Shown here: positions 1-64,000 of the stretch, in pieces
Layout: every line of letters begins with the position of its first letter
Numbering within the stretch: the first letter of the stretch is position 1
Assembly (NCBI GenBank): GCA_017309115.1
Contig: JAFLEF010000025.1
Span: 37,569-101,568, forward strand
From: Verrucomicrobiota bacterium
GTDB lineage: Bacteria > Verrucomicrobiota > Verrucomicrobiia > Limisphaerales > UBA9464
Direction: 5' to 3'
Length of the DNA stretch: 64,000 bases
The notes under the pieces: model-generated
Database searches by the model: none
The model's input: only the letters and a program-made list of their open reading frames with translations
What the model was told of the DNA's origin: nothing
Program-made: the position numbers and the translations under genes

Positions 1-1302
1 GAGCCGTTGGACATCGGCGCGACTGGATTGGGCGCGTTCCACAGCGGCGATGATGTGCGCGAGCGCGGTGGCTTCGCCGGTGGCCTGGACCCGGGCCACT
101 AGGCGTCCCGACTGGTTGACGGTTCCGGCAAACAACTTGGCTCCCGACTCCTTCTCCACCGGCACCGCTTCGCCGGTCAGCATGGCTTCATCCACGCTGG
201 AACTGCCTTCCACCACCTCGGCATCCACCGGGACCCGATCGCCGGGCTTCAGAACAATTCGATCGCCCGCGACGAGCTCGGCCACGGCGATGTCCTGTTC
301 CTGTTTCCCATCCCATTTGCGGGCGCGTTCCGGGGCCAATTGCAACAGAGCCTTCAACGAAGCACCGGCTTGGGCGCTCATCCGGGCTTCGAGCCAGTGG
401 CCCACGCTGATCAACGTGAGAATGCCGGCCGACTCCATGAAATAGAGATGACCTGGGAAACCCGTGAATAGCGCCCAGACGCTGAAGCCAAACGCGGCGG
501 TCGAACCCAGTGACACCAGCGTGTCCATGTTCGATTTTCCGACCCGCAGTTGCCGCCAGGCTCCACGGTAGAACTGCTGACCCACGCCGATTTGCACCGG
601 CAGGGTTAGGAAGAAGGCGACCCAATGGTACGTGCGATTCATCCCGAGACCGAAGCCCCATTCCGCCATCGCCAGGATCAGAGTGACCGGGGCGCCCAGA
701 GCCACGGCGAACAACCAGGTGCGATCCCGGCGGGGCGCGGCGTCCGGGGTGTTGGTCGCGGAGGACGCCGCCTGGGCTTCGTACCCGGCGGCTTGGACGG
801 CTGCGATGAGGCCGGCGGTGGGTGGGGCCTGACCGGCGGCCATTCGGACCGACGCGCGGGCCGACGCGAGATCCACCGTAGCGGCGACTACGCCGGGCAC
901 GGTCTGCAAAGCGCGCTGGACGTGTTGCGCGCAGTTCTGACAGGTCATGCCGCGAATTTCGAAGACCGACCCGGCGTTGGCCTCAGCTGGGGCCGGCGTG
1001 GGACTCGCTTGGTATCCCGCTTGCCGAACCGCCGTGAGCAACGGCTCCACCGTGGTGGGTGCGTCTTTCTTCCAGCGCACCAAGGCCCGGCCGGCGGCGA
1101 GGTCGACGGTGGCGGCGGAGACGCCGGGGACTTGGGTTAGCGCCTTCGTCACGTTGGCCGCGCAGTTCGCGCAGTCCATGCCGGTGATGTCGAGCGAGGT
1201 GGTGGCGCCCGCCGGCGCGGGATTTGCCGGCGAGCGGGGACGAAATTGGATGGAGGCCTGCGCCACGAGCTTCAGCGTCGGTCGGTCGGTCGTCGCAAGC
1301 AA
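1..1302 (-). CDS. Copper-type heavy-metal translocating P-type ATPase, 3' part missing at window edge
   Basis: An ATP-driven inner-membrane pump expected to export Cu(I) or a similar soft metal. Reading right to left there are two HMA domains, one with C-A-N-C at about residues 44-47 and one with C-Q-N-C near 115. A membrane block follows from about 185 (WLFAVALGAPVTLIL onward), then the actuator domain with MLTGEAVPVEKE near 376. The reading frame is still open at base 1, so the CPx segment, the DKTG phosphorylation site and the ATP-binding domain lie outside the window. No in-frame ATG precedes the first HMA domain. TTG at 1302 is chosen because GGGGA sits five bases upstream of it. It is divergent from the gene at 1352 with only 49 bp between. 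The family is certain; the start is uncertain. Confidence 0.9.
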   Translation of the reverse strand, partial: MLATTDRPTLKLVAQASIQFRPRSPANPAPAGATTSLDITGMDCANCAANVTKALTQVPGVSAATVDLAAGRALVRWKKDAPTTVEPLLTAVRQAGYQASPTPAPAEANAGSVFEIRGMTCQNCAQHVQRALQTVPGVVAATVDLASARASVRMAAGQAPPTAGLIAAVQAAGYEAQAASSATNTPDAAPRRDRTWLFAVALGAPVTLILAMAEWGFGLGMNRTYHWVAFFLTLPVQIGVGQQFYRGAWRQLRVGKSNMDTLVSLGSTAAFGFSVWALFTGFPGHLYFMESAGILTLISVGHWLEARMSAQAGASLKALLQLAPERARKWDGKQEQDIAVAELVAGDRIVLKPGDRVPVDAEVVEGSSSVDEAMLTGEAVPVEKESGAKLFAGTVNQSGRLVARVQATGEATALAHIIAAVERAQSSRADVQRL

Positions 1303-1351
1303 TCTTTCCCCGGGAACGGATTCCAAGCCTGACGTCCCTGTCGGGCTCCGT

Positions 1352-2041
1352 ATGCTGGGCCTCGTGTTCTCCCTGAATCTCTGTCGCGGGCTCAGCCTAG
1401 GTGTCGTGCTAGGCGGGGTGGCCTGGGCCGCGCTGCCGACCAACTATGCCGGCAAACCCTTCCAAGACGCCTTTCACCGCGGCGGGATGCCCAGCGTGCC
1501 GGGTTTGATTCAGTGCGCGTTGTACGACCTCGGGGGCGAAGGCGTGGCGTACCACGACACGGACGCGCTCAACAACGGCAGCGGGAAGTTGAATCAGGAG
1601 ACCGGACATCAGCGGGCGCATGGTGGGACTTACATTTGGAACTTTCGCCGGGACGAAGGCGTGGACCTGTCGTTTGTGAAGGACTGGGCGGACTTGAACC
1701 ATACCAACCAAGTGACTCCGCCCCTCAACCAGTTCTACATCGGTTGGACGGAAAACGGCGAGTGGTGCAACTACACGGTGAACGTCACTCGACCCGGCCG
1801 CTACCGCATCAAGGCGCTCTACGCGTTTCAAACGAACACGGTGACCTTCGACTTGAACGGACAATCCGCGAGCATCTGCCGATTACCGGAGGCGACCCCG
1901 GGGTATCATCACTGGAATCTGGCGGAGATTGGCTTCATCACGCTGCCGGAGACGGGCCCGCAGTTGCTGACCTTCCATTACGGAAAGGGAAACAATTTCG
2001 CATGGTTTGATTTCGAGTGGGTGGGTGAGGCCGGGAAGTAA
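1352..2041 (+). CDS. Secreted carbohydrate-binding-module-like protein
   Basis: A 229-residue protein with a hydrophobic N-terminal segment (about residues 2-25, rich in L, G and V), read as a signal peptide ending near AWAALP. The mature part resembles CBM6/DUF5010-type carbohydrate-binding modules. It has YHDTDALNNGSG, then a YIGWTENGEWCNYTVNV stretch, a RYRIKALYAF strand, and a C-terminal FAWFDFEWV strand, all usual in the beta-sandwich modules that bind sugars in this phylum. No catalytic domain is attached, so it is either a free binding module or one component of a polysaccharide-handling set. The frame is open upstream to 947, but that part is antisense to the ATPase gene, so ATG 1352 is the start. 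It is followed after 70 bp by the TIM-barrel protein on the same strand. Confidence 0.75.
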   Translation: MLGLVFSLNLCRGLSLGVVLGGVAWAALPTNYAGKPFQDAFHRGGMPSVPGLIQCALYDLGGEGVAYHDTDALNNGSGKLNQETGHQRAHGGTYIWNFRRDEGVDLSFVKDWADLNHTNQVTPPLNQFYIGWTENGEWCNYTVNVTRPGRYRIKALYAFQTNTVTFDLNGQSASICRLPEATPGYHHWNLAEIGFITLPETGPQLLTFHYGKGNNFAWFDFEWVGEAGK

Positions 2042-2111
2042 CAGCGGAGCGAACGCGGCTCCGGGGAATCCGATCATTGCCAAGGCGAGGCGGGATTCGG
2101 ATGCTCCGGCC

Positions 2112-3002
2112 ATGCCCCTCGCACGCCGACAGTTTCTCGGTTCCTTTGCGTCCTGGCCCCTGGCCGCTTCGGTCCTCGGAAGCATTTCGCTGCGCACGAT
2201 CGCGGCCGATTCGTCGACCGCCGGGGCCAAATCCCCCTTCAAGCTGGGCTTGGTGACCTACAACCTGGCCAAGGACTGGGACGTGCCGACCGTGATTCGG
2301 AATTGCACCGAGGCCCGGTTCGACGGCGTGGAACTGCGCACCACTCATCGGCACGGCGTGGAAGTGGGGCTGACTCGGGATCAGCGGGCGGAGGTGCGGA
2401 AGCGCTTTGCGGATTCGCCGGTGGAGTTGATGGGACTCGGCAGTGCGTTCGATTACCACACGCCGGATCCGGCCAAGTTGCGCGCCGATATCGAAGCGAC
2501 CAAGGAGTACCTCGTGCTGGCGCAGGACGTTGGGGCCACTGGGGTCAAGGTGCGTCCCAACGGCCTGCCCAAGGAAGTGCCGGTGGAGAAGACTCTGGCG
2601 CAGATCGGGGCGTCGTTGTTGGAGTTGGGCCGCTTTGCCCAGGATCATGGACAGATGATCCGGCTGGAGGTTCACGGCACGGGCACGTCCCTGCTGCCGA
2701 ACATCAAGACGATTATGGACCACGCGGCGCATCCCCAAGTGGGCGTCTGCTGGAACTCCAATCAGACCGACCTCGTGGGGGCAGGATTTGACGCGAACTT
2801 TGATCTGGTGAAGGACCGGATTGTGTCGGTTCACCTGCGCGACCTCTTCCTGGAGGAGTATCCGTGGCGTCAGTTGTTCACCCGGCTCGCGGGCTCCGGT
2901 TTCCGGGGCTACACCATGGCCGAGATTCCCGAGAGCACGGACGGCGTGCGGGTGATGAAGTACTTCCGCGGACTCTGGCTGGCCCAGCAGGGGCTGGTCT
3001 AG
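2112..3002 (+). CDS. Tat-exported sugar phosphate isomerase/epimerase-like TIM-barrel protein
   Basis: A 296-residue member of the AP-endonuclease-2/xylose-isomerase-like TIM-barrel superfamily. The N-terminus (M-P-L-A-R-R-Q-F-L-G-S, then a hydrophobic run ending near AAD) is a twin-arginine signal, so a folded, probably metal-bound enzyme is expected outside the cytoplasm. Barrel landmarks are LGLVTYNLAKDWD, FDGVELRTTH, TGVKVRPNG, IRLEVHGTG and VGVCWNSNQTD, plus SVHLRDLF and GYTMAEIPES near the end. The E, D and H residues in these strands are the usual metal ligands. ATG 2112 is chosen because it places the twin arginine at residues 5-6. The 70-bp spacing behind the carbohydrate-binding protein suggests co-transcription and a role in sugar metabolism. 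The substrate cannot be told from sequence. Confidence 0.85.
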   Translation: MPLARRQFLGSFASWPLAASVLGSISLRTIAADSSTAGAKSPFKLGLVTYNLAKDWDVPTVIRNCTEARFDGVELRTTHRHGVEVGLTRDQRAEVRKRFADSPVELMGLGSAFDYHTPDPAKLRADIEATKEYLVLAQDVGATGVKVRPNGLPKEVPVEKTLAQIGASLLELGRFAQDHGQMIRLEVHGTGTSLLPNIKTIMDHAAHPQVGVCWNSNQTDLVGAGFDANFDLVKDRIVSVHLRDLFLEEYPWRQLFTRLAGSGFRGYTMAEIPESTDGVRVMKYFRGLWLAQQGLV

Positions 3003-3008
3003 GCGGCG

Positions 3009-4370
3009 TCAGATCTGTTCGAAGTACCGTTTCTTCTCCCAATCGGTCACGGCGTCGCTGAACGACTGGTGTTCCAGTCGGGCGTGGTGAACGTAGAAGT
3101 CGACGACGGAATCGCCGAACACGCTGCGGGCGAGCTGGGACTTCTCGAAGAGATCGGTGGCGTCGCGGAGGGAGCTGGGCAGGCGGGCTAGCGCCGGATC
3201 GATGTAGGCGTTGCCCCGATACTCCGGCCCGCAATCGAGCCCTTCCTCCACACCGGCCAGACCGGCGGCCAACATGGCGGAGAAGGCGAGGTACGGATTG
3301 GCGTCGGCCCCGGGCATGCGGTTCTCGGGGCGGAAGGAATTGCCGTGGCCGACGATGCGGAATCCCGTTGTGCGATTGTCGGTGGCCCAAGCCATGCGCG
3401 TGGGCGCCCAGCTGCCGGGCTGGTAACGTTTGTAGCTGTTGATGGTCGGCGCGTAGAAGAGGCAGAGCTCGGGCGAGTACTTGAGCAGGCCGCCGAGGAA
3501 CTGTCGGAACAGCGGAGAATGGGCTTCGCCCTTCGCGCCACGTTTGGAATCAGCCGCGAAGAGGTTCTTGCCACCCTTCCACAGGCTCAGATGCAGATGA
3601 CACGAATTGCCGGCCTCAGAGGGCGCGTACTTGGCCATGAAGGTGACGGCCTTGCCGAACTGCGAGGCGATCTCCTTGACCCCTTGTTTGAAGAGCACGT
3701 GCTGATCGCACATCGCGAGGGGTTCGCCGTAGGTGAAGTTGATCTCGTGTTGGCCCCGACTCCATTCGCCCTTGCTGCTTTCCACGGCAATCCCGGCGCC
3801 GGTCATGCCGTTGCGAATCGCCCGCATGAGCGGTTCGTCCCGGGTGGTTTGCATCAGGTGGTAGTCGATCCGGTAGTCACTGGACGGGAGCAGTTCCCGG
3901 TAGCCGTTGGCGTGAGCGGCTTCGAAGGTCTGATTGAACAGATAGAACTCCAATTCGCTGGCGCAGGCGCAGGACCAGCCCTTGGCTTCGAGGCGTTTCA
4001 ACTGACCGCGCAACACCGACCGGGGCGCTTCGGCGACCAGTTCCCCATCGGCTCGCCGGAAATCACAGATGACCATGGCCGATCCGGGTTGCCAGGGAAG
4101 CAGCCGGAGCGTGGAGAGGTCGGGAGCGAACTCGAAGTCCCCGAAGCCGGAATCCCAGTTGGCCACCGCGAATCCTTCGAGGGGATCCATCTCGAGATTG
4201 ACGGTGAGCAGGTAGTTGCAGCCATGGGTGCCGTGTTGCGCGACGGACTTCAGGAAAAAGTCGGCCTGAAACCGTTTGCCGACCAGCCGGCCGAAGGGAT
4301 CGGGAAAGGCGACGAGAACCGTATCGATTTTGCCCTGGCGGACGAGAGTGGTGAATTGCGCAAGCGTCAT
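3009..4370 (-). CDS. Glutamine synthetase family protein (GlnT/PuuA-like)
   Basis: A 453-residue ATP-dependent glutamate ligase of the glutamine synthetase fold. The usual catalytic blocks are visible in order: ASELEFYLF (metal-binding E), GQHEINF, NSCHLHLSLW, NSYKRYQPGSWAP with RTTGFRIVG (ATP and phosphate site) and ENRMPGADANPYLAFSAM. Length and the SSKGEWSRGQHEINF block fit the GlnT / gamma-glutamylpolyamine synthetase branch better than classical GlnA. The ammonia acceptor could therefore be an amine rather than free ammonium. The frame is open far upstream, but the sequence before ATG 4370 is repeat-like and not conserved, while MTLAQFTTLVRQGKIDTVLV is a normal family start. It converges with the TIM-barrel gene, with a 6-bp gap. 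No associated puu genes are present. Confidence 0.9.
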   Translation of the reverse strand: MTLAQFTTLVRQGKIDTVLVAFPDPFGRLVGKRFQADFFLKSVAQHGTHGCNYLLTVNLEMDPLEGFAVANWDSGFGDFEFAPDLSTLRLLPWQPGSAMVICDFRRADGELVAEAPRSVLRGQLKRLEAKGWSCACASELEFYLFNQTFEAAHANGYRELLPSSDYRIDYHLMQTTRDEPLMRAIRNGMTGAGIAVESSKGEWSRGQHEINFTYGEPLAMCDQHVLFKQGVKEIASQFGKAVTFMAKYAPSEAGNSCHLHLSLWKGGKNLFAADSKRGAKGEAHSPLFRQFLGGLLKYSPELCLFYAPTINSYKRYQPGSWAPTRMAWATDNRTTGFRIVGHGNSFRPENRMPGADANPYLAFSAMLAAGLAGVEEGLDCGPEYRGNAYIDPALARLPSSLRDATDLFEKSQLARSVFGDSVVDFYVHHARLEHQSFSDAVTDWEKKRYFEQI

Positions 4371-4477
4371 GGTCAGAACCGGCTTTCCGAACGGAGTGCG
4401 CCGGTGGGTGAAGAAAACACCAGGTCCTGAGGAAGGACCAGCCTCCAACCAGGGGATGCTGTTGGGGTGTGGCTTAG

Positions 4478-4620
4478 TAGCCGCGGAGGGGACGACGCGC
4501 TGACTGGTTTGCCCGGTTGGCCCTGTGCGTGGGAGCCAGAAGGAACGGTTGGGTATGCCGGGGCAGATCGGCGCCTCCTGCCGTCGGCGGCTACGTAGCC
4601 GTGGAGGGAACGACGCGCCG
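4478..4620 (+). repeat. Dispersed repeat fragments (family A)
   Basis: Two degenerate copies of the repeat that forms the array at 16292-17010. They share the GCGCCTCCTGCCGTCGGCGG block, the GAGGGAACGACGCG block and the flanking TAGCCG, read in the opposite orientation to the array. The stretch separates the glutamine synthetase start from the decayed gene at 4629. Confidence 0.7.
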
Positions 4621-4628
4621 ACGGGCTC

Positions 4629-5039
4629 TTGCCATTGCCGCCGGCCCAGGACATACAGTTTGAGCGTCAGATTACGGAATTCGAACGAAAGAAGGTTATG
4701 CCATACGTCACCTGTTTCGAGCGCTACGCCCTCAAGAGAGGCATGCAGCGTGGCCTGCGCAAGGGGCTCCGCCTCGGTCGCAATGAAGGCCGCAGTGAAG
4801 GTCGTATTGAAGGTCGTGTTGAAGGTCGCAGTGAAGGTGAGGCTTTGGGACAAGCCGAGGGATTGCGGCGGGCCTTGTGCGAAGTGCTCCGCTCGCGTTG
4901 GGAAGTGGTTCCGCCGGCGGTCGTTCAACGATTGGAGTCCACTCAGGATCCCGAGCAGCTCAGCCGTTGGCTCCGTTTAGCGGTGCTGACTCCGTCGCTG
5001 GAAGCGTTCTTCGAAGCCTTCGCCGCGTCAGATCACTGA
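4629..5039 (+). pseudogene. C-terminal remnant of a PD-(D/E)XK nuclease/transposase-like (Rpn/DUF4351-type) protein
   Basis: The 136-residue frame contains ITEFERKKVMPYVTCFERYA, then a run of R-x-E-G repeats and a helical tail ending EAFFEAFAASDH. This is the usual C-terminal region of the large family of PD-(D/E)XK nuclease-fold putative transposase or cytosolic proteins, whose tails read (K/R)MPYVTSxER followed by EGR-rich helices. The N-terminal nuclease domain, normally about 150-200 residues, is absent. The sequence before it consists of dispersed repeats. I therefore read it as a decayed, truncated gene rather than a functional one. Residues (R/S/I/V)EGR repeat with a 12-bp DNA period at about 4776-4839. 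If translated it would be a short charged coiled protein. Confidence 0.6.
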
Positions 5040-5047
5040 TCTCAACC

Positions 5048-5150
5048 GTACGGAGTCCCGGCTTCAGCCGGTGCAGTTCCAGAAACGAATTGAGGGGTTT
5101 GGAACTTCCCTGCGCCCGTTGGAGGCCAACGTTCCGCCGCCTGAAGGCGG
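5048..5150. repeat. Dispersed hairpin repeat (family B) between pseudogene and tRNA
   Basis: A 25-bp block at 5048-5072 containing the hairpin CCGGC-TTCA-GCCGG is repeated exactly at 61414-61438. A second small hairpin, CCGCC-TGAA-GGCGG, lies at 5137-5150. Both arms resemble the GGAGTCCCGGCTTCAGCCGG-type interspersed sequences. No ORF of interest is present in 5040-5256. Confidence 0.65.
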
Positions 5151-5256
5151 GACTCCGAACCCAATTTGGGGGACCTCCCGGTCCGGGCAGGTAAACGCAA
5201 CAAGCCGCAGTTTACGGTTGCCGCCAGATTTACTCCGCATAGGTTCCGCGGGCCGT

Positions 5257-5330
5257 TGGCCGATGGTGTAAAGGTAGCACAGGGGTCTTTGGAGCCCTTA
5301 GTCATGGTTCGAATCCATGTCGGCCAGCCA
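5257..5330 (+). tRNA. tRNA-Gln (anticodon TTG)
   Basis: A complete 74-nt cloverleaf with the CCA tail encoded. The acceptor stem TGGCCGA pairs with TCGGCCA. The D-arm is GTG-TAAAGGTA-GCAC. The anticodon stem GGGGT pairs with GCCCT around loop C-T-TTG-G-A, giving anticodon TTG (Gln, CAA/CAG). The T-arm is CATGG-TTCGAAT-CCATG. The discriminator base G is at 5327 and CCA at 5328-5330. The stems were checked by hand. No other tRNA lies nearby. Confidence 0.93.
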
Positions 5331-5398
5331 ATCTTCTTTTCCTTCGCCGGTTTCTCCCCGAGTCGAATCCCACTATCGAACTTCCCTCGTTTCCCCGT

Positions 5399-5800
5399 TC
5401 ACTTCCGCCACGGATGCTGGATGCCCGCCCAGGCGAGCATGGCGAGTCCAACGGGCGTCCCGGTGATGGAGGTGGGGATCGCGGCGAGAATTCCCAAAAA
5501 GACCGCTTTCCAAAACGCTGCCCCACGGGAGTCCTGATTGCGTCGGCGTTGGGCCACGAAGACCGCCAGGAACACCGTTATAAAGGCCATCGGAACGGTG
5601 AACGCCAGAAGCGCCGGGACAGCGAACTCCGGGAGATTCCACAAGTTATCCACCACTACGAGGGCCAGGGCCGACCACGGATGAAACGCCACCCGGCCCG
5701 CCCGGGGACCTCCTGAGGAGGTGTCGGGACCGGGCTCAGGCTCGGGAGGCAGTACTTCCGGGACCACCACAGGGGGCGGCGGTTCGGATCGCGGGCTCAT
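5399..5800 (-). CDS. Small integral membrane protein of unknown function
   Basis: A 133-residue protein. Residues 1-40 are a proline-rich cytosolic-looking leader (P/E/S repeats). Three hydrophobic segments follow: FHPWSALALVVVDNLW, FAVPALLAFTVPMAFITVFLAVFVA followed by basic QRRR, and a C-terminal AVFLGILAAIPTSITGTPVGLAMLAWAG. The T-G-T-P-V-G turn between the last two halves looks conserved in style but I cannot name a family. ATG 5800 is preferred over the TTG at 5818 because a purine-rich GTGAGAACC precedes it. It stands alone between the tRNA and a repeat-bearing gap, on the opposite strand to the tRNA. Confidence 0.6.
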   Translation of the reverse strand: MSPRSEPPPPVVVPEVLPPEPEPGPDTSSGGPRAGRVAFHPWSALALVVVDNLWNLPEFAVPALLAFTVPMAFITVFLAVFVAQRRRNQDSRGAAFWKAVFLGILAAIPTSITGTPVGLAMLAWAGIQHPWRK

Positions 5801-5845
5801 GGTTCTCACTTCGCACAAAAGTGGGGCCTTGGCAACGGAGGGGTA

Positions 5846-6012
5846 GCCGCCGAGGGAACGAGGCGCTGACTGAAGGGTGGGAACTCCACGCGCGAGATCT
5901 GCCGTGACGCGTAGGGAAGAGAATGGCGCCTCCTGCCGTCGGCGGCTACGGCTCCGCCGGTGGGGTCACGCTCTGCGGAGCCGTGCGTGGGCGGAGGCTC
6001 GCTGGGAACCTC
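5846..6012 (+). repeat. Dispersed repeat (family A), nearly full copy
   Basis: The stretch carries the GCCGAGGGAACGAGGCGCTG block (5851 onward), GCGCCTCCTGCCGTCGGCGG (5933 onward) and CTCTGCGGAGCCGTGCG followed by GAACCTCGCCCTACCG. These are the same modules, in the opposite orientation, as the tandem array at 16292-17010. It abuts the 3' end of the flavin oxidoreductase gene and is the only content of the gap 5801-6015. Confidence 0.7.
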
Positions 6013-6015
6013 GCC

Positions 6016-7443
6016 CTACCGCTCCCGCGTGAGCTCCCGCAACCGGGCGGCATCAGGATGCTGACGGTAGAAGTCGTCCAGCGGGAAACATCCGCTCACC
6101 AAGCCGTTCCGAGGTCCGGTGGTGCATTCGCTGAAGGTGCGGCAAATCTTGCGGCGCTGGAGGTCGTGGTGGCCGACGACGTCGTGGGGCAGATCCGGAT
6201 AGCTGAGAACGCTGCGCCCCAGCCCAATGAAGTCCACCTGTCCCGCTGCCACCAGGGCCGCCCCCACGGCGGGCAACCATTCCTGCAGATAACTATAGGC
6301 CGAGCCCACCACGGTAAACTGGGGAAACTCGCGCTTCACCTGCGCCACTGCGGCGACCTGACGGGCGACGCCGACCAGCGGATCCTCCGGCGGCAGATAC
6401 CCGTCGCTCGGCGGAACCATCGCCGGACGTTGCAGGTGCGGATTGTAGTAGGGCGATGCCGCGGTCAGGCAGATCAGGGTGATGCCCAGCGACTCCAGTT
6501 GACGCAGCAGTTCCCGCGGTTCCTCCCAGGCGATCTCGGCCGGATTCTCTGGATTCGCCCCAAACGCGTAGCGGTAAAGCCCCGACCACGGCATCGGCAC
6601 ACCCCGCCCGTCGGGTCCCTTCTGATACGGCAGTTGATCGAACAAACTCAGTCGAACGCCGATGCCCAGCCCCGGCGCATCCCTACGAATGCCTTCCACG
6701 ATCTCCCGTAGAAACCGCGTCCGGTTGGCGAGCGACCCACCATAGGGTCCCGGTCGATCCACCGCGGACAGGAACTCGTGGCCCAGATATCCGTGGCAGT
6801 GCTTCACGTCCACGAAATCAAACCCGGCTTGCTGGGCGCGAACGGCCGCGTGAACGAAGTCTTCAATGAGTTTCGCCACTTCCAGATCGGTCAGGACAGC
6901 GTCGTCCGACGTGACTTGGGACCGGGCGTCGAGCAACGGATGCCGGTAGGCGATACGCGGTTCCAGGCGCTTGAAGTCCGTGGGCCGGGCCCAGCGTCCG
7001 GAATGGGTCAGTTGCAGGCCCAGGGTAAGGTCGCTCGTGCTGGATCGCTGGGCGTGTTCGGTGACCAAGAGTTCCCGCAGCGCCGCGAGATCGCCGACGG
7101 TGTCGGCCGTGAGGACCAGTTGCCGAGGATTGGCCCGGCCGTCGTGCCGGACTGACACCGCCTCGCCGCCCCAGATCAACTTGGCGCCACTCTGACCGAA
7201 GCGCTGCCAGCGGCGTCGGACCAGGTCGGTGGGTCGGCCGTCGGCGGAAGCGTCCCATCCCTCCATGGGCAGGATGGCGAAACGATTACCGGCGGGCCGG
7301 GGCGTGGGTAACGGCAGAGTGGTGGCGCCGCCCAGAGCTTGTCCGGGAGGTTCGGTCGACAAAGGCAGATCGATACCCAGTTCCGTTGTGCGGTGGCGGA
7401 AGTCCTCGACGGTCTTAAGCGAGGCCAGTTTGGGAAATAGCAT
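6016..7443 (-). CDS. NADH:flavin oxidoreductase, old yellow enzyme family
   Basis: A 475-residue FMN-binding TIM-barrel reductase. Family landmarks: [13 protein letters not shown] near the start (FMN-site strand), [33 protein letters not shown] (substrate-binding H-x-x-H-G-Y-L region), [21 protein letters not shown], and [15 protein letters not shown] for the C-terminal phosphate-binding turn. The C-terminal [16 protein letters not shown] segment, with Cys residues, is typical of the longer 2,4-dienoyl-CoA-reductase-like branch, but the FAD/NAD half is absent. The enzyme should therefore use FMN alone. It ends one short operon: the DHDPS-like gene lies 12 bp upstream on the same strand, suggesting the two act on the same small organic substrate. 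Electron acceptor and substrate cannot be read from sequence. Confidence 0.9.
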
Positions 7444-7455
7444 GGTGCGGGCGGA

Positions 7456-8400
7456 TTAGCGGGAGACTTGGACCAGTTCGTCCAGGCGGGTGGCGATGGC
7501 GGTCAACAACGGCAGATCCGATTCCGGGCGGCGGGCGTTCTGCGGGTGAGGTTCCGGCGAAGCGATCAGGCCTCGGGCGTGCAGGAACTGGGCACACGTG
7601 TGTTTGTAGGCCGGAACGGGCGCGCGGAAAGCCAGCATCCCGAGGTACTGGAGCCAATCGTTCAGTTCGTGGAAGCGGGCGTCGCCCTGTTCCCACAGCC
7701 GATCCCGGGCGGCGAACGCCTCCACGTGGAAGGCGGAAAGCCCGAGGAGATAATCACTGCCCCAAATGACTAGGTCGATGGCTAGATCGTTGCCAGTGTA
7801 GACCTTGAACTCCGGCCGCTGGGCGTCGCGCACGGCGAGGCGTTGCCACTCGAGTTCGCGGGACAGGGAACTATGTTTGGCGCCCTTGAGTTGAGGAATC
7901 TCGAGCAGAGCCTGGAACGTTTCGAGGTCCCAGATACGACCGAAGGGCACAAACATTTCGCCCAGTTCGAATCCCAGGAACTCCTCGCACTCGCCCGCCA
8001 CCGCGCGAAACACCTCCACCAGTTGGGGACCCGTCAGGGATTTGACGGCCGAGCAGGGAAACAGAATAGGAATGCCGCCGGCGCACTGAATGGTGTTGGC
8101 TTCCGTCCGATACAGACGAATGGGGTCGCCGGTCTGTCCCTGGATAAATGCCCCGGCGACGAAGCGGCGTCCGCGGGAGAGACTGTTGACCAAACCCAAG
8201 ATTTCAGCGCGTTCGGAGGCGGACAGCAGGTTGGTGTAACCGGTGTCCATGTTGACGGCTGGGGTGAGTCCGGCGGCCCAAGTGCGTTCGACCAGCCGGG
8301 AATAGGCGTCGAAGTCGATAGCGCCATCCGGGCGGAACGGCAGCAGAACGGCCGAAATGCCCTCAATGCGACGACGCGGTTTCAGCGGAGGAAGTTCCAT
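7456..8400 (-). CDS. Dihydrodipicolinate synthase/N-acetylneuraminate lyase family aldolase
   Basis: A 314-residue class I (Schiff-base) aldolase-fold protein. The start IEGISAVLLPFRPDGAIDFDAY matches the family entry strand, and VNMDTGYTNLL replaces the more usual G-T-T-G-E. The lysine in LKGAKHSS lies in the position of the Schiff-base lysine, and KVYTGND follows. Departures from the canonical GTTGE and Y-N-x-P motifs mean it need not be a DapA; a sugar-acid or hydroxy-oxo-acid aldolase is as likely. The frame extends to another ATG at 8457, but MELPPLKPRRRIEGIS at 8400 is the conserved type of start. First gene of a two-gene unit with the flavin reductase, divergent from the toxin-antitoxin genes. 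Confidence 0.82.
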   Translation of the reverse strand: MELPPLKPRRRIEGISAVLLPFRPDGAIDFDAYSRLVERTWAAGLTPAVNMDTGYTNLLSASERAEILGLVNSLSRGRRFVAGAFIQGQTGDPIRLYRTEANTIQCAGGIPILFPCSAVKSLTGPQLVEVFRAVAGECEEFLGFELGEMFVPFGRIWDLETFQALLEIPQLKGAKHSSLSRELEWQRLAVRDAQRPEFKVYTGNDLAIDLVIWGSDYLLGLSAFHVEAFAARDRLWEQGDARFHELNDWLQYLGMLAFRAPVPAYKHTCAQFLHARGLIASPEPHPQNARRPESDLPLLTAIATRLDELVQVSR

Positions 8401-8450
8401 GATGAAGCGCCGAGAGAATGCTCGTCCCGACCTCCCCCTGCCTAGGAAAC

Positions 8451-8486
8451 TTGACATGAGGAGCCTGCTGATAGAAAAATTCTATC
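8451..8486 (+). promoter_or_regulatory. Probable promoter and operator of the Phd/PIN toxin-antitoxin operon
   Basis: TTGACA at 8451-8456 is a perfect -35 hexamer. It is followed by a perfect 7-bp inverted repeat, GATAGAA-AAA-TTCTATC (8470-8486), which abuts the antitoxin ATG at 8487. TAGAAA within the repeat could serve as the -10 with 15-bp spacing, which would make the transcript nearly leaderless. Antitoxins of this type normally autorepress through such palindromes. Confidence 0.6.
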
Positions 8487-8747
8487 ATGAAGACGGCGAC
8501 GGTTGCGGATCTGCGGAACAACTTCCGGCGGGTGTCCAGTTGGTTAGAGCACGGTGAAACCGTCCAGATCGTCAAGCGGGGGCGACCATTCGCCCAGTTG
8601 ACGGCCTTGTCGCCCAAGCACCAAGCCCGCAAGGCTCCCAAACCAGACGTCATGGCGAGGCTGAAAGAAGTGTGGGGAGATCGTGTGTTCTCGCTGGAGG
8701 AAGTGGAAGAAATGCGGGCCGCTGAGCGAGAAGGTGAGGAAGGATGA
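8487..8747 (+). CDS. Type II antitoxin, Phd/YefM family
   Basis: An 86-residue protein. The N-terminal half (MKTATVADLRNNFRRVSSWLEHGETVQIVKRGRPFAQL) is the classic Phd/YefM DNA-binding fold: a helix carrying D-L-R-x-N-F, then the G-E-x-V-x-I-x-x-x-G-x-P-x-A strand hairpin. The C-terminal part is charged (EEVEEMRAAEREGEEG) and is the segment expected to wrap around and block the PIN toxin. Its stop overlaps the toxin start by four bases (ATGA), so translation should be coupled. The 7-bp palindrome touching its start codon is the likely autoregulatory site. Fast turnover by Lon or Clp would be expected for the family but cannot be seen. Confidence 0.92.
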   Translation: MKTATVADLRNNFRRVSSWLEHGETVQIVKRGRPFAQLTALSPKHQARKAPKPDVMARLKEVWGDRVFSLEEVEEMRAAEREGEEG

Positions 8748-9196
8748 TTGCTTATCCGGACACTTCCTTCCTGTGCGCGTTCTATCGGCAGCAGGTCAAT
8801 TCCTCGCTGGCCGCAGCTTATTTTGCGCAAATGCCTGAGGCCTTGCATGTGGCTTCGCCGCTCCTCTTTGAATTCAGACAGTCGGTGCGTTGGCAGGTCT
8901 ACCTCCACTCGAAGGATCCGAGTAAAGGGTATAGCCACTCCTTGGCACGGGCTACTCTCGCGAAACTCCAATCAGAGATAGCCCTGGGGGCGGTGGTTAT
9001 CGTGCCGATTGAATGGGCGGACGTGGCCAGTATCGCGGAGAGGCTTTCGGCTCAATACACAGCCGCCGAGGGCTACCGAGGATTTGACGTCCTTCACGTG
9101 GCGACTGCACTTCATCTGGGTGCAGTGGAGTTTCTGACGTTTGATGCCAAACAGAAGAAGTTGGCGCTCGCCGAGGGGTTGCAGGTTCCGCTGTGA
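8744..9196 (+). CDS. PIN-domain ribonuclease toxin (VapC-like)
   Basis: A 150-residue PIN-fold RNase. The acidic active site is complete: D6 (YPDTSFL), E43 (LLFEFRQS), D115 (GFDVLHVATAL) and D134 (FLTFDAKQ). VapC-like toxins bind Mg2+ with these residues and cut tRNA or rRNA to stop translation. The antitoxin is of the Phd/YefM type rather than an AbrB-type VapB, a common mixed pairing. It overlaps the antitoxin by four bases and ends the operon. The DVLHVATALHLGAVEFLTFD block is intact, so I expect an active toxin. The RNA target is unknown. Confidence 0.92.
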   Translation: MIAYPDTSFLCAFYRQQVNSSLAAAYFAQMPEALHVASPLLFEFRQSVRWQVYLHSKDPSKGYSHSLARATLAKLQSEIALGAVVIVPIEWADVASIAERLSAQYTAAEGYRGFDVLHVATALHLGAVEFLTFDAKQKKLALAEGLQVPL

Positions 9197-9275
9197 CGAT
9201 GCGGGCGGTCTCGACGTAGGGCGCCGTTAAGGTTAGCCGCTTTGGGTCGTCAGCAGCCAATGAAGTCGGTTCACC

Positions 9276-11396
9276 TCACGGCCGGAGTCCGTAGCGGCGT
9301 TTCAGTTCCGGGGAAAGCTGATGCAGTCCGGCGCGGTTGGTGGGCGCGGGCTCAGCATCCAAGTTGTTGGTCAGGCCGTAGGCGGGGGCGACCTTGGAGC
9401 GGAGGCCGGGAGGCGTGGTGCTGAAGATCGCCGCGACTTCGGTGCTGGCGGGCCAACCCCGCGATTCGATAATCCGGTCCGCCAACTCACTCAGGGGAAG
9501 TTCCGGCGTGGCGCTGAACCGGCGGTAGAATTCCGGGGGAATTCGACCGGCGGCCGCCTGCTGGGAGAGGAGCGCCACCACGTTGTCGTGATTGGATTGC
9601 CGCATCGCAATCTGGTTGGCCTTGTGGTTCCACACCGTGAGTTGAAAAAAGGCCCCGCCAGCGACAACGTTGGTGAGGTAAAGACCAAACGCCAATCCCA
9701 CCCATTGCCGCCAGAGTTGGCGGGCCGGCAACTTCAGGAAGCGCGAATTGCGGGCGGCCAGAAGGAACAGCCGACTTAGAAACGCGACGCCAATGATGAC
9801 GATTTCCGACACCAGGATGACGGTCATCTGGCGCTGGGTCGGAGACCACGGCGGGGGTGTCAGGGGCCGAATCGGATCTGTCCAGCGGACCACCTGAGAC
9901 TCCATCCACTCGCTGACCGTGGCTCCCGCCAATCCGACCACGAAGACGGTTCCCATTCCCAACATCACCGTCGCGGCGGCGGCTTTCATGGTGTTGCCCG
10001 AAAACGAGGACGCGTAGATCCCGAGAACTAGGAAAATCACGATCGCTCCCAAATAGATCCCGACCACCTGCGCCGAGTCAGTCCAGGTTTCCGATAAAGT
10101 GAACGGTTCCGTTCCGAATCCCATCAGGATCAGGGTCGTCGGGAGTGCGACTCCGAGAACCAGGCCCAGCCCGATGGTGACGGCCACTTTCACCCACCAT
10201 TGTCGAGCGAGCGAGACGGGTTGCGTGAGTTGCCACTCCAGCGTTCCGAGTTCCCGTTCCTCGGCGACACACGCCGACGTGGTGCCCAATAAGACCAAGC
10301 CTCCTAGAATGCCGGCCATGATCGACACCGGGCCTACTTGATTCAAAACACTTCCCAGTTCCTCGCTATGCGACAGCGAGCGCGCGAGCAGCCACAGCAA
10401 CCACAGACCCACCATGATGGCCGAGACGAACCAGGGGAGAACCTGCAGCCGAAGTTCCTTCCGCACGAGCGCGCCGGTGTCGCTCGTGGGCAACAGGCGG
10501 GCGAGCCACCGGTCCAGCGGTCGGCTTAACGGATGAAGAGGTGAAGATGTTCGCCCGCCGCTGTCCCGAATCTCCAAACGTCGGAACGTGAGCCACGACA
10601 GTACCAGCGTGGTCACCCAGTAGAGCGGCATGCCCCCCGCCAGTGCCCACCGTATGGCCGTATCAGGAATCAAGACATCCGGCCCCGGCCCCTGCCATAG
10701 ATAAACTCCCCACAGTGCCAAATAGGTCACAAAAAGGACCAGCGGAACCGCGATGGTGAAAACCACTCCGGCCAGGGTGCTGCGGGTGAGCAGACTGAAC
10801 CAGGGAGTGCTGGTGAGAGCGAACACCGCCGCCAAGGTCCAATAGAGGAATTCGCGTTGCCCCTCGGGGTAGGCCAATCCCCCCGAGATGGGTAGTTCGG
10901 GGATGAGCAGGACGAAGTGCAGCGTGGCGACTGACAACAGGCAGGCGAGGGTGGACAGTTTTTCCAAGAACAGGGCGGAGCGGGCTCTCGGTTGCGCCAG
11001 CCATCCCGACACTGTTCGCTGCTCAAATTCGCTGCCCAGGGCGGTGGCTCCCATCCACAGGCAACCGAATGAATAGGACAACAAGATCCCCTCGTTCCAC
11101 GGGTTTTTGGTAAAGGTCACCAAACTCGCCGGAATCAGGAACGCGATCAGAAATCCGGGAAGCTGGGTCCGAAACTCCTTCAGCCAGCGCCGCACCGAGT
11201 CGCTCGCGTCACCGGCCCGCCACCACAGCCAGGGGAGAACCAGAATTCCGGAAAGGACCAAGCGCAGGACGCGGCTGAAGCGAGCTTCGTCGGTGTCCAC
11301 TCCGAACCCGCCGATCAGGGCCAGCAGCGCTGGTGCCGGGAGTAGCAGCCACGCCGGGTGAAAATTATTGCGCGAGAGGGGCCAGGTAAGGGTCAT
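9276..11396 (-). CDS. ABC-2 type transporter permease, large
   Basis: A 706-residue polytopic membrane protein. Hydrophobic segments occur throughout, for example WLLLPAPALLALIGGFG, VLRLVLSGILVLPWLWW, FVSAIMVGLWLLWLLA, VSIMAGILGGLVLLGTT, VGIYLGAIVIFLVLGIYA and MLGMGTVFVVGLAGATV. The CVAEERELGTLEWQLTQPVSLARQWWVK turn is the coupling-region style of ABC-2 permeases that follow a YtrB-type ATPase. Two similar halves (SEFEQRTVSGWLAQPRARS and the EERELGTLEWQLTQPVS region) suggest a fused or duplicated permease. The C-terminal 100 residues look extracytoplasmic. It is 10 bp downstream of the ATPase and third in the GntR operon. The substrate is unknown; YtrA-type systems respond to envelope stress. 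Confidence 0.88.
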   Translation of the reverse strand: MTLTWPLSRNNFHPAWLLLPAPALLALIGGFGVDTDEARFSRVLRLVLSGILVLPWLWWRAGDASDSVRRWLKEFRTQLPGFLIAFLIPASLVTFTKNPWNEGILLSYSFGCLWMGATALGSEFEQRTVSGWLAQPRARSALFLEKLSTLACLLSVATLHFVLLIPELPISGGLAYPEGQREFLYWTLAAVFALTSTPWFSLLTRSTLAGVVFTIAVPLVLFVTYLALWGVYLWQGPGPDVLIPDTAIRWALAGGMPLYWVTTLVLSWLTFRRLEIRDSGGRTSSPLHPLSRPLDRWLARLLPTSDTGALVRKELRLQVLPWFVSAIMVGLWLLWLLARSLSHSEELGSVLNQVGPVSIMAGILGGLVLLGTTSACVAEERELGTLEWQLTQPVSLARQWWVKVAVTIGLGLVLGVALPTTLILMGFGTEPFTLSETWTDSAQVVGIYLGAIVIFLVLGIYASSFSGNTMKAAAATVMLGMGTVFVVGLAGATVSEWMESQVVRWTDPIRPLTPPPWSPTQRQMTVILVSEIVIIGVAFLSRLFLLAARNSRFLKLPARQLWRQWVGLAFGLYLTNVVAGGAFFQLTVWNHKANQIAMRQSNHDNVVALLSQQAAAGRIPPEFYRRFSATPELPLSELADRIIESRGWPASTEVAAIFSTTPPGLRSKVAPAYGLTNNLDAEPAPTNRAGLHQLSPELKRRYGLRP

Positions 11397-11406
11397 GGGC
11401 GCTCCT

Positions 11407-12294
11407 TCATTTCACGGAGTTGAGGAAGATCTCTTCCAGGGTGAGCGATTCGGTCTGCACGTTCATCGGCCGGCACGCCTTCAACCGCTCCAGCACGGCG
11501 TCGCCGTTGCCGTTGACGATCAGTTCCAGGGAGCGGCCATCGCGTCGGATGGACTTGGCGTCGGCAAACTCGCGGTCCGGCGGTAGCTCCCCGGAAAACT
11601 CCGCGCGCAAACGGCGGAACCGTGAACGGGCGTCATCCGCATTGGCGGTCAGCAGAGCGCGGCCTTGATCCAGCACCGTGAAGCGGTCAATCAGACCTTC
11701 GAACTCGCTGATCAGATGCGTGGACACGAACACGGTGCGTCGGCCGGGCGCGGCGTCCTGATAGGCTCCAATGACCGTTTGGATGAACTCGCGTCGGACC
11801 AGCGGATCGAGACCCGAGGTCGGTTCGTCGAGAATCAGCAGGTCGGGTTCGGCGGCGATGGCACCGATCAGGGCCAGTTGGGTTCGCTGACCTTTGCTCA
11901 GACCGGAGCTGGGCGCCTGGGGATCCAATTGAAACTGGCGCAGCAGGGACGACTCGAGATCGGCGTTCCAGTGACTGCGGAAACTGGCCTGGTAATCCAG
12001 CGCTTCGCGGACGCTCATCCAGGGATAAAACGCCACGAAGTCCGGAACGTAGGCCAGGCGCGACTTCACTGCGGCTTCATCGCGGGCGGGATCGAGGCCA
12101 AAGACCCGCACCGTGCCTGAGTTTGGTCGGAGCAGATTGAGCAGGCACTTAATGGCGGTGGTTTTGCCGGCGCCGTTGCGACCGAAGAACCCGTAGCATT
12201 CGCCGGGTTCGACCTCGAGGCTCAGGCCATGCAGGGCTTCGGCTCGGCCATAACGGTAAGTCAGATTGCGGATTTCGAGGGCGGGAGTGCTCAT
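11407..12294 (-). CDS. ABC transporter ATP-binding protein
   Basis: A 295-residue nucleotide-binding subunit. The Walker A is FGRNGAGKT (near residues 38-46), the Q-loop lies around YVPDFVAFYPW, the signature is reduced to LSKGQRTQLALI, and the Walker B is LLILDEPTSGLDP followed by the H-loop VFVSTHLISEFE. The C-terminal 70 residues form the extension typical of ABC-2 exporter ATPases. The signature reads L-S-K-G-Q rather than LSGGQ, as in YtrB-like proteins. It lies between the GntR-family regulator upstream (37-bp gap) and the large permease downstream (10 bp), so the three should form one transcript. Confidence 0.93.
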   Translation of the reverse strand: MSTPALEIRNLTYRYGRAEALHGLSLEVEPGECYGFFGRNGAGKTTAIKCLLNLLRPNSGTVRVFGLDPARDEAAVKSRLAYVPDFVAFYPWMSVREALDYQASFRSHWNADLESSLLRQFQLDPQAPSSGLSKGQRTQLALIGAIAAEPDLLILDEPTSGLDPLVRREFIQTVIGAYQDAAPGRRTVFVSTHLISEFEGLIDRFTVLDQGRALLTANADDARSRFRRLRAEFSGELPPDREFADAKSIRRDGRSLELIVNGNGDAVLERLKACRPMNVQTESLTLEEIFLNSVK

Positions 12295-12331
12295 GGCGGT
12301 TCCTTCAGGGAGAGCGGGAAAGGGACGCGGC

Positions 12332-12739
12332 TTAGGCCGAGGTTTCGACGGGGAGTTGGGAGCGGAAATGGGCGAGGCGGTCGGCCAGAAGGGACTTCAG
12401 ATCGGTATCGGAAATCTGCAGGTGGTGGGCTTGGACGATCAGTGCATCGAGTTCGGCGATGATGCGTTCCGAGCGGACGGCGCGGCGGAGCGGGGAGGCG
12501 CCGTTGGCCTTCAGGAAGCAGCCGGAACCTTGGCGGGTCTCGATCACTCCTTCCGACTCCAGTTCGGCATAAGCGCGGGCGGCGGTGTTGCGATTGATGC
12601 GCAGTTCCTCGGCCAGGGCTCGCACCGAGGGAAGCGCATCCCCGGGCCGCAGTGTTCCCCCGGCGGCGGCCGCCTTCACCTGCTGCACAATCTGCAGGTA
12701 AACCGGGACTCCGGACTTGAAGTTGACGAGCATTCGCAT
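12332..12739 (-). CDS. GntR-family transcriptional regulator, YtrA subfamily
   Basis: A 135-residue DNA-binding protein. The winged helix spans about residues 8-75: PVYLQIVQQVKAAAAGGTLRPGDALPSVRALAEELRINRNTAARAYAELESEGVIETRQGSGCFL. The N-R-N-T-A-A-R-A-Y recognition helix and G-x-G-x-F wing are canonical. The short C-terminal tail, with no ligand-binding domain, places it in the YtrA group, which represses adjacent ABC transporter genes, as found here. The frame also opens at 12763. That ATG lies inside the palindrome at 12757-12770, so ATG 12739 is preferred. It is the first gene of a regulator-ATPase-permease operon. Confidence 0.9.
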   Translation of the reverse strand: MRMLVNFKSGVPVYLQIVQQVKAAAAGGTLRPGDALPSVRALAEELRINRNTAARAYAELESEGVIETRQGSGCFLKANGASPLRRAVRSERIIAELDALIVQAHHLQISDTDLKSLLADRLAHFRSQLPVETSA

Positions 12740-12749
12740 GGGTGACGGT

Positions 12750-12782
12750 AGAATAGGTGTCATAGGACACTGGGACAGTCAA
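12750..12782 (-). promoter_or_regulatory. Operator-like palindrome upstream of the GntR operon
   Basis: On the minus strand TTGACT (12782-12777) is followed by the perfect palindrome GTGTC-CTAT-GACAC (12770-12757) and then TATTCT (12755-12750), ten bases before the chosen ATG. The spacing between the two hexamers is 21 bp, longer than usual, so the hexamers are tentative. The palindrome is a good candidate for YtrA-type autorepression. Confidence 0.5.
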
Positions 12783-13082
12783 GTGAAAGTCCATGGGTTG
12801 AACTTGGAAACGTTGGGTGTGTCGGCCGGGGCCGTTCAGGCGGTGGACCTGCACCTCAATTCTCGGACACCAGCCGCTGAATCCGGGCGACGCAATTTTG
12901 TTGCAGGTGCCACAGAGTTTGGGAGTCGCGAGGCGTCACCTTCTCCCAGGGCTCAACGCGAATCTACGGATGGAATTGGAAGGGGAGGGGGTAACCGCAG
13001 ATGGGACGCAGATTTGCGCAGATTTTGGGAAGGGGACTTTGGGTTCTGGGAAGAAGTCCGAAATCGCCTGCCGTCGCGCCGC
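12783..13082. repeat. Gene-free gap with a half CGCAGATT element
   Basis: No convincing gene. At 12993-13027 there is one arm of the inverted-repeat element described at 28445-28589: A-A-CCGCAGAT, then CGCAGATT twice, at roughly 11-bp steps. The opposite arm is not present before the next gene. Confidence 0.6.
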
Positions 13083-13382
13083 CTACCGCACGGCGTTCCA
13101 CTGAGTGATCTCGGGAGCGCCGGAGATTAAGCCCATGGCTTGCAGGAGTACCCCTTGGAGATGGGGAGAGGCCAAGTGACGTTCCAGATCGGCCGAACTG
13201 CGCCAGGTTTCGATGAAGGCGAAGGCCGAGGGATCATCGGTGGACTGATAGAATTCGTACTGCAGACATCCCGGCTCCAGACGTGTGGGCTCGACCAAGG
13301 TCAGCAGCAGATCCCGCAGTTCCGTTTCGGCACCCGAACGCGCGCGTGCCCGGGCAATGACTGTGACCGGAGTGGTATCCAT
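13083..13382 (-). CDS. Antibiotic biosynthesis monooxygenase-fold (ABM) protein
   Basis: A 99-residue ferredoxin-like alpha-beta barrel protein of the ABM superfamily (YgiN/ActVA-like). The strand VTVIARARARSGAETELRDLLLTLVEPTRLEPGCLQYEFYQS has the usual A-x-x-G-x-E-x-E...P-G-C pattern. FIETWRSSADLERHLASPHLQ carries the E-x-W...H-x-x-S-x-H sequence shared by dimeric cofactor-free quinol monooxygenases and by non-enzymatic relatives. The start is set at ATG 13382, since MDTTPVTVIARA is a normal family N-terminus. It is a single gene between repeats, so no pathway can be inferred. Confidence 0.88.
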   Translation of the reverse strand: MDTTPVTVIARARARSGAETELRDLLLTLVEPTRLEPGCLQYEFYQSTDDPSAFAFIETWRSSADLERHLASPHLQGVLLQAMGLISGAPEITQWNAVR

Positions 13383-13428
13383 AATCCGTCCCGCAACGCT
13401 CCGGCAAATGAGGCTTTCACACAAGGAA

Positions 13429-13606
13429 AGCTGAGAGCTGAGTGCTGAGAGCTGAGAGGTAAGCGGGAACGGGGGCGCGGGGAGGGCGGGTGAGGGCTGG
13501 AGTTGTTTGAGGCGTCAGCAGCCGGGACGGAAAGCGGTAGCTCCGCAGGCTGCGCTACCGCACTGCTCCAAAGGCTCCGCAGAGCGTCGCCCTACCACTT
13601 CCGCAG
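13429..13606 (+). repeat. GCTGAGA-type microsatellite plus family A fragment
   Basis: 13429-13459 is an imperfect run of AGCTGAG units (with one AGTGCTGAG variant). 13540-13606 contains the GGCTCCGCAGAGCGTCGCCC-type block that also occurs in the array at 16292-17010 and near 55640. Nothing coding is apparent in 13383-13657. Confidence 0.65.
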
Positions 13607-13657
13607 GGATCGCGCTGGCTGAGGACGGGCCAATCCGCTTCCATCTCCGGGTCGCCG

Positions 13658-14920
13658 ATGAATACCACGCCCCGCGAAGTTATTGCTCCGGAGGGTTCCC
13701 TGATCACCGAAGACCAGGTCCGCCAACTCGTCGCCCAATCGTGTCCTGTGGCCGATTACCGCGGGCGAAAGGTGCTGCTGATCATTCCCGATGGCACCCG
13801 CACTGCGCCCATTGGGATGATGTTCAAAGCCCTCTTTGCGGCGATCGGTCCGGAGACGGCGGCGTTCGATATTCTGATTGCTCTGGGAACGCATCCCCCG
13901 ATGTCGAACGAGGCCATCTGTCGGCGGCTGGAGATCACCTTGGAGCAGTGGTGCGAAGACTATTCCCATGTCCGGTTCTTCAATCACGAGTGGGACAATC
14001 CGGCGGCGCTCCGGTCGCTGGGCCACATTCCCGCCGAGGAGATCAGTCAGCTGTCGGGCGGGCTCTTTGCAATGGACGTGCCGGTCAGCATCAACGCCCG
14101 GGTTTTTGACTACGACGAGATCATCATCGTGGGCCCGGTGTTCCCACACGAGGTCGTGGGCATGAGTGGCGGCAACAAGTACCTGTTCCCCGGAGTGGGC
14201 GGACCGGACATTCTCAATTTCTTTCACTGGTTGGGCGCGGTGGTGACCAACATGGGCATCATCGGGAACGCTCACACCCCGGTGCGCGCGGTGGTAGATC
14301 GGGCCGGGGCGATGGTGCCGATTCCCAAGAAGTGTTTTGCCTTGGTGGCGAAGGGAGGCGGCGCCGTGGGATTGTTCGCGGGCACTCCGGAAGACGCCTG
14401 GGCGGGCGCGGCCAAGTTGTCGGCGGAGCATCACATCGTTTGGAAGGATCGGAGCTTCCCCACCATTTTGTCCTGTGCTTCGCCGATGTACGACGAGCTG
14501 TGGGTGGGCGCCAAGGCGATGTACAAGCTGGAACCGGTTCTGGCGGCCGGGGGCGAACTGATCATTTACGCGCCGCATTTGCGGGAGGTCAGCGTGGTTC
14601 ATGACCGCTTCATTCGGCAGGTCGGCTATCACTGCCGGGACTACTTCCTCAAGCAATGGGATCAGTTCAAGCATCTGCCCTGGGGCACGCTGGCGCACTG
14701 CACCCACGTCTTCGGCGGCGGCACCTATGAGAACGGCGTGGAGACCCCACGAGCTCGGGTCACGCTGGCCACGGGTATTCCGGAGGCGGTGTGCCGGGAG
14801 ATCAATCTGGGGTATCGCGACTGGCGGAGCTTGCGGGTGGAAGATTACGCGAACCGGGAATCCGAAGGCGTGCTCTTGGTCCCCAAGGCGGGTGAGCAGT
14901 TGTACAAGCTGCGAAGCTAA
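13658..14920 (+). CDS. LarA-like nickel-pincer-nucleotide family protein (DUF2088)
   Basis: A 420-residue member of the lactate racemase (LarA) superfamily. H79 (ALGTHPP), H164 and K174 (in FPHEVVGMSGGNKYLFPG) match the pattern of LarA residues that hold the nickel-pincer nucleotide cofactor. The ten-residue spacing of the second His and the Lys is the same as in LarA. The C-terminal half (LSCASPMYDELWVGAKAMYKLEPVLAAGGELIIYAPH) is the family's second domain. Enzymes of this superfamily racemize or epimerize 2-hydroxy acids; this branch often acts on sugar acids. No larB, larC or larE homologue is in the window, so the cofactor would have to be made elsewhere. ATG 13658 is the only good start. 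Confidence 0.85.
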   Translation: MNTTPREVIAPEGSLITEDQVRQLVAQSCPVADYRGRKVLLIIPDGTRTAPIGMMFKALFAAIGPETAAFDILIALGTHPPMSNEAICRRLEITLEQWCEDYSHVRFFNHEWDNPAALRSLGHIPAEEISQLSGGLFAMDVPVSINARVFDYDEIIIVGPVFPHEVVGMSGGNKYLFPGVGGPDILNFFHWLGAVVTNMGIIGNAHTPVRAVVDRAGAMVPIPKKCFALVAKGGGAVGLFAGTPEDAWAGAAKLSAEHHIVWKDRSFPTILSCASPMYDELWVGAKAMYKLEPVLAAGGELIIYAPHLREVSVVHDRFIRQVGYHCRDYFLKQWDQFKHLPWGTLAHCTHVFGGGTYENGVETPRARVTLATGIPEAVCREINLGYRDWRSLRVEDYANRESEGVLLVPKAGEQLYKLRS

Positions 14921-15032
14921 GGGCGTCTCCGGATCCTCAGGCGGCCCCGGTCTTCAGGCTCGGCCCGACCGGTGAATTCCCCAGGGTGACTCCGTTGACA
15001 TTTGGCGCCGGAGCGCAGGAGATTGCGTTCGG

Positions 15033-15719
15033 ATGACGTCCACTCCTTCACCGCGGTTCGACACTCTGCGCGAGGCCTACGCCGCAGTGTACCGCTGCGA
15101 CCCGGAGTCCTTCGAGCGACGGGTGTTCTGGAAGGGGCTGTATCGGCATGCTTGGGTGCCGGCCCATTGGATGTGGTGGTTCGAGCGCGAGTTTTTTCGG
15201 CCCGATCTCGAGGCGGTTCGGGCCATCGGCAACGCCCGGAACGAGCCGGACTTGCAACGGGCCATCGACGATCTGGAGAATCATGGGCTGGTGGAACGTA
15301 GTATCCGGCGGGGTCGGCTGATGATCCGGCTTTCCCCGAATCGGTTGATCTATCTGCTCCGGCCCTTGTTGCCCCTGCTGCATCCAGCCGCCGAAGAGCC
15401 TCTTCATTACATTCCAGTCGCTCCGGCTCGGGTGCCGACTCTGGATTCGGCGCAATCCTCCCCGCGGTCACCGCAGGCCGCCCGGGCGGGGGAGCGGATC
15501 CCGGGTGGGGTGCAGTTGGTGCGCGTGCTCAAGCGGTTACACGGCGACGTGGTGTCGGGACGTGAACTTTCGCTGGCCCTGGCGGATGCCGGGTTGACCC
15601 GGTCGGAAGCCGAGGCGGCCTTACGCGAGGTGGCGACGGGGCGGTCCGAACTGGAGTGGTTGAAGGGGTATTTCCAATTGCTGGACGAGGTGGAACGGCT
15701 GCGGGCGGAACGGCGTTAA
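15033..15719 (+). CDS. Uncharacterised protein, paralog of the next gene
   Basis: A 228-residue protein without a family I can name. The N-terminus FDTLREAYAAVYRCDPESFERRVFW closely parallels FGTFREAFCHAYRCSPLAFPRRAL of the gene at 15812. Next come aromatic-rich helices (HAWVPAHWMWWFEREFFRPDLEAVRAIGNARNEPDLQRAIDDLENHG), the same order as in the neighbour. A basic, partly hydrophobic stretch LIYLLRPLLPLLHP follows, then a proline-rich linker and a C-terminal helical domain (about 160-228) that the neighbour lacks. TTGACA at 14995-15000 could be its -35. No signal peptide is evident, so it is probably cytosolic or membrane-associated. Confidence 0.65.
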   Translation: MTSTPSPRFDTLREAYAAVYRCDPESFERRVFWKGLYRHAWVPAHWMWWFEREFFRPDLEAVRAIGNARNEPDLQRAIDDLENHGLVERSIRRGRLMIRLSPNRLIYLLRPLLPLLHPAAEEPLHYIPVAPARVPTLDSAQSSPRSPQAARAGERIPGGVQLVRVLKRLHGDVVSGRELSLALADAGLTRSEAEAALREVATGRSELEWLKGYFQLLDEVERLRAERR

Positions 15720-15811
15720 CCGGGGGTTGACCCGTTGGCTGGGTAAAAAATTCCCAAAAGTCATCATTGCGCTGAGGAGAAAGGCCAGGAAACTGCTGGG
15801 CGTTCCCTGTC

Positions 15812-16252
15812 ATGTCAGATCCTGTTGGCACACCCCCATTCGGGACGTTTCGGGAGGCATTTTGTCACGCCTACCGTTGTTCCCCGCTGGCGTTCCCACG
15901 ACGCGCCTTGGTCCGGGCCATTCCGTGGTGGCGTCGGCCCTTTGTCGTTCCGTTTATTTGGCTGTTCCCGGCGACGTTCGGGATGGACGTCCACATCCTG
16001 GAATTACTCGGGAAGACCCGCTCCAAGAACGAGTTCTCCCAGCTGCTCGACGAGTTTCACAACGCCATGCGAGTGACCCGGAGCTGGTCCAAACGCTGGC
16101 TGGGGTTCCGGATGTCGGGTCACACCCTGATCGAACTGCGGGACGAACTGGATGAGCTGATTCTTCCGGGGGAACGTCCGCCTGATCCCCGGCGCATGCC
16201 GCAGGCTTATCGGCAGGAAGTGGCGGAGGGGAAGCTGAGTGCTGAGAGCTGA
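15812..16252 (+). CDS. Uncharacterised protein, shorter paralog
   Basis: A 146-residue protein sharing the FxTxREAxxxxYRCxPxxFxRR N-terminal block with the preceding gene, then a hydrophobic stretch (RPFVVPFIWLFPATFG), acidic DVHILELLGKTRSKNEFSQLLDEFHN and a basic RVTRSWSKRWLGFRMSG segment. The order hydrophobic patch, D(L/V)xxxxxxGxxRxxxE, then basic helix recurs in both proteins. The last residues (KLSAES) are encoded by the AGCTGAG microsatellite at 16233-16263, so the original C-terminus may have been replaced. It lies 92 bp downstream of its paralog. Function unknown. Confidence 0.6.
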   Translation: MSDPVGTPPFGTFREAFCHAYRCSPLAFPRRALVRAIPWWRRPFVVPFIWLFPATFGMDVHILELLGKTRSKNEFSQLLDEFHNAMRVTRSWSKRWLGFRMSGHTLIELRDELDELILPGERPPDPRRMPQAYRQEVAEGKLSAES

Positions 16253-16263
16253 GAGCTGAGAGA
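16233..16263 (+). repeat. GCTGAGA-type microsatellite overlapping a gene end
   Basis: An imperfect AGCTGAG/AGTGCTGAG run, the same unit as at 13429, 55529 and 61461. It supplies the final codons and the stop codon of the upstream gene. Confidence 0.8.
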
Positions 16264-16291
16264 AAGGCAACGAGGGGGGCGCCTCTTCTCT

Positions 16292-17010
16292 CCCGACGCG
16301 TCACGGCAGGACCGGCGCGTGGGGTCACCCGGTCGGTCAGCGCCTCGTTCCCTCGGCTACGGGGTGGGGCGAGGTTCCTGCTTGGCCTTCCGCGTTATGG
16401 CGAAGGACCGCGTCGAGCCTCCACCGGTGAACGGCTCCGCGGAGCGTCGCCCCACCGGTTGAGCCGTAGTAGCCGCCGACGGCAGGAGGCGCCATCTTCC
16501 TCCCGACGCGTCACGGCAGGACCGGCGCGTGGGGTCGCCCCGGTCAGTCAGCGCCTCGTTCCCTCGGCGGGTACGGGGTGGGGCGAGGTTCCTGCCTGGC
16601 CTTCCGCGTTATGGCGAAGAACCGCGTCGAGCTTCCACCCGTGAACGGCTCCGCAGAGCGTCGCCCCACCGGTTGAGCCGTAGCCGCCGACGGCAGGAGG
16701 CGCCATCTTCCTACCTCCCGCGTCACGGCAGGACCGGCACGTGGGGTCGCCCCGGTCAGTCAGCGCCTCGTTCCCTCGGCGGATACGGGGTGGGCGAGGT
16801 TCCTGCCTGGCCTTCCGCGTTATGGCGAAGAACCGCGGCGAGCCTCCACCCGTGAACGGCTCCGCAGAGCGTCGCCCCACCGGTTGAGCCGTAGCCGCCG
16901 ACGGCAGGAGGCGCCATCTTCCTCCCTCCCGCGTCACGGCAGGACCGGCGCCTGGGGTCACCCCGGTCAGTCAGCGCCTCGTTCCCTCGGCGGATACTTT
17001 TCGCCCCGGC
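16292..17010 (+). repeat. Tandem array of about 211-bp units (family A)
   Basis: The block TCACGGCAGGACCGG recurs at 16301, 16511, 16723 and 16934, giving a period of 210-212 bp. Each unit carries, in order, GTCAGCGCCTCGTTCCCTCG, a GGCGAGGTTCCTGC block, CTTCCGCGTTATGGCGAA, GGCTCCGCAGAGCGTCGCCC and AGCCGCCGACGGCAGGAGGC. Three units are complete and the fourth stops at the amidase gene. Units are about 95% alike. ORFs called across it are artefacts of the repeat. Single copies or fragments lie elsewhere in the window. Confidence 0.9.
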
Positions 17011-17015
17011 GGCGT

Positions 17016-18023
17016 TCAGCGAGCGCGTTTCGCTTCCCGCAGCAGCTTGTCCCAATCCAGTGCCGGTCCTGGGTCCACTTTGTTGGTCTGGATGTGGAAG
17101 TGGCCCAAGACCCCTTGGAAGTTCGCCAGGTCCGACGCGGGCAGGGCTTGCCGGATCAGTTGTCCGTTCGCGTCCCGGGGATAGGTCAGCTTCAGCTTGG
17201 GAAAGACTTCGGCCAAGGTGGCAGTGAGTCGGGCCAGGGCCGCGTACTGCTGGGGCGTGAAGTCGTATTGGACCAGAGTTTCACCCTGGATCTCCCCGGT
17301 GATGAGTTCGGGGCGCGCGGGACGGCCTACAAAGTCCGGGGTGCGAATGCCCGTGTCGCCGAGCCAGACCGGAAAGGTGAGGCGGACCCCCGACAAGTCC
17401 GTCGTGTACCAGGGTTCCAATCGCTTTCGGCTCTCTGGTGGATAGGCCCCAATCTGGGCGATCTCAATGCCGATTCCCCGGGTGTTCGAACTTGTGGCGT
17501 GCCAGGCGCGTTCCTTCAGATCCAGCGTCTGGTAGATCGTGCCGTCCACATCGAGCATGAAGTGCACGCTCAGACCGCGTTCGTCATGGAGCACCTGAAA
17601 GCAGCGGCGACTGGTGCCGCAGGCGTCGAAGTGCAGCACGAACTGATCGACCACGTTCTGGAGTTCCGGAAGGGACCAGCCGCCACCACGGACCCGTTCC
17701 AGTTGATTCGTGTCCAGGCCCGCGCGTCGCAAACCGTAGCGGTTGGGAGTGGTGAGATTAGGTTCCTCCTTCTTCGAGGTTTCCCAATCGCTGTGGTCGA
17801 AAGGCACGAACCTTCGTTCCACCCGGTATCCGTCATACCCGCCGGGATCGGTCCACAGCACGACCGGCGTTCCGGTGTGGAACAATTGGCCGGCCACCAT
17901 GATTTCGTCGCCGGATCGAGTCAGGGGTTTGCCCGGTCGATGGGCACATCCCAAGCCCCAGAGCAGGACCGACAGGGCAACGGCCGAGAGTGAGGGAATC
18001 AGCGAGAAACGACGACGGTTCAT
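17016..18023 (-). CDS. N-acetylmuramoyl-L-alanine amidase (Amidase_2 type), exported
   Basis: A 335-residue zinc amidase that cuts the bond between N-acetylmuramic acid and the peptide stem. The N-terminus (MNRRRFSLIPSLSAVALSVLLWGLGC) is a signal with a lipobox-like G-L-G-C, so a lipoprotein is possible. The amidase fold shows VDQFVLHFDACGTSRRCFQVLHDERGLSVHFMLDVDGTIYQTLDLKERAWHATSSNTRGIGIEIAQIG. H in VLHFD, H in RAWHA and the later GHFHIQTNKVDPGPALDW, including H-x-x-x-x-x-x-D-P-G-x-x-x-D-W, are the metal and catalytic positions. It lies 28 bp downstream of era and on the same strand. The tandem repeat array starts six bases past its stop. Confidence 0.88.
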   Translation of the reverse strand: MNRRRFSLIPSLSAVALSVLLWGLGCAHRPGKPLTRSGDEIMVAGQLFHTGTPVVLWTDPGGYDGYRVERRFVPFDHSDWETSKKEEPNLTTPNRYGLRRAGLDTNQLERVRGGGWSLPELQNVVDQFVLHFDACGTSRRCFQVLHDERGLSVHFMLDVDGTIYQTLDLKERAWHATSSNTRGIGIEIAQIGAYPPESRKRLEPWYTTDLSGVRLTFPVWLGDTGIRTPDFVGRPARPELITGEIQGETLVQYDFTPQQYAALARLTATLAEVFPKLKLTYPRDANGQLIRQALPASDLANFQGVLGHFHIQTNKVDPGPALDWDKLLREAKRAR

Positions 18024-18051
18024 CGTGCGGAAAGCGCCCGGGATCTCAGAA

Positions 18052-18927
18052 CTAACCACCCACGTGTTTGTCGACGAGGACATCCAGGTCCAGAAAGACC
18101 TTTCGCTGCAAAGAATGCTCGAGTTCCTGTCGGGCGGACGTGCCGATGGCCCGGATCATTCCGGCGCCGACCCCAATCAACATGCGCTGGTAACGGTCAT
18201 TGGGTGTCAGAACGGACGCCTTAATGTGCAGGAACGACTGTCCGTCGCGGGTGGTGGCTTCTTCTACAGCATCCAATTCGATGACCGTGCGGTAGGGCAC
18301 TTCCTGTCCGGTCTGTAGATACACCTGTTCGCGGATCAGTTCGGCGATTTGGAAATCGCGGTGGGCGTTGGTGAAATCCTCGGGCGGATAAAGCGGCGGA
18401 TGTTCGGGAAGGAATCCGGCCAGCAGCGACTTGAGCTCGGGAAGTCCATGACCGTTACGGGCCGAGACTTCGGCAACTCCAGCGTAGTCGCGACCGCGTT
18501 CCAACCAAGCTTTGCGGGCCGGACGCCGGCGCAGGTCGAACTTGGTCAGACACAGAATGCGGGGTTGCTTCACATGACTGAGCACCTGCGTGACCATTTG
18601 ATCTTCCTCGCCGATTTCGCGGGAGGGATCGACCACGTGCAGCACCAAGTCGATGCCGTCGAGGGCTTCGCGAGCCTTGCGATGCAGTTCGGTGACGAGC
18701 TTGCTGGTCTTGGTCTTGAAAAATCCCGGGGTATCCACCAGCACCAGTTGGAATTGCGGACCATTGACCACCCCGTGCACCACGTGGCGGGTGGTCTGGG
18801 GCTTGGGTGTGACGATGGACACCTTGTGACCGACGAGAGCGTTGGTCAGGGTGGATTTTCCCACGTTGGTGCGGCCAATCAGGGCGGCCAGACCGGCGCG
18901 GAAGGGAAGAGCGGGCGTTTCAGACAC
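18052..18927 (-). CDS. era: GTPase Era
   Basis: A 291-residue ribosome-assembly GTPase that binds the 3' end of 16S rRNA. G1 is GRTNVGKST (18-26; the usual P is a T here), G2 lies around TTRHVVHG, G3 is DTPGFF and G4 is TKFD, in place of N-K-x-D. The C-terminal KH domain ends with RELIREQVYLQTGQEVPYRTVIELDAVEE, then LHIKASVLTPNDRYQRMLIGVGAGMIRAIGTSARQELE, matching Era's (I/V)xRxSQKxIxIGxxGxxIKxIGxxAR. The length is typical. It lies 24 bp downstream of the ClpX-like gene. Identity is clear from the KH tail; the G1 and G4 substitutions are tolerated in some Era proteins. Confidence 0.93.
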   Translation of the reverse strand: MSETPALPFRAGLAALIGRTNVGKSTLTNALVGHKVSIVTPKPQTTRHVVHGVVNGPQFQLVLVDTPGFFKTKTSKLVTELHRKAREALDGIDLVLHVVDPSREIGEEDQMVTQVLSHVKQPRILCLTKFDLRRRPARKAWLERGRDYAGVAEVSARNGHGLPELKSLLAGFLPEHPPLYPPEDFTNAHRDFQIAELIREQVYLQTGQEVPYRTVIELDAVEEATTRDGQSFLHIKASVLTPNDRYQRMLIGVGAGMIRAIGTSARQELEHSLQRKVFLDLDVLVDKHVGG

Positions 18928-18951
18928 AGGCGTTAGGTACCGGCGCAGCCT

Positions 18952-20208
18952 TCACTGGGAGGCCTTGTCCTTCAATACCTGCTTCAAGGCTGTAGCGGGA
19001 TCCTCCACCAAGGCGGCGGTCACGGCGAACCGTTTCACCCGGCTGGAAGGCAGCTTGAACTTGAAGTCCCGGAAGACGCGTTCGCAGACCGTCATGAGTC
19101 CGCGGGCGCCGGTGCCTTCCTGGGCCGCCAGCGCAGCCAACCGGCGCAGGCCGTCATCGCGGAAGTCCACCTCCACGCCATAGGCGGCGAAAGCGCGTTC
19201 GTATTGGTGAATCAGGCTGCTCTCGCTCTTGCGCAGGACGTCAAACAGATCGTCCTCGTTGAGTCCGTGGCAGGCGACCCGAACGGGCAGTCGGCCAATG
19301 AATTCCGGCTCCAAGCCGTAGGCGATCAGGTCCGACGTGGTGGTCTGGGCGATCAAGCGATCTACGCTGGTGTGGCCGGCCTTGCTGCGCCGGGCTTCGG
19401 CGGCGGGCTGGGTTAGGAGCCGACGTCGGATCAGCTGATCCATTCCGGAGAAGGCACCACTTACGATGAACAGAATGTGTCGGGTGTTGAGCGTCTCCTT
19501 CGCCGGAACTCCGCCCCGCATGGCGCTCATGGCCGACTGGAGCTGGCCGGTCATGTCGTTGGGCGAGACCAGCGGCACTTCGGCATCCTCCATCAACTTG
19601 AGCAGATTCGTCTGCACGCCCCGTCCGGAAACGTCCCGTCCGGCGCCGGCTTCGCGGGTGGCGAGTTTGTCCACTTCATCCAGATAGATGATGCCGTGTT
19701 CGGCCTTTTTGAGGTCGTTGCCGGCGCGGCGATAGAGGTCGCGCACCAGGTCATCCACATCGCCGCCGACGTAGCCGGTCTCGCTGAACTTCGTGGCGTC
19801 GGCTTTCACGAAGGGCACGCCGATCAATTCCGCGGCCGAGCGAATCAGGTGCGTCTTGCCCACGCCCGTCGGTCCCAGCAGCAGCACGTTTTGCTTCTGA
19901 TAATAGGGCGCGGCGTGGCCTTCCTCGGTCAGGCGAACGTGTTGGAAGTGATCGCACAAGGCCACGCTCAGAACTTTCTTGGCCTCGGTTTGGCCAATGA
20001 CGAAGCGGTTGAGGTGGCGGGCGATTTCCTGGGGTCGCAGTTGGAAATGGAAGGCGGAGGAAGGTGCGGCGGTTTGGATGACCCCGGGCTTGGGCTGGGG
20101 TTCCTCCAAGGTGGAGCGGACCGGGGAGCGGACGGAACGGAGTTTGCGCGGGACACCTTGCGTGACCGGGCCAAGAGCGCCGGGATGTCCACTGGGATGA
20201 TCGACCAT
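18952..20208 (-). CDS. ClpX-like AAA+ unfoldase lacking the zinc-binding domain
   Basis: A 418-residue AAA+ protein of the ClpX/HslU clade. Walker A is GPTGVGKT (112-119), the pore loop is ETGYVGGDVDD (GYVG as in ClpX), Walker B is IIYLDEVDK, and the C-terminal small domain includes GTGARGLMTVCERVFRDFKF. Two ClpX hallmarks are missing. No Cys-rich zinc domain precedes residue 55; only a proline-rich leader is there. No I-G-F loop is found between FSGMDQLIRRRL and GLEPEFIGRLP, so ClpP docking is doubtful. It may be a stand-alone unfoldase. It is followed by era and the amidase on the same strand. No clpP is in the window. Confidence 0.85.
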   Translation of the reverse strand: MVDHPSGHPGALGPVTQGVPRKLRSVRSPVRSTLEEPQPKPGVIQTAAPSSAFHFQLRPQEIARHLNRFVIGQTEAKKVLSVALCDHFQHVRLTEEGHAAPYYQKQNVLLLGPTGVGKTHLIRSAAELIGVPFVKADATKFSETGYVGGDVDDLVRDLYRRAGNDLKKAEHGIIYLDEVDKLATREAGAGRDVSGRGVQTNLLKLMEDAEVPLVSPNDMTGQLQSAMSAMRGGVPAKETLNTRHILFIVSGAFSGMDQLIRRRLLTQPAAEARRSKAGHTSVDRLIAQTTTSDLIAYGLEPEFIGRLPVRVACHGLNEDDLFDVLRKSESSLIHQYERAFAAYGVEVDFRDDGLRRLAALAAQEGTGARGLMTVCERVFRDFKFKLPSSRVKRFAVTAALVEDPATALKQVLKDKASQ

Positions 20209-20278
20209 GTCGGGGCAGCGTACTGCCGGATTGGCCGCCTGTCAGGAAACAAGCATCCGAAGAGGTGGAACCGGCGGA

Positions 20279-21757
20279 TTAGCCGGGGCGACCTTCGCTC
20301 GCGGGAAGGGAAATTTGGGCGAGAAAACCCCGGGGTTGGCGGTTCTGGAAAGAGATCGTTCCGCCACAGGCCTCGGTGCAACTGCGGACAATCGCCAGGC
20401 CCAGTCCAGTCCCGCCGGTTTCCCGACCCCGGGCAAAATCGGGGCGGAAGAACGGTTCTCCGAGACGGGCAAGATCTTCCGGAGGAACGCCCGGACCTTC
20501 GTCAGCGACGCTCAGAACCACCCGGGAACCCTCAGTCTGGGCGCTCACGGTGACCGGCCCGGCGGATCCGGCGTAACGCAGGGCGTTGCGAACCAGGTTG
20601 CCCAGGGCACGAGACAACTGCTCGGAGTCGGCCCGGGCGGTGAGGTGTTCCGGCACCTTCAGGATCACGCCGGCGCCATCGGGACATTCCCGGTCGATCA
20701 CCTCCTGGGCCACGGCGGCCAAGTTGACCGCGGCCAGCACGGCATCCTTGGGCTTCAGGCCGGCTTTGGAAAACATCAGCAATTCGTTCACCAATCCGGA
20801 CATGTGCCGAACTTCCTCGCGGACATCATTGAGATACTCCCGATCGGAATCACCGGCGCGTTGGTCCATGACGCCGAGGGCCATTTCCATGCGGGCGAGG
20901 GGCGAACAGAGTTCATGCGCGATGTCGCCGAGGAAACGTTTCTGACCGGTCACGAAACCGGCAAGACGAACAGACATGCGGTTGATGGCGCCGCCAAGAC
21001 GACCGAGTTCGTCGGTGCGCCGGTCGTTGACGGAAACGTCGAAGTGACCTTCGGCAATCTGCTCGGTGGCGAAGGTCATCTGCCGAACGGATCGCGTAAT
21101 ACTGCCGACAAACGGCAACCACCAGAGGCCGGAGATGATCAGCACCGCCCCACCGGCCAGCCACCACGGGGTGAAATCGAAGAACAGTCCGCCGGCACTC
21201 AGGGTGCGGGAGTGAACGATCAGTCGCGCCATTTGTGGCCGGCCGCGCTCGGAGACGCTCAAAGGAGCACGGACGATGGCCCAATAGCCCGGGGGATCAG
21301 AGGAGCGGAAGAAGGAGCGGGGTGGGCCGAAGTCCGGGCGTCCCCCGCCGAATCGGCGGGGCTCGCCCGGAGGTCCGCCAGGATCCATTCCTGGCTGACC
21401 TGATCGGTCGTCGCCCCCGGGTCGAAAGAGCGACCGCGCCTTTTCCCGTAGAGCCTCGGGAATCTTGAGTTGGGCGCCGGCCAGATGCTCGTAACGCTCG
21501 TCGTAGATCGCGAACTGGATTCCGTAGGCTTCTTCAAAACGGGCCAGGGTGTTGTTCCATTCGTCGCGGTCGCGGGTGCGGATTTCGCCCAGGATGACAT
21601 CGGCCACCTGTTGAACCCGTTCCCCGGCGAAACTGGACATCAGGGCGTCGAACCGGAACTCCGTGATGACCAGCGTGCCGAACACCGCCGCGAGCAGCAG
21701 CAGATTCAACAGGAACCAGATCAGGAACCGGGAATAGAGTGGCAGACGAACCCTCAT
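20279..21757 (-). CDS. Sensor histidine kinase (CpxA/OmpR-class partner)
   Basis: A 492-residue membrane kinase. TM1 is at about residues 10-32. A periplasmic sensor of about 165 residues follows, including a G/P/R-rich stretch at about 112-150 and ending with the SERGRPQMARLIVHSRTLSA region. TM2 is at about 199-217. A HAMP domain covers about 218-270. The phosphoacceptor H281 sits in DIAHELCSPLARME. The ATP-binding domain has NLVRNALRYA (N box), VADEGPGVPPEDL (G1/D box) and GGTGLGLAIVRSCTEACGG (G2 box). All catalytic motifs are intact. The start overlaps the response regulator stop by 4 bp, so the two are translationally coupled. The GPGG-rich sensor insert is unusual and resembles the G/P-rich linkers in the CotH protein that may be its target. 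Confidence 0.93.
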   Translation of the reverse strand: MRVRLPLYSRFLIWFLLNLLLLAAVFGTLVITEFRFDALMSSFAGERVQQVADVILGEIRTRDRDEWNNTLARFEEAYGIQFAIYDERYEHLAGAQLKIPEALREKARSLFRPGGDDRSGQPGMDPGGPPGEPRRFGGGRPDFGPPRSFFRSSDPPGYWAIVRAPLSVSERGRPQMARLIVHSRTLSAGGLFFDFTPWWLAGGAVLIISGLWWLPFVGSITRSVRQMTFATEQIAEGHFDVSVNDRRTDELGRLGGAINRMSVRLAGFVTGQKRFLGDIAHELCSPLARMEMALGVMDQRAGDSDREYLNDVREEVRHMSGLVNELLMFSKAGLKPKDAVLAAVNLAAVAQEVIDRECPDGAGVILKVPEHLTARADSEQLSRALGNLVRNALRYAGSAGPVTVSAQTEGSRVVLSVADEGPGVPPEDLARLGEPFFRPDFARGRETGGTGLGLAIVRSCTEACGGTISFQNRQPRGFLAQISLPASEGRPG

Positions 21758-22476
21758 TCGGCGTCGGGGTTGATGAGCATGTAGCCGGCGCCTCGGTAGG
21801 TGCGGATGAAGCGCGGTTGCTTCGGATCGTCCCCGAGCTTGCGGCGAAGGGCGGAGATGTGGACGTCGATGGAACGGTCGAAGACGTCGTAGTTGCGGTC
21901 ACGGTTCTCTTCGAGCAGCGCTTCGCGAGTCCGGACCCGACCCTTGGCACGGGCGAGCGAGAGCAAGAGATCGAACTCCACCGGCGTGAGATCCAGCGGT
22001 TGGTCACCGAGAACCGCGGAACGCGTGTCGGGCACAATGCGCAGTTGGCCCACCACAAACTCCGCCGGGGCGTCGTTCTCCGCTGGGGCGGTCCGACCCG
22101 TCCGCCGGGTCACCGCGCGCAGACGGGCCAGAAGTTCCCGCGTCGAGAACGTCTTGGGCAGATAGTCATCAGCTCCGATTTCCAGACCGACGATCCGGTC
22201 CGCCTCGTCCCCGCGGGCGGTCAGCATCAATACCGGAACATCCACTTTGGCTCGAATGCGCTTCAGCACTTCGAACCCATCCAGACCGGGAAGCATGAGG
22301 TCCAGAATGACGGCCTGCCAGGCTTCGGAAGTGGCGCGCTCGACGCCTTCCGGTCCGCTGTGGACGGCTTCCACGGCGTAGCCCAGCGGTGTCAGATAGT
22401 CGCGAATCAGGCGACAGAGCTTGCGGTCATCGTCGATGACCAGGATTCGGGTGGCCTGGGAGGGCGCGGCGTTCAT
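21754..22476 (-). CDS. OmpR/CpxR-family response regulator
   Basis: A 240-residue transcription factor. The receiver domain has D15-D16-D17 in ILVIDDDRKL, the phosphoacceptor D59 (VILDLMLPG), T86 (MLTARG) and K108 in DDYLPKTF. The residue after the lysine is T instead of the usually conserved P. The winged helix-turn-helix occupies the C-terminal 100 residues (LDLTPVEFDLLLSLARAKGRVRTREALLEENRD..DRSIDVHISALRRKLGDDPKQPRFIRTYRGAGYML). It is first in the operon, followed by its kinase with a 4-bp overlap. An 11-bp-spaced direct-repeat box, as expected for OmpR-family factors, lies 52-69 bp upstream of its start. Confidence 0.95.
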   Translation of the reverse strand: MNAAPSQATRILVIDDDRKLCRLIRDYLTPLGYAVEAVHSGPEGVERATSEAWQAVILDLMLPGLDGFEVLKRIRAKVDVPVLMLTARGDEADRIVGLEIGADDYLPKTFSTRELLARLRAVTRRTGRTAPAENDAPAEFVVGQLRIVPDTRSAVLGDQPLDLTPVEFDLLLSLARAKGRVRTREALLEENRDRNYDVFDRSIDVHISALRRKLGDDPKQPRFIRTYRGAGYMLINPDAE

Positions 22477-22527
22477 ACGAGGCGTTTCCCCGAGAGATTA
22501 CGCCGTTGGACGAGAAAGTCCGCTCCG

Positions 22528-22545
22528 TTTACCTGCGCTTAACAA
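22528..22545. promoter_or_regulatory. Direct-repeat box 1, upstream of the two-component operon
   Basis: TTTACCT at 22528-22534 and TTAACAA at 22539-22545 start 11 bp apart, one DNA turn, the geometry bound by OmpR/PhoB-type dimers. The same box recurs at 22655 and 23778. It lies 52-69 bp upstream of the response regulator start, suggesting autoregulation. Confidence 0.6.
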
Positions 22546-22654
22546 AATGACTGCCGGACTCCCTGTATCCGGCGCCGCCGAAGGTGCGGTGAAGTCCCGG
22601 TAACACCGGGCCGAATGGCAGGTCTGAAGAATCGGAAAAGCGACTTCCGACAGT

Positions 22655-22672
22655 TTTACCCCTGCTTAACAA
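22655..22672 (+). promoter_or_regulatory. Direct-repeat box 2, upstream of the dioxygenase-like gene
   Basis: TTTACCC (22655) and TTAACAA (22666), 11 bp apart, 56 bp before the ATG at 22728. Downstream lies CTTCGACACAC, then CCTTAA, which is echoed at the CotH gene. The two copies are 37 bp from the first CTTAA to the last in both places. Confidence 0.6.
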
Positions 22673-22727
22673 CATTCGTAATCTTCGACACACTTCCTTA
22701 AACGCGCTCGCGTTGACTGATCCCGCC

Positions 22728-23756
22728 ATGAGCAAAAACCAGTTTGTCCCCCAACCATTTCATCTGCGGGTCGATCGGCGGCGCTTCTTCCGAAGCATGG
22801 CCACCGTTTCAGCCGGCTTCACACTTCCGGGCTTTTTGGCGGAAGCTCTGACGATTTCCCCGACGGTCACTCAGGGACCGTACTATCCGCTTGCTCGGAA
22901 CATCCCGCTCGACAAGGACAACGACCTCGTCCAGCTGAACGACAATCTGACGCTGGCCGCCGGAGTGGTGACCTATGTCGGCGGTCGGGTGCTGGACAGT
23001 TCGGGAAATCCGGTGAGCGGCGCCCTGGTGGAGTTGTGGCATGCGGACCGCGAGGGCGATTATCTCTATTCGACGTCGGCAACCCGCAACTCGGCGTGTG
23101 ATGCGAATTTTGCCGGGTTCGGTCAGTATCTGACCGGGCCAGACGGGCGGTACTGGTTCCGGACCATCAAGGCCGGTCTCTATCGCGGTCGGACACGTCA
23201 CTATCACTGGGGCATCACTCTTCCGGGCGAGAAGACTCGCACGACCACCCAGACCGGCTGGAACGAAGTGGCGCGCGATCTGAATGGCGCGGTTTGGGAA
23301 ACGCAGAATTCCAACGACAACGTCTTCAGCACCGTTTCCAATGCCGCCCAGCGGAGTTCCATGCTCCTCGATTTTGCTGCGGTGGAGGGAACCACGACCG
23401 GTGAAGTGGTGGCCACCTGGGATTACGTTGCGGGCCGGACCTACACCGAACCGACCTATCCCAACGGTGGCCGTCTGGTGGTGGCCGGAGTGCCGGTGTC
23501 TTCCGGTGGCGGACGTTTCCGAATCACGGTGCCGGCCTACGTCGGCTACAGCTACGAAGTCTACGCCAACCCCACGTTCGCGGATCTCGGCTGGAAGGCA
23601 CTGCCGTTTGCGCTGACCGAGTCCGGAACGCTCGACCGCAATATTCACACGGCAGCCAGCGAAGGAAGCTTGGATCTGTACGTCGCCGCCGCGGCCACCA
23701 AGGGATTCTTCTACGTCAGCTACCGGGTTCCCGGCGCCAACACCGGAACCCCCTGA
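22728..23756 (+). CDS. Tat-exported intradiol ring-cleavage dioxygenase-like protein
   Basis: A 342-residue protein. The N-terminus has twin arginines (DRRRFFRSMATVSAGFTLPGFLAEA), a Tat signal. The dioxygenase beta-sandwich follows: TQGPYYPL, VGGRVLDSSGNPVSGALVELWHADREGDY, GPDGRYWFRTIKAGLYRGRTRHYHWGI. The tyrosines and the H-Y-H pair correspond to the two Tyr and two His that hold non-heme Fe(III) in protocatechuate dioxygenases. About 150 extra C-terminal residues, including a beta-rich VVAGVPVSSGGGRFRITVPAYVGYSYEVY domain, are not part of catabolic enzymes. Exported paralogs of this kind are common in environmental bacteria and their substrate is unknown. ATG 22728 is used; an upstream TTG at 22713 lacks support. 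The shared box at 22655 links it to the two-component system. Confidence 0.85.
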   Translation: MSKNQFVPQPFHLRVDRRRFFRSMATVSAGFTLPGFLAEALTISPTVTQGPYYPLARNIPLDKDNDLVQLNDNLTLAAGVVTYVGGRVLDSSGNPVSGALVELWHADREGDYLYSTSATRNSACDANFAGFGQYLTGPDGRYWFRTIKAGLYRGRTRHYHWGITLPGEKTRTTTQTGWNEVARDLNGAVWETQNSNDNVFSTVSNAAQRSSMLLDFAAVEGTTTGEVVATWDYVAGRTYTEPTYPNGGRLVVAGVPVSSGGGRFRITVPAYVGYSYEVYANPTFADLGWKALPFALTESGTLDRNIHTAASEGSLDLYVAAAATKGFFYVSYRVPGANTGTP

Positions 23757-23777
23757 TTCCGCGGAACTCCTCTGGGA

Positions 23778-23795
23778 TTTACCTTTCCTTAACAA
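23778..23795 (+). promoter_or_regulatory. Direct-repeat box 3, upstream of the first CotH gene
   Basis: TTTACCT (23778) and TTAACAA (23789), 11 bp apart, 105-123 bp before ATG 23901. CTTCGGCACAC and CCTTAA follow, the same order as in box 2, so the whole approximately 45-bp promoter region seems duplicated. Confidence 0.6.
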
Positions 23796-23900
23796 TTCTC
23801 CGGCTTCGGCACACATCGCCTTAATTGCACTTGGCTTTCCTGGAACCACGCACTCGGCGGGTCCGCCGGCCGGGAGCCGAAGCACAACGAACGACCTTGT

Positions 23901-26009
23901 ATGAAATCGCGTCCCCCCTCCTTTCCGAACCCGGGTTGCCCGGGATCCATTCTGATCCTCGCAACTTGGATGGCACTGTCCTCCCTGCAGGCCGCTGAAC
24001 CGGCAGCGACCCCACCTCCGGGAGGACCCGGTCCGGGAATGGGGGGTGGGCCCGGGCCTCAGCAGGAACGGGCGATCGTGAAACAGTTCGATCAGGATGC
24101 CGACGGTCGTCTGAACGCCACCGAGCGCGCAGCGGCCCGAAAATTCCTGGCGGAGAATCCCAGTGGCCAGATGCGCCGACCCGGCGGTCCCGGAGGCGGA
24201 AGTCGGGAGACCGCGCCCAATCAGCCGGGGCCGAAGGTGTCACCGTCCGACGTGACTCCTCAGACCGGTAAGGATCTCTACGATCCGTCGGTCTTGCGCA
24301 CGGTGTTCCTGGATTTCGAGAATGCCGATTGGGAAAAGGAGCTGCAGGACTTTCACAACACCGACGTCGAGGTTCCCGCGAAGCTGACCGTGGACGGCCA
24401 GGTCTACCCAGAGGTTGGTGTGCGCTTCCGGGGCATGTCGTCCTACAGCATGGTGGGTGAAGGCCAGAAACGTTCGTTCAATGTCTCGGTGGATTTCGCG
24501 CACGAGAAGCAGAACGTGGGCGGCTATCGCACGCTGAATCTGCTCAACGCCCATGAGGATCCCACGTTCCTGCGCGCCGTGCTCCACAGCGACATCGCCC
24601 GGAACTACCTGCCCGCCGCCAAGGCCAACTGGGTGAAGCTGGTGGTGAACGGCGAGAGTTGGGGCGTCTTCATCAACGAGGAGCAGTTCAACAAGGACTT
24701 CCTCAAGGAGTGGTTCGGCACCACCAAGGGCGCCCGGTGGAAGGTTCCAGGGAGTCCGCAGGGACAGGGTTCACTTGCGTATTTGGGCTCCGATCCCGAA
24801 CGCTATCGCCGGATCTACGAACTCAAGAGCAAGGAAGATCCCCAGGCGTGGGCGGGTCTGATCCGGCTGTGTCAGGTCTTGAACGAAACTCCGGCCGATC
24901 AACTTCCCGCGGCGCTGGAACCAATCCTGAATGTCGATGGTGCGCTCAAGTTCCTCGCCCTGGAGAATGTTCTGATCAACAACGACGGCTATTGGGTGCG
25001 CACGAGTGACTATTCACTCTACCAGGACCCGAAAGGGAAGTTTCACGTCATTCCTCACGATACCAACGAGACCTTTGGCCGGCCAGGCGGGCCGGGCGGG
25101 CCGGGTGGACCGGGATTCGGAGGCGGACCGGGTGGAGGTCCGGGAGGCCGAGGTGGCCGCGGTCCCGGCATGCTGCTCGCCAATCCCCTGATGAAACTGG
25201 GGGATCAGGATGGCAATGGAACCCTGAGTCAGCAGGAATTCCTGACGCTGAGCGAGACGTGGTATCAGCGCATGGACAGTCAGGGCACCGGGAAGGCGAA
25301 TCTGGAGCAGGTAACGTCCGCGTTGGTGACGCTGATTCCCCTGCCGGAAGGCGCGCCCGCTGGTGGGCCGGGGCCAGGACCTGGTTTTTCGCCGGCCACT
25401 CTGTTGGCGCCGGCACTCTTCGCCCAGGCGGATGCGGATCACAATGAGCAGCTCACCGCGGCAGAACTGAAGGCAACCTTTGGCCGCTGGTACACGCAGT
25501 GGGGCGGAACGCCGGGTTCGGCGCTGACCGAGGAGCAGGTGCGCCAGGGAGCGGCCACCCTCCTGCCCGGGCCGGGTGGCCGTCCCGGTGGACCGATGGT
25601 GGGGGGTCCCGGAGGTCCGGGAGTCGGCCAGCGCGGACCGCTCGGCGGGGGAATCCGTGTCGACGGCGTGAAGCTGGATCCGCTGGTGGCCGCCAACGAC
25701 GCCAACAAACCGCTCCTCTCGAAGTTGCTCGCGGTTCCGGCCTATCGGGAACGGTATCTCGGCTACGTGCGCGAGATCGCCGAAAAGTGGCTCGACTGGA
25801 AAACGCTGGGGCCGATCGCGGAGAAGTATCAGCAACTGTTGGCGGCGGAAGTGGCCGCCGACACCCGTAAGCTCGACACCACCGAAGCCTTCCAGCGGGG
25901 ACTGACCCAGGACGCCGGCCGCTCCATTGGCCTGAAGAATTTCGCCGACCAACGACGGGCTTACCTGTTGTCCCTGCCATCGGTGACCGGCACGGCCCAG
26001 AAACCTTGA
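23901..26009 (+). CDS. Secreted CotH kinase-family protein with inserted EF-hand module
   Basis: A 702-residue exported protein. A signal peptide lies at about 15-32. A first EF-hand-like loop, DQDADGRLNATE, sits near residue 65. The CotH kinase-like fold runs from LYDPSVLRTVFLDFENADWEKEL through FRGMSSYSM, KRSFNVSVDF, YRTLNLLNAHEDPTFLRAVL, LVVNGESWGVFINEEQ and LKFLALENVLINNDGY to the metal-binding HVIPHDTNETF (386-392). A roughly 200-residue insert (393-589) then interrupts the domain: GPGG-rich linkers around two further EF-hand loops (DQDGNGTLSQQEF and DADHNEQLTAAEL). The fold resumes at VKLDPLVAANDANKPLLSKLLAVPAYRERYL. CotH proteins phosphorylate secreted or spore-coat proteins; the substrate here is unknown. 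It is likely controlled through box 3. Confidence 0.88.
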   Translation: MKSRPPSFPNPGCPGSILILATWMALSSLQAAEPAATPPPGGPGPGMGGGPGPQQERAIVKQFDQDADGRLNATERAAARKFLAENPSGQMRRPGGPGGGSRETAPNQPGPKVSPSDVTPQTGKDLYDPSVLRTVFLDFENADWEKELQDFHNTDVEVPAKLTVDGQVYPEVGVRFRGMSSYSMVGEGQKRSFNVSVDFAHEKQNVGGYRTLNLLNAHEDPTFLRAVLHSDIARNYLPAAKANWVKLVVNGESWGVFINEEQFNKDFLKEWFGTTKGARWKVPGSPQGQGSLAYLGSDPERYRRIYELKSKEDPQAWAGLIRLCQVLNETPADQLPAALEPILNVDGALKFLALENVLINNDGYWVRTSDYSLYQDPKGKFHVIPHDTNETFGRPGGPGGPGGPGFGGGPGGGPGGRGGRGPGMLLANPLMKLGDQDGNGTLSQQEFLTLSETWYQRMDSQGTGKANLEQVTSALVTLIPLPEGAPAGGPGPGPGFSPATLLAPALFAQADADHNEQLTAAELKATFGRWYTQWGGTPGSALTEEQVRQGAATLLPGPGGRPGGPMVGGPGGPGVGQRGPLGGGIRVDGVKLDPLVAANDANKPLLSKLLAVPAYRERYLGYVREIAEKWLDWKTLGPIAEKYQQLLAAEVAADTRKLDTTEAFQRGLTQDAGRSIGLKNFADQRRAYLLSLPSVTGTAQKP

Positions 26010-26128
26010 ATCGATTTCCAGCCTACGGTTTTGAAGTATTAAGTTTACAAGTGTAACTAAATGAAAGCCGACCGAGCGACCGAGCGCAGACCGGATCGTT
26101 CGTGGTTTTCGAAACTCTCCCTGGTTTT

Positions 26129-28393
26129 ATGAAACGTTTTTCCCGGGCTTTACGAGCCTGCTGGTTCGGCTTCCTGCTGAGTGCGGGAGCGGCTGATGGT
26201 GATTTGGAACTACTCCCGAGCGGCCCTGAGTTGCAGGTGCGCATTCGAGGCGACGAAGATGAAGACTGGCGCGTCCAGGCTTCCGAGAATCTGGTGGACT
26301 GGTCGAATCTTGATTCGTTCGGAGTGCTCGTGTCGGGCGGGACCAACGCGCCGATCCGCTCGCTCGGTGAACCCACCGGCAGTCATCTCTTCTACCGAAC
26401 GGTGAAGACGGAAGGCCTGTACGATCCGTCGCTGATTCGGACCTTTCATCTCACCTTCACGCAGTCCAACTGGCAGACGCTCCTGACGTCGGGTCGGACG
26501 ACGGGATCGAACACGGTGGCCACGTTGGTCCTGGACAACGGCGCCACCAACACCGGCGTGGGTGCCCGTTACAAGGGCAACACTTCGTTCACGATGGGTG
26601 GCGCCAAGAAGTCGGTGAATCTGGAGGTCAACTTCACCAACGACGCGTCGGAGCTGCTCGGTTACGAAACGGTGAACCTCAACAACGCGGCTGGGGACGA
26701 GACGATCATGCGGGAGGCCGTGTACTTCAATGTGATGAGCCGTTACACAGTGTCGCCGCGAGGCGCCTTGGCCCGGTTGTTCATCAATGGCGAGAACTGG
26801 GGCGTGTATTCCCTGGCGCAACAGGGCGACAGCGACTTGGTGAAGGAATGGTTTTCCAGTGCCGACGGCGATCGCTGGCGCGCGCCGAATGCCGGCGGCG
26901 GCACCGGAGGAGGACCGGGCGGAGGGGGACCTGGCGGAGGCGGCATGTTCGCCAGTTCTTTGTCGGCGCTCAGTTGGCTGGGCACCAGCAACGTCGCGAC
27001 CTACAAGTCCAATTACGAACTCAAACACACCCTCGACGAAACAGGAGCCTGGGAACGTCTGGTTCACGCTTGCGACGTGCTCAACAACACCGCCCTGAGC
27101 GAGCTGCGGAACAAGGTTGAGGACGTGCTCGCGGTGGATCGTTGGCTGTGGTTCCTGGCGATCGAAAACATTTTTGCCGACGACGACAGCTACTTCAACA
27201 AGGGCGCTGACTACGCCTTCTACTGGGAACGGGAAAGCGGCCGGATTCATCCGATCGAACACGACGGGAACGAGTCGTTCACGGCCGGCGATGTCTCGCT
27301 CTCGCCCGTCCAGGGTGTGACCGGAACCAATCGTCCCGTGATCTCGCGGTTGCTCGCCGTGCCGGAACTGCGGCAGCGGTATCTGGCCCACATGCGGACG
27401 GTGCTGGAGGAGTCGTACCATCCGGCGAAGCTGACTCCGGTGATTGACGCCATGTCGGCGTTGAGTTTGGCGGCCATAACCGCGGATCCGAAGAAGAGCT
27501 TTACCATGACGACCTATCAGGCTGACCTGAAGGCGCTGAAGACCTTTGTCACGAATCGCTACACCTTCCTCACCAATCACGCCGAATTGAAGCCGCTGGC
27601 GCCGACGATTGTCAGCGTGTCGGAACCGGTTCCTCCGGTGGCCGGGGCGGGTACGGTGATCACGGCCACGGTTCAGGGGGCGGTGGGCGAGGGCATCAGT
27701 TCGGTGTGGCTCTGGTATCGCGGAGGACCCACCGGTCGGTTTACCGCCACCGAAATGAAGGATGACGGCTTGAGTGGTGACGGCGCGGCCAACGACGGTG
27801 TGTACGGGGGAACCACGGGAGGGTTTGTCGCCGGAACCAAGGTGCGGTTCTACGTCGAGGCGCGTTCCGACAATGCAGCGCAGGCGGCCCGCTTCCTGCC
27901 GGCGCAGGCCGAACAGTTCAGTTACACCTATCGGGTGACGACTTCTGCCGGCACCGAGTCGCCGGTGGTGATCAATGAATTCCTCGCCGACAACGCCACG
28001 GTGCTGGCGGATCCCCAGGGCGATTACGACGACTGGATTGAACTCCGGAATCTCAGTGCTGAAGCGGTTGATCTCTCGGGCATGTATCTGAGCGACTCCG
28101 TCGATAATCCGCGCAAGTGGTCCTTCCCAGCCGGCACCAAACTGGCCGCCAACGGATATCTGATCGTGTGGGCGGATGAGAACGGCAGCGACAGCCCGGG
28201 ACTGCACGCCAACTTCAAGCTGTCCGCCGGCGGCGAACAAATTCTGCTGGTGGACACCGACGCCCGGATGAACGCCCTGCTCGATTCGGTGGAGTTTGGG
28301 GAACAACAGGAGGATGTCTCCGCCGGTCGATCCGCCGCCGATCCCTCGGTGTGGAGTTTCCAGGTGCCGACCCCGGGCGCGGCCAATCCTTGA
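26129..28393 (+). CDS. Secreted CotH kinase-family protein with lamin-tail domain
   Basis: A 754-residue exported protein and paralog of the preceding gene. After a signal peptide ([22 protein letters not shown]) the CotH fold begins at [23 protein letters not shown]. It shows [76 protein letters not shown] and [13 protein letters not shown] normal short loop then follows before [18 protein letters not shown], unlike the EF-hand insert next door. After the kinase come an Ig-like region (residues about 490-610) and a C-terminal lamin-tail domain ([45 protein letters not shown]). ATG 26129 is used; GTG 26102 is in frame but gives a poorer signal peptide. The 5' region has no copy of the direct-repeat box. 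Confidence 0.88.
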
Positions 28394-28444
28394 GAACAGC
28401 CAAAGGTGATTCGAGTCTCGCTCCAGCTGAGTGCAACGGAGGTG

Positions 28445-28589
28445 AACCGCAGATTAATCGCAGATTGAACGCAGATTTTTCCCGGCAGAGAGAACGGCCT
28501 TTTTGCTCCCCGACCGATCGAGCACCTCCCTGACCCCGAACTCGCCAAATCTAAAAAAATCTGCGTTAATCTGCGTCCAATCTGCGGTT
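28445..28589. repeat. 145-bp inverted-repeat element with CGCAGATT arms
   Basis: The left arm has three CGCAGATT units at 11-bp steps starting AACCGCAGATT, and a T run. The right arm is its inverse, starting with an A run and ending AATCTGCGGTT at 28589. The termini are perfectly complementary over 11 bp. The interior has no ORF. It lies 52 bp past the CotH gene and may also terminate transcription. Confidence 0.8.
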
Positions 28590-29133
28590 CCAACTGCCTC
28601 TTTCCGGTTTGGGGGAAGATTAAATAGCGGCCTGCGACGGCGAGGTTGTCGCGCTAAAACCCAACGCGATAGAGCTCGAACGTCCGCCGCAGGCCGCAGA
28701 CGGAAAGTCTCACCGGCATTCTCCGACCGATCACCGAGCCAACTCACCGTCCACAAACGCGTGAGTTGGGGGGACGCTCCTCGGCCGTCGGAAGGTGGAT
28801 GCAGGGAGACCAAAAACTGGAACGGTCCGTTGTCGGACCCGAATCCCCCTTGCTCCCTGTTGCGAGTTTCCGACTACCGAAACCCGTCCACCTTGATGAC
28901 AACGTCTCTGGTGCTTCCCAGTCCGTAGCCGGGATTCCCCACCCAAGCGTCCAACCACGCCCCTGACCAGGGAGCATGGTCAGGACCGTTCATTGAACTT
29001 CGTTGCCCAATGGCAGCAAGACTCGCGGACCAGCGCCCCACGTACTTCGGGCGACAGTCCGCACCAACGACTTAACCACTGCAAGCCGGATGCCAAGTGC
29101 CGCCGCCGTCTGGATTGGGGAAGCTCGAAGGGT
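28590..29133. other. Gene-free stretch between two inverted-repeat elements
   Basis: Several 60-75-codon frames exist on both strands, but none shows family motifs, a signal peptide or a convincing start. I see no repeats, tRNA or terminator within it. Confidence 0.5.
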
Positions 29134-29272
29134 TGTCCGCAAGTTTAACGCAGATTCTCGCAGATTTTCAGTGGCGGCTTGGGGCGAGGTGGGAGGCGGT
29201 GGCTCGTTGGTGACACCGGTCGTGGGAATTTCTCCCCAACAGAATCGGTGTGAATCTGAGTCAATCTGCGGA
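29134..29272. repeat. 139-bp inverted-repeat element, second copy
   Basis: The left arm is TCCGCAAGTTTAACGCAG followed by further CGCAGATT. The right arm reads GAATCTGAGTCAATCTGCGG. Same architecture as 28445-28589, with more degenerate arms and a different interior. A short family A fragment (GAGCCTCGCCCTACC) follows at about 29320. Confidence 0.7.
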
Positions 29273-29348
29273 TGACCTCCGCTTCTGTGGCAACTGAGTT
29301 GGGAGCGCGGCTCGGCGGGAGCCTCGCCCTACCCTCCGAAACCGCAGC

Positions 29349-30110
29349 TCAGAGCGGGCCTCGATCCGGGAAGGTGCCGGTCGGCGGCGGACGCGGGGTC
29401 GCACTCTGCATCAATTCCACCAACCCATGATGGGTCACAAACCAGAAGATCCCCCCGGCAATCGTGGTTCCGGCCGCAGCAACGCCCAGACACAGCAGTC
29501 CAAACTTCACCTCCGCCACCGCCCCCATCCAGCCGCCCACGCCAAACGAGAACACCAGGGCCGTCAGAAACCGCAGCTTCCACAGCTGAACCTGTCCATG
29601 CCGAAGCCAGTGTCCCAAAATGACGCCAATGTCGGTGACGGTTCCGGTGACATGCGTCGTCCGGATCATCAACCCGCAATACGTGCTCGCCATGGCGTTC
29701 TGGAGCCCGCAGGCCATCGCCACGGCCGGAAGTCCCAAGCGGGACTGACTGGCCAGTAACCACGTGGCCAGCGCCAACAAGGCTCCTTCAGCCATCAACG
29801 CCACGCCGTAGCTACGGCTGGGAATCAGCTTCCACGACCCAATCAGGGCGCCGGACACCAAGGCGCCCGCCAGGAATCCCAGTACGATGCTGACCGACGA
29901 CATGATGTCGCGTCCGCGGCCCTCCGCGATGTCCACTCCCAGATGGGATACGGCCCCGGTCATGTGGCTGACCGGCGTGTGGAAGAAGCCGAGTACCGCC
30001 GAGTTAATGTAGCCCGCGGTGGCGGTCAGCAGACACGCCCCGGGAAGGAGGTGGCGCACATTTTGGTGCGCATGGTCGCTTTCGGTTTCAGTAGTGAGGC
30101 GATGGGACAT
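29349..30110 (-). CDS. DUF1275 (YoaK-like) family membrane protein
   Basis: A 253-residue inner-membrane protein with six or seven hydrophobic segments: LLPGACLLTATAGYINSAVLGFF, SVSIVLGFLAGALVSGALIG, GVALMAEGALLALATWLLA, GLPAVAMACGLQNAMAST, LTALVFSFGVGGWMGAVA and VKFGLLCLGVAAAGTTIAGGIFWFV. DUF1275 landmarks are the A-G-Y-x-x-(A/S) in segment 1, the THVTGTVTDIGVILG motif and CGLQNA. Members are uncharacterised, with possible small-molecule transport suggested by topology only. ATG 30110 precedes a hydrophilic MSHRLTTETESDHAHQN leader. It converges with the CotH gene across the repeat-bearing gap and is divergent from the DUF4132 operon. Confidence 0.88.
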   Translation of the reverse strand: MSHRLTTETESDHAHQNVRHLLPGACLLTATAGYINSAVLGFFHTPVSHMTGAVSHLGVDIAEGRGRDIMSSVSIVLGFLAGALVSGALIGSWKLIPSRSYGVALMAEGALLALATWLLASQSRLGLPAVAMACGLQNAMASTYCGLMIRTTHVTGTVTDIGVILGHWLRHGQVQLWKLRFLTALVFSFGVGGWMGAVAEVKFGLLCLGVAAAGTTIAGGIFWFVTHHGLVELMQSATPRPPPTGTFPDRGPL

Positions 30111-30199
30111 GGATTGACCCGGCGAGGCTCATTTTCAGGGGAAGAGCCGGGAAAGCGAAGAGAAACTCGGATTTCGTAGTGCGGGAGGGGGAGAAAAGA

Positions 30200-30292
30200 A
30201 GAGGCGAAGACGGTAAGCGCGAAGCGGTAAGCGGTAAGGAAAGCGAAGCGTGGTAGGGCGACGCTTTTCGGAGCGTCGCCCCACCATCCTTG
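30200..30292 (+). repeat. Hairpin repeat and GGTAAGC microsatellite before the DUF4132 operon
   Basis: 30215-30245 is a run of GGTAAGC/GGTAAG-type units. At 30256-30281 lies a perfect 10-bp stem, GGGCGACGCT-TTTCGG-AGCGTCGCCC, the palindromic core of family A. No T run follows, so this is probably a mobile repeat rather than a terminator. The rest of 30111-30405 holds no gene and should contain the operon promoter. Confidence 0.65.
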
Positions 30293-30405
30293 CCTCTGAC
30301 CCCCCAAACTGCGGCGTTCCACTGCGCCCCCCAACCACCGAAGGCTCGACCTCGGAATAACATCACCGATAGCGTCTCGCCCAAGATCTCCACCATTCCC
30401 CCCAC

Positions 30406-33390
30406 ATGTCCTCGATCCTTCAGGTTATCGACACCTATGCCGCGGACCCCTGGCGCAAATCCTGGCGGTCCCCGGCCATTCGCGAATACGTCGAGACGGG
30501 TCGGGAAACCGCGTTCGAAGCGATTCCTCTCCTCAAGAGCGACTTTCCGCCCGTGGAATTGGCGCAGGTCCTTCCCCCGCCCGAAGCGCTCGATGACCTC
30601 GCGGTTCGGGTCCTGCGGCTTCTGTTGAAGAAGACGTCCGGTCATGGCTTGGGCGTCTGGCTGGCTCGGGTGGGGAAGACTCCGGAATCCTTCCAGGCGG
30701 CCTGTCAGCGCCTCACCGAACTCGGAGCCGACGAGGCCCTGATCACCCTCTTCCTGGGCCAGTGGTCTGCCGCCCTGGAACACGCAACATCTCCGGCCGG
30801 TCAATTCGTAGCGGGCCAGCCGACCGAAGTGTTTCGGGCCCTCCTGGAGAACCGCGTGTTGATCAAACTGGGCATTTTGGAGTCGTTTCTGGCTCGCACT
30901 GCTCCGCCGAATTATATCGCCGGTCTGCAGCAGGTCTTGCAGCACGCGAGCGGAGAACTTCTCGAGTCCGTGGTAGAACGGGCGGTCAGTTTGCTGCGCG
31001 AACATCCCGGGCAGTTTATCGAATTGGCTCGGCTGGCCCTGGAGAAAGCCACCGATCGCTCCCGCCGATTCCAGTTGTTGCAGCACCTTTATACAAGTTC
31101 GCCCGAGCAATACGGGACTCTGCTGGATCAGGAGGTGGTCCGGCTGCTGCCCGGGGAAGGTAATGTCCCAGGAGTTCCCCATATCCCCTGGCATCGGGAA
31201 AAGGAGCTGGCCGAGTGGCTCATCCGGAATCGGCCGGGGCCGTCGGAAGCGGTCCTGGCCGAATACTTCGCCTCGCCGTTGGGAATTGATCCGTGGCGTT
31301 TCAAGGGGGGCGCCGAGTACAAGTATGAAGCCTTGGATGTCGCCGCCAGTCTGGGCGCGGCCGCCGTGCCTTGGTATCGGGCCTGTTTCCGGACACGGCA
31401 GCCCGACGTGCAATTGCGGGCGCTGAAACATTGGCTGGCCCTGGGACGGGCCGAGGATCAAGCCGAGCTGGCGGCTCACCTGCGGCAACTGTTGGCCGCG
31501 CCGGATTCCACGATCCTCGCCCGGGCGATCCGATTGGGTGGCGACGTGGGCCCGGACGTGTTCGAAGCGGATCTCTGGCCGCTGTTGGCCCACAAGTCGC
31601 GCGCGGTCCGGGAAGCCGCGGCCGGCGTCCTGGCGCGACTGGGCGAGAGCCGACTGCCGAAAGTCCGGGAACAATGGGCCGCCAAGAAATCCGACACCCG
31701 GCTCGCCGCAGTGCACTTTCTGAAGACCCTGGGAACGCCCGCCGCCGTGACCGAACTGAAAGCGCGGTTGGACCTGGAGGAAAGCGATGATGTTCGCGAC
31801 GCGATCCTGCTGGCCTTGGAGTCGCTCGGTCAGGGTGGCGCGGCTGATCCGGCGGAGTTTCAACGGCGCGTCCTCGCCACCGTCGCCAAGCTCAAAGGTT
31901 CTCCAGTGCCATGGCTGAATCTTCAGCGCCTGCCGGCCCTGCCGCGCACGAGTGGATCCCCGCTGTCGCCGGAGGAGCGGCTGTATCTGATCTATCGGCA
32001 GTCACGGGTGAAGGAGATGCGCGCCGATCTCGAGGCCCGTCCGCTGCTGAAGTCGCTGGACCGGTCGGCCAGCGGCGCCTTTGCGGTGGAGGTGGTGACT
32101 GCTTTCCTGGGATCCAAGCAGGAGGCGGACGATCGCTGGGCCTTGGCCTTGGCGGCACTCACGGGTGATGACCGGTTGGTGCCGCTGTTGTCGGCGCAGA
32201 TTCGCGAGTGGGCCGACGCCCAGCGCGGGAAGCTCGCCGAGTACGCGGTGCAGGCACTAGCGCTGTTGGGAACCGATGCCGCCTTGCTGGCGGTGGACGC
32301 CATGGCCATTCGCTATCGCAGCAAGAACAAGAACATCGGCAAGGCCGCCGCCGACGCCTTCGCCGCCGCAGCCGCCGCGCGAGGGCTCACGGTGGAGGAA
32401 TTGGGCGACCTCGTGGTGCCCTGGTTGGGATTCACGCCCAACCAACCGCGCCTCGTGACCTCGCCCAAAGGTGCCTTCGAAGTGCGGATTGGCGCCGATC
32501 TCAAGCTCGCCTTCCGCGAAGCCACCACCGGCAAACGGGTGGCGAAACTTCCCGACAGCATTGGTGCCGACGCCAAGTCCGAGCTCAAGGAGGTCACCGC
32601 CAACCTGAAGGAGGCCGTAAAGTCCCAGTTGCTGCGGTTGGAGATGCTGATGGTGCGTCAGTTTCGCTGGCCCGGGGTCCGCTGGCTGGAGTTGTATCCG
32701 CGCCACCCGTTGCTCCGGCCCTTGGCGCAGCGTCTGGTCTGGGGAGAGTATGCTTCCAGTGGCGCCCTGCAGCGGACCTTCCGGGTGCTCGAAGACGGAT
32801 CGCTCACGGATCCCACGGACGAAACGCTCGCGTTGTCCGAGTCGGCGCAGGTGGGTCTGGTGCATCCCCTCGAACTAACGTCAGCCCAGCGGCAGGCGTG
32901 GGTCCAGCATCTGGCGGACTACGAAGTGGTCCCGCCGTTTCCCCAATTGGACCGCCCCGTCGTGGCGTGTCCGGCGGATCAAGTGGAGAAGCGGTTCGAC
33001 CGCCGCTTCACCGGAACCGAACTCAACGGAATGACCTTCAAGGGACGCGCGGAACGGCTGGGCTGGGGTCGAGGCTCGGTGTGTGACGCCGGCATGATCA
33101 ACTTCTACTGGAAGTCGTTTCCCTCGGCAGGAGTGGACGTGTTTGTGGGAACGGAGGGCATGGGCGTGGGCATGGATATGTATTCCGACATGACCTTGGG
33201 GGAGGCCTTCTTCGTCCGCCACGGCAGCGTGAAGATTGGCAGCTACGAGTACGACGAACCCGGGGAGGAATCCGACGAGCGGTTGATTCCCTTCGGTCAG
33301 GTGCCGGCCATTGCCTATTCCGAAGCGTTGGGCGACCTCGCCAAAATTTCTGGCAAAACCACTGAACCAACCCCCGAAACCCCCGCATGA
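30406..33390 (+). CDS. DUF4132 domain protein with HEAT-like repeats (operon gene 1)
   Basis: A 994-residue cytosolic protein. The first 600 residues are all-helical and repeat-like. HEAT-style units are clearest near 350-480 (VGPDVFEADLWPLLAHKSRAVREAAAGVLARLG, then DTRLAAVHFLKTLGTPAAVTELKARL, then DDVRDAILLALESLG). The C-terminal 250 residues are DUF4132: RLVWGEYASSGALQRTFRVLEDGSLTD, VGLVHPLELTSAQRQAWVQHLADYEVVPPFPQLDRPV, then FKGRAERLGWGRGSVCDAGMINFYWKSFPSAGVDVFVGTEG. No catalytic motif is visible. Its stop overlaps the next start by four bases. DUF4132 has no known biochemical role. Placement first in a MoxR-VWA operon suggests a scaffold or effector handled by that chaperone machinery. 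Confidence 0.88.
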   Translation: MSSILQVIDTYAADPWRKSWRSPAIREYVETGRETAFEAIPLLKSDFPPVELAQVLPPPEALDDLAVRVLRLLLKKTSGHGLGVWLARVGKTPESFQAACQRLTELGADEALITLFLGQWSAALEHATSPAGQFVAGQPTEVFRALLENRVLIKLGILESFLARTAPPNYIAGLQQVLQHASGELLESVVERAVSLLREHPGQFIELARLALEKATDRSRRFQLLQHLYTSSPEQYGTLLDQEVVRLLPGEGNVPGVPHIPWHREKELAEWLIRNRPGPSEAVLAEYFASPLGIDPWRFKGGAEYKYEALDVAASLGAAAVPWYRACFRTRQPDVQLRALKHWLALGRAEDQAELAAHLRQLLAAPDSTILARAIRLGGDVGPDVFEADLWPLLAHKSRAVREAAAGVLARLGESRLPKVREQWAAKKSDTRLAAVHFLKTLGTPAAVTELKARLDLEESDDVRDAILLALESLGQGGAADPAEFQRRVLATVAKLKGSPVPWLNLQRLPALPRTSGSPLSPEERLYLIYRQSRVKEMRADLEARPLLKSLDRSASGAFAVEVVTAFLGSKQEADDRWALALAALTGDDRLVPLLSAQIREWADAQRGKLAEYAVQALALLGTDAALLAVDAMAIRYRSKNKNIGKAAADAFAAAAAARGLTVEELGDLVVPWLGFTPNQPRLVTSPKGAFEVRIGADLKLAFREATTGKRVAKLPDSIGADAKSELKEVTANLKEAVKSQLLRLEMLMVRQFRWPGVRWLELYPRHPLLRPLAQRLVWGEYASSGALQRTFRVLEDGSLTDPTDETLALSESAQVGLVHPLELTSAQRQAWVQHLADYEVVPPFPQLDRPVVACPADQVEKRFDRRFTGTELNGMTFKGRAERLGWGRGSVCDAGMINFYWKSFPSAGVDVFVGTEGMGVGMDMYSDMTLGEAFFVRHGSVKIGSYEYDEPGEESDERLIPFGQVPAIAYSEALGDLAKISGKTTEPTPETPA

Positions 33391-36065
33391 ATCCCGCTCC
33401 CTTGGGCCCCGAAACCGAAGCCGCCTGGCAGCGGTGCTGCGACGAGATGAATCAGGCACTGGCGCAGTGTCGCGCGCGGGGTAATGAGGAGGCGGTCACC
33501 CTGGACGCGGCCACGGTGCGAAAGTGCTTCGAGCGATTGGGGGCGTCGACGATCACGACGGGATCTTATCCGCTCCTTGGGTGGCACCTTGGCTCCTGGA
33601 ATGAGAACCTGCGCCCGATCGTGAACCGCTTTTGGGCGCGACCGGAGCTGACCCTTGACCATTATGTGCGCTTCATCGGTTTGGTATCCCCCATTGTCTC
33701 CACCAAGAGTTCGTCGGATGGGGATGAATGGCGGGTGCTGGAATGGACCTTCCCTCAATTTCGCGACGCGCATCCCGGGTCTGATCTGGTGACTTTGGCC
33801 TCGGCGTTGCAGGCCGTGGGCGTGGACTCAGTTCGCTTGGGACGGGCTTTGCTCGTCTCGTATTGGCCTCCGTATTGGGCGATGAGTTCCTCCGCGCTCC
33901 CGTTCTGGCAGCAGCATCTGGAAGCCTTGGACGTCGCGTTCGCGCCGCTGCCGAAGGGTTTTTCGGAACGCTGGCAACAACAGCGGGCCCGCAGCCGAGC
34001 TCAGCAAATCCTGGAGCTCTTCCCGCAGGTGCCCGACCGCTTTCGGGAGGCACTTTGGGGCGCGGCCCTGGGTCCGAAAACGGAGCGCCCCTTCGGTCAA
34101 CGTTGCGTGCAACGGGATCCGGAATTTCTCGCACGTCTGGTGCAGACGCTCGAAACGGGCTCGGCCGAAGCCCGGGCAGCCGCGGCCGACTGGCTGGCCC
34201 GACGGCGCGAAACCGCGGCGGTGCCGAAGCTGCTGGAGGCTCTGAAACGCGAGCGTTCGGATGCCGTGCAATCGGCGTATCTGGTGGCCTTGGAATCCCT
34301 GGGTGTGCCGGTGGAACAGTTCCTGGACCGCGCGGCGGAGGAGCGGGACGCCCCGCGCTGGCTGCGCGGAGGCATTCCCAAAGAGCTGACTTGGTTTCCC
34401 TGGGACACGCTGCCGGTCGTGCACTGGCGGGACTCCGGTGCTCCAGTGCCTTCCGATCTGGTGAAGGCCTGGTTGCTGCGCCACTTCAAGGCCAAGAGTC
34501 CCGAGCCCGGGGCGCTCTTGCGGAGTTCCTGCGCCTGCCTGGTTCCGGCGGAACGCGAGGCGCTGGGTGAGTTCATTCTGGACGCGTGGATTGGTCAGGA
34601 CACCGCGCACATTTCTCCGGAACAGGCGGCGATCGAGGCGGCGGAGATGGCCCAGGGATCGCTGACGTGGCAGCAGCATTTGCAGCAGATGGCGCGGACC
34701 AATCCTGGCCTCGCGCAGAGCATGGGGGCGTCGGCCACGCCGTTGACCTACGAGGAATTCTACCAGCGCGCCTTGGCCGTGACCTCGATTCGTCCGCTGG
34801 GTTCGGCCATTTCCTCGAAGGGTGTGCTGGCTGTGGCGGGGGCGTGCCTCGGAGTGTCGGCGGCTCCCCGGGTTCAGGCGTATTTGCAGCAATGGTACGG
34901 ACAACGCGCTGCCCAATGTCGGGCGTTGTTGCAAATGCTGGCGTGGGTGCCGCATCCCTCGGCCATCCAGTTGCTCCTCGCGGTGGGAACGCGCTTCCGC
35001 ACCCGGAGCATTCAGAAGGAGGCCGCCCAACTCGCGCAGGCGCTGGCAACGCGCAAGGGCTGGACGCTGAGCGAACTGGCCGACCGCACGGTGTCCACCG
35101 CCGGCTTTGATGACTCCGGCGTGCTCCAACTCTCCTATGGTCCGCGAACGTTTGTCGGCCGGCTGAACGAAAAGTTGCAGTTGATCCTCACCGATTCCGA
35201 CGGCAAGCCGCTCAAGGCCCTACCGGACCCTCGGCAGTCGGACGATGCCACGCTGGCCGCGGAGTCGCGTCGCGCGTGGTCGGCCGCCAAGAAGGAGGTG
35301 AAGGGAATTCTCACCAGCCAGCGCGAGCGGCTGTATGAGGCGCTGTGCACCCAGCAGACCTGGCCGTTTGCGGATTGGGATCTCTATTTGAATCGGCATC
35401 CGGTGCGGCGCTGGCTGGCGCAGCGACTGATCTGGGCCGTGCGGCCGGAGTCCGGACCGGCGACGCTGTTTCGTCCGTTGCCAGATGGTTCCCTGACGAC
35501 CGCCACCGACGATCCCGTGCAGCCCGCCGCAGACGCCCGAATCGTTTTGGCGCACGAGTCCTGGGTGGACGCCGCGGAGTCCGCCGCCTGGCGCGAACAC
35601 TTTGCCGACTACGGCGTGGAGCCGTTCCTGAATCAGTTTGGTCGGCCGCGCATTGAGTTGCCGACGGAGCGCGCCATGGACACCGAGTGGCGCGAGTGCG
35701 AGGGTCATATGGTGGAGACCTTTCGGCTGCGCGGCCGGGCCACGAAGCTCGGCTACACCCGGGGTCCCACCGGAGACGGCGGGTGGTTCTACGAGTATCG
35801 GAAGTCCTTCCCGGGACTGGGCGTGGCGGCCGTGATTGAGTTTACCGGCAACGCCCTGCCGGAAGAGAATCGGCTGGTGGCCTTGAAGAAACTCACCTTC
35901 GAACGCGTGGCCCCGCAGGCGAACGAGGAATGGGCTCCGGCCGACTTGATCTCGCTGGGGGAGGTGCCTTCAGTCCTGTTCTTCGAATGCGTGCACGACC
36001 TGCGCGCCCTGGCGGCGGATGGCTCGGGTTACGATCCGGAGTGGGAATCCCGCGCGAACCATTGA
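33387..36065 (+). CDS. Second DUF4132-like protein with HEAT-like repeats (operon gene 2)
   Basis: An 892-residue paralog of the preceding protein. The central helical repeats include RLVQTLETGSAEARAAAADWLARRRETAAVPKLLEALKRERSDAVQSAYLVALESLG. The C-terminal domain runs RLIWAVRPESGPATLFRPLPDGSLTTATDDPVQP, AWREHFADYGVEPFLNQFGRP, FRLRGRATKLGYTRGPTGDGGWFYEYRKSFPGLGVAAVIEFTG, then LISLGEVPSVLFFECVHDLRAL. Every block aligns in order with the DUF4132 region of gene 1, but with low identity. Both copies are therefore old and are probably distinct subunits rather than a recent duplication. ATGA overlap with gene 1; 18-bp gap to the ATPase. Function unknown. Confidence 0.85.
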   Translation: MNPAPLGPETEAAWQRCCDEMNQALAQCRARGNEEAVTLDAATVRKCFERLGASTITTGSYPLLGWHLGSWNENLRPIVNRFWARPELTLDHYVRFIGLVSPIVSTKSSSDGDEWRVLEWTFPQFRDAHPGSDLVTLASALQAVGVDSVRLGRALLVSYWPPYWAMSSSALPFWQQHLEALDVAFAPLPKGFSERWQQQRARSRAQQILELFPQVPDRFREALWGAALGPKTERPFGQRCVQRDPEFLARLVQTLETGSAEARAAAADWLARRRETAAVPKLLEALKRERSDAVQSAYLVALESLGVPVEQFLDRAAEERDAPRWLRGGIPKELTWFPWDTLPVVHWRDSGAPVPSDLVKAWLLRHFKAKSPEPGALLRSSCACLVPAEREALGEFILDAWIGQDTAHISPEQAAIEAAEMAQGSLTWQQHLQQMARTNPGLAQSMGASATPLTYEEFYQRALAVTSIRPLGSAISSKGVLAVAGACLGVSAAPRVQAYLQQWYGQRAAQCRALLQMLAWVPHPSAIQLLLAVGTRFRTRSIQKEAAQLAQALATRKGWTLSELADRTVSTAGFDDSGVLQLSYGPRTFVGRLNEKLQLILTDSDGKPLKALPDPRQSDDATLAAESRRAWSAAKKEVKGILTSQRERLYEALCTQQTWPFADWDLYLNRHPVRRWLAQRLIWAVRPESGPATLFRPLPDGSLTTATDDPVQPAADARIVLAHESWVDAAESAAWREHFADYGVEPFLNQFGRPRIELPTERAMDTEWRECEGHMVETFRLRGRATKLGYTRGPTGDGGWFYEYRKSFPGLGVAAVIEFTGNALPEENRLVALKKLTFERVAPQANEEWAPADLISLGEVPSVLFFECVHDLRALAADGSGYDPEWESRANH

Positions 36066-36083
36066 AATGAGTCCCCACCCGAC

Positions 36084-37220
36084 ATGACCACCCCCGCCCG
36101 AAGCCTTCGTCCGCCGGCTGAAGTCACCTACGCCGAGGAACTCGCCGCCCTGGCCGCCAACGATCCCGGCGAACGTCCCACGCAATGGAAGCTCACGCCC
36201 CGCGCCGTTCGCCAGTTCATCCTGGGCAGCGATGGCGCGGCACTGAGCCACGTGTGGCAGGGAAAGAAAACCCGCACGCGCATCACCCCGAAATTCTTGG
36301 GCGACGATGCCCTCGTCGAACGGTGTCTGGTGACGCTGCTGGGTCAGCGCGGACTGCTGTTGGTGGGCGAACCCGGCACCGCCAAGTCGCTGCTCTCCGA
36401 GCTGCTGTCGGCTGCGATTTCCGGACACTCGCAGTTCACCATCCAGGGCACGGCGGGAACCACCGACGACCAAATCAAGTACTCATGGAACTACGCACTG
36501 CTGCTGGCGGAAGGACCCTCGCCCCGGGCGCTGGTTCCGTCACCGTTGTTCCGGGGAATGCAGACTGGAACGTTGGTGCGCTTCGAAGAAATCACCCGCT
36601 GTCAGCCGGAGATTCAGGACACGCTGGTCAGCCTGCTTTCGGACAAGGCGCTGCACATTCCTGAACTGTCCGGAGGTGACGCCGTGGTGTTTGCCGAACG
36701 CGGGTTCAATCTGATTGCCACCGCCAACCTGCGGGACCGAGGGGTCCATGAGATGTCGAGCGCGCTCAAGCGTCGGTTCAACTTTGAGACCGTCCAGCCG
36801 TTGGCCAACAAGGCGCTCGAACTCCAGTTGGTGAAGGATCAGACGGAGGCGCTGCTGCGGGACTCCGGACTGAAGGTGGAATGTCCGGTCGACGTGCTCG
36901 AGATCCTGGTCACGACGTTCCAGGACCTGCGGCTGGGACGGACGGAGGAAGGAACGGTGGTGGAGAAACCCTCGACCGTGATGTCCACGGCGGAGGCGGT
37001 GGCGGTAGGGCACGCGGCGGCGTTGGATGCGGCCTACTTCGGTCAGGGTCGGATGGAAGGCGCGCATGTCGCGCGGCAGATCGTGGGCACCGTGCTGAAA
37101 GACAACCCGGAGGACGCAAAGAAGCTGCGTCAGTACTTCGAAGTCGTGGTCAAGGCGCGGGGTCAGAACCAGCCGTCCTGGCAGCGGTTTTACGAGTCGC
37201 GGAAGTGGCTTCTGCGGTGA
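36084..37220 (+). CDS. MoxR-type AAA+ ATPase (operon gene 3)
   Basis: A 378-residue AAA+ ATPase. Walker A is GEPGTAKS (95-102), Walker B is LVRFEEITR (about 164-172), sensor 1 is ATAN (212-215), and the arginine-finger region is SSALKRRFNFE (225-235). A GTTDDQIKYSWNYALLLAEGP segment fits the MoxR-type insert before Walker B. About 80 residues precede the ATPase core. MoxR ATPases act as chaperones that load cofactors or remodel partners, usually with a VWA-domain cochaperone, which is encoded two genes downstream. GTGA overlap with the DUF5682 start. All catalytic residues are intact, so an active motor is expected. Confidence 0.93.
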   Translation: MTTPARSLRPPAEVTYAEELAALAANDPGERPTQWKLTPRAVRQFILGSDGAALSHVWQGKKTRTRITPKFLGDDALVERCLVTLLGQRGLLLVGEPGTAKSLLSELLSAAISGHSQFTIQGTAGTTDDQIKYSWNYALLLAEGPSPRALVPSPLFRGMQTGTLVRFEEITRCQPEIQDTLVSLLSDKALHIPELSGGDAVVFAERGFNLIATANLRDRGVHEMSSALKRRFNFETVQPLANKALELQLVKDQTEALLRDSGLKVECPVDVLEILVTTFQDLRLGRTEEGTVVEKPSTVMSTAEAVAVGHAAALDAAYFGQGRMEGAHVARQIVGTVLKDNPEDAKKLRQYFEVVVKARGQNQPSWQRFYESRKWLLR

Positions 37221-39685
37221 ACGCGTCGCCTCCGGAACTGGATTCGCTGCTGGCGGAGTTGATCACGCCGGAGGTGATCTACTTCCCGCTGCGTCATCAC
37301 AGTCCGGCATGTGCGCGGCATTTGGAACGACTGCTGCGCGAACGCCTTCCGCGGAGTGTCCTGATCGAGGGTCCGCCGTCCTTCACGGCGCTGCTGCCGT
37401 GGTTGCGGCATCCTGGGGTCCGGGCGCCGTTTGCGATCTACACGGCGTTTGCGGTGCCGGTCGAGGATGCCGAACCCGGAGTGCCGCCCCGGCGTCGCGC
37501 GGCGTACTACCCGTTTGTGGACTCGTCACCGGAATTGGTGGCTGCCCGTCTGGGCCACGAGCTCGGCGCGAGCGTGCGGTTCATCGATCTGGAGTTCTCC
37601 CAGCAATCGTCGTCGGCGGATGCCGTCTCGGCGGATCGGGTGGGCTCCCTGTTGTCGGAAGCCCACTTGGGACACAGCCGGTTCTTGGCCCGTCTGGCGC
37701 GGCGCGCCGGCTGCCGGGATCACAACGATCTGTGGGACCATTTGTTCGAGACCCGGCTGGAGTCTTCGGATTGGTCGGCTTTTGTTCGCTCGGTGGCGGC
37801 GTGGTGTTGGTGCGCCCGGTCGGAGTACTCCGCCGAAGCGCTGGAAGCGGATGGTACGCTCGCCCGGGAACGCGCCATGACCGCGGCGATCCGGTCGGAA
37901 CTGGCGCAGCCAATGCCGGCAGGGTCGGGTCCCGTGGTTGTCGTGACCGGTGGATTTCACACTGTGGCGCTGCCGCCAGCGGTGCGCAGTGCGGTTGGTC
38001 CGGCGGCACCGGCGGTGGCTCCCGCGGGACCGGCATTGGAGCAGACCACGTGTTTGGTTCGGTACAGCTTCGATCAGTTGGATGCCTTGAACGGGTACGC
38101 CTCGGGCATGCCCGCGCCGTTCTATTACGATCGGCTCTGGCACGCGAGCGGTCGGCCGGAGCGGCGACCTGACGGAGGTTCCTTGTGGGGCGAAGTCGCG
38201 GCGCAATGGTTGGTGGAGTTGGGGCAGTTGAGTCGGCGAGCGAAGAATGCCCATGCGGTGTCGGTGTCGGATCTGATTGCTGCGTTACAGCAGGCCCGGC
38301 AGTTGGCGGCGCTGCGGGGACATCCGGGCCCCACGCGTGAGGATCTGTTGGACGGCGTGCGCAGTTGTTTGGTGAAGGGGGCGACGGACGCCGAGGGCGC
38401 AGTAATTCTGGATCTGGCTCAGCACGCGCTCACCGGTAACCGGGTGGGTGAGGTGCCGGTGGAGGCGGGCGCTCCTCCGCTCGTGGAAGACTTCCGGCGC
38501 CAAGCCCAGCGGTTGCGTTTGAAGCTGGGCGATTCGGTGGCGCGACCGTGCGCCCTGGAATTGTATCGGAAGACGGCGCATCGGCAGATCAGTCGGTTCC
38601 TGCATTCCCTCGTCCATCTGCAGGTGCCCTTTGCCGTGCTCGGCGCCGGACCGGATTTCGTTCGGGGAACCGGACTCGAGCGGATGATTGAGCACTGGGA
38701 GTATCGGTGGTCCCCCGCCACCGAAAGCCAGTTGGTCGAAGCCAGCGTCTGGGGCGCGACGGTGGAGGAGGCGGCCGCCACCCGGTTGCGACGGCTCCTC
38801 GCGGAACTCGAGGAACAGGGTCGCGGCCGGCAGTCCGGAGTCGCGGTGGAACTGCTGATCCAAGCCTGCCGCCTCGGATTGCACGCCCAAGTTTCGCAGC
38901 TGGTGGACTTGATTCAGACGCAGGTGGAGGCGGATCCGTCCTTCGTATCCGTGGTTCAAGCGGCGGCTCAGTTGCGACTGCTCTGGGAATCGCGCGAACC
39001 GCTGGAGGCTCATCGCCTGCCGCAGATTCCCGAGGTTCAGGTGAGGGCTCTGCGGCGCGCGTGTTACCTGCTGCCGAACTTGAGTTCGACTCCCGAGCAA
39101 GAGGCCGAAGCGACCTTGGAAGCGTTGCAGCAGCTGCAAGAACTCCTCTCGCGGGAGAACGTCCAGGCCGGGGCGCAGGTCAGTGCCGATCTGTTTTGGG
39201 AACCGTTGCGGGCCTGGCTCGCGTTGTCGGGGGCGTCTCCGCTGCTGACGGGTGGGGCGGCAGGATTGTTGTACCGGGCCGGACAGATCGACGAGGCGGA
39301 GACGCTCCGCTGTCTGGTGGGACATCTGCAATCGACCGCAACCCGACCGGAATCCCGGCTCGGATTTTTGGTGGGTCTGCTGCGCACCGCCCGGGAACTG
39401 GCGTGGCAGGCGCCGGCGTTGTCGCGGGCGGTGGGTGAACTCCTGGAGCACTGGTCGGATGACGAGTTCCATCGATTGCTACCGCAATTGCGCCTCGCGT
39501 TCTCGGTGCTGACCCCGGCCGAGACGGATCAGGTGGCGGGAGTGGTGGCGCCGCCGCCGGGCGAGGGAGCGCGGTTGGATTGGTACCGTCCGGATCTGGC
39601 GGAGGAGGATCTCGTGTGGGGACGTCAGCTTCGCCGCGCCGTGGAACAGGCCTTGCGCCAGGACGGACTGGAGGCGTGGCCATGA
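37217..39685 (+). CDS. DUF5682 family protein (operon gene 4)
   Basis: An 822-residue cytosolic protein. The N-terminal half is a DUF5682 module: VIYFPLRHHSPACARHLERLLRERLPRSVLIEGPPSFTALLPWL, then APFAIYTAF and YYPFVDSSPELVAARLGHELGASVRFIDLEF. VVVVTGGFHTVALP follows, and the FDQLDALNGYASGMPAPFYYDRLW stretch. The opening RHHSPACA and G-G-F-H-T motifs are the family's most conserved positions and resemble erythromycin-esterase/TraB-like hydrolase folds, so an enzymatic role is possible but unproved. The C-terminal half (about 450-822) is helical. The start is GTG 37217, overlapping the ATPase stop; the upstream in-frame extension is antisense noise. ATGA overlap with the VWA gene. Confidence 0.88.
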   Translation: MNASPPELDSLLAELITPEVIYFPLRHHSPACARHLERLLRERLPRSVLIEGPPSFTALLPWLRHPGVRAPFAIYTAFAVPVEDAEPGVPPRRRAAYYPFVDSSPELVAARLGHELGASVRFIDLEFSQQSSSADAVSADRVGSLLSEAHLGHSRFLARLARRAGCRDHNDLWDHLFETRLESSDWSAFVRSVAAWCWCARSEYSAEALEADGTLARERAMTAAIRSELAQPMPAGSGPVVVVTGGFHTVALPPAVRSAVGPAAPAVAPAGPALEQTTCLVRYSFDQLDALNGYASGMPAPFYYDRLWHASGRPERRPDGGSLWGEVAAQWLVELGQLSRRAKNAHAVSVSDLIAALQQARQLAALRGHPGPTREDLLDGVRSCLVKGATDAEGAVILDLAQHALTGNRVGEVPVEAGAPPLVEDFRRQAQRLRLKLGDSVARPCALELYRKTAHRQISRFLHSLVHLQVPFAVLGAGPDFVRGTGLERMIEHWEYRWSPATESQLVEASVWGATVEEAAATRLRRLLAELEEQGRGRQSGVAVELLIQACRLGLHAQVSQLVDLIQTQVEADPSFVSVVQAAAQLRLLWESREPLEAHRLPQIPEVQVRALRRACYLLPNLSSTPEQEAEATLEALQQLQELLSRENVQAGAQVSADLFWEPLRAWLALSGASPLLTGGAAGLLYRAGQIDEAETLRCLVGHLQSTATRPESRLGFLVGLLRTARELAWQAPALSRAVGELLEHWSDDEFHRLLPQLRLAFSVLTPAETDQVAGVVAPPPGEGARLDWYRPDLAEEDLVWGRQLRRAVEQALRQDGLEAWP

Positions 39686-40812
39686 CGCCGTCGAACGAAC
39701 TGCGCAGTCGCTGGCGCTTGGTGCTCGGACGGTTCGCCCAGCAACGCTTGGAGGTTCCGTTGTCCGGGCGGGACCAGCGGTTGGAGGCCGCGCTCGATTA
39801 TCTGTACTCCCGCGAATACTCCGGACGGGGAGTTCGCGAACGCGGTTTAGCGGGTTCCCTCGATCCGTCCCAGGTGAATCTGACCACCTGGCTGGGTGAG
39901 GTGCGAGAGCTGTTTCCCAAGGAGACGGTGGAGGTCATTGAGAAGCACGCCCTGCAACGGTATGGCCTGACCGAACTGCTCACCGACCGAGAGACGTTGG
40001 AGAAACTGGAGCCCAGCGAGGATCTGCTGAAGTTGCTGCTGACCTTGCGGGGGCATCTGCCGTCCGGGGTGTTGGACAGCGTTCGCCGGATCATTCGGCA
40101 GGTGGTGGAGGAGATTCGGCGGCGCCTGGAGATGGAGGTTCGGCAGGCGTTGGCGGGTCGACTGAATCGGTTTCGACACGCGCCCCGGGCGGTGGCGCAG
40201 AACTTTGACTGGCGCGGAACGGTTCGGCGCAATCTGAAGCACTACGATGCGGAACGCCGGCGGTTGGTCCTGCAGGAGCCACGGTTCTTTGCCCGCAATA
40301 CGCAGATGCTCCCGTGGCAGGTGATCCTCTGTGTGGACCAGAGCGGCAGCATGGCGAGTTCGGTCATTCACAGTGGCGTGATGGCCGGGATCCTGGCCGG
40401 GCTGCCGCTGATTCGGGTGAAGCTGGTGGTCTTCGATACCAGCGTGGTGGATCTGTCGGATCGGGTGGGCGATCCCGTGGAAGTGCTCCTGAGTGTGCAG
40501 TTGGGCGGAGGCACGGACATCGGGAAGGCGCTGACGTACTGTGAGACCCTGATTGAGAATCCGCACCGGACGGTGGTGACCCTGGTGAGTGATTTCTGTG
40601 AAGGCGCTTCCCCGGCCGTGTTGTTGCAGACCTGTCGTCGGCTGCGGGAATCGGGCGTGACGCTGCTGGGCCTCGCTTCCTTGGATGAGCAGGCCAATCC
40701 GGTTTTTGACCGTCAGATGGCGGATCAACTGGCGGACACCGGAATGCAGATTGCGGCCCTGACGCCGAAGCATTTTGCCCACTGGCTCGCGCAGGTGATT
40801 CGCTCCCGGTGA
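39682..40812 (+). CDS. VWA-domain protein with intact MIDAS (operon gene 5)
   Basis: A 376-residue protein. The N-terminal 200 residues are helical and charged (DQRLEAALDYLYSREY, DPSQVNLTTWLGEVRELFPKETVEVIEKHALQRYGL, then RRIIRQVVEEIRRRLEMEVRQALAGRLNRFRHAPRA). They are followed by NFDWRGTVRRNLKHYDAERRRLVLQEPRFF, a conserved lead-in to this VWA subfamily. The VWA domain begins WQVILCVDQSGSM with MIDAS D219, S221, S223, T278 (GGGTDIGKAL) and D304 (LVSDFCEG), all present. The protein should bind a divalent metal and act as cochaperone to the MoxR ATPase. Last gene of the five-gene operon; ATG 39682 overlaps the previous stop. Confidence 0.92.
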   Translation: MTPSNELRSRWRLVLGRFAQQRLEVPLSGRDQRLEAALDYLYSREYSGRGVRERGLAGSLDPSQVNLTTWLGEVRELFPKETVEVIEKHALQRYGLTELLTDRETLEKLEPSEDLLKLLLTLRGHLPSGVLDSVRRIIRQVVEEIRRRLEMEVRQALAGRLNRFRHAPRAVAQNFDWRGTVRRNLKHYDAERRRLVLQEPRFFARNTQMLPWQVILCVDQSGSMASSVIHSGVMAGILAGLPLIRVKLVVFDTSVVDLSDRVGDPVEVLLSVQLGGGTDIGKALTYCETLIENPHRTVVTLVSDFCEGASPAVLLQTCRRLRESGVTLLGLASLDEQANPVFDRQMADQLADTGMQIAALTPKHFAHWLAQVIRSR

Positions 40813-40879
40813 CCGTGGGTTGGGCCGGGCGTGGCCGTGGACCGTTGCGCGGCGGTACCGGGAGATTTCCGCAGGAATC

Positions 40880-40920
40880 CCGATGACACTGAGGGCGGGT
40901 CTGCGTGTGGAATAATTGGA
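40880..40920 (+). promoter_or_regulatory. Conserved upstream motif, copy 1
   Basis: CCGATGACACT, an 11-bp G-rich spacer, then CTGCGTGTGG, followed by AATAATTGG. The same blocks and the same spacing recur at 41480-41520. Copy 1 lies 108 bp before the lipoprotein start. It may be a promoter for an alternative sigma factor or a leader element. Confidence 0.5.
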
Positions 40921-41027
40921 AGAGATCGGCGTTGTTGGTTTCTCGCTGTCTGGTGGGTGAAACCCGGAGCGCTCTTCCTCGTGGTACTGGAGCCCCGCGA
41001 AATCGTCCGAATCAGTTTGTCACTTCC

Positions 41028-41432
41028 ATGAAGCGAACCCTTTTTGTGGGGTGTTTGGCCTGGTTGATCGTTGCCAACGGCTGCGCGCACAACCCATCCG
41101 AGGGATCCGTCCTGATTCTCAACGATCCAGACTTTACCCGGGTTACGGAGATTGACCGGCTGATCGTCATTCCCAGGGAAGTGCCCGAGGTCAAGATTTC
41201 GGTCCGAAAGGCCGGGCAGTATCGCTGCCGAATATGGTCGGAGACGCGACGGAAGGTTCGAACGTGTCTGGCCGACAGCCACACCGTCGAGGTGCAGGCG
41301 CCGCAGCAGATCCACCTCGTTTCGAGTCACCGCGCGTCAGTCTGGCGACAGGATTATTGGGTCGAGATCGAGTATGTCTCCTCGACGGGAGAATCCGCCC
41401 GCCTGGTCCAATTGATCGCAGCGTGGTGGTGA
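41028..41432 (+). CDS. Small lipoprotein of unknown function
   Basis: A 134-residue protein. The N-terminus MKRTLFVGCLAWLIVANGC is a signal with the lipobox-like A-N-G-C at the end of the hydrophobic run, so the mature protein should be tethered by a lipidated Cys. The rest (about 115 residues) is beta-rich and polar, for example VLILNDPDFTRVTEIDRLIVIPREVPEVKISVRKAGQYRCRIWSE and WRQDYWVEIEYVSSTGESARLVQLI. I do not recognise a family. ATG 41028 is chosen since the frame upstream lacks a signal. It is not part of the DUF4132 operon: a gap of 215 bp containing the conserved motif separates them. Confidence 0.65.
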   Translation: MKRTLFVGCLAWLIVANGCAHNPSEGSVLILNDPDFTRVTEIDRLIVIPREVPEVKISVRKAGQYRCRIWSETRRKVRTCLADSHTVEVQAPQQIHLVSSHRASVWRQDYWVEIEYVSSTGESARLVQLIAAWW

Positions 41433-41479
41433 GGATGTCGGTCGATTCCCCACCAGGCAGTAGTTGCCAGCAAACTTTG

Positions 41480-41520
41480 CCGATGACACTCGGGGGGTTC
41501 CTGCGTGTGGGAGTATTAGG
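41480..41520 (+). promoter_or_regulatory. Conserved upstream motif, copy 2
   Basis: CCGATGACACT, an 11-bp G-rich spacer, CTGCGTGTGG, then A-x-x-ATT-x-G. About three quarters of the bases over 41 positions match copy 1 at 40880. It lies 120 bp before the first glycine-rich secreted protein. Confidence 0.5.
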
Positions 41521-41639
41521 ATGTCCTTCGTCTTGCATTCCGCCTCTCCGCCCTGTGCGTGGGGACGGTCTTGTCCTCGTCACTCGACGGATGGTCGAAG
41601 GCATTCTCCGAAGACGCTTTCCTCACTACTCCCTCGGAA

Positions 41640-42926
41640 ATGAACTCAAGAATCCTCTCCTTCGTCCTCGCGGCGGCCTGTGTCCTCCTGGCCCGCGCGG
41701 AAATTGACGTGCCCACGGATGGTTCGGATGGCGATCTCATTTTGACGGATACCGGAACCCCGCGGGAGGTGGTGATCGACCTGAGCCTGGCGCCGACGGC
41801 GGCCTGGAACACCCCGCAGACCCAGCCCCACCTGCCGGACGTCGGTGGGGTGGGGGTTTATGACTCGGCCCAATGGGCGGTGGTGTTCAAATACAACACC
41901 GTTCGGATTGAGAAGAACGTCACGGTGCGGTTCAAGAATCACCCCTCACGAGCCCCCGTGGTGTGGTTGGTGAAGGGGAATGTGGAGATTGCGGGGGAGG
42001 TGAACTTGGACGGTGCCTACGGCGACACGGATGGCAGTAGGTTCAACTTATCCGAGCCAGGTCCAGGTGGCTTTCGTGGGGGTGATGGACCCGTTCCAGG
42101 CTCGCCTTGGTCTCCTGGTCTTGGCCCAGGTGGAAGTGCAGGCGCGGATGGCTCTCTACATCTATTCAACCAGTGGATTCAGCGACCCTCGTATGGTTCC
42201 GTGGGTGCGGCGGGTAACTTTGCCGCAGTTCCGGTCTACGGGAATTCTTCGATTATTCCTTTGGTCGGCGGATCGGGTAGTGGGGGGCAGGTTCAAAGGG
42301 CTGGGGGTGGAGGCGGCGCGGGAGGCGGGGCTGTACTAATCGCCGTTAGAGGAGATTTCAACTTGCTCGCTTCTGGTCGACTCCAAGCAAACGGCGGTGG
42401 AGGTCCTGACGGCGAAGGGGGTACTGGAGGAGCCATTCGCGTGATCTGTGGATCCGCTACTGGCTCTGGACTGCTGCAAGCGATCGGAAATAGCGGAGCT
42501 GGAAACGGCCGAATTCGGCTGGAGTACGGCAGATATCAGGCAGCTTTCGCCATCCAGCCTCCGAGTCTTGCTCTGCCGATCGTCGGTTCGATTCGAATAT
42601 GGCCAGATGACCTAGCAGCTACCGCAAAGATTGTTTCGGTGGCGAATGCGCCGGCACCAACTGATCCGCGCGCTGGAATGGAAGTCGGCTTGCCAGCCGA
42701 CATGATACTGACCCCAGGTTTGGCGACCAAAGTTGTTACAATCGAGACGGCCAACCTCCCCACAAACGCTGTCGTAACGCTTCGTGTGGTATCAAGCGGC
42801 GGTGACGTGCGGGTGAACGCCGACTTCCTCTCCACCACGGCTGATCCCACCAAGCTCCTGTGGCAAAAGGAAGTGACCCTCAGCCCGGGTTACCACGCCT
42901 TGCAGGTGGTCGCGGTCAGCCCCTAA
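41640..42926 (+). CDS. Secreted glycine-rich protein, first tandem paralog
   Basis: A 428-residue protein with a signal peptide (NSRILSFVLAAACVLLARAE). The core resembles right-handed beta-helix or adhesin-like surface proteins: repeated short strands with G-x-G turns (VKGNVEIAGEVNLDGAYGD, EPGPGGFRGGDG, GPGGSAGADGS, GGGGGAGGGAVLIAVRG). The C-terminus reads VVTLRVVSSGGDVRVNADF, LLWQKEVTLSPGYHALQVVAVSP. The paralog starting at 42964 shares both ends almost block for block (RFKNHPSRAPVVWLVxG, PGPGGFRGGD, YGNSS(I/L)IPL(V/I)GGSG, PGYHAxQVVAVSP). Bases from about 42020 to 42830 are less GC-rich than both flanks and use more A/T-ending codons. Its role is probably at the cell surface. Confidence 0.7.
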   Translation: MNSRILSFVLAAACVLLARAEIDVPTDGSDGDLILTDTGTPREVVIDLSLAPTAAWNTPQTQPHLPDVGGVGVYDSAQWAVVFKYNTVRIEKNVTVRFKNHPSRAPVVWLVKGNVEIAGEVNLDGAYGDTDGSRFNLSEPGPGGFRGGDGPVPGSPWSPGLGPGGSAGADGSLHLFNQWIQRPSYGSVGAAGNFAAVPVYGNSSIIPLVGGSGSGGQVQRAGGGGGAGGGAVLIAVRGDFNLLASGRLQANGGGGPDGEGGTGGAIRVICGSATGSGLLQAIGNSGAGNGRIRLEYGRYQAAFAIQPPSLALPIVGSIRIWPDDLAATAKIVSVANAPAPTDPRAGMEVGLPADMILTPGLATKVVTIETANLPTNAVVTLRVVSSGGDVRVNADFLSTTADPTKLLWQKEVTLSPGYHALQVVAVSP

Positions 42927-42963
42927 CCCAGATCGCTTGATTCCCCGCACCCACCCTCACGCT

Positions 42964-44253
42964 ATGAACCAAAGACTCTTCTTCCTCTCTGCCTCCGCGT
43001 TGCTCCTGTTGCCGGCTCACGCTCTGGATATCGACTACCGTAACAAAGGTGCCGATGGCGTGTTCGCGCCCACGGGTGAGTCAGTGGTGGTGGACCTCTC
43101 GCTCGCGAGCCCGGGCTCCTGGGATGGCGCGACGCCGGAGCATGATCACGGAATCTACGACGCGGAGAAGTGGGCCGTGGTGTTCAAGTTTTCGTCGGTG
43201 AACATTCCCGCCGGCACCACCGTGACCTTCAAGAATCATCCCAGTCGGGCTCCGGTGGTGTGGTTGGTGGACGGGGACGCCACGATTGAGGGCCGCGTTG
43301 ATCTGAGTGGCGCGAGGGGAGACGGCGATCCTAATCGGCTGGCCCTCTCCGAGCCTGGGCCGGGAGGATTTCGGGGTGGCGACTATCAAATCATCGGCAC
43401 CGGAAGCGTGAGTGGACTTGGGCCAGGTGGAGCCTACGGCAATCCAGGAGCCGGTACCGGTCCCGGTAATCAGGGAGCCTCTTTTGGGACCGCGGGATCG
43501 TTGGGGTGGGGCGCAACCATTACGGTTCCCACCTATGGCAACAGTTCCCTCATCCCGCTGATCGGCGGTTCGGGAATCGGTCCCGATGGGAATGCGCCCT
43601 ACTTCGGCGGAGGCGCTGGGGGAGGTGCCATTCTTCTGGCGGCCTCCGGACGAATACATCTGGGCGCCGCCGGCGCGATTCAGGCGAACGGGACTCCTGG
43701 ACCGGTGGGTGCGGCGGGTGGCGGCACGGGCGGCGGCATCCGTCTCGTCTGTGAAAGCCTGACCGGCCTGGGCTCCATTGAAGCCCTTTCGAAGACCTAT
43801 TCCGGCAATGGACGAATCCGACTGGAGACGCGCGACTTTCCGGGAACGGTCGTCGCGCAGCCGTTCACCGTGGCGGTGCCGCCCCGGAATCCGGTGCAGC
43901 TGTGGCCGGAAACCAACGCGCCCACGGCGCGGGTTGTTTCCGTCGCCGGGGTGGAGCCTCCGCCCGATCCGCGCGCGGAGATCTCCTTCGGCCTCGTGGG
44001 TGGAACTCGAAACTCGGACATCCCACTTCCCGCTTCGAGCGTTTCGAATCTCGTGACGATCGAGACTCTGAACCTTCCGTCCACGGCGACGGTGACCTTC
44101 CGGGTCGTTTCCATCCCCAGCGGTGGGGATCTGCGAGTGAAAGCCGAGTTGGCTTCCGTTGACCCCCAGAATCCCAGCCGGCTGCTGTGGACCAACACCG
44201 TGGTCATGCCTCCGGGTTATCACGCCGTGCAGGTGGTCGCCGTCAGTCCATGA
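42964..44253 (+). CDS. Secreted glycine-rich protein, second tandem paralog
   Basis: A 429-residue paralog of the preceding gene, 37 bp downstream, with a signal peptide (RLFFLSASALLLLPAHALD). Domain order: N-terminal beta region (VVVDLSLASPGSWDGATPEHDHGIYDAEKWAVVFKFSSVNIPAGTTVTFKNHPSRAPVVWLVDGDATIEGRVDLSG), glycine-rich turns (EPGPGGFRGGDY, GLGPGGAYGNPGAGTGPG, FGGGAGGGAILLAASGRIHLGAAGAI), then C-terminal strands ending LLWTNTVVMPPGYHAVQVVAVSP. No catalytic motif is visible. Uniformly high GC, unlike its paralog. Adjacent to the giant secreted protein; the three may be surface or extracellular matrix components, but this is inferred from export and neighbours only. Confidence 0.7.
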   Translation: MNQRLFFLSASALLLLPAHALDIDYRNKGADGVFAPTGESVVVDLSLASPGSWDGATPEHDHGIYDAEKWAVVFKFSSVNIPAGTTVTFKNHPSRAPVVWLVDGDATIEGRVDLSGARGDGDPNRLALSEPGPGGFRGGDYQIIGTGSVSGLGPGGAYGNPGAGTGPGNQGASFGTAGSLGWGATITVPTYGNSSLIPLIGGSGIGPDGNAPYFGGGAGGGAILLAASGRIHLGAAGAIQANGTPGPVGAAGGGTGGGIRLVCESLTGLGSIEALSKTYSGNGRIRLETRDFPGTVVAQPFTVAVPPRNPVQLWPETNAPTARVVSVAGVEPPPDPRAEISFGLVGGTRNSDIPLPASSVSNLVTIETLNLPSTATVTFRVVSIPSGGDLRVKAELASVDPQNPSRLLWTNTVVMPPGYHAVQVVAVSP

Positions 44254-44412
44254 GCTGCACCCGTTTTATGCTGTCCGAGGCCCAGGCGTGTTTCCCCGAA
44301 CGGGATTGCGCGCCTGAGCGATAGTTCCGCTGCGCGGCGCGACCACACTCCAAACGCTTCGCGCGCAATTCATCCCCCTTCGTCCACGACCCGATCTCAG
44401 TCTCTGTTTCCC

Positions 44413-47400
44413 ATGAATCTCTCCCTCTCCAGCCGGACTCTCTGCGCCCTGGGGCGTTGCCTGCTTGTTGCGTTCGCTGCTCTGAGTGGCTCCGCGCAAG
44501 ATCTGCGCGTGACGGATCCCCAACTCTCGGCCGATGGGATCGTGACGTTGTCGCACGCGGCTTCGACCAATGCGTACTACATCCTCTATCGCGGAGAGAC
44601 CTTGGGTTCCATCGCGGTTCCGCGGGATCTGCAACCCGGTCTGCTTCCCATCGGGGTGCTGACGGACCGTCCGCCGCGGCCCGAGACCGCCTTCTATCGC
44701 GTTCGGGAAGTGCCCCTCGAGCAACCGCTCGACAGCGATGGCGATGGGCTGAACGATGCCTACGAGTTGAGTTTTGGCAGTCTCTTCAACGCGCTGGATC
44801 CGGCGGATGGTTACGCTGATCCGGATGGGGACGGGTACACCAATGCTGAAGAAGTCCGTCTGGGGTTGAATCCGTTTGTGGCCGATCCGCCCCGACTCAC
44901 GGTGGTGAGCACCTCGCCGGACCCTGGGGAAACGGGAGTTTCCGTGACGCGCGAAACGATCCTGCGCTTCAGCCGACCCTTGGCGGAGGGGACCCAACTG
45001 AACTCCACGCATCTGCGGGCGACCGCCGCGGGACGTTCGCTTTTGGCCCGCGTCGAGCTGAGTTCGGATCGGCGCACGGCAACGCTGTTCTATCTGGAGA
45101 ATCTGCCGGCCAGCACCCGCGTCCGCGTCACGCTGGAGGCCTCCAATCTTCGCGACACCGCCGGCCAACCGGTGGATGCCGACGGCGACGGCCAGGCTGG
45201 TGGCACCCTCGCGCTGGACTTTGAGACGCTGACCATTACTCCCGTGGCGCGGACGGCGATTAAGGGTCGGGTGTTTGCCTCGGAGTTGGTCGGGCCGGGT
45301 TCGGTCAATCAGCCGCTCGAGGGCGTGACGATCTCGGTGGATGGTGCCGAGGAAACCGTTCGCGCGGTGACGGACGCGGATGGGAACTTCACCCTGAACA
45401 ACTGCCCGGCCGGACGCTTCTTCGTTCACATCGATGGCCGCACCGCCGTCGGCAGTCAGTGGCCGGACGGGGCCTATTATCCGTACGTGGGCAAAGCCTG
45501 GGACGCGCTTGCCGGACGCGCTGACAATCTTGCGGGAGACGAGCCGCCCGCGGAACGCACGGGTAACATCTATCTGCCGCGAATCGCCGTCGGTTCCCTC
45601 CAACCGGTCAGCGCCACGGAGGAGACAGTGGTGACCTTCCCGGCATCGGTTCTGGCGACGCATCCCGAGTTGGCCGGCGTGCAACTGCGGGTGCCGGCCA
45701 ATGCGCTTTTCGCCGACAACGGGGCGCGGGGTGGTCGGGTGGGCATTGCGCCGGTTCCACCGGATCGTTTGCCCTCGCCACTTCCGGGTGGGTTGGAGTT
45801 CCCGTTGGTCATCACCGTGCAGACGGATGGGCCGAGTAACTTTGACCGTCCGGTCCCGGTGCTCTTTCCCAACCTGCCGGATCCAACGTCGGGCCGGTTG
45901 TTGCAACCGGGCGAGAAGTCCGCCTTGTGGAGTTTCAACCACGATACGGGAAACTGGGAGATTCAGGGGTCCATGACGGTGACTCTCGATGGGAAGTATG
46001 TGGGGACGGATGCTGGTGTCGGGATACGACAACCAGGCTGGCATGGGACTCGGCCGGGCTCGTTGCAGCGCGTACCGAGAGTCAGAATCCCCCAGCGTCC
46101 CCCCAACACGCCGCGTCCGCCTCGAACAGGGGGAGGCACGGGCTCGGGGGCGGGCGGTGGGTTGGACTGCGACGTGGTGGCCACGGGTCCGTTCCAAGAC
46201 CCGGCGCTGGGCGGATCTGGCGCGGAGATTCCGGTGAACTTCCAGAACTTCCCGGAAACGTTTGCCACCCCGGACGACCGCTTCCGGGTCACCCTTGAGA
46301 GCACCGATGGAGTCAATTCGTTCGTGCAGATTCGAGATCGGGACGGTCGTCCGGTTGGTCCTCGTCAAACGCTCCCGGGAGTTAATCCGCCGAACCAAGT
46401 GACCTGGGAGTATGCCCCGGACGGGAACAGTTTGATGGCTCACTACGTCACCGAAGAATTGGGAGGCAATTCCTATCGCAACGTGGTCGGGTTCAGCCTC
46501 AGCGGAGATCGAGCCGGAGATCGGGTGACCAATAGTCGGGTCGTTTCCAACGAGAATCCCCCGCTCATTCAGTACAGTCCCAACGGGAAATACCTTCTCT
46601 ATGGAGGCTATGATTCCAGCGGAAACATGCTGTTCAACGTCGCAGATTCCCAGACCGGAGATCTGGTGACCACGATCCGCCAGGGCAATACGAGTGCCGG
46701 AGAGAATGTCGTGATTGGGTTTAGTCCAGACCCGGCGGATCGCACTCTGATCATTGCCCAAAACACGGGGGCACCCGGCAACACGCGAACGGACTGGGAA
46801 GCTGTTAACTTGGAGAATGGCCGGCGGCTCACCGGGAGCATCAGCAGTCAGCCCGTTCGTCCGGGCGATTTCCGGTTTAGTCCGGCGGGCGACACGTTGT
46901 CCGTGTACCGGAACGGACCGGGAGGACCGGAAGCTTCTCTGTACTCGGTGAGCAACATGCGGCTTTTGGGTTCCGGCGTTAGTACCGGTGAGCCGTCCGT
47001 GTCGGCCCGCTCCGATGGTTACTACATCGGCAACACCAGAATCTCGGAGAACGTGGCGGCGCGGAATTGTGGGCAAGTGGGAGCAACGGGTCGTCTCCAG
47101 AGGCAAACGGCTGAACTCGAAGCGGAGCCGGAGTGGGTGGCCTCCTTGGGATCGCACCACTACCTGGTTTTTGACCGTGAGACTGGCGCCACCGTTCTGC
47201 GCGGAGAGTTCGAAGGCGGGGATCCTTCGCCCTTGAACCTGATTCTCGCTCCCAACCGTTTGTATCGAATCCTCATCGCCCGTCCCGAAACGGATGAGAG
47301 TGGTTCTCAACTCTTCCTTTCAGGGGCTAACGGTGCCGATGTCGCGTTGCCCCCCGTGGACTTGGAAGGTCCGGGAGATGATCTCGATGGGGATGCTCTC

Positions 47401-49272
47401 TCCGACCTTGTGGAGAATGTGCTGGGGACCAATCCCGCCCATCCCGACTCCGACTCCGACGGTATTCCCGACGGCGTCGAAGTCCGCAATGGCACCAATC
47501 CCCTCGACGATAGGCCGGTGGCGACGGGTGTGATTGCGTCGCAACCGTTGCCGGCCCAGGCGCTCGACATCTGTGCCTTTGATAACCGGGCGATCGTCGC
47601 CCTGGGTGAGGCCGGCGTGGGCGTGCTCAATGTTTTCAACGGCCTGGCGCCCACGCTGGTTGCGCAGGTGGAGACGCCGGGCAGTGCCCACCAAGTCGCT
47701 TGCGCCGGCAACCTCGTGGCCGTGGCCGACGGTGCGGCGGGCGTAGCTCTGGTGGACATCACCACTCCGGCCCAAGCGGTCCTGGTGCGGCAGATTCCCG
47801 TGAATCCGCTCGGCGGCGGAGAGACCCGATCCGTGGCGACGGCGGCGGATCTGGTCTTCGCCGGACAAAGCAGTGGCTTCGTCGCGGTGATTGAGGCGGC
47901 GACGGGAGTCGTCATTCAGCGGATGGAACTCGGCGGTTCCGTTGAGAGTCTGGCCATCGAGGGAGTGACCCTCTACGCCGTTGCTGGGGGCAGACTTTGG
48001 GTGTTGCCCTTTGGCACCGGTGTTCTCGACAAACGTGGCTCGGTCGAGGCGGCTGGCGGACGCCTCTTCGTCGGGAATGCCCGAGCCTACGTCACGATTG
48101 GTCGGGTGGCTGGCAACGGCGGCAGTGGATTTCGCGTGTTTGACGTCAGCAATCCAGACTCTCCGGTGGCGTTGGGTCAGGAGATCACGACCCAGAGCAA
48201 CTGGAAACAGGTCGTGCCCACTGGCTCGGGCTACGGCCTGGGAGTGGTCGGGATCAACCCCTCCGAGAACCCCGAGGACGACGTGTACCTCTACGATCTG
48301 CGCAATGGGGCCAACACCTTCGTGACGCGACTGGAAACGCCGGGCGTGGCCAAGGCGGCGTCACTGTTCAACGGACTGGGCTACGTGGCCGATGGTGAAG
48401 CCGGCCTGCAAGTGGTGAACTATGTGGCCTATGACTCAAGAAAGCAGGCGCCCACGGGACAACTGGTGCTCTCCGCCACGAACACGGCCACGGCCGGCGG
48501 CTATGTGGTCGTGCGCGCGGAAGTGGAAGATGACGTGCAGGTGCGGAACGTGGAGTTCCTGCTCAACGGGGAGTTTCTGGTCACGGATGGCAACTTCCCC
48601 TTCGAGCTGGTTTATCGGGTCCCGACGAATCAGATCGGGGCCTCACTGACCTTCTCCGCCCGGGTCTTCGATACCGGCGGCAACACCGTCGCCCTGACGA
48701 ATGCGCCGGCCCTGACTGTGGTTCCGGACGAGGAATCACCCGTGGTTCGGATCGAGTCCCCGAGTTCCAATGCGCGATTTTTCGTGGGCGACGATGTGCC
48801 GGTGACGGTGACTGCCCGGGACAACACGGGAGTGGCGACGGTGATGGTTCGGGTGGACGGCCGGCCCGCTCGAACGCTGCGGTTGACCGGCATTGACTAT
48901 CTGCTGCTGGATGCGCTGCCCAGTGGCACCCACACGATTCAGGCGGTGGCCGTCGACCATTCGGGCCGGGAAGGTGTTTCCGAAGTGGTCACGTTTGCCG
49001 TTTGGCGACAGGCCATCAGCCGGGAGTACAGCGTCTTCAACTTTGGAGTGGAGGAGAAGCCGCAGGCCATTTCCCGCGAGTACTCGGTGTTCAACTTTGG
49101 GGTCGAAGACAAACCGTCGGCGATCAGCCGGGAATACAGTGTTTTTAATTTCGGAGTGGAGGACCAGCCGTCGGCCATCAGTCGAGAATACTCGGTCTTC
49201 AATTTTGGTGTGGAAGACCGGCCGCAAGCCATCTCGCGGGAATACAGCGTGGAGAATCAGTCCACGGAGTAA
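44413..49272 (+). CDS. Giant secreted multidomain surface protein with C-terminal SREYSVFNFG repeats
   Basis: A 1619-residue exported protein; the signal peptide is at about 12-31. Visible in order: a Ca2+-type thrombospondin-3-like stretch (DSDGDGLNDAYELSFG...DPDGDGYTNAEEVRLG, near 100-155); an Ig-like Big_5 domain (about 160-270); a CnaB/carboxypeptidase-regulatory-like segment (GRVFASELVGPGSVNQPLEGVTISVDGAEE, about 280-345); a WD-like region with PNGKYLLYGGYDSSG and similar turns (about 690-860); another Ca2+-type stretch (DLDGDALSDLVENVLG..DSDSDGIPDGVEVRNGTNP, about 990-1035); LVIVD/propeller-like repeats (about 1050-1340); an Ig-like domain (about 1370-1520); and five C-terminal copies of an 18-residue repeat (1533-1619). 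No enzyme domain. Probably surface-anchored or released matrix protein; the tail may mediate attachment. Confidence 0.85.
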   Translation: MNLSLSSRTLCALGRCLLVAFAALSGSAQDLRVTDPQLSADGIVTLSHAASTNAYYILYRGETLGSIAVPRDLQPGLLPIGVLTDRPPRPETAFYRVREVPLEQPLDSDGDGLNDAYELSFGSLFNALDPADGYADPDGDGYTNAEEVRLGLNPFVADPPRLTVVSTSPDPGETGVSVTRETILRFSRPLAEGTQLNSTHLRATAAGRSLLARVELSSDRRTATLFYLENLPASTRVRVTLEASNLRDTAGQPVDADGDGQAGGTLALDFETLTITPVARTAIKGRVFASELVGPGSVNQPLEGVTISVDGAEETVRAVTDADGNFTLNNCPAGRFFVHIDGRTAVGSQWPDGAYYPYVGKAWDALAGRADNLAGDEPPAERTGNIYLPRIAVGSLQPVSATEETVVTFPASVLATHPELAGVQLRVPANALFADNGARGGRVGIAPVPPDRLPSPLPGGLEFPLVITVQTDGPSNFDRPVPVLFPNLPDPTSGRLLQPGEKSALWSFNHDTGNWEIQGSMTVTLDGKYVGTDAGVGIRQPGWHGTRPGSLQRVPRVRIPQRPPNTPRPPRTGGGTGSGAGGGLDCDVVATGPFQDPALGGSGAEIPVNFQNFPETFATPDDRFRVTLESTDGVNSFVQIRDRDGRPVGPRQTLPGVNPPNQVTWEYAPDGNSLMAHYVTEELGGNSYRNVVGFSLSGDRAGDRVTNSRVVSNENPPLIQYSPNGKYLLYGGYDSSGNMLFNVADSQTGDLVTTIRQGNTSAGENVVIGFSPDPADRTLIIAQNTGAPGNTRTDWEAVNLENGRRLTGSISSQPVRPGDFRFSPAGDTLSVYRNGPGGPEASLYSVSNMRLLGSGVSTGEPSVSARSDGYYIGNTRISENVAARNCGQVGATGRLQRQTAELEAEPEWVASLGSHHYLVFDRETGATVLRGEFEGGDPSPLNLILAPNRLYRILIARPETDESGSQLFLSGANGADVALPPVDLEGPGDDLDGDALSDLVENVLGTNPAHPDSDSDGIPDGVEVRNGTNPLDDRPVATGVIASQPLPAQALDICAFDNRAIVALGEAGVGVLNVFNGLAPTLVAQVETPGSAHQVACAGNLVAVADGAAGVALVDITTPAQAVLVRQIPVNPLGGGETRSVATAADLVFAGQSSGFVAVIEAATGVVIQRMELGGSVESLAIEGVTLYAVAGGRLWVLPFGTGVLDKRGSVEAAGGRLFVGNARAYVTIGRVAGNGGSGFRVFDVSNPDSPVALGQEITTQSNWKQVVPTGSGYGLGVVGINPSENPEDDVYLYDLRNGANTFVTRLETPGVAKAASLFNGLGYVADGEAGLQVVNYVAYDSRKQAPTGQLVLSATNTATAGGYVVVRAEVEDDVQVRNVEFLLNGEFLVTDGNFPFELVYRVPTNQIGASLTFSARVFDTGGNTVALTNAPALTVVPDEESPVVRIESPSSNARFFVGDDVPVTVTARDNTGVATVMVRVDGRPARTLRLTGIDYLLLDALPSGTHTIQAVAVDHSGREGVSEVVTFAVWRQAISREYSVFNFGVEEKPQAISREYSVFNFGVEDKPSAISREYSVFNFGVEDQPSAISREYSVFNFGVEDRPQAISREYSVENQSTE
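49009..49269 (+). repeat. Tandem 54-bp repeat coding for 18-residue units
   Basis: Four full units and one partial unit encode (Q/S)AISREYSVFNFGVE(E/D)xP. Codons differ between units at many third positions (AGC/AGT/TCC/TCG for Ser, TTT/TTC for Phe), so protein sequence rather than DNA identity is being kept. Confidence 0.9.
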
Positions 49273-49315
49273 GGCCCGAATTGACCGTCAGCTGGTTCAA
49301 GGAGCGGGGAGGTTT

Positions 49316-49458
49316 GTCCGCAGATTAACGAAGATTGGCGCAGGTTTTTTGGATACAAGGAGGGGACCGAAGACATCCGCGCCTCGAAGTCACCTCGCCG
49401 CTTCGGACCGCACCCGTCCCACCCGAAATCTGCGAAAATCTTTGTTCAATCTGCGGTT
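49316..49458. repeat. 143-bp inverted-repeat element, third copy
   Basis: The left arm is GTCCGCAGATTAACGAAG, then GGCGCAGG and a T run. The right arm is AAATCTGCG, then TTCAATCTGCGGTTAA. Same design as 28445-28589. It fills the gap between two convergent genes. Confidence 0.7.
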
Positions 49459-49497
49459 AAATTGCTTCGGGCTGGATTCGCCGGCTCACGGTCGGGG

Positions 49498-49923
49498 CTA
49501 AAGTTTCAGCGCGCGCCGGAAGCGGAGGGCGAGGGTCTGCCCCAGGCCCAGGCCGATCAGGTCGGCCACCCAGTCGCCGAAGTCGCAGGTCCGATGGGGC
49601 AGGAAGGCTTGGGCCAGTTCCTCCAAGGTCAGCAGAACCAGCAGGATGAACGTGGTTCGGGTGAGCCACCGGGGCAGCCGGGGATGGGTGCCCGGAAAGG
49701 TGAGGTTGGTGAGCAGGGACAGGAGCCCCACCAGGCCGACATGGCCCAACTTGTCGCCGGCAGGAATGGACTTCAGGAACGCCCACCACCGATCGCCTTC
49801 GCCGCGATTGGCGATGAGAATGATTCCGAGAAAGACGACGATGAATCCGAGGGTGAGCGTCGGCAGCAGCCAACGAAGAACGCGGTGGGTCAACGCCGGG
49901 GAGCTTGAGCCGGGATCGGTCAC
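49498..49923 (-). CDS. VanZ-like membrane protein
   Basis: A 141-residue protein with four hydrophobic segments: VLRWLLPTLTLGFIVVFLGIILIA, LGHVGLVGLLSLLTNLTF, FILLVLLTLEELAQAFLP, then DWVADLIGLGLGQTLAL. The DKLGHVGLVGLLSLLTN and EELAQAFLPHRTCDFGDWVADLIGLGLG pattern is the VanZ-like family: K-x-x-H near segment 2, then E-x-x-Q, then D-x-x-A-N/D-x-x-G. Family members occur in glycopeptide resistance clusters, but most, including this one, have no known role. No ATG exists in frame; GTG 49923 is chosen because GAGAG precedes it and the upstream reading is unlike protein. It is divergent from the DUF2975 gene. Confidence 0.8.
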   Translation of the reverse strand: MTDPGSSSPALTHRVLRWLLPTLTLGFIVVFLGIILIANRGEGDRWWAFLKSIPAGDKLGHVGLVGLLSLLTNLTFPGTHPRLPRWLTRTTFILLVLLTLEELAQAFLPHRTCDFGDWVADLIGLGLGQTLALRFRRALKL

Positions 49924-49990
49924 GTCTCTCGGAGTGTGCCGACGATCGAATGTTCGATCACCACGGAAGCGAAGCGAAAACACGGCAACA

Positions 49991-50013
49991 GATTTATTGA
50001 CTAACGATAAATC
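49991..50013 (+). promoter_or_regulatory. Palindromic operator candidate before the DUF2975-XRE pair
   Basis: A perfect 7-bp inverted repeat, GATTTAT-N9-ATAAATC. The spacer contains TTGACT overlapping the left arm (49996-50001), a possible -35. The AT-rich island stands out from the GC-rich surroundings, 42 bp before the DUF2975 ATG. Confidence 0.55.
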
Positions 50014-50054
50014 AAGCGGCAGCGTTTTTGACGAAGACGGCAACCGATTGAACC

Positions 50055-50528
50055 ATGAAAAGAAGCTCTACCTTGTTCCTTCAGGCGGTCGTGGTGTTGG
50101 TGGGTTTTGGGGTGCTCGCCTTCCTGCTTTGGGAACCCCATGTGGAAGGGCGAAACGCGAAGGCCACATTGTTTCAGATCTACTTCCAGGATCCGTTCCT
50201 GGCGTACGCGTACACCGCTTCCCTGGCGTTTTTTCTAGGGCTTTATCAGGCGTTCAAAGTCCTGGGCTATGTCCGACAGGACCAGGCTTTCTCCGAGGCC
50301 ACCGTCTGGGCGTTGCGGACGCTCAAGTATTGTGCCGTCGCCCTGATCGGGTTTGCCGCCGGAGGAGTGCTCTTCATGATCGTTGTGGGTGAGGCGGAAC
50401 CACCGGGATTCGTTATGGGATTCCTCGTCGCCTTCGCCTCGTTGGTCGTTGCCACTGGGGCGGCCATGTTGGAGCGGGTTCTGCAGAATGCCACGGACCT
50501 CAAATCTGAGAACGACCTGACGGTTTAA
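50055..50528 (+). CDS. DUF2975 family membrane protein
   Basis: A 157-residue protein with four predicted membrane segments: FLQAVVVLVGFGVLAFLLW, FLAYAYTASLAFFLGLYQAFKVL, LKYCAVALIGFAAGGVLFMIVV and GFVMGFLVAFASLVVATGAAMLERVL. The order and the Y-x-x-x-F-x-L-G-x-Y-Q turn fit DUF2975, a family nearly always followed by a small XRE regulator, as here (10-bp gap). No enzymatic motif. These pairs are thought to sense an envelope or membrane signal, but the function is unproved. The palindrome at 49991 lies upstream. ATG 50055 is the only early start. Confidence 0.82.
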   Translation: MKRSSTLFLQAVVVLVGFGVLAFLLWEPHVEGRNAKATLFQIYFQDPFLAYAYTASLAFFLGLYQAFKVLGYVRQDQAFSEATVWALRTLKYCAVALIGFAAGGVLFMIVVGEAEPPGFVMGFLVAFASLVVATGAAMLERVLQNATDLKSENDLTV

Positions 50529-50538
50529 CACGGGGCGC

Positions 50539-50742
50539 ATGGCAATCATCATCAATGTCGATGTCATGTTGGCGAAGCGGAAGATGAGCGTCACCGAGCT
50601 CGCCCGAAGGGTCGGGATCACGATGGCCAACATTTCCATTCTGAAGAACGGCAAGGCGCGCGCGATTCGGTTCTCCACCTTGGAAGCGATTTGCGAGGCG
50701 CTGGACTGTCAGCCTGGGGATATCTTGGAATATCGAAAGTAG
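50539..50742 (+). CDS. Small XRE-family helix-turn-helix regulator (YozG-like)
   Basis: A 67-residue DNA-binding protein that is essentially one HTH_3/XRE domain: VDVMLAKRKMSVTELARRVGITMANISILKNGKARAIRFSTLEAICEALDCQPGDILEYRK. Helices 2 and 3 are SVTELARRVG and TMANISILKNGK. The ending L-x-x-I-C-x-A-L-x-C-Q-P-G-D-I-L is the YozG signature. It should bind its own operon's palindrome (candidate at 49991) as a dimer. It lies 10 bp after the DUF2975 gene, and the two families co-occur so often that a membrane-signal/repressor unit is likely. Confidence 0.92.
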   Translation: MAIIINVDVMLAKRKMSVTELARRVGITMANISILKNGKARAIRFSTLEAICEALDCQPGDILEYRK

Positions 50743-50902
50743 GGGCCGGTCGGTCTTTATGGCGTACCGGAATTGAAGAAACATGGGTTGGTCGTAAGGC
50801 AGGGGATGGGACTTTAAGGCGTCTTGCCAGCGAACGTGAATTGATCGGTCGAGTGAGAGCTTCGCTCTTGACGGGCGACCGGATTGTAGGCGAACGAGCG
50901 GC

Positions 50903-51511
50903 GTGCTTCGGCTAGTCTTGATCCGTTACACCCTTCTCGTGGGAATCCTCGTACTGGCAGGATGTGCCACTCCTGCCCGAAAACTCGAAACGTCCGTTAC
51001 CTCGCAGATTCACCCGGGTCTTTCCCGGACGGAGGTGGAAGCCATCCTAGGCGCGCCGGCCACGCTGGAAACGGGAACCACGGGACGTTCTCTGGCGTTT
51101 TACGAATACTCCCGGGGGAGCGCTCAGGACAATCTGGACCGGACCCTTCGTTGTTTGTCCGTTCTGTACGACCGGCAGTTTCGGGTGATCGAGGTGCTTC
51201 GCCATGAGGGGACGTTGAACTATGATCATGGACTGTTCCGGGGCGATCGGGTCGGCAAGGTCTTTTCCCGGGAGGAAATCGTTCGCGTCATGACCCCCGG
51301 GGTGACCCGCGAGGACGTCGTGAAGGCCTTCGGGAATCCGATGTGGGAATATCTGACGTTCGATGGGGGGCGCCGAATGGTTTGGTTGGCGGCTCAAGAG
51401 AATCCTTGGGCTTGGCGGAATCAGCTGAAGGGTTGGTCGTTTGTGGTCATCTGTGATCCGGCGGGACTCATGGTGGACTTCACGGTTTCGGGAAACATGG
51501 AAGCGCAATAA
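50903..51511 (+). CDS. Lipoprotein with BamE/SmpA-like repeats
   Basis: A 202-residue exported lipoprotein. The N-terminus ends in the perfect lipobox V-L-A-G-C (hydrophobic run LIRYTLLVGILVLAGC). Two copies of a BamE/SmpA-like unit follow. First: IHPGLSRTEVEAILGAPATLETGTTGRSLAFYEYSRG. Second: MTPGVTREDVVKAFGNPMWEYLTFDGGRRMVWLAAQ. Each has the pattern (I/M)xPGxxRxx(V)xxxxGxP followed by a strand. BamE-like domains help assemble outer-membrane proteins or act as protein-binding folds; which applies here is not clear. GTG 50903 is the start; no closer ATG is in frame. Confidence 0.78.
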   Translation: MLRLVLIRYTLLVGILVLAGCATPARKLETSVTSQIHPGLSRTEVEAILGAPATLETGTTGRSLAFYEYSRGSAQDNLDRTLRCLSVLYDRQFRVIEVLRHEGTLNYDHGLFRGDRVGKVFSREEIVRVMTPGVTREDVVKAFGNPMWEYLTFDGGRRMVWLAAQENPWAWRNQLKGWSFVVICDPAGLMVDFTVSGNMEAQ

Positions 51512-51835
51512 CCGGAGAATGTTTGCGCTGGCGCGAACCCAATATGAAAAAATCGCGTGTCGATCAGGTGAAGCGCCCGTCGTCGGGTTCTTCCCGGAAC
51601 TGGATTGGGCCTTTCGTGGGGTGGCCGAGTCGGACGCGTTTTGGTTTGTTCCCACTCCGTTTTCCCGGCCTGAGTGGGTCGGGCGGCGGGCCGCGAGCGC
51701 CAACCGTGTGTGCGCTCCGGCCCGCTGATTTTCGGTCGTCTCGCCCGCGGTTCCGTAACATGACCGGCGACTCGTCCCAGGATTGGAGTTTGCGCTGGAG
51801 AGCGGGACGGGGCGCGGATAAAGAACCGCAGTCCC
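51512..51835 (+). other. Gene-free gap before the ECF sigma gene
   Basis: Several overlapping frames exist, including one on the plus strand from an ATG at 51543, but none has recognisable motifs and they run into the ECF gene. No repeat or hairpin of note. The promoter for the sigma gene should lie here. Confidence 0.4.
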
Positions 51836-52369
51836 ATGGTGGAAGCTAATCACGACGAGTTAAAGGTCGGTTCGGATGACCTGTTGCCGCAGGTCTACGA
51901 AGAGCTCCGGCGCATGGCGGCCGCGCAGATGGCGCGTGAGGTTCCCGGCCACACCCTTCAACCCACGGCCTTGGTTCACGAAGCCTGGATGCGGATCTCG
52001 GGTGGTCCTTCGCCGTGGAAGAGTCGGGCGCATTTCTTCGGGGCGGCGGCGGAAGCAATGCGACGAATCCTGGTCGATGCCGCCCGCCGCAAGCGTCAGT
52101 TGAAGCGAGGCAATAATCCGGAACGAGTGGAACTGCAGGAGTCCCGTCTGGTGGCGCCAGTGGAGGATGACAAGCTGTTGCAGGTGAATGAAGTCCTCGA
52201 CCGCTTGGCGGCCGAAGACCCGGTCAAGGCGGAGATCGTCAAACTCCGCTACTTCGTCGGCCTCAACTACGACGAAATTGCCCAGGCCCTGGAAGTCAAC
52301 GAGCGGACCGTCCGCCGTCATTGGGAAGTGGCCAAGATCCGGTTGATCGAACTCATGGGCAAAGAGTGA
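51836..52369 (+). CDS. ECF-family RNA polymerase sigma factor (TIGR02999-type)
   Basis: A 177-residue sigma factor. Region 2 is LLPQVYEELRRMAAAQMAREVPGHTLQPTALVHEAWMRISGGPSPWKSRAHFFGAAAEAMRRILVDAARRKRQLKRG; the H-T-L-Q-P-T-A-L-V-H-E-A-W/F-x-x-F(x)-A-x-x-M-R-R-I-L-V-D-x-A-R motif marks the ECF subgroup common in Acidobacteria, Planctomycetes and Verrucomicrobia. Region 4 is AEIVKLRYFVGLNYDEIAQALEVNERTVRRHWEVAKIRLIELM. No anti-sigma gene follows; the next gene, 79 bp downstream, is a membrane Ser/Thr kinase. This is the usual neighbour for this subgroup, so phosphorylation may replace anti-sigma control. Confidence 0.95.
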   Translation: MVEANHDELKVGSDDLLPQVYEELRRMAAAQMAREVPGHTLQPTALVHEAWMRISGGPSPWKSRAHFFGAAAEAMRRILVDAARRKRQLKRGNNPERVELQESRLVAPVEDDKLLQVNEVLDRLAAEDPVKAEIVKLRYFVGLNYDEIAQALEVNERTVRRHWEVAKIRLIELMGKE

Positions 52370-52448
52370 AGGGCAACTTTTTCAGTAAGCCTGTCCGGTT
52401 TGGTGGCTTTTCGCCGCATGTGGTTAAGGGTCTGAGAAATACCCCTCC

Positions 52449-55400
52449 ATGAACGACGCCGAAGAAATCTACCTCACTGCGCGCGAACTGCCCGCCGGGG
52501 AACGGGATGAGTATCTGCGGTTCGCGTGTCGGGACGATGCGGCCCTGCGTTCCCGGGTGGAGTTCCTGTTGAAGCGGGCCGAACAGGCCGATGACTTCTT
52601 TGTCGAGGCGACGGCGGCCGCCGCCGATTCCACGGCCGGATTGCAGGCACTGCTGCGGCAGAATCTGCCCCAGCCCCTGGGCGAGGGTGAAGGATCAGTC
52701 ATCGGTCGCTACAAGTTGCTGCAACAAATCGGCACCGGTGGCATGGGAGCCGTGTACATGGCGGAACAGGAGGAGCCGGTCCGCCGCCGGGTGGCGCTCA
52801 AGATTATCAAGCTGGGTATGGACACCCGGCAGGTGGTGGCGCGGTTCGAAGCGGAACGCCAGGCACTGGCGATGATGGACCATCCCAATATCGCCCGGGT
52901 GTTGGACGCCGGGGCGACGGAATCCGGCCGACCCTACTTCGTGATGGAATTGGTCCAGGGCATTCCCATCACTGAGTTCTGCGATCGCAACCGGCTTTCG
53001 CTGCGGGAACGGATCGAACTGTTTCTGCCGGTCTGTCGGGCCATTCAAAGCGCGCATCAGAAGGGCGTGATCCACCGGGATATCAAGCCGTCCAACGTCA
53101 TGGTGACGCTCCACCACGGCGAGCCCATGCCCAAGGTCATCGACTTCGGCGTGGCCAAGGCGACGAATCAACGGCTGACCGACAAAACCGTTTTCACGCA
53201 GTTTGGCGCGATGATTGGCACTCCGGCTTACATGAGTCCGGAACAAGCCGAACTGAGCAGCCTCGATGTCGATACCCGGAGCGATGTTTATTCGTTGGGT
53301 GTGCTCCTGTACGAGTTGCTTACGGGTAGCACGCCGTTTCCTCAGGAACGGTTGAAGAGCCTGGGATTTGGTCAGATTCAGAAGGTGATCTCGGAGGAGG
53401 AGCCGCCAGCCCCTTCCACACGGATGAGCACGTTGCAGGGCGATGAGCGCAAGAGCATCGCGCTGAGTCGGCAACTGGTCGGGCAGCCGATCGACGGTCA
53501 GGTTCGAGGGGATCTCGATTGGATCGTGATGAAGTGCCTCGAGAAAGATCGCCGGCGTCGTTACGAGACCCCGAACGAACTGGCGGCGGATCTGGAACGG
53601 CATTTAGCAGACGAGACGGTCTCGGCCCGTCCGCCCACGGCTGCGTATCGATTCCGAAAATCGTATCGGCGGAACCGGGCGGGCTACCTGGGCGCGGCGG
53701 CGGTTTTGCTGGCGCTGTTGATTGGCTTGGGCTTTGCCACGGCCCAGGCGATTCGGGCTCGTCGGGCGGAAAAACTGGCGGTGGAGAAACGAGATGAAGC
53801 GGCGGCAATCGCTCGGTTTCTCACCGAAGTCTTTCAAAGCCCAGATCCGGAGCGGTCCGGATACTCTTTCACCGTGGCAGAAGCGCTCCGGGCGGCGGCG
53901 GCTCGATTGGACACTGATCTTTCCAGCGTGCCGGAGCGACGGGCGGCCCTGCAAACCACCCTGGGTGAAACCTATCATGCCATCGGCCTGCCTCGGGAAT
54001 CGGCGGCGTTGTGGGAGAAGGTCTTGGCCTATCGACGCGCTCAGTTTGCTCCGGATGATCCGGAAACGGTCCGGGCCATGACCCGGCTGGCGGACGTCTG
54101 GCTGGAGATTAACCGAAGCCAGGACGCCGTGGCGTTGATTCGGGAGGTGGTGGGAATTCAGCAGCGTCGGCACGGAGAGAATTCCGAGGAGTCATTGGAT
54201 GCCCGGGATTTTCTCGCGAGCGCCTTGGCCCGGAACGAACGGTTCAAGGAGTCGATTGAGTTGCGGGAAGCCGTCCTGGCTCAGCGACGTCAACTTCAGG
54301 GGCCGGAGGATCCGCGAACCTTAAATACCCTGGAAGGCTTGGCCGTCGGCTATTCCCAGGCGGGCCGCCGCAAAGAATCGCTGGAGGTGCATCGCCAGGT
54401 CTATGAGGCGCGCCGACGCGTCCTGGGTCCGGAAGATCGGGGAACCCTGTGGGCGCTGGCGAATGTGGCCGCAATGAGTTACGACGACGGACAACTTGAT
54501 GAGGCGATTCGGATGCAGGATCAGTTGGTGGCGGCGCGCCGAAAGGTCCTCGGCCCGGAACATCCGGACACGCTGATGGCCTTGCATTATCGGGCCTTTT
54601 ACGAACAGCAGAGAAATGCGTCTGCCTCGATCCCGTTGCATCGCGAGGTCCTGACGCTGCGGCGGAAGGTATTGGGTCCGGAGAATCTCCAGACGATCAT
54701 GACGTGCCATTATCTGGCCCAGGCGCTGGAGGATGCGGGCCGTTCAGAAGAAGCGACCACGGTGCGGGAGGACGTGGTCCGTTTGCGTGAGGCGTCCAAT
54801 GGGCCGGATCATCCGCACACCCAGGATGCCCGGATGCAGCTGATGGATTCGTATCTGGGCGCCGGTCGGTACGCAGAGGCGATGGGGCTGCTGGGCGAGT
54901 GTATCCGGGGCGTGAGTGTCCATTCGACGGAACTGGCGAATCTGGCGCTGCGGGAGGCTTGGTTTGGTCAGGAGAAGGAGTTTGCAGCGTTCGTCCAAAG
55001 GATTCTTACCCAGGCGGACCAGGCCACGGAGTTGGCCGACATGGAGCGGCTTTCCCGGGCCTTGGTGTTGCGTCCGAGCCGTGATTTGGCGGTCCAGAAT
55101 GTCGCCTTGGATTTGGCGCGCCGGGTGTATTCGCAGGACACCAACGGACCCACGGCGCGGCAGGCCCGGTTCACGGTGGGTCTGGCGGAATTGCGGAGCC
55201 AACGTCCGGCGGCAGCAGAGCCGTACCTGCAGCAGGTGGCGTCGGACAGCGGTCCGGGCAGTACGCTTTCCAATGCCGCTGCCTTCTATCGGGCCATTGC
55301 CCTGCACGCGCTGGGTCGAGAGGCCGAAGCCCGTCGGGTGTACGCTGAAGCCAAGACCAACATGCGTCCCTGGCCCAAGAACGAGCGCAATCCCCTGCCG

Positions 55401-55487
55401 GGCCGGCTGGCGTTAAAGCAACTGTTGCCCTGGCTGGCGTATCGGGAGGCGCGCGCTGTGTTTGAGCCGGGGGAAAGGGGCGGGTAA
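52449..55487 (+). CDS. Membrane Ser/Thr protein kinase with TPR-like sensor region
   Basis: A 1012-residue protein. The kinase domain lies at about 88-385: glycine-rich loop IGTGGMGAVYMA (94-105), VALKI with K118, HRDIKPSN (H209-D211), DFG (232-234), GTPAYMSPEQA (258-268) and DVYSLGVLLYELLTG. A TM segment at about 411-433 (GYLGAAAVLLALLIGLGFATAQA) is followed by a large C-terminal region of TPR-like units with recurring R(R)xxLGPE(H/D)xxTL and (Y/F)xxAGRxxEA patterns, for example VYEARRRVLGPEDRGTLWALANVA. The kinase is cytosolic and the TPRs should lie outside the membrane. The first 85 residues resemble the N-terminal segment seen in this kinase group. It directly follows an ECF sigma gene. 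Confidence 0.93.
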   Translation: MNDAEEIYLTARELPAGERDEYLRFACRDDAALRSRVEFLLKRAEQADDFFVEATAAAADSTAGLQALLRQNLPQPLGEGEGSVIGRYKLLQQIGTGGMGAVYMAEQEEPVRRRVALKIIKLGMDTRQVVARFEAERQALAMMDHPNIARVLDAGATESGRPYFVMELVQGIPITEFCDRNRLSLRERIELFLPVCRAIQSAHQKGVIHRDIKPSNVMVTLHHGEPMPKVIDFGVAKATNQRLTDKTVFTQFGAMIGTPAYMSPEQAELSSLDVDTRSDVYSLGVLLYELLTGSTPFPQERLKSLGFGQIQKVISEEEPPAPSTRMSTLQGDERKSIALSRQLVGQPIDGQVRGDLDWIVMKCLEKDRRRRYETPNELAADLERHLADETVSARPPTAAYRFRKSYRRNRAGYLGAAAVLLALLIGLGFATAQAIRARRAEKLAVEKRDEAAAIARFLTEVFQSPDPERSGYSFTVAEALRAAAARLDTDLSSVPERRAALQTTLGETYHAIGLPRESAALWEKVLAYRRAQFAPDDPETVRAMTRLADVWLEINRSQDAVALIREVVGIQQRRHGENSEESLDARDFLASALARNERFKESIELREAVLAQRRQLQGPEDPRTLNTLEGLAVGYSQAGRRKESLEVHRQVYEARRRVLGPEDRGTLWALANVAAMSYDDGQLDEAIRMQDQLVAARRKVLGPEHPDTLMALHYRAFYEQQRNASASIPLHREVLTLRRKVLGPENLQTIMTCHYLAQALEDAGRSEEATTVREDVVRLREASNGPDHPHTQDARMQLMDSYLGAGRYAEAMGLLGECIRGVSVHSTELANLALREAWFGQEKEFAAFVQRILTQADQATELADMERLSRALVLRPSRDLAVQNVALDLARRVYSQDTNGPTARQARFTVGLAELRSQRPAAAEPYLQQVASDSGPGSTLSNAAAFYRAIALHALGREAEARRVYAEAKTNMRPWPKNERNPLPGRLALKQLLPWLAYREARAVFEPGERGG

Positions 55488-55668
55488 AGGGTAGGGCGAG
55501 GTTGCACCGAGCCGTTGGCGTCGAAAAAAGCTGAGAGCTGAGAGCTGAGAGGTCGGAAAGAGGAGAGTTGGTAGGGCGAGGTTACACCGAGCCGTTCGTG
55601 TCCCGGCGAATGACGCGTCAGGAGTCGACACACGGACGGCTCCGCGGAGCGTCGCCCCACCGGTCGGG
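55488..55668 (+). repeat. Family A fragments and GCTGAGA microsatellite
   Basis: GGGTAGGGCGAGGTTGCACC occurs at about 55490 and again, with slight change, at 55570. Between them, 55529-55552 is the AGCTGAG run. GGCTCCGCGGAGCGTCGCCC follows at 55640. The remaining gap up to 55819 holds no recognisable gene. Confidence 0.75.
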
Positions 55669-55819
55669 CATTTGTCTCTCAACTCTCAACCGAAATTTCT
55701 TCTCGCAATGTCCGTTTTTGAAACGGGAATCCGCAGGAGGGGATGGCCGGTTGCCGCACCCCACCGCGGAGAACCGGGCCAGCCGGCCAAGCGGAACTTG
55801 GAACCCAGTTTAGATTCTC

Positions 55820-57031
55820 ATGAAACAGTCATCCCTTGTTCAGACAGATTCCTCCCGTCGCCTGTTCTCTCTCCACCCCCCCGCACGGTCACTGCTCCTA
55901 ACCGGACTTTTCCTGGCTTCAGGCGGCGAGGGTGTTTACGGCCTGAACTTTCGCCAATTGGACATCGTGCCCGGTACGACAGCCTCGCAACCGACTGGAA
56001 TCAGCGCCGATGGCTCGGTGATCTCCGGAATCGCTTGGGGCGATTGGGTTAATGGCCCGCCGGATCAACCGCTGCTGTGGACCTCGTCGGGCGGAGCGCA
56101 GGGACTCGGAAGCTATCTGGATTCCAAATTCACCTGGGGTGTGGGAATCAGCGGCGACGGTACCACCCTGATCGGGAACGGTTACGCGGGGTCGGCCCTT
56201 CGCCCGTTTCGTTACCAGAATGGCAGCTTTGAAGAGCTGCTGGTCCCGCCCGGAGCCATCGGCGCCGAAGCTTATGGTATTAACTACGACGGATCGGTCA
56301 TTACGGGCACCATGTCGTCCACGGTCCCGGGTGGATTCTACAATTGGACAGCCTTTCGCTGGACCTCGGCCGGCATGGTCGATTTGGGCGTGCTTCCCGG
56401 GGGATCCTATTCGTTCGGAACGGGGATCAGTTTCGACGCCACAGTCATCGTGGGCACTGGGGATACTCCCAAGGGTGAACGGGCCTTCCAGTGGACCGCG
56501 GGTGGAGGAATGCAACCGCTCCCCGTCCTCAACAAGCTGGACTATGCCGGCGCCAGTTCCATCAGCGCGGATGGCTCGACGATCGTAGGCTTCAGTGGAA
56601 ATCAGGCGGTGCGTTGGGTGGGTAATCACGTTCAAGGTCTGGGGCTCTTGAGTACTAGTGATCCATTCGCTTACTCGGTTTCCTACACTACCTCCGGAAA
56701 TGGAAGTCTGATTGGTGGAATGGCGTCGGATGATGCGGGAAACGGGCGCGCCGTACTTTGGAATCAGCACATCGGTATGGTGGATCTGAATGAATGGCTG
56801 GCGGATCGGGGCGTGGACCTCACCGGCTGGGAGTTGCAAACGGTCACAGCCATCTCCGCCGATGGTTCCACCTTGGCCGGCGTCGGCAGCCTGGATGGGG
56901 AGTTCCAAGGTTGGATTCTGTCGGACTTTGTCGCGCCAGCGCCCGAAGCCGCGCCGGGTTGGGCCGCACTCGGGTTGGCCGGTTGGGCTGTGACCCGCAC
57001 GGTGAGGCGACGTCAGCAGCGTCCGGCGTAA
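55820..57031 (+). CDS. Secreted HAF-repeat protein with degenerate PEP-CTERM-like tail
   Basis: A 403-residue exported protein. After a signal segment (ARSLLLTGLFLASGGEGVYGLN), the body is a series of HAF-type repeats: each has a G-x-S-x-D-G-x-x-(V/I)-x-G strand (GISADGSVISGIAWG, GISGDGTTLIGNG, GINYDGSVITGTM, GISFDATVIVGTG, SISADGSTIVGFSG, AISADGSTLAGVG) then a W-T or R-W-T strand, forming a probable beta-propeller. The C-terminus PAPEAAPGWAALGLAGWAVTRTVRRRQQ has the layout of a PEP-CTERM signal (motif, hydrophobic helix, basic cluster) but reads P-E-A instead of P-E-P, so exosortase recognition is doubtful. No exosortase gene is in the window. Confidence 0.8.
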   Translation: MKQSSLVQTDSSRRLFSLHPPARSLLLTGLFLASGGEGVYGLNFRQLDIVPGTTASQPTGISADGSVISGIAWGDWVNGPPDQPLLWTSSGGAQGLGSYLDSKFTWGVGISGDGTTLIGNGYAGSALRPFRYQNGSFEELLVPPGAIGAEAYGINYDGSVITGTMSSTVPGGFYNWTAFRWTSAGMVDLGVLPGGSYSFGTGISFDATVIVGTGDTPKGERAFQWTAGGGMQPLPVLNKLDYAGASSISADGSTIVGFSGNQAVRWVGNHVQGLGLLSTSDPFAYSVSYTTSGNGSLIGGMASDDAGNGRAVLWNQHIGMVDLNEWLADRGVDLTGWELQTVTAISADGSTLAGVGSLDGEFQGWILSDFVAPAPEAAPGWAALGLAGWAVTRTVRRRQQRPA

Positions 57032-57153
57032 ACCGGGAGTCTTTTTACGCCAACACTTGGAGTGAGCGGTTGGTCACCGCGGTGGCGTGGGCCGCGAATT
57101 GAATGAAGGCAGAGCGCCGGAGTTCGGTTCGCGGCCCTTTTTGTGCATCGCGA

Positions 57154-57399
57154 TCAGATCACAAACTCCACATCGACCATGCGCTGACTTCGGGCGAGGA
57201 AGACTTCGGGGCGATCCTTGACGAGTTCCAAGGCGGCCAGACTCAGCCGATAGCCATCCTCCCACGATCCGCTCGGCGGGAGGCTCCGGAACCCGGGATC
57301 GACGGGAAGCATCAGACCAAAACCGGCCGGGGCTTCCTGCCAAACCGGGCGTTCACCCGGCGATTCCGAGGAGGCGTTGGTAGAGTTCGGCCGTTCCAT
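57154..57399 (-). CDS. Small partner gene of the nucleotidyltransferase
   Basis: An 81-residue protein beginning at ATG 57399, overlapping the nucleotidyltransferase 3' end by 47 bp. The sequence has a polar front (MERPNSTNASSESPGERP), the block GFRSLPPSGSWEDGYRLSLAALELVKDRPEVF and the ending RMVDVEFVI. Short proteins ending D-V-E-F-x-(I/L) with a G-F-x-S-L-P-P block accompany this nucleotidyltransferase type in related genomes as I recall it, often on the upstream side; here it is downstream. It is a candidate antidote or partner subunit. No other start gives a better fit. A functional link is inferred from overlap. Confidence 0.6.
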   Translation of the reverse strand: MERPNSTNASSESPGERPVWQEAPAGFGLMLPVDPGFRSLPPSGSWEDGYRLSLAALELVKDRPEVFLARSQRMVDVEFVI

Positions 57400-57883
57400 A
57401 TTTCGAAAACAATTCCTGAAATTCGGCGGTGCGCACTTCGATTTTCTGGAAGCGCACAATGCCCAAGACGTCGGCTAGATCCTTCTCCTGTCGATCGACG
57501 CCACCGTGTTTCAGAGCATGCAATTTCAGGGCAATCAGATGGTGCGGGGAAGGGATTCGAGCTTCGATGCCCAGAATTTGAACGGAACGGGACTCGGCCG
57601 CGAGATGTTGGAAGGACTCCTCGCTGACCCACATGAAGTCCAATCGCCACGAAGTGCCGTAGGGCGGCGAGAATTGCTGGAAGGCAGGTCGGGAACTGAA
57701 CGAGCGGAATCCCTCGGCCTCAATGAGCTTCTGCCAAGCGGGCTGGTCGGCTCGCCTGGCCAGGAGGTCCACGTCGAGGGTCGCCCGGGGTTCGGCGTAC
57801 ACGTTGACGGCATGCCCGCCAATGACGAGGTAAGGTAACCCGGCCTGAAGTGCCTTCTGGTGGATCAGGGTGAGAGGAAACAC
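57353..57883 (-). CDS. Nucleotidyltransferase (AbiEii/MNT-like fold)
   Basis: A 176-residue protein with a minimal nucleotidyltransferase active site: IGGHAVNVYAEPRATLDVDLL holds G22-G23 and, 13 residues later, D37-x-D39. The C-terminal part (PSPHHLIALKLHALKHGGVDRQEKDLADVLGIVRF) is helical: an H/K-rich K-L-x-A-L motif plus R-x-x-K-D-x-x-D, typical of AbiEii/MenA-like and MNT toxins or antitoxins that add nucleotides to tRNA 3' ends or to partner proteins. No ATG is in frame; GTG 57883 is used. The overlapping small gene is probably its partner. The two would form a TA-like unit. Confidence 0.8.
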   Translation of the reverse strand: MFPLTLIHQKALQAGLPYLVIGGHAVNVYAEPRATLDVDLLARRADQPAWQKLIEAEGFRSFSSRPAFQQFSPPYGTSWRLDFMWVSEESFQHLAAESRSVQILGIEARIPSPHHLIALKLHALKHGGVDRQEKDLADVLGIVRFQKIEVRTAEFQELFSKYGTAELYQRLLGIAG

Positions 57884-57940
57884 TTCAGCGATAAGCGCGG
57901 GCGGTCCGCCGAGAGGCGAACCGCCCGATCCCGAATCAAC

Positions 57941-60900
57941 TCACTCGTAAATGTTCTCCTTCGGACGGGACATCTTGCCCCAGGCTTCCCAGCCCAGGAT
58001 GGGATGTTCCTTCATGATCTCCTCTACCATGTAGAAGTCCGCGCGATCCTTGATCTGTTCGCGAATCTTCCCGACCTGGGCCGGTTGGATCGGCGGCAGG
58101 TTGTTGCCGAACGACTGTCGGACGTACGTAAGCACTCCGGCGGCTTCTTCGTCCGTGAGCATGCCGGCGAAGCCCACCATCGGGGGTACACCGTTGGTCG
58201 GGGCGAACCGTTGACCGCCGAGTTCCAACGGACCCCAGAGACCCTTGAGGACGATCTTGATCAGCCGTTCGTCCTGCGCGAGCCACGGGTTGTTGGGCAC
58301 GTTCAGCGGCGGATAGATGCCCGGAGTCCCGGTCCCGCTGGATTGATGACAGGTGGCGCAGTGCGCGTCGCGGTGGAAGACTTCCTTGCCCAGCGCGTAG
58401 AGCTTGGCCTCGGCTTCGTTCAACGGCCGGGTCGGACCATACGAGCGTTGGTCGGCCGGCGGCGGGGCGGCGTCGAGTTTGTAAGTGCCGGCGAGGTAGG
58501 CCTGGGCGTTGGGATTCGAGGCGAACAAGGCCGGATCCGCTTTGGCCAGGGCGGCCAAGTCATCCTTCAACGTGGTCTCCAGAATCTGGCGGGTGACCGG
58601 ACTCATCCACTTGTCGAAGGGATGCCGCAGGGCTTCCACGACGATGCGGGCGCCGTCCAGATTGTCCATCCACGAGGCCGCCACGATGGCTTCGAGCCGG
58701 ACGCGTCCGTTGGAGTCGTTGGCGGCCTGACGCAGCAGCGCCACGGCGTTGGGAATCTGGTGGTAGGTGTAACGCAGCACATGCGCCGCGGCCGCCCGCG
58801 CTTCCGGGGAACGGCCGTTCAGACATTGCAGAATCAGTCCGGTGTCCGGGCGGTTCTGGGCCCAGGTGACCCACATGGCTTCGCACAGAAAGCGCTCATA
58901 GTTCGGGTCGGATTTGTCCAACTTGGCGGCCCAGGCTTTGACCGCCGGGATGACTTCTGCCGCTGGACGTCCGCGCAATTCCCGGCGGGTGCGATAGCGA
59001 CTGCGGTACTCGGGGAGTTTTAGGTTCTCCAGCAGTTCTGGAACACTGGCGCCGGCCACCTTCGCCGGGGTCACGAGCGGACGCGACGGGTAGGTGACGC
59101 GATAGATGCGGCCGCGTTCCCGATCCCGGTTCGGGTCCCGGGCATTGTGCTGCATGTGACCGATCAGCGCGTTGTGCCAATCGAGGAAGTAGAGCGATCC
59201 GTCCGGAGCGAACTCGAGGTCGACTGGGCGGAAGTTCGGATCGCTGGAACTGATCAGGTCGCCCGCCAGCTTACCGGTGAAACCAGAGCCGTCGTCCTGG
59301 ACCGAGCTGAAATTGATGCCCAGGAATCCGATGCTGTTGCAGGTCATGAAATCGCCCTGGACGTCATCGGGGAAATGGCGGGAATACACGAACTCCGATC
59401 CGGAGGTCGGGCGGGAACGTTTCGGCACGAAGTCGCCGGCCCGTTGGATTTCCACGCCGTACGGCATTTTGGCCGAGATCGGGAGCGCCCAGTAGTTCTC
59501 GCCGCTCGAAGCGTCAGAGAGCACGCCCTGTTCCCATTGGTCGAAGGCGATGCCCCAGGGATTATTGACGTCCGACTGAATGTACCGTTCGAGGCGGAAA
59601 CGTTTCGGATCGAAGCGCCAAGCGCCGCCGTCATTGACCCGTTCCGGCCCGTAGGGGGTTTCCACCTGACTGTGCAGAAAGCGTCCCTCCAGCAGGTAGA
59701 ACGCGCCCGAAGCATCGGCGCTGTAGGCCGAGATGGCGTGATGCGTGTCGTGGGTGTCGAACCCGTGCATCAGAATTTCCAGCCGGTCGGCCCGGTCGTC
59801 GTGGTTGTCATCCACCAGCAGACACAGATTCGGTTCCTGCGAGAGATAAACGCCTTCCGGGGCGAGTTCGAAGCCGATCGGCAGATGCAGCTTGTCGGCG
59901 AACACGGTTTGTTTGTCGGCTTTGCCGTCGCCGTTGGTGTCTTCGAAAATCAGGATCTTGTCGTTCGGCCGCGATTCACCCGGCTTGAAATGCGGATAGG
60001 CCGGCGTGACCGCGACCCACAGGCGACCCCGGTTGTCGAAGGACATCTGCACCGGCTTCTTGAGGTCGGGGAACTCCTCTTCGGACGCGAACAACTCCAC
60101 CTTGTAGCCGGGCATGATCGTCATCTTCTCGATGGCCTTCACGCCGTCCAAATACTCCACCGGCCGCTTGAAGTTGGTGGGAACCGCCGGGAGAGGAGTC
60201 GTCTGGGTGTCATCCACCAGGAGATCCTTGGTCTTTCCCGCCGCCACTTCATGAATGCGCGTGTCGCGGAGCGCGGTCATTTCCCGGGTCTTTTGGATTT
60301 CCGCCGGATAATTCTGCGGACCGAAGGGATCGTAACGCTGACCGTGCGTGTGCACCCCGTTGACCAGGTTGTAGTCGTTGTTCCAGAAGAAATCCTTTTC
60401 CTTCACGGCGGCGTGGACCAGGGCGGGATCGGCTTTGGACTGGCGCGGCGTTTTGCCGAAGGCTTGGTCTGCCAGAATCACGGCGAGTTCGGCATACCCA
60501 GCCTCGGTCGGGGCAAAGCCGTTGATGGTCAGGGGCGGCAGATTCGACTTGGCGTAGCGGGCCTGGGTCGCTCCGAAGAAGTCCACGAAGGTCAGTCCGT
60601 ACTTCTGGGCCACGGTGCGCATCGCCTCGGAGTAGAGTTTGAGATTCTCGTTCTCCTTCTTTCCGTCCGGCAGATCGCGCAGGGCACTCAGATTCTCAAA
60701 CGCCAGCGGGGAGACCAGAACGAGGCGAGGGGCAGCGGTCCCGTTGTAGGCTTTGGACAGCGTGTGCTTCACCCAGGCGTCGAGTTCCGCCTGGAAAATG
60801 CCGACCCGCGAAGGGCCGTCGAAGGATTCGTTGTAGCCGAAGAAGGCGATGATCGTGTCGGCCTTCAGATGGGTCAGCCACTGATCCGGCGTGGAGAAGA

Positions 60901-61321
60901 AGCCCTTGCCGAAGTGCGACTTGAGCTCGGGATGAAACTGGTCGGCGCCGGGGAAGGCCCACTGCGAGACGCGGGCCGGATGCGGTCGGAATCCCGGCGT
61001 GTCACCCGGGCGGCCCATGTTGCGGACAATGAGCTGTTGCTCGGGAAAGCGCAGCTGCAGTTCCGTCTCGAGGCGGCTGTAATAGACATCGCGTTCGGCC
61101 AGGCCGTTTCCGATGAACACGATACGTTCGCCGGCCGAGGGCGGGGCCACCGCTTGGGGGCGGGCGGTCGTGGCGGCGGCCGGTTCCGCGGTGGGCGCGT
61201 GGGGTCGGTTGTTGGGTTCGGCGGCCTGGGCTCCGAACCAGAGCAGGGCGGCGGAGAGAAAGGGAAGGATCCGCGGCGACGGACGACCGAAGCCGGCAGG
61301 ACCGAGCAAACGTGGCTGCAT
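57941..61321 (-). CDS. PVC-type heme-binding CxxCH protein with SGNH-like N-terminal domain
   Basis: A 1126-residue exported protein. The signal peptide is at about 14-33 (ILPFLSAALLWFGAQAAEP). The next 270 residues form an SGNH/GDSL-like domain: RIVFIGNGLAERDVYYSRLETELQLRFP, DTIIAFFGYNESFDG, RLVLVSPLAFENL, FAPTEAGYAELAVIL. The usual GDS serine is replaced by G-N-G, so this half may be inactive. A propeller-like dehydrogenase region follows (MTIMPGYKVELFASEEEFPDLKKPVQMSFDNRGRLWVAVTPAYPH). HEAT-like repeats come next, then a C-terminal cytochrome c domain with CATCHQ and a later M. This architecture is characteristic of Planctomycetes/Verrucomicrobia. Probable role: periplasmic redox enzyme for sugar derivatives. 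The start is ATG 61321. Confidence 0.9.
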   Translation of the reverse strand: MQPRLLGPAGFGRPSPRILPFLSAALLWFGAQAAEPNNRPHAPTAEPAAATTARPQAVAPPSAGERIVFIGNGLAERDVYYSRLETELQLRFPEQQLIVRNMGRPGDTPGFRPHPARVSQWAFPGADQFHPELKSHFGKGFFSTPDQWLTHLKADTIIAFFGYNESFDGPSRVGIFQAELDAWVKHTLSKAYNGTAAPRLVLVSPLAFENLSALRDLPDGKKENENLKLYSEAMRTVAQKYGLTFVDFFGATQARYAKSNLPPLTINGFAPTEAGYAELAVILADQAFGKTPRQSKADPALVHAAVKEKDFFWNNDYNLVNGVHTHGQRYDPFGPQNYPAEIQKTREMTALRDTRIHEVAAGKTKDLLVDDTQTTPLPAVPTNFKRPVEYLDGVKAIEKMTIMPGYKVELFASEEEFPDLKKPVQMSFDNRGRLWVAVTPAYPHFKPGESRPNDKILIFEDTNGDGKADKQTVFADKLHLPIGFELAPEGVYLSQEPNLCLLVDDNHDDRADRLEILMHGFDTHDTHHAISAYSADASGAFYLLEGRFLHSQVETPYGPERVNDGGAWRFDPKRFRLERYIQSDVNNPWGIAFDQWEQGVLSDASSGENYWALPISAKMPYGVEIQRAGDFVPKRSRPTSGSEFVYSRHFPDDVQGDFMTCNSIGFLGINFSSVQDDGSGFTGKLAGDLISSSDPNFRPVDLEFAPDGSLYFLDWHNALIGHMQHNARDPNRDRERGRIYRVTYPSRPLVTPAKVAGASVPELLENLKLPEYRSRYRTRRELRGRPAAEVIPAVKAWAAKLDKSDPNYERFLCEAMWVTWAQNRPDTGLILQCLNGRSPEARAAAAHVLRYTYHQIPNAVALLRQAANDSNGRVRLEAIVAASWMDNLDGARIVVEALRHPFDKWMSPVTRQILETTLKDDLAALAKADPALFASNPNAQAYLAGTYKLDAAPPPADQRSYGPTRPLNEAEAKLYALGKEVFHRDAHCATCHQSSGTGTPGIYPPLNVPNNPWLAQDERLIKIVLKGLWGPLELGGQRFAPTNGVPPMVGFAGMLTDEEAAGVLTYVRQSFGNNLPPIQPAQVGKIREQIKDRADFYMVEEIMKEHPILGWEAWGKMSRPKENIYE

Positions 61322-61372
61322 GCACCAACAGTGCTCAGGAAGGTCCTGACGGGCAAGGCTGCGGGGCATTCA

Positions 61373-61735
61373 GTCCGCAGATTGACGCCGAATTCCGCAG
61401 ATTGCTGGGGAAGGTACGGAGTCCCGGCTTCAGCCGGTCCCGTGTCAACCGCCATAAACTAGCTGAGAGCTGAGAGCTGAGAGGTCGGAAGGGGAAGGGG
61501 AGTCGGTGGGGCGACGCTCCGCGGAGCCGTTCGCCGGTGGAGTGGTGACGCGTTGGTTTCTGCTGACGCCTCGCCCGTGGGAAAACGGTAAAAAGTTTAC
61601 CGCACTCCACAAAAAACAGCCCGTGACTTCTCGCCCGACCGACTTCCAGATTCCCGTCTTCTTCCTGTGTTCCTGTGTTCCAGATTCCTCCCCTCTTCGA
61701 AAGACCCCCCAAAAAAATCCGTTTAATCTGCGGGA
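61373..61735. repeat. Inverted-repeat element arms enclosing families A and B and a microsatellite
   Basis: The left arm GTCCGCAGATTGACG with a second CCGCAGATT is at 61373-61408. The right arm AAAAAAATCC-GTTTAATCTGCGGG is at 61711-61735. Between them are the 25-bp family B block (61414-61438), the AGCTGAG run (61461-61484) and a family A fragment GGGGCGACGCTCCGCGGAGC (61508 on). Arms in this window are normally about 140 bp apart; here 360. Confidence 0.65.
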
Positions 61736-62340
61736 AAACCCTCCCTTGGGAATCGGGATAAGCGGTGGAAATCAGCGGGTTGCAGGAGCACCTTTGGATG
61801 TGGGGAGGGCCAACTCCTCGAATCGGAGTTCGCCCGATTCCAAAGGCATCGCTCCAGCTTGGCTGCACCCTCGCTGTTCGTCCTCGCCAGCGTCATCACG
61901 AACTAGTTTCGGAAATCTTATTAATTTGTTCCGTGCCAGAAGTTCATTGACAATCAAACTGGTAATAGGGATAAAGGTAAGCGTCAGAAATGAAATCGCG
62001 GAAACCGATTTCATCCGTCAGTAGTAGAGTCAGAGAACAGCACACCCGATTAGAAGAATGAGTTACCCCCCCCAATTTCTTTTTGGGATCTAGTTGAATT
62101 GTCTTCGCGGGATCAACGGCGGCTTCCCATGTCGGCTGTCTGTGGACCTAATTCAGGGGTTTGGGATAAGTCGGAGGCCTTCACGTTAAGTTCAAGAACT
62201 GTCGGGCCGCTACTCCTATCGCGGTGCTCTTGGCTTGAGCGAAGGCAGGGTTTAGAAGTGGTCTCAAATCATCCGTTCAGGAAGCCAAGCACTTTGGCCG
62301 CAGGAACAGGTTCGGCCAAAAAATACAGGTCAATAAATTC
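61736..62340. other. Gene-poor, lower-GC stretch
   Basis: A T/A-richer sequence than the rest of the window (for example CTTATTAATTTG and AAAAAATACAGG). An 80-codon minus-strand frame at 61772-62014 has a hydrophobic start, but no family support. The region before ATG 62341 should carry the promoter for the secreted protein. Nothing else is recognised. Confidence 0.45.
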
Positions 62341-63117
62341 ATGACTAAAATCACCTTTTTGGCAGTGGTGGCATTGCTGATTGTGCGATGCATCGGGCAG
62401 CAACTGCCTTTGTCGCAAGTCGGGCTTTATTCACTTAGTTCTATTGACCTAGACGGTGATCAAAAGCCTGATTTAGTTTATCGGCTCAACGTGTCAGAGT
62501 TTAGAGCTAATAGTGATACCTATACCGTCGCGACACGAGTTGTTGTAAGTAATGGAGTGTCGATCTTGAGGCTGAATTCGAGTGGTCCGGACTTTTCATC
62601 AGGTCAAACCGTTGGGCCGCTTGGAACGACTCCCGGTTTTGATCCCTACTTGTGCTCCTTCTTGGAGGAGTTCGTATTTCCCACCTGGTTTTACTTTGAT
62701 CGCGCTCACTTCTTGCCCGACCCCTTTTTCACGAATAAGACGAGTGTGTTGATCGGTTTCCAGGCGCAACTGGAAGACTCAAAGCACTACGGTTGGCTTC
62801 AGTTCGACCGCTCCAGTACCGCGTTCACGAACTTCTTTCAGCTCACGAAGTGGGATTGGAATCCCATTCCGGACGCGACGATTCGGGCGGGCTTTCCCCC
62901 GGAAATTCCCCTGAACACAGAACTTGTCTCTGACGGGGCGGAGACCGTTTTGCGCCTCAGCTGGCCAGGGGCGGTGGCAAACTGGATTTTGGAGAGCACG
63001 ACGAGTCTCACCGCGCCGATTGAATGGGAATTCTATCCTACGGGCGGCGCTTCAGTGGATGTTCCCGTGGGTGAAGCGTCGGATCCGGTTCGTTACTTCC
63101 GACTCCGGCAGCCGTGA
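62341..63117 (+). CDS. Secreted protein of unknown function
   Basis: A 258-residue protein with a signal peptide (TKITFLAVVALLIVRCIGQQL). The body has SLSSIDLDGDQKPDLVYRLNVSEF, a calcium-loop-like D-L-D-G-D-x-x-x-D-L typical of FG-GAP/VCBS-like repeats, and beta strands. The C-terminus ILESTTSLTAPIEWEFYPTGG..RYFRLRQP follows the pattern (L-E-x-T-x-x-L..W..F-x-R-L) of a small C-terminal domain found in many exported verrucomicrobial proteins. The first two thirds use more A/T-ending codons than the last third. The GTGA overlap couples it to the prepilin-like gene. I cannot name a function. Confidence 0.7.
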   Translation: MTKITFLAVVALLIVRCIGQQLPLSQVGLYSLSSIDLDGDQKPDLVYRLNVSEFRANSDTYTVATRVVVSNGVSILRLNSSGPDFSSGQTVGPLGTTPGFDPYLCSFLEEFVFPTWFYFDRAHFLPDPFFTNKTSVLIGFQAQLEDSKHYGWLQFDRSSTAFTNFFQLTKWDWNPIPDATIRAGFPPEIPLNTELVSDGAETVLRLSWPGAVANWILESTTSLTAPIEWEFYPTGGASVDVPVGEASDPVRYFRLRQP

Positions 63118-63959
63118 ATGAATCCCCTCGAAAGGGATGGTGTGAAGAAGCCCCCGGAGGTTGGTCTCGACGTTTGGGGTCAGAGCGACGGGTTGGCGGT
63201 CGAGCGTTTACGCTGATTGAGCTGTTGGTGGTTGTGGCGATCATTGCGGTACTGGCGGCCTTGCTGCTTCCAGCGCTTTCCAAGGCTCAGCAAAGGGCTC
63301 AATCCATTCTTTGCCTTAACAATCTCCGGCAACTCCAGATTGGGTTTCAGCTCTATGCCGACGACGAGCGGGATAAGTTGCCGCCTTCAGAAACGGATGG
63401 AGGGGAGATTTTTATGCCTCGTTGGGTGAATGGTAGCATGGCCCCCGGCCTGGCTCGCTCGCTCTCCGAGCTCACCAATTCCCAGCTCCTTCTCGAGCCG
63501 GGGCCGGGTCATATTGGCCCTTACATCCGCGCCGCCGGGGTCTTTCGTTGTCCGTCTGATCAGAGTCGGACGAATCTGACGAGGCGTCGCGGTCCCTTGC
63601 GGGTCCGGAGCTACAGTATGAATCCGTACGTGGTCTATGCCGATGGGGTCGGAATTGAGGGCGGGCGACTTCAATCCTACTCCCGCACCGCGTTCGTGAA
63701 GTTCGCCGATTTCGCGCGGGTCTCGCCCTCTCAGATCTACATCTTTATCGACGAACACGAGCTCACCTTGGGCAACGGCAAATTCTCATTCAATTGGCCT
63801 TTGGGTCCTCATTCGTACTGGCCGGGGCATTGGCCGGCGCGGCGTCATGCCAACCAGGGAGCGTTTAGTTTTGCGGCTCCGGATGAGTTTGTGTGGGTAG
63901 GAAGGGAGGGGAAACCTTCGGTTGTGGGGAGCCTTGGTGCGCAATTCGCCCCTTGGTGA
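63114..63959 (+). CDS. Type IV pilin-like (prepilin N-terminal methylation motif) protein
   Basis: A 281-residue protein. A 31-residue basic leader is followed by the motif AFTLIELLVVVAIIAVLAALLLPALSKA, the type II/IV secretion prepilin signal: the peptidase would cut before F and methylate it. The residue before F is A, not the usual G. The globular domain begins CLNNLRQLQIGFQLYADDERDKLPPSE and includes YIRAAGVFRCPSDQSR, SYSMNPYV and IFIDEHELTLG. This is the DUF1559/H-X9-DG-like pseudopilin type found in very large numbers in Planctomycetes and Verrucomicrobia. Translation starts at GTG 63114, overlapping the previous stop. It may be a secretion-system pseudopilin or surface protein. Confidence 0.88.
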   Translation: MNESPRKGWCEEAPGGWSRRLGSERRVGGRAFTLIELLVVVAIIAVLAALLLPALSKAQQRAQSILCLNNLRQLQIGFQLYADDERDKLPPSETDGGEIFMPRWVNGSMAPGLARSLSELTNSQLLLEPGPGHIGPYIRAAGVFRCPSDQSRTNLTRRRGPLRVRSYSMNPYVVYADGVGIEGGRLQSYSRTAFVKFADFARVSPSQIYIFIDEHELTLGNGKFSFNWPLGPHSYWPGHWPARRHANQGAFSFAAPDEFVWVGREGKPSVVGSLGAQFAPW

Positions 63960-63983
63960 CCCGCTGGAGAAGCCCCCGGGCGG

Positions 63984-64000
63984 AGCCCTTTTGAGGGGCT
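63984..64000 (+). terminator. Possible terminator hairpin at the window edge
   Basis: AGCCC-TTTTGAG-GGGCT forms a 5-bp stem 25 bp after the prepilin stop. The T tract that would confirm a terminator lies beyond the window, so this is only tentative. Confidence 0.3.

Follow-up and report, generated by a model that had tools for sequence, protein, structure and literature searches.

The window, i.e. the whole stretch of 64,000 nucleotides analysed here from a Verrucomicrobiota genome, harbors a run of five genes on the + strand, which according to the ORF calls overlap by 4 nt at three junctions, are separated by 18 nt at the fourth and together encode 3462 residues. By their Pfam matches, these are, in order, two HEAT-DUF4132 proteins, a MoxR ATPase, a DUF5682 protein and a CoxE-type VWA protein, all with scores above the cut-offs (DUF4132, 139.6 and 121.1 bits; AAA_5, 122.3; DUF5682, 341.3; VWA_CoxE, 175.2). 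The five-gene operon proposed in the first-pass annotation is thus confirmed in its coordinates, its overlaps and gap, and its protein families; a scan of the operon for promoters and terminators returned signals at chance level. The genes (g1 to g5 in the following) and their features are:

30406..33390, + strand: g1, HEAT-repeat protein with a C-terminal DUF4132 domain, 994 aa (ORF, Pfam)
32530..33066, + strand: DUF4132 domain of g1, residues 709-887 (Pfam PF13569, E 1.4e-40)
33387..36065, + strand: g2, 892 aa, likewise a HEAT-DUF4132 protein but from another old subfamily than g1
35202..35756, + strand: DUF4132 domain of g2, residues 606-790 (Pfam PF13569, E 6.4e-35)
36084..37220, + strand: g3, MoxR-type AAA+ ATPase, YehL orthologue, 378 aa (51% identity to YehL)
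36366..36389, + strand: Walker A motif GEPGTAKS of g3, residues 95-102 (MoxR alignment)
36579..36590, + strand: Walker B-type motif R-F-E-E of g3, residues 166-169 (MoxR alignment)
37217..39685, + strand: g4, DUF5682 protein, YehM orthologue, 822 aa (29% identity, YehM length), with a GTG start codon within a longer mechanical ORF
37256..37972, + strand: predicted TraB/PrgY/TIKI-superfamily domain of g4, residues 14-252
38114..39556, + strand: C-terminal part of g4, mainly helical, about residues 300-780 (AF2 secondary structure)
39682..40812, + strand: g5, CoxE-type VWA protein, YehP orthologue, 376 aa (46% identity to YehP)
40336..40350, + strand: MIDAS motif DxSxS of g5, residues 219-223, completed by T278 and D304

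In an alignment of 73 MoxR sequences, including that of the window, the Walker A motif, the sensor-1 residue N215 and R230/R231 are conserved. Walker B reads R-x-E-E in this family instead of the usual D-E, with E168 and E169 present in 73/73 sequences, and the putative sensor 2 is an STAEA stretch without arginine, in which A303 is kept in 72 and E304 in 71 of the 73. Judging from the alignment, both are features of the family and not signs of damage. The ATPase motifs had been described as all intact, which holds for Walker A, sensor 1 and R230/R231, but needs correcting for Walker B with its E-E pair and for the arginine-less putative sensor 2. As assigned here, g3 retains Walker A and B, sensor 1 and the arginine finger. 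The same description of the MIDAS holds without qualification: D219-S221-S223, T278 and D304 are all present, and 95% or more of 74 aligned sequences keep each of them. The g3/g5 pair resembles NorQ/NorD, CbbQ/CbbO and RavA/ViaA, which likewise combine a MoxR AAA+ protein with a MIDAS-bearing VWA cochaperone; unlike in these systems, the partners are DUF5682, DUF4132 and SWIM proteins, and no client enzyme of a recognised kind was found adjoining the MoxR and VWA genes of the window.

In 65 of 80 related loci, the MoxR, DUF5682 and VWA genes are contiguous and follow one another in this sequence; since these loci were collected via DUF5682 alone, this association exceeds chance. HEAT-DUF4132 genes are frequent neighbours (43/82 loci), and the neighbourhood is thus conserved beyond close relatives; a lack of such conservation, named in the first-pass annotation as a refuting outcome, does not apply. 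Two architectures recur, DUF4132(1-3)-MoxR-DUF5682-VWA-SWIM and SWIM-DUF5691-MoxR-DUF5682-VWA. The first-pass annotation had called the operon undescribed, which did not hold up: E. coli K-12 carries the same neighbourhood, yehI-yehL-yehM-yehP-yehQ, itself without an assigned function. YehI, YehL, YehM and YehP are 31, 51, 29 and 46% identical to their counterparts in the window and encoded in the same order, and the alignments of the latter three cover most of the protein length. The operon almost certainly belongs to this YehI/YehL/YehM/YehP(/YehQ) family of gene sets; a YehL subfamily is reported to have been defined by Snider and Houry in 2006. The E. coli region (yehI-yehK-yehL-yehM-yehP-yehQ, formerly molR) shares the order of DUF4132, MoxR, DUF5682 and VWA genes with the window. 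It differs by the presence of yehF (WGR), of yehK and of a broken yehH, and by an in-line yehQ (SWIM), whereas the window has two DUF4132 genes and the SWIM-type gene of its genome lies on a different contig. A reduced-genome E. coli that lacks this entire region is viable (PMC10652928). In E. coli, yehLMP was matched in 5288 of 5426 genomes and is chromosomal in all but 2 of 5299 places. In the phylum sample, DUF5682 is patchy (12/387 genomes), and phyla are mixed in the family tree. Relatives occur in 31 of 72,556 plasmid records and 1 of 50,697 phage records, and none was found in viral contigs.

The two DUF4132 genes of the window represent two old subfamilies, and their products match YehI over the C-terminal parts only. 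The AF2 model of g1 (pLDDT 89.2) shows a helical solenoid followed by an alpha/beta part. Half of the DUF4132-positive genomes (8/16) lack DUF5682, and DUF4132 is therefore not dedicated to the MoxR-DUF5682-VWA machine.

A SWIM-type gene, by contrast, accompanies 53 of 55 well-flanked loci; it is missing in locus L060, and 18 of the 55 have an upstream SWIM/DUF5691 pair instead. HMMs of both SWIM-bearing clusters found no SWIM protein among 889 window frames at E<=1. The family alignment did, however, retrieve an intact YehQ-type SWIM homologue elsewhere in the genome, on contig C94 (E 6e-132); its SWIM motif lies under the Pfam cut-off (E 0.016), and the partner was reached by the family alignment only. 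A Pfam-SWIM protein on contig C35 was discarded as a candidate, being a different protein that the YehQ-type HMM does not match. The gene on C94 suggests that the complex of five proteins and about 3460 residues proposed earlier lacks a subunit, and its list of members is probably incomplete. Because the SWIM gene lies on C94 and not after the VWA gene, a position that is regular but that we do not take as defining, we assign the window to the L-M-P core set and not to the complete L-M-P-Q operon.

DUF5682 had been described as having no assigned activity. We likewise found no measured enzymatic activity for any family member in the literature, but sequence comparison and structure prediction now assign the N-terminal third of g4 and YehM to the TraB/TIKI superfamily. 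Compared by hhalign with three deeper groups, the g4 domain gave a strong match, spanning the domain as a whole, to one only, the PrgY-type group, which was tried after the weaker others (89.4%, P 2e-6, 200 columns; controls at least 0.037); the GumN-type group scored 17.1% (P 0.0015) and the erythromycin esterases (Ere) 8.7% (P 0.0038). As yardsticks, PrgY-type against GumN-type scored 98.9%, whereas TraB or PrgY against Ere scored only 0.4%, so that Ere is unusable for this purpose. Shallow alignments of 6 TraB and 3 Ere sequences gave no significant match to DUF5682 (probability 1.9 and 0.3). A solved TraB-family PDB chain was reached by sequence with the PrgY-type alignment from 7 of 9 domains, but not with an earlier TraB alignment.

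In the AF2 model of g4 (pLDDT 90.7), the predicted N-terminal fold matches a solved TraB-family chain. The highest-ranking structural match, with 9% identity and an rmsd of 4.3, is to a Tetrahymena complex IV accessory subunit; Foldseek alone returned no TraB-type match for g4 at E<=0.001. The putative site residues H27, E51 and H248 are invariant in 13/13 sequences gathered free of motif-pattern selection and in 67/67 sequences with 23-46% identity to g4, a set whose search patterns contained RHH and GxxH and in which the invariance of H27 and H248 is thus partly built in. The first histidine motif is P-x-R-H in the window instead of G-x-x-H (P in 22/67, G in 44/67); its histidine and the second motif, GxxH, are kept in 67/67. 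Like g4, TraB, PrgY and TIKI proteins have two histidine motifs, a glutamate after the second strand, an R-E/R-D helix ahead of the last strand and the fold predicted for g4. Unlike them, DUF5682 is fused to a helical part of about 500 residues and adjoins MoxR and VWA genes.

Given the gene set and its order, the similarity to yeh, the predicted TraB-type domain with its invariant site residues and the SWIM-type gene elsewhere in the genome, we propose a MoxR/VWA remodeller that controls a TraB-like hydrolase together with HEAT-DUF4132 and SWIM subunits, and give this mechanism as a whole a probability of roughly 45%. Rings of g3 and the MIDAS-bearing g5 would form an ATP-driven remodeller, as in NorQ/NorD, with g4 as its dedicated partner. 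Retaining the His/Glu site, g4 would probably be a hydrolase of the peptidase or esterase type, onto which the ATPase/VWA pair might load substrate or which it might switch on. The two HEAT-DUF4132 proteins could act as scaffold or substrate-recognition subunits, and the SWIM-motif protein as a sixth part. We infer that these proteins bind one another in a catalytically active complex, with a possible role in stress or quality control. One observation that counts against this mechanism is that TraB-type domains can be non-catalytic, as in the Tetrahymena subunit. The bolder version, a new kind of ATP-dependent hydrolase machine defined by DUF5682/YehM in which a MoxR ring and the MIDAS-VWA protein feed or gate a TraB/TIKI peptidase aided by HEAT-DUF4132 or DUF5691 and SWIM proteins, is conceivable but doubtful. 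If true, a peptidase under AAA+ control, with no relation to ClpP, Lon or FtsH, would be present in many bacterial phyla and unrecognised in E. coli K-12.

The TraB-like domain might also be inert or structural, with DUF5682 as client or adaptor of a machine whose sole task is to build up or take apart a large complex. This would agree with the accessory role that the nearest solved chain has in a respiratory complex, but the invariance of the site residues, in the larger set partly due to selection on the two histidine motifs, would be unusual for an inert fold, and we consider this reading very unlikely. If MoxR and VWA instead opened a metalloenzyme, possibly a molybdenum-linked one, for cofactor insertion, like NorQ/NorD or CoxD/CoxE, the CoxE-like Pfam match of the VWA protein and the old name of the yeh region, molR, would be explained. 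In favor of this, the title of a 1990 article by Lee et al. calls molR essential for molybdate use. Likewise, NorQD inserts iron (PMC13036017). The annotated companion clusters, however, comprise no metalloenzyme family, the main ones being SWIM and DUF5691. Furthermore, the TraB-like and SWIM partners are not known to have a counterpart in the nor, cbb and cox sets. Nor are moeA and moeB differentially expressed with the Deinococcus DUF4132 gene DRA0166 on DdrO depletion (PMC8533742). We consider cofactor insertion unlikely.

A DNA-damage or nucleic-acid module, with DUF4132, WGR and SWIM subunits that recruit the ATPase and the hydrolase to damaged chromosomes or to nucleic acid, appears improbable as well. 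The SWIM protein is a regular partner and the WGR protein yehF adjoins the yeh set in E. coli, but SWIM fingers can bind protein too. DRA0166 and DR2173 (WGR) are DdrO targets whose proteins increase with mitomycin C, but not in an irrE mutant (PMC8533742); these data come from one organism only. The yeh region has 13 LexA-box-like sites, not clearly more than chance would give (mean 9.0, sd 2.9; a count of 13 is reached in 11 of 100 shuffles). Joint deletion of molR1 and lepA raises the doubling time from 22 to 33 min (PMC4245954). The locus is thus of some importance to the cell, but the link is to translation rather than damage. Finally, the operon could be a further kind of MoxR-vWA ternary conflict system (Kaur et al. 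2020), where invasion is sensed by the third component and answered by an effector. The common plan of MoxR, vWA and a third component, as given in PMC7159879, is shared with the window, the patchy spread and mixing of phyla would fit, and DUF5682 could serve as a peptidase effector. In contrast to these systems, the third component is DUF5682, and hardly any effector domains are added to the vWA protein: C-terminal tails of at least 80 aa occur in 1/73 VWA, 0/74 MoxR and 3/81 DUF5682 proteins, whereas variable effectors are called typical in PMC7159879. Its main text does not contain YehL, YehM, DUF4132, MolR, WGR, TraB or SWIM. Among the Pfam matches of the five proteins, taken as a whole, there is no VMAP, iSTAND, FtsH or beta-propeller family, and bpMoxR stays below threshold (26 bits, cut-off 27). 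The operon proteins match no PADLOC family at E<=0.1, and Pfam matches in ten neighbouring proteins are to CotH, DUF1275, Ig/TSP3 and kinase families. Because variable effectors are missing and the set is near-universal on E. coli chromosomes, a defence role is less likely, the near absence from viral, phage and plasmid records pointing the same way, and we rate it as rather improbable. On its side, PADLOC models are matched by some proteins of the window at a distance of 18-28 kb. Of ten other window proteins, three have PADLOC matches and seven have none:

11410-12294: protein matching PADLOC mad3 (8.5e-21) and AriA (3.1e-15)
18955-20208: protein matching PADLOC DolB (1.2e-6)
52449-55487: Ser/Thr-kinase/TPR protein matching many PADLOC kinase models, probably generically

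None of these three adjoins the operon.

Despite being near-universal in E. coli and spread across many phyla, the gene set has no functional study that we could find: the matches listed in our literature search include none of yehI-yehL-yehM-yehP-yehQ, the text of PMC9976466 contains neither YehL nor YehP, yehI is absent from the available part of the text of PMC2447237, and in that of PMC6442406 yehQ appears only within a strain list. What appears to be new here is the hydrolase-like TraB/TIKI-type domain predicted in the DUF5682 protein and the candidate sixth partner gene elsewhere in the genome. With its invariant His/Glu residues, this domain would make the function of YehM/DUF5682 experimentally addressable. 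Likewise, the two architectures provide a parts list, in which DUF4132 and DUF5691 are alternative large subunits and SWIM is a near-constant partner.

The first-pass annotation had presented the five genes at 30406..40812 (+ strand) as a candidate undescribed molecular machine. The ORF coordinates bear out the five reading frames with their overlaps and the 18-nt gap, and Pfam bears out the family names: two HEAT-DUF4132 proteins (g1 and g2), a MoxR-type AAA ATPase (g3), a DUF5682 protein (g4) and a CoxE-type VWA protein (g5). The word 'undescribed', however, has to be dropped, as the neighbourhood is that of Escherichia coli K-12 yehI–yehQ, where the shared families stand in matching order; the E. 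coli row is yehI (DUF4132), yehK, yehL (MoxR), yehM, yehP (VWA) and yehQ (SWIM). YehL is 51% identical to g3 (E 1e-118), YehM 29% to g4 across nearly the whole length (E 3e-43) and YehP 46% to g5 (E 6e-108); in the C-terminal parts, YehI shares 31% identity with g1 and 28% with g2. The observation is sound, and the system in the window is a further member of a known, uncharacterised kind.

Of the 15 E. coli records among the matches listed, 14 annotate YehM as DUF5682 family, and the fifteenth matches yehP/yehQ only. Of 5426 complete E. coli genomes, 5288 have a yehLMP match (in 5165 it spans 80% or more of the query) and 5283 a yehI match; 5297 of 5299 yehLMP places are chromosomal. The yeh set is missing from the genome-reduced strain DGF-298 (PMC10652928) and is thus dispensable in the laboratory. 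In E. coli ST131, a resistance transposon is described as inserted in the metG/DUF4132/yeh region of one sublineage, and the DUF4132 region is classed as disrupted in 184 isolates (PMC9334617).

When genome contigs were scanned with a DUF5682 alignment, relatives were found encoded on at least 423 stretches, the best 80 loci of which formed our locus set. The neighbourhood is conserved: by our own contiguity criteria, MoxR, DUF5682 and VWA genes are contiguous in this order in 65 of these 80 loci, and the remaining 15 mostly involve contig ends or overlong mechanical ORFs. Four of them are departures or unclear cases: L040 (neither MoxR nor VWA found), L061 (no VWA found), L063 (VWA on the opposite strand) and L112 (DUF4132 inserted). 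In this last variant order, MoxR and DUF5682 are separated by a DUF4132 gene, as seen in L112:2-6953 and in L199:9299-19998, the latter with SWIM/DUF5691-type hits upstream.

Once E. coli and the own genome's second locus were added (82 loci), iterated HMMs found MoxR in 74, VWA in 76 and DUF4132 in 43. The remaining ORFs were clustered, with domain names taken from one to three Pfam-scanned members per cluster, and yielded two main companions: a SWIM protein directly after VWA (44/82) and a SWIM + DUF5691 pair, mostly before MoxR (24/82). For counting architectures, we kept the 55 of 80 loci in which DUF5682 is flanked on either side by 6 kb or more, and set aside 25 too near an edge. The analysis thereby adds a parts list of two architectures, DUF4132 with SWIM after VWA (33/55) and SWIM/DUF5691 without DUF4132 (17/55); two loci have only the SWIM gene after VWA, and one each has DUF4132 with SWIM/DUF5691, DUF4132 without SWIM, or none of these.

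A MoxR+VWA tree (68 rows; built by a quick method, with SH-aLRT support only) unites the SWIM-DUF5691 type in a single 24-row clade (support 100), of which 23 rows carry those genes and the last, L077, is a 5.6-kb contig. At support 96, the window joins Verrucomicrobium BvORR106 (L039) and a Pseudomonas (L043). The divergent second locus of its own genome sits on a very long branch of unsure placement. The rows carry eleven phylum labels, and the changes needed on the tree (three for the three rows of Verrucomicrobiota, four for the four of Planctomycetota, eight for the 19 of Pseudomonadota) are compatible with transfer between phyla, without proving it. The two DUF4132 proteins, 29% identical across their C-terminal part, are old paralogues: in a FastTree phylogeny of 63 DUF4132 regions, g1 clusters first with Verrucomicrobium L039_1/L039_2107 and next with Aquisphaera, and g2 first with L039_5095 and next with Pseudomonas L043_5146. 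The two genes therefore do not stem from a recent duplication. In the AF2 model of g1 (pLDDT 89.2, pTM 0.74), a helical solenoid leads into an alpha/beta part, and the PDB matches are generic HEAT proteins.

In relatives, a SWIM gene regularly follows VWA, as in the phylum genomes G217 and G015 (DUF5682 identity to g4, 47% and 42%). All five genes of the proposed set are present in the window, where no SWIM-like gene was found; the analysis adds that this partner lies elsewhere in the genome. Searching with eight aligned SWIM-type proteins produced a single hit there:

G000:C94:6745-8631: intact 695-residue frame with a CxC...CxH motif (E 6e-132), on another contig of the own genome

In tetranucleotide usage, this contig correlates with the window at r 0.81 (another own-genome stretch, 0.59; four other organisms, 0.37-0.54), which argues against contamination without excluding it in an assembly rated 3.69% contaminated. 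The simplest reading is that the SWIM partner left the operon yet was kept in the genome. A second, very divergent set is also found in this genome, listed here with its surroundings:

L007 (G000:C22:52000-71000), 7595-15368, minus strand: 241-aa frame containing a C-rich SWIM-like stretch and a 441-aa protein (neither with a Pfam match), VWA, MoxR and a 1000-aa DUF5682 protein (19% identity to g4); DUF4132 absent
L007:440-3608 and 5824-7008, beside this set: P-loop ATPase (weak AAA_16) overlapping a TPR protein; IS200-like (Y1) transposase

These surroundings look more mobile or conflict-like than the window.

A further addition is a TraB/TIKI-type domain in DUF5682. In a profile-profile comparison with nine PrgY/TraB-type domains from other genomes, residues 1-262 matched over 200 columns (89% probability, P 2e-6), with the motifs in register (DUF5682/PrgY-type: R-H-H/T-A-H, L-I-E-G/A-I-E-L, F-I-D-L/L-I-D-R, R-E-x-x-M/E-R-D, G-x-x-H/G-A-G-H). 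Half-alignments gave P 3.3e-6 and 2.4e-6; controls gave 0.51 (MoxR), 0.15 (VWA), 0.38 (SWIM), 0.38 (reversed) and a minimum of 0.037 in 40 column shuffles. Weak matches came from the GumN-type TraB group, at the second His motif (P 0.0015), and from erythromycin esterases, at the first His-to-Glu stretch (P 0.0038). Residues H27, E51, E106, D124, E178, R217, E218, G245 and H248 are invariant in 13/13 sequences (window, divergent own-genome copy, E. coli YehM and ten phylum copies found with the Pfam model), and also in 67/67 rows of a larger set, which was gathered by patterns around H27 and H248 and is not independent for those two. Since TIKI-family enzymes have a 2His/2Glu site (PMC6254334) and the literature describes Tiki proteins as metalloproteases (PMC12329661), these residues look catalytic.

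For MoxR/VWA pairs such as g3/g5, NorQ/NorD is a well-described model, in which a VWA finger lies in the AAA+ pore, ATP-driven rotation is proposed to remodel the target and the MIDAS is a likely contact (PMC13036017). By analogy, g3/g5 might remodel or load g4, or its substrate, the HEAT-DUF4132 proteins serving as its scaffold or recognition arm, joined by the SWIM protein as a further binding subunit. The catalytic motifs were said to be all intact; across the whole MoxR branch, however, Walker B reads E-E and the stretch taken for sensor 2 lacks Arg, so the ATPase cycle may not be the same as in other MoxR proteins. Two reports give functional hints: Deinococcus DRA0166 (DUF4132) increases in response to mitomycin C in an IrrE-controlled manner (PMC8533742), and in E. 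coli a deletion of molR1, which maps to the yeh region, slows growth when lepA is also deleted (PMC4245954).

In a sample of 387 genomes of the phylum, the own genome included, DUF5682 occurs in 12 (11 above the cut-off, with partial matches in G344 and G122), whereas 16 have DUF4132. In eight (the own genome G000, and G015, G045, G080, G189, G217, G240 and G307), both are found on a single contig, no more than about 10 kb apart; the other eight DUF4132-positive genomes lack DUF5682. This patchiness, together with likely transfer and the few window proteins that match PADLOC models, none adjacent to the operon, would suit the role in defence that had been considered. We nevertheless regard it as less likely: the five proteins have no PADLOC hit at E<=0.1, their neighbours are ordinary, effector domains are hardly ever added to proteins of the set, and the set is near-universal on E. 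coli chromosomes. Metal-cofactor loading, suggested by the CoxE-like VWA and the old name molR for the region, is possible but likewise less likely; the annotated companion clusters contained no metalloenzyme. DUF5682 matches occur in 31 of 72,556 plasmid records, some chromosome-sized, and in one of 50,697 phage records (MT835988.1:11391-12752, 28%, 3e-14), a 14-kb unannotated faecal 'Bacteriophage sp.' entry that may be a mislabelled bacterial contig; 26 pattern matches on viral contigs included no relative.

Upstream, the gene set is bounded by a divergent DUF1275 gene; the downstream + strand ORFs 40905-41432 and 41559-42926 have no Pfam match. Other features of the window are:

11407-12294, minus strand: PADLOC matches mad3 (8.5e-21) and AriA
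18952-20208, minus strand: PADLOC match DolB (1.2e-6); like the preceding protein, 10-19 kb upstream of the operon
23901-28393: two CotH-kinase proteins side by side, with a lamin-tail domain in the second
44413-49272: large Ig/TSP3 protein, at whose end a peptide like AISREYSVFNFGVED is repeated in four near-identical copies and a partial fifth
52449-55487: 1012-aa Ser/Thr kinase carrying a long TPR tail and matching many PADLOC kinase models, probably generically
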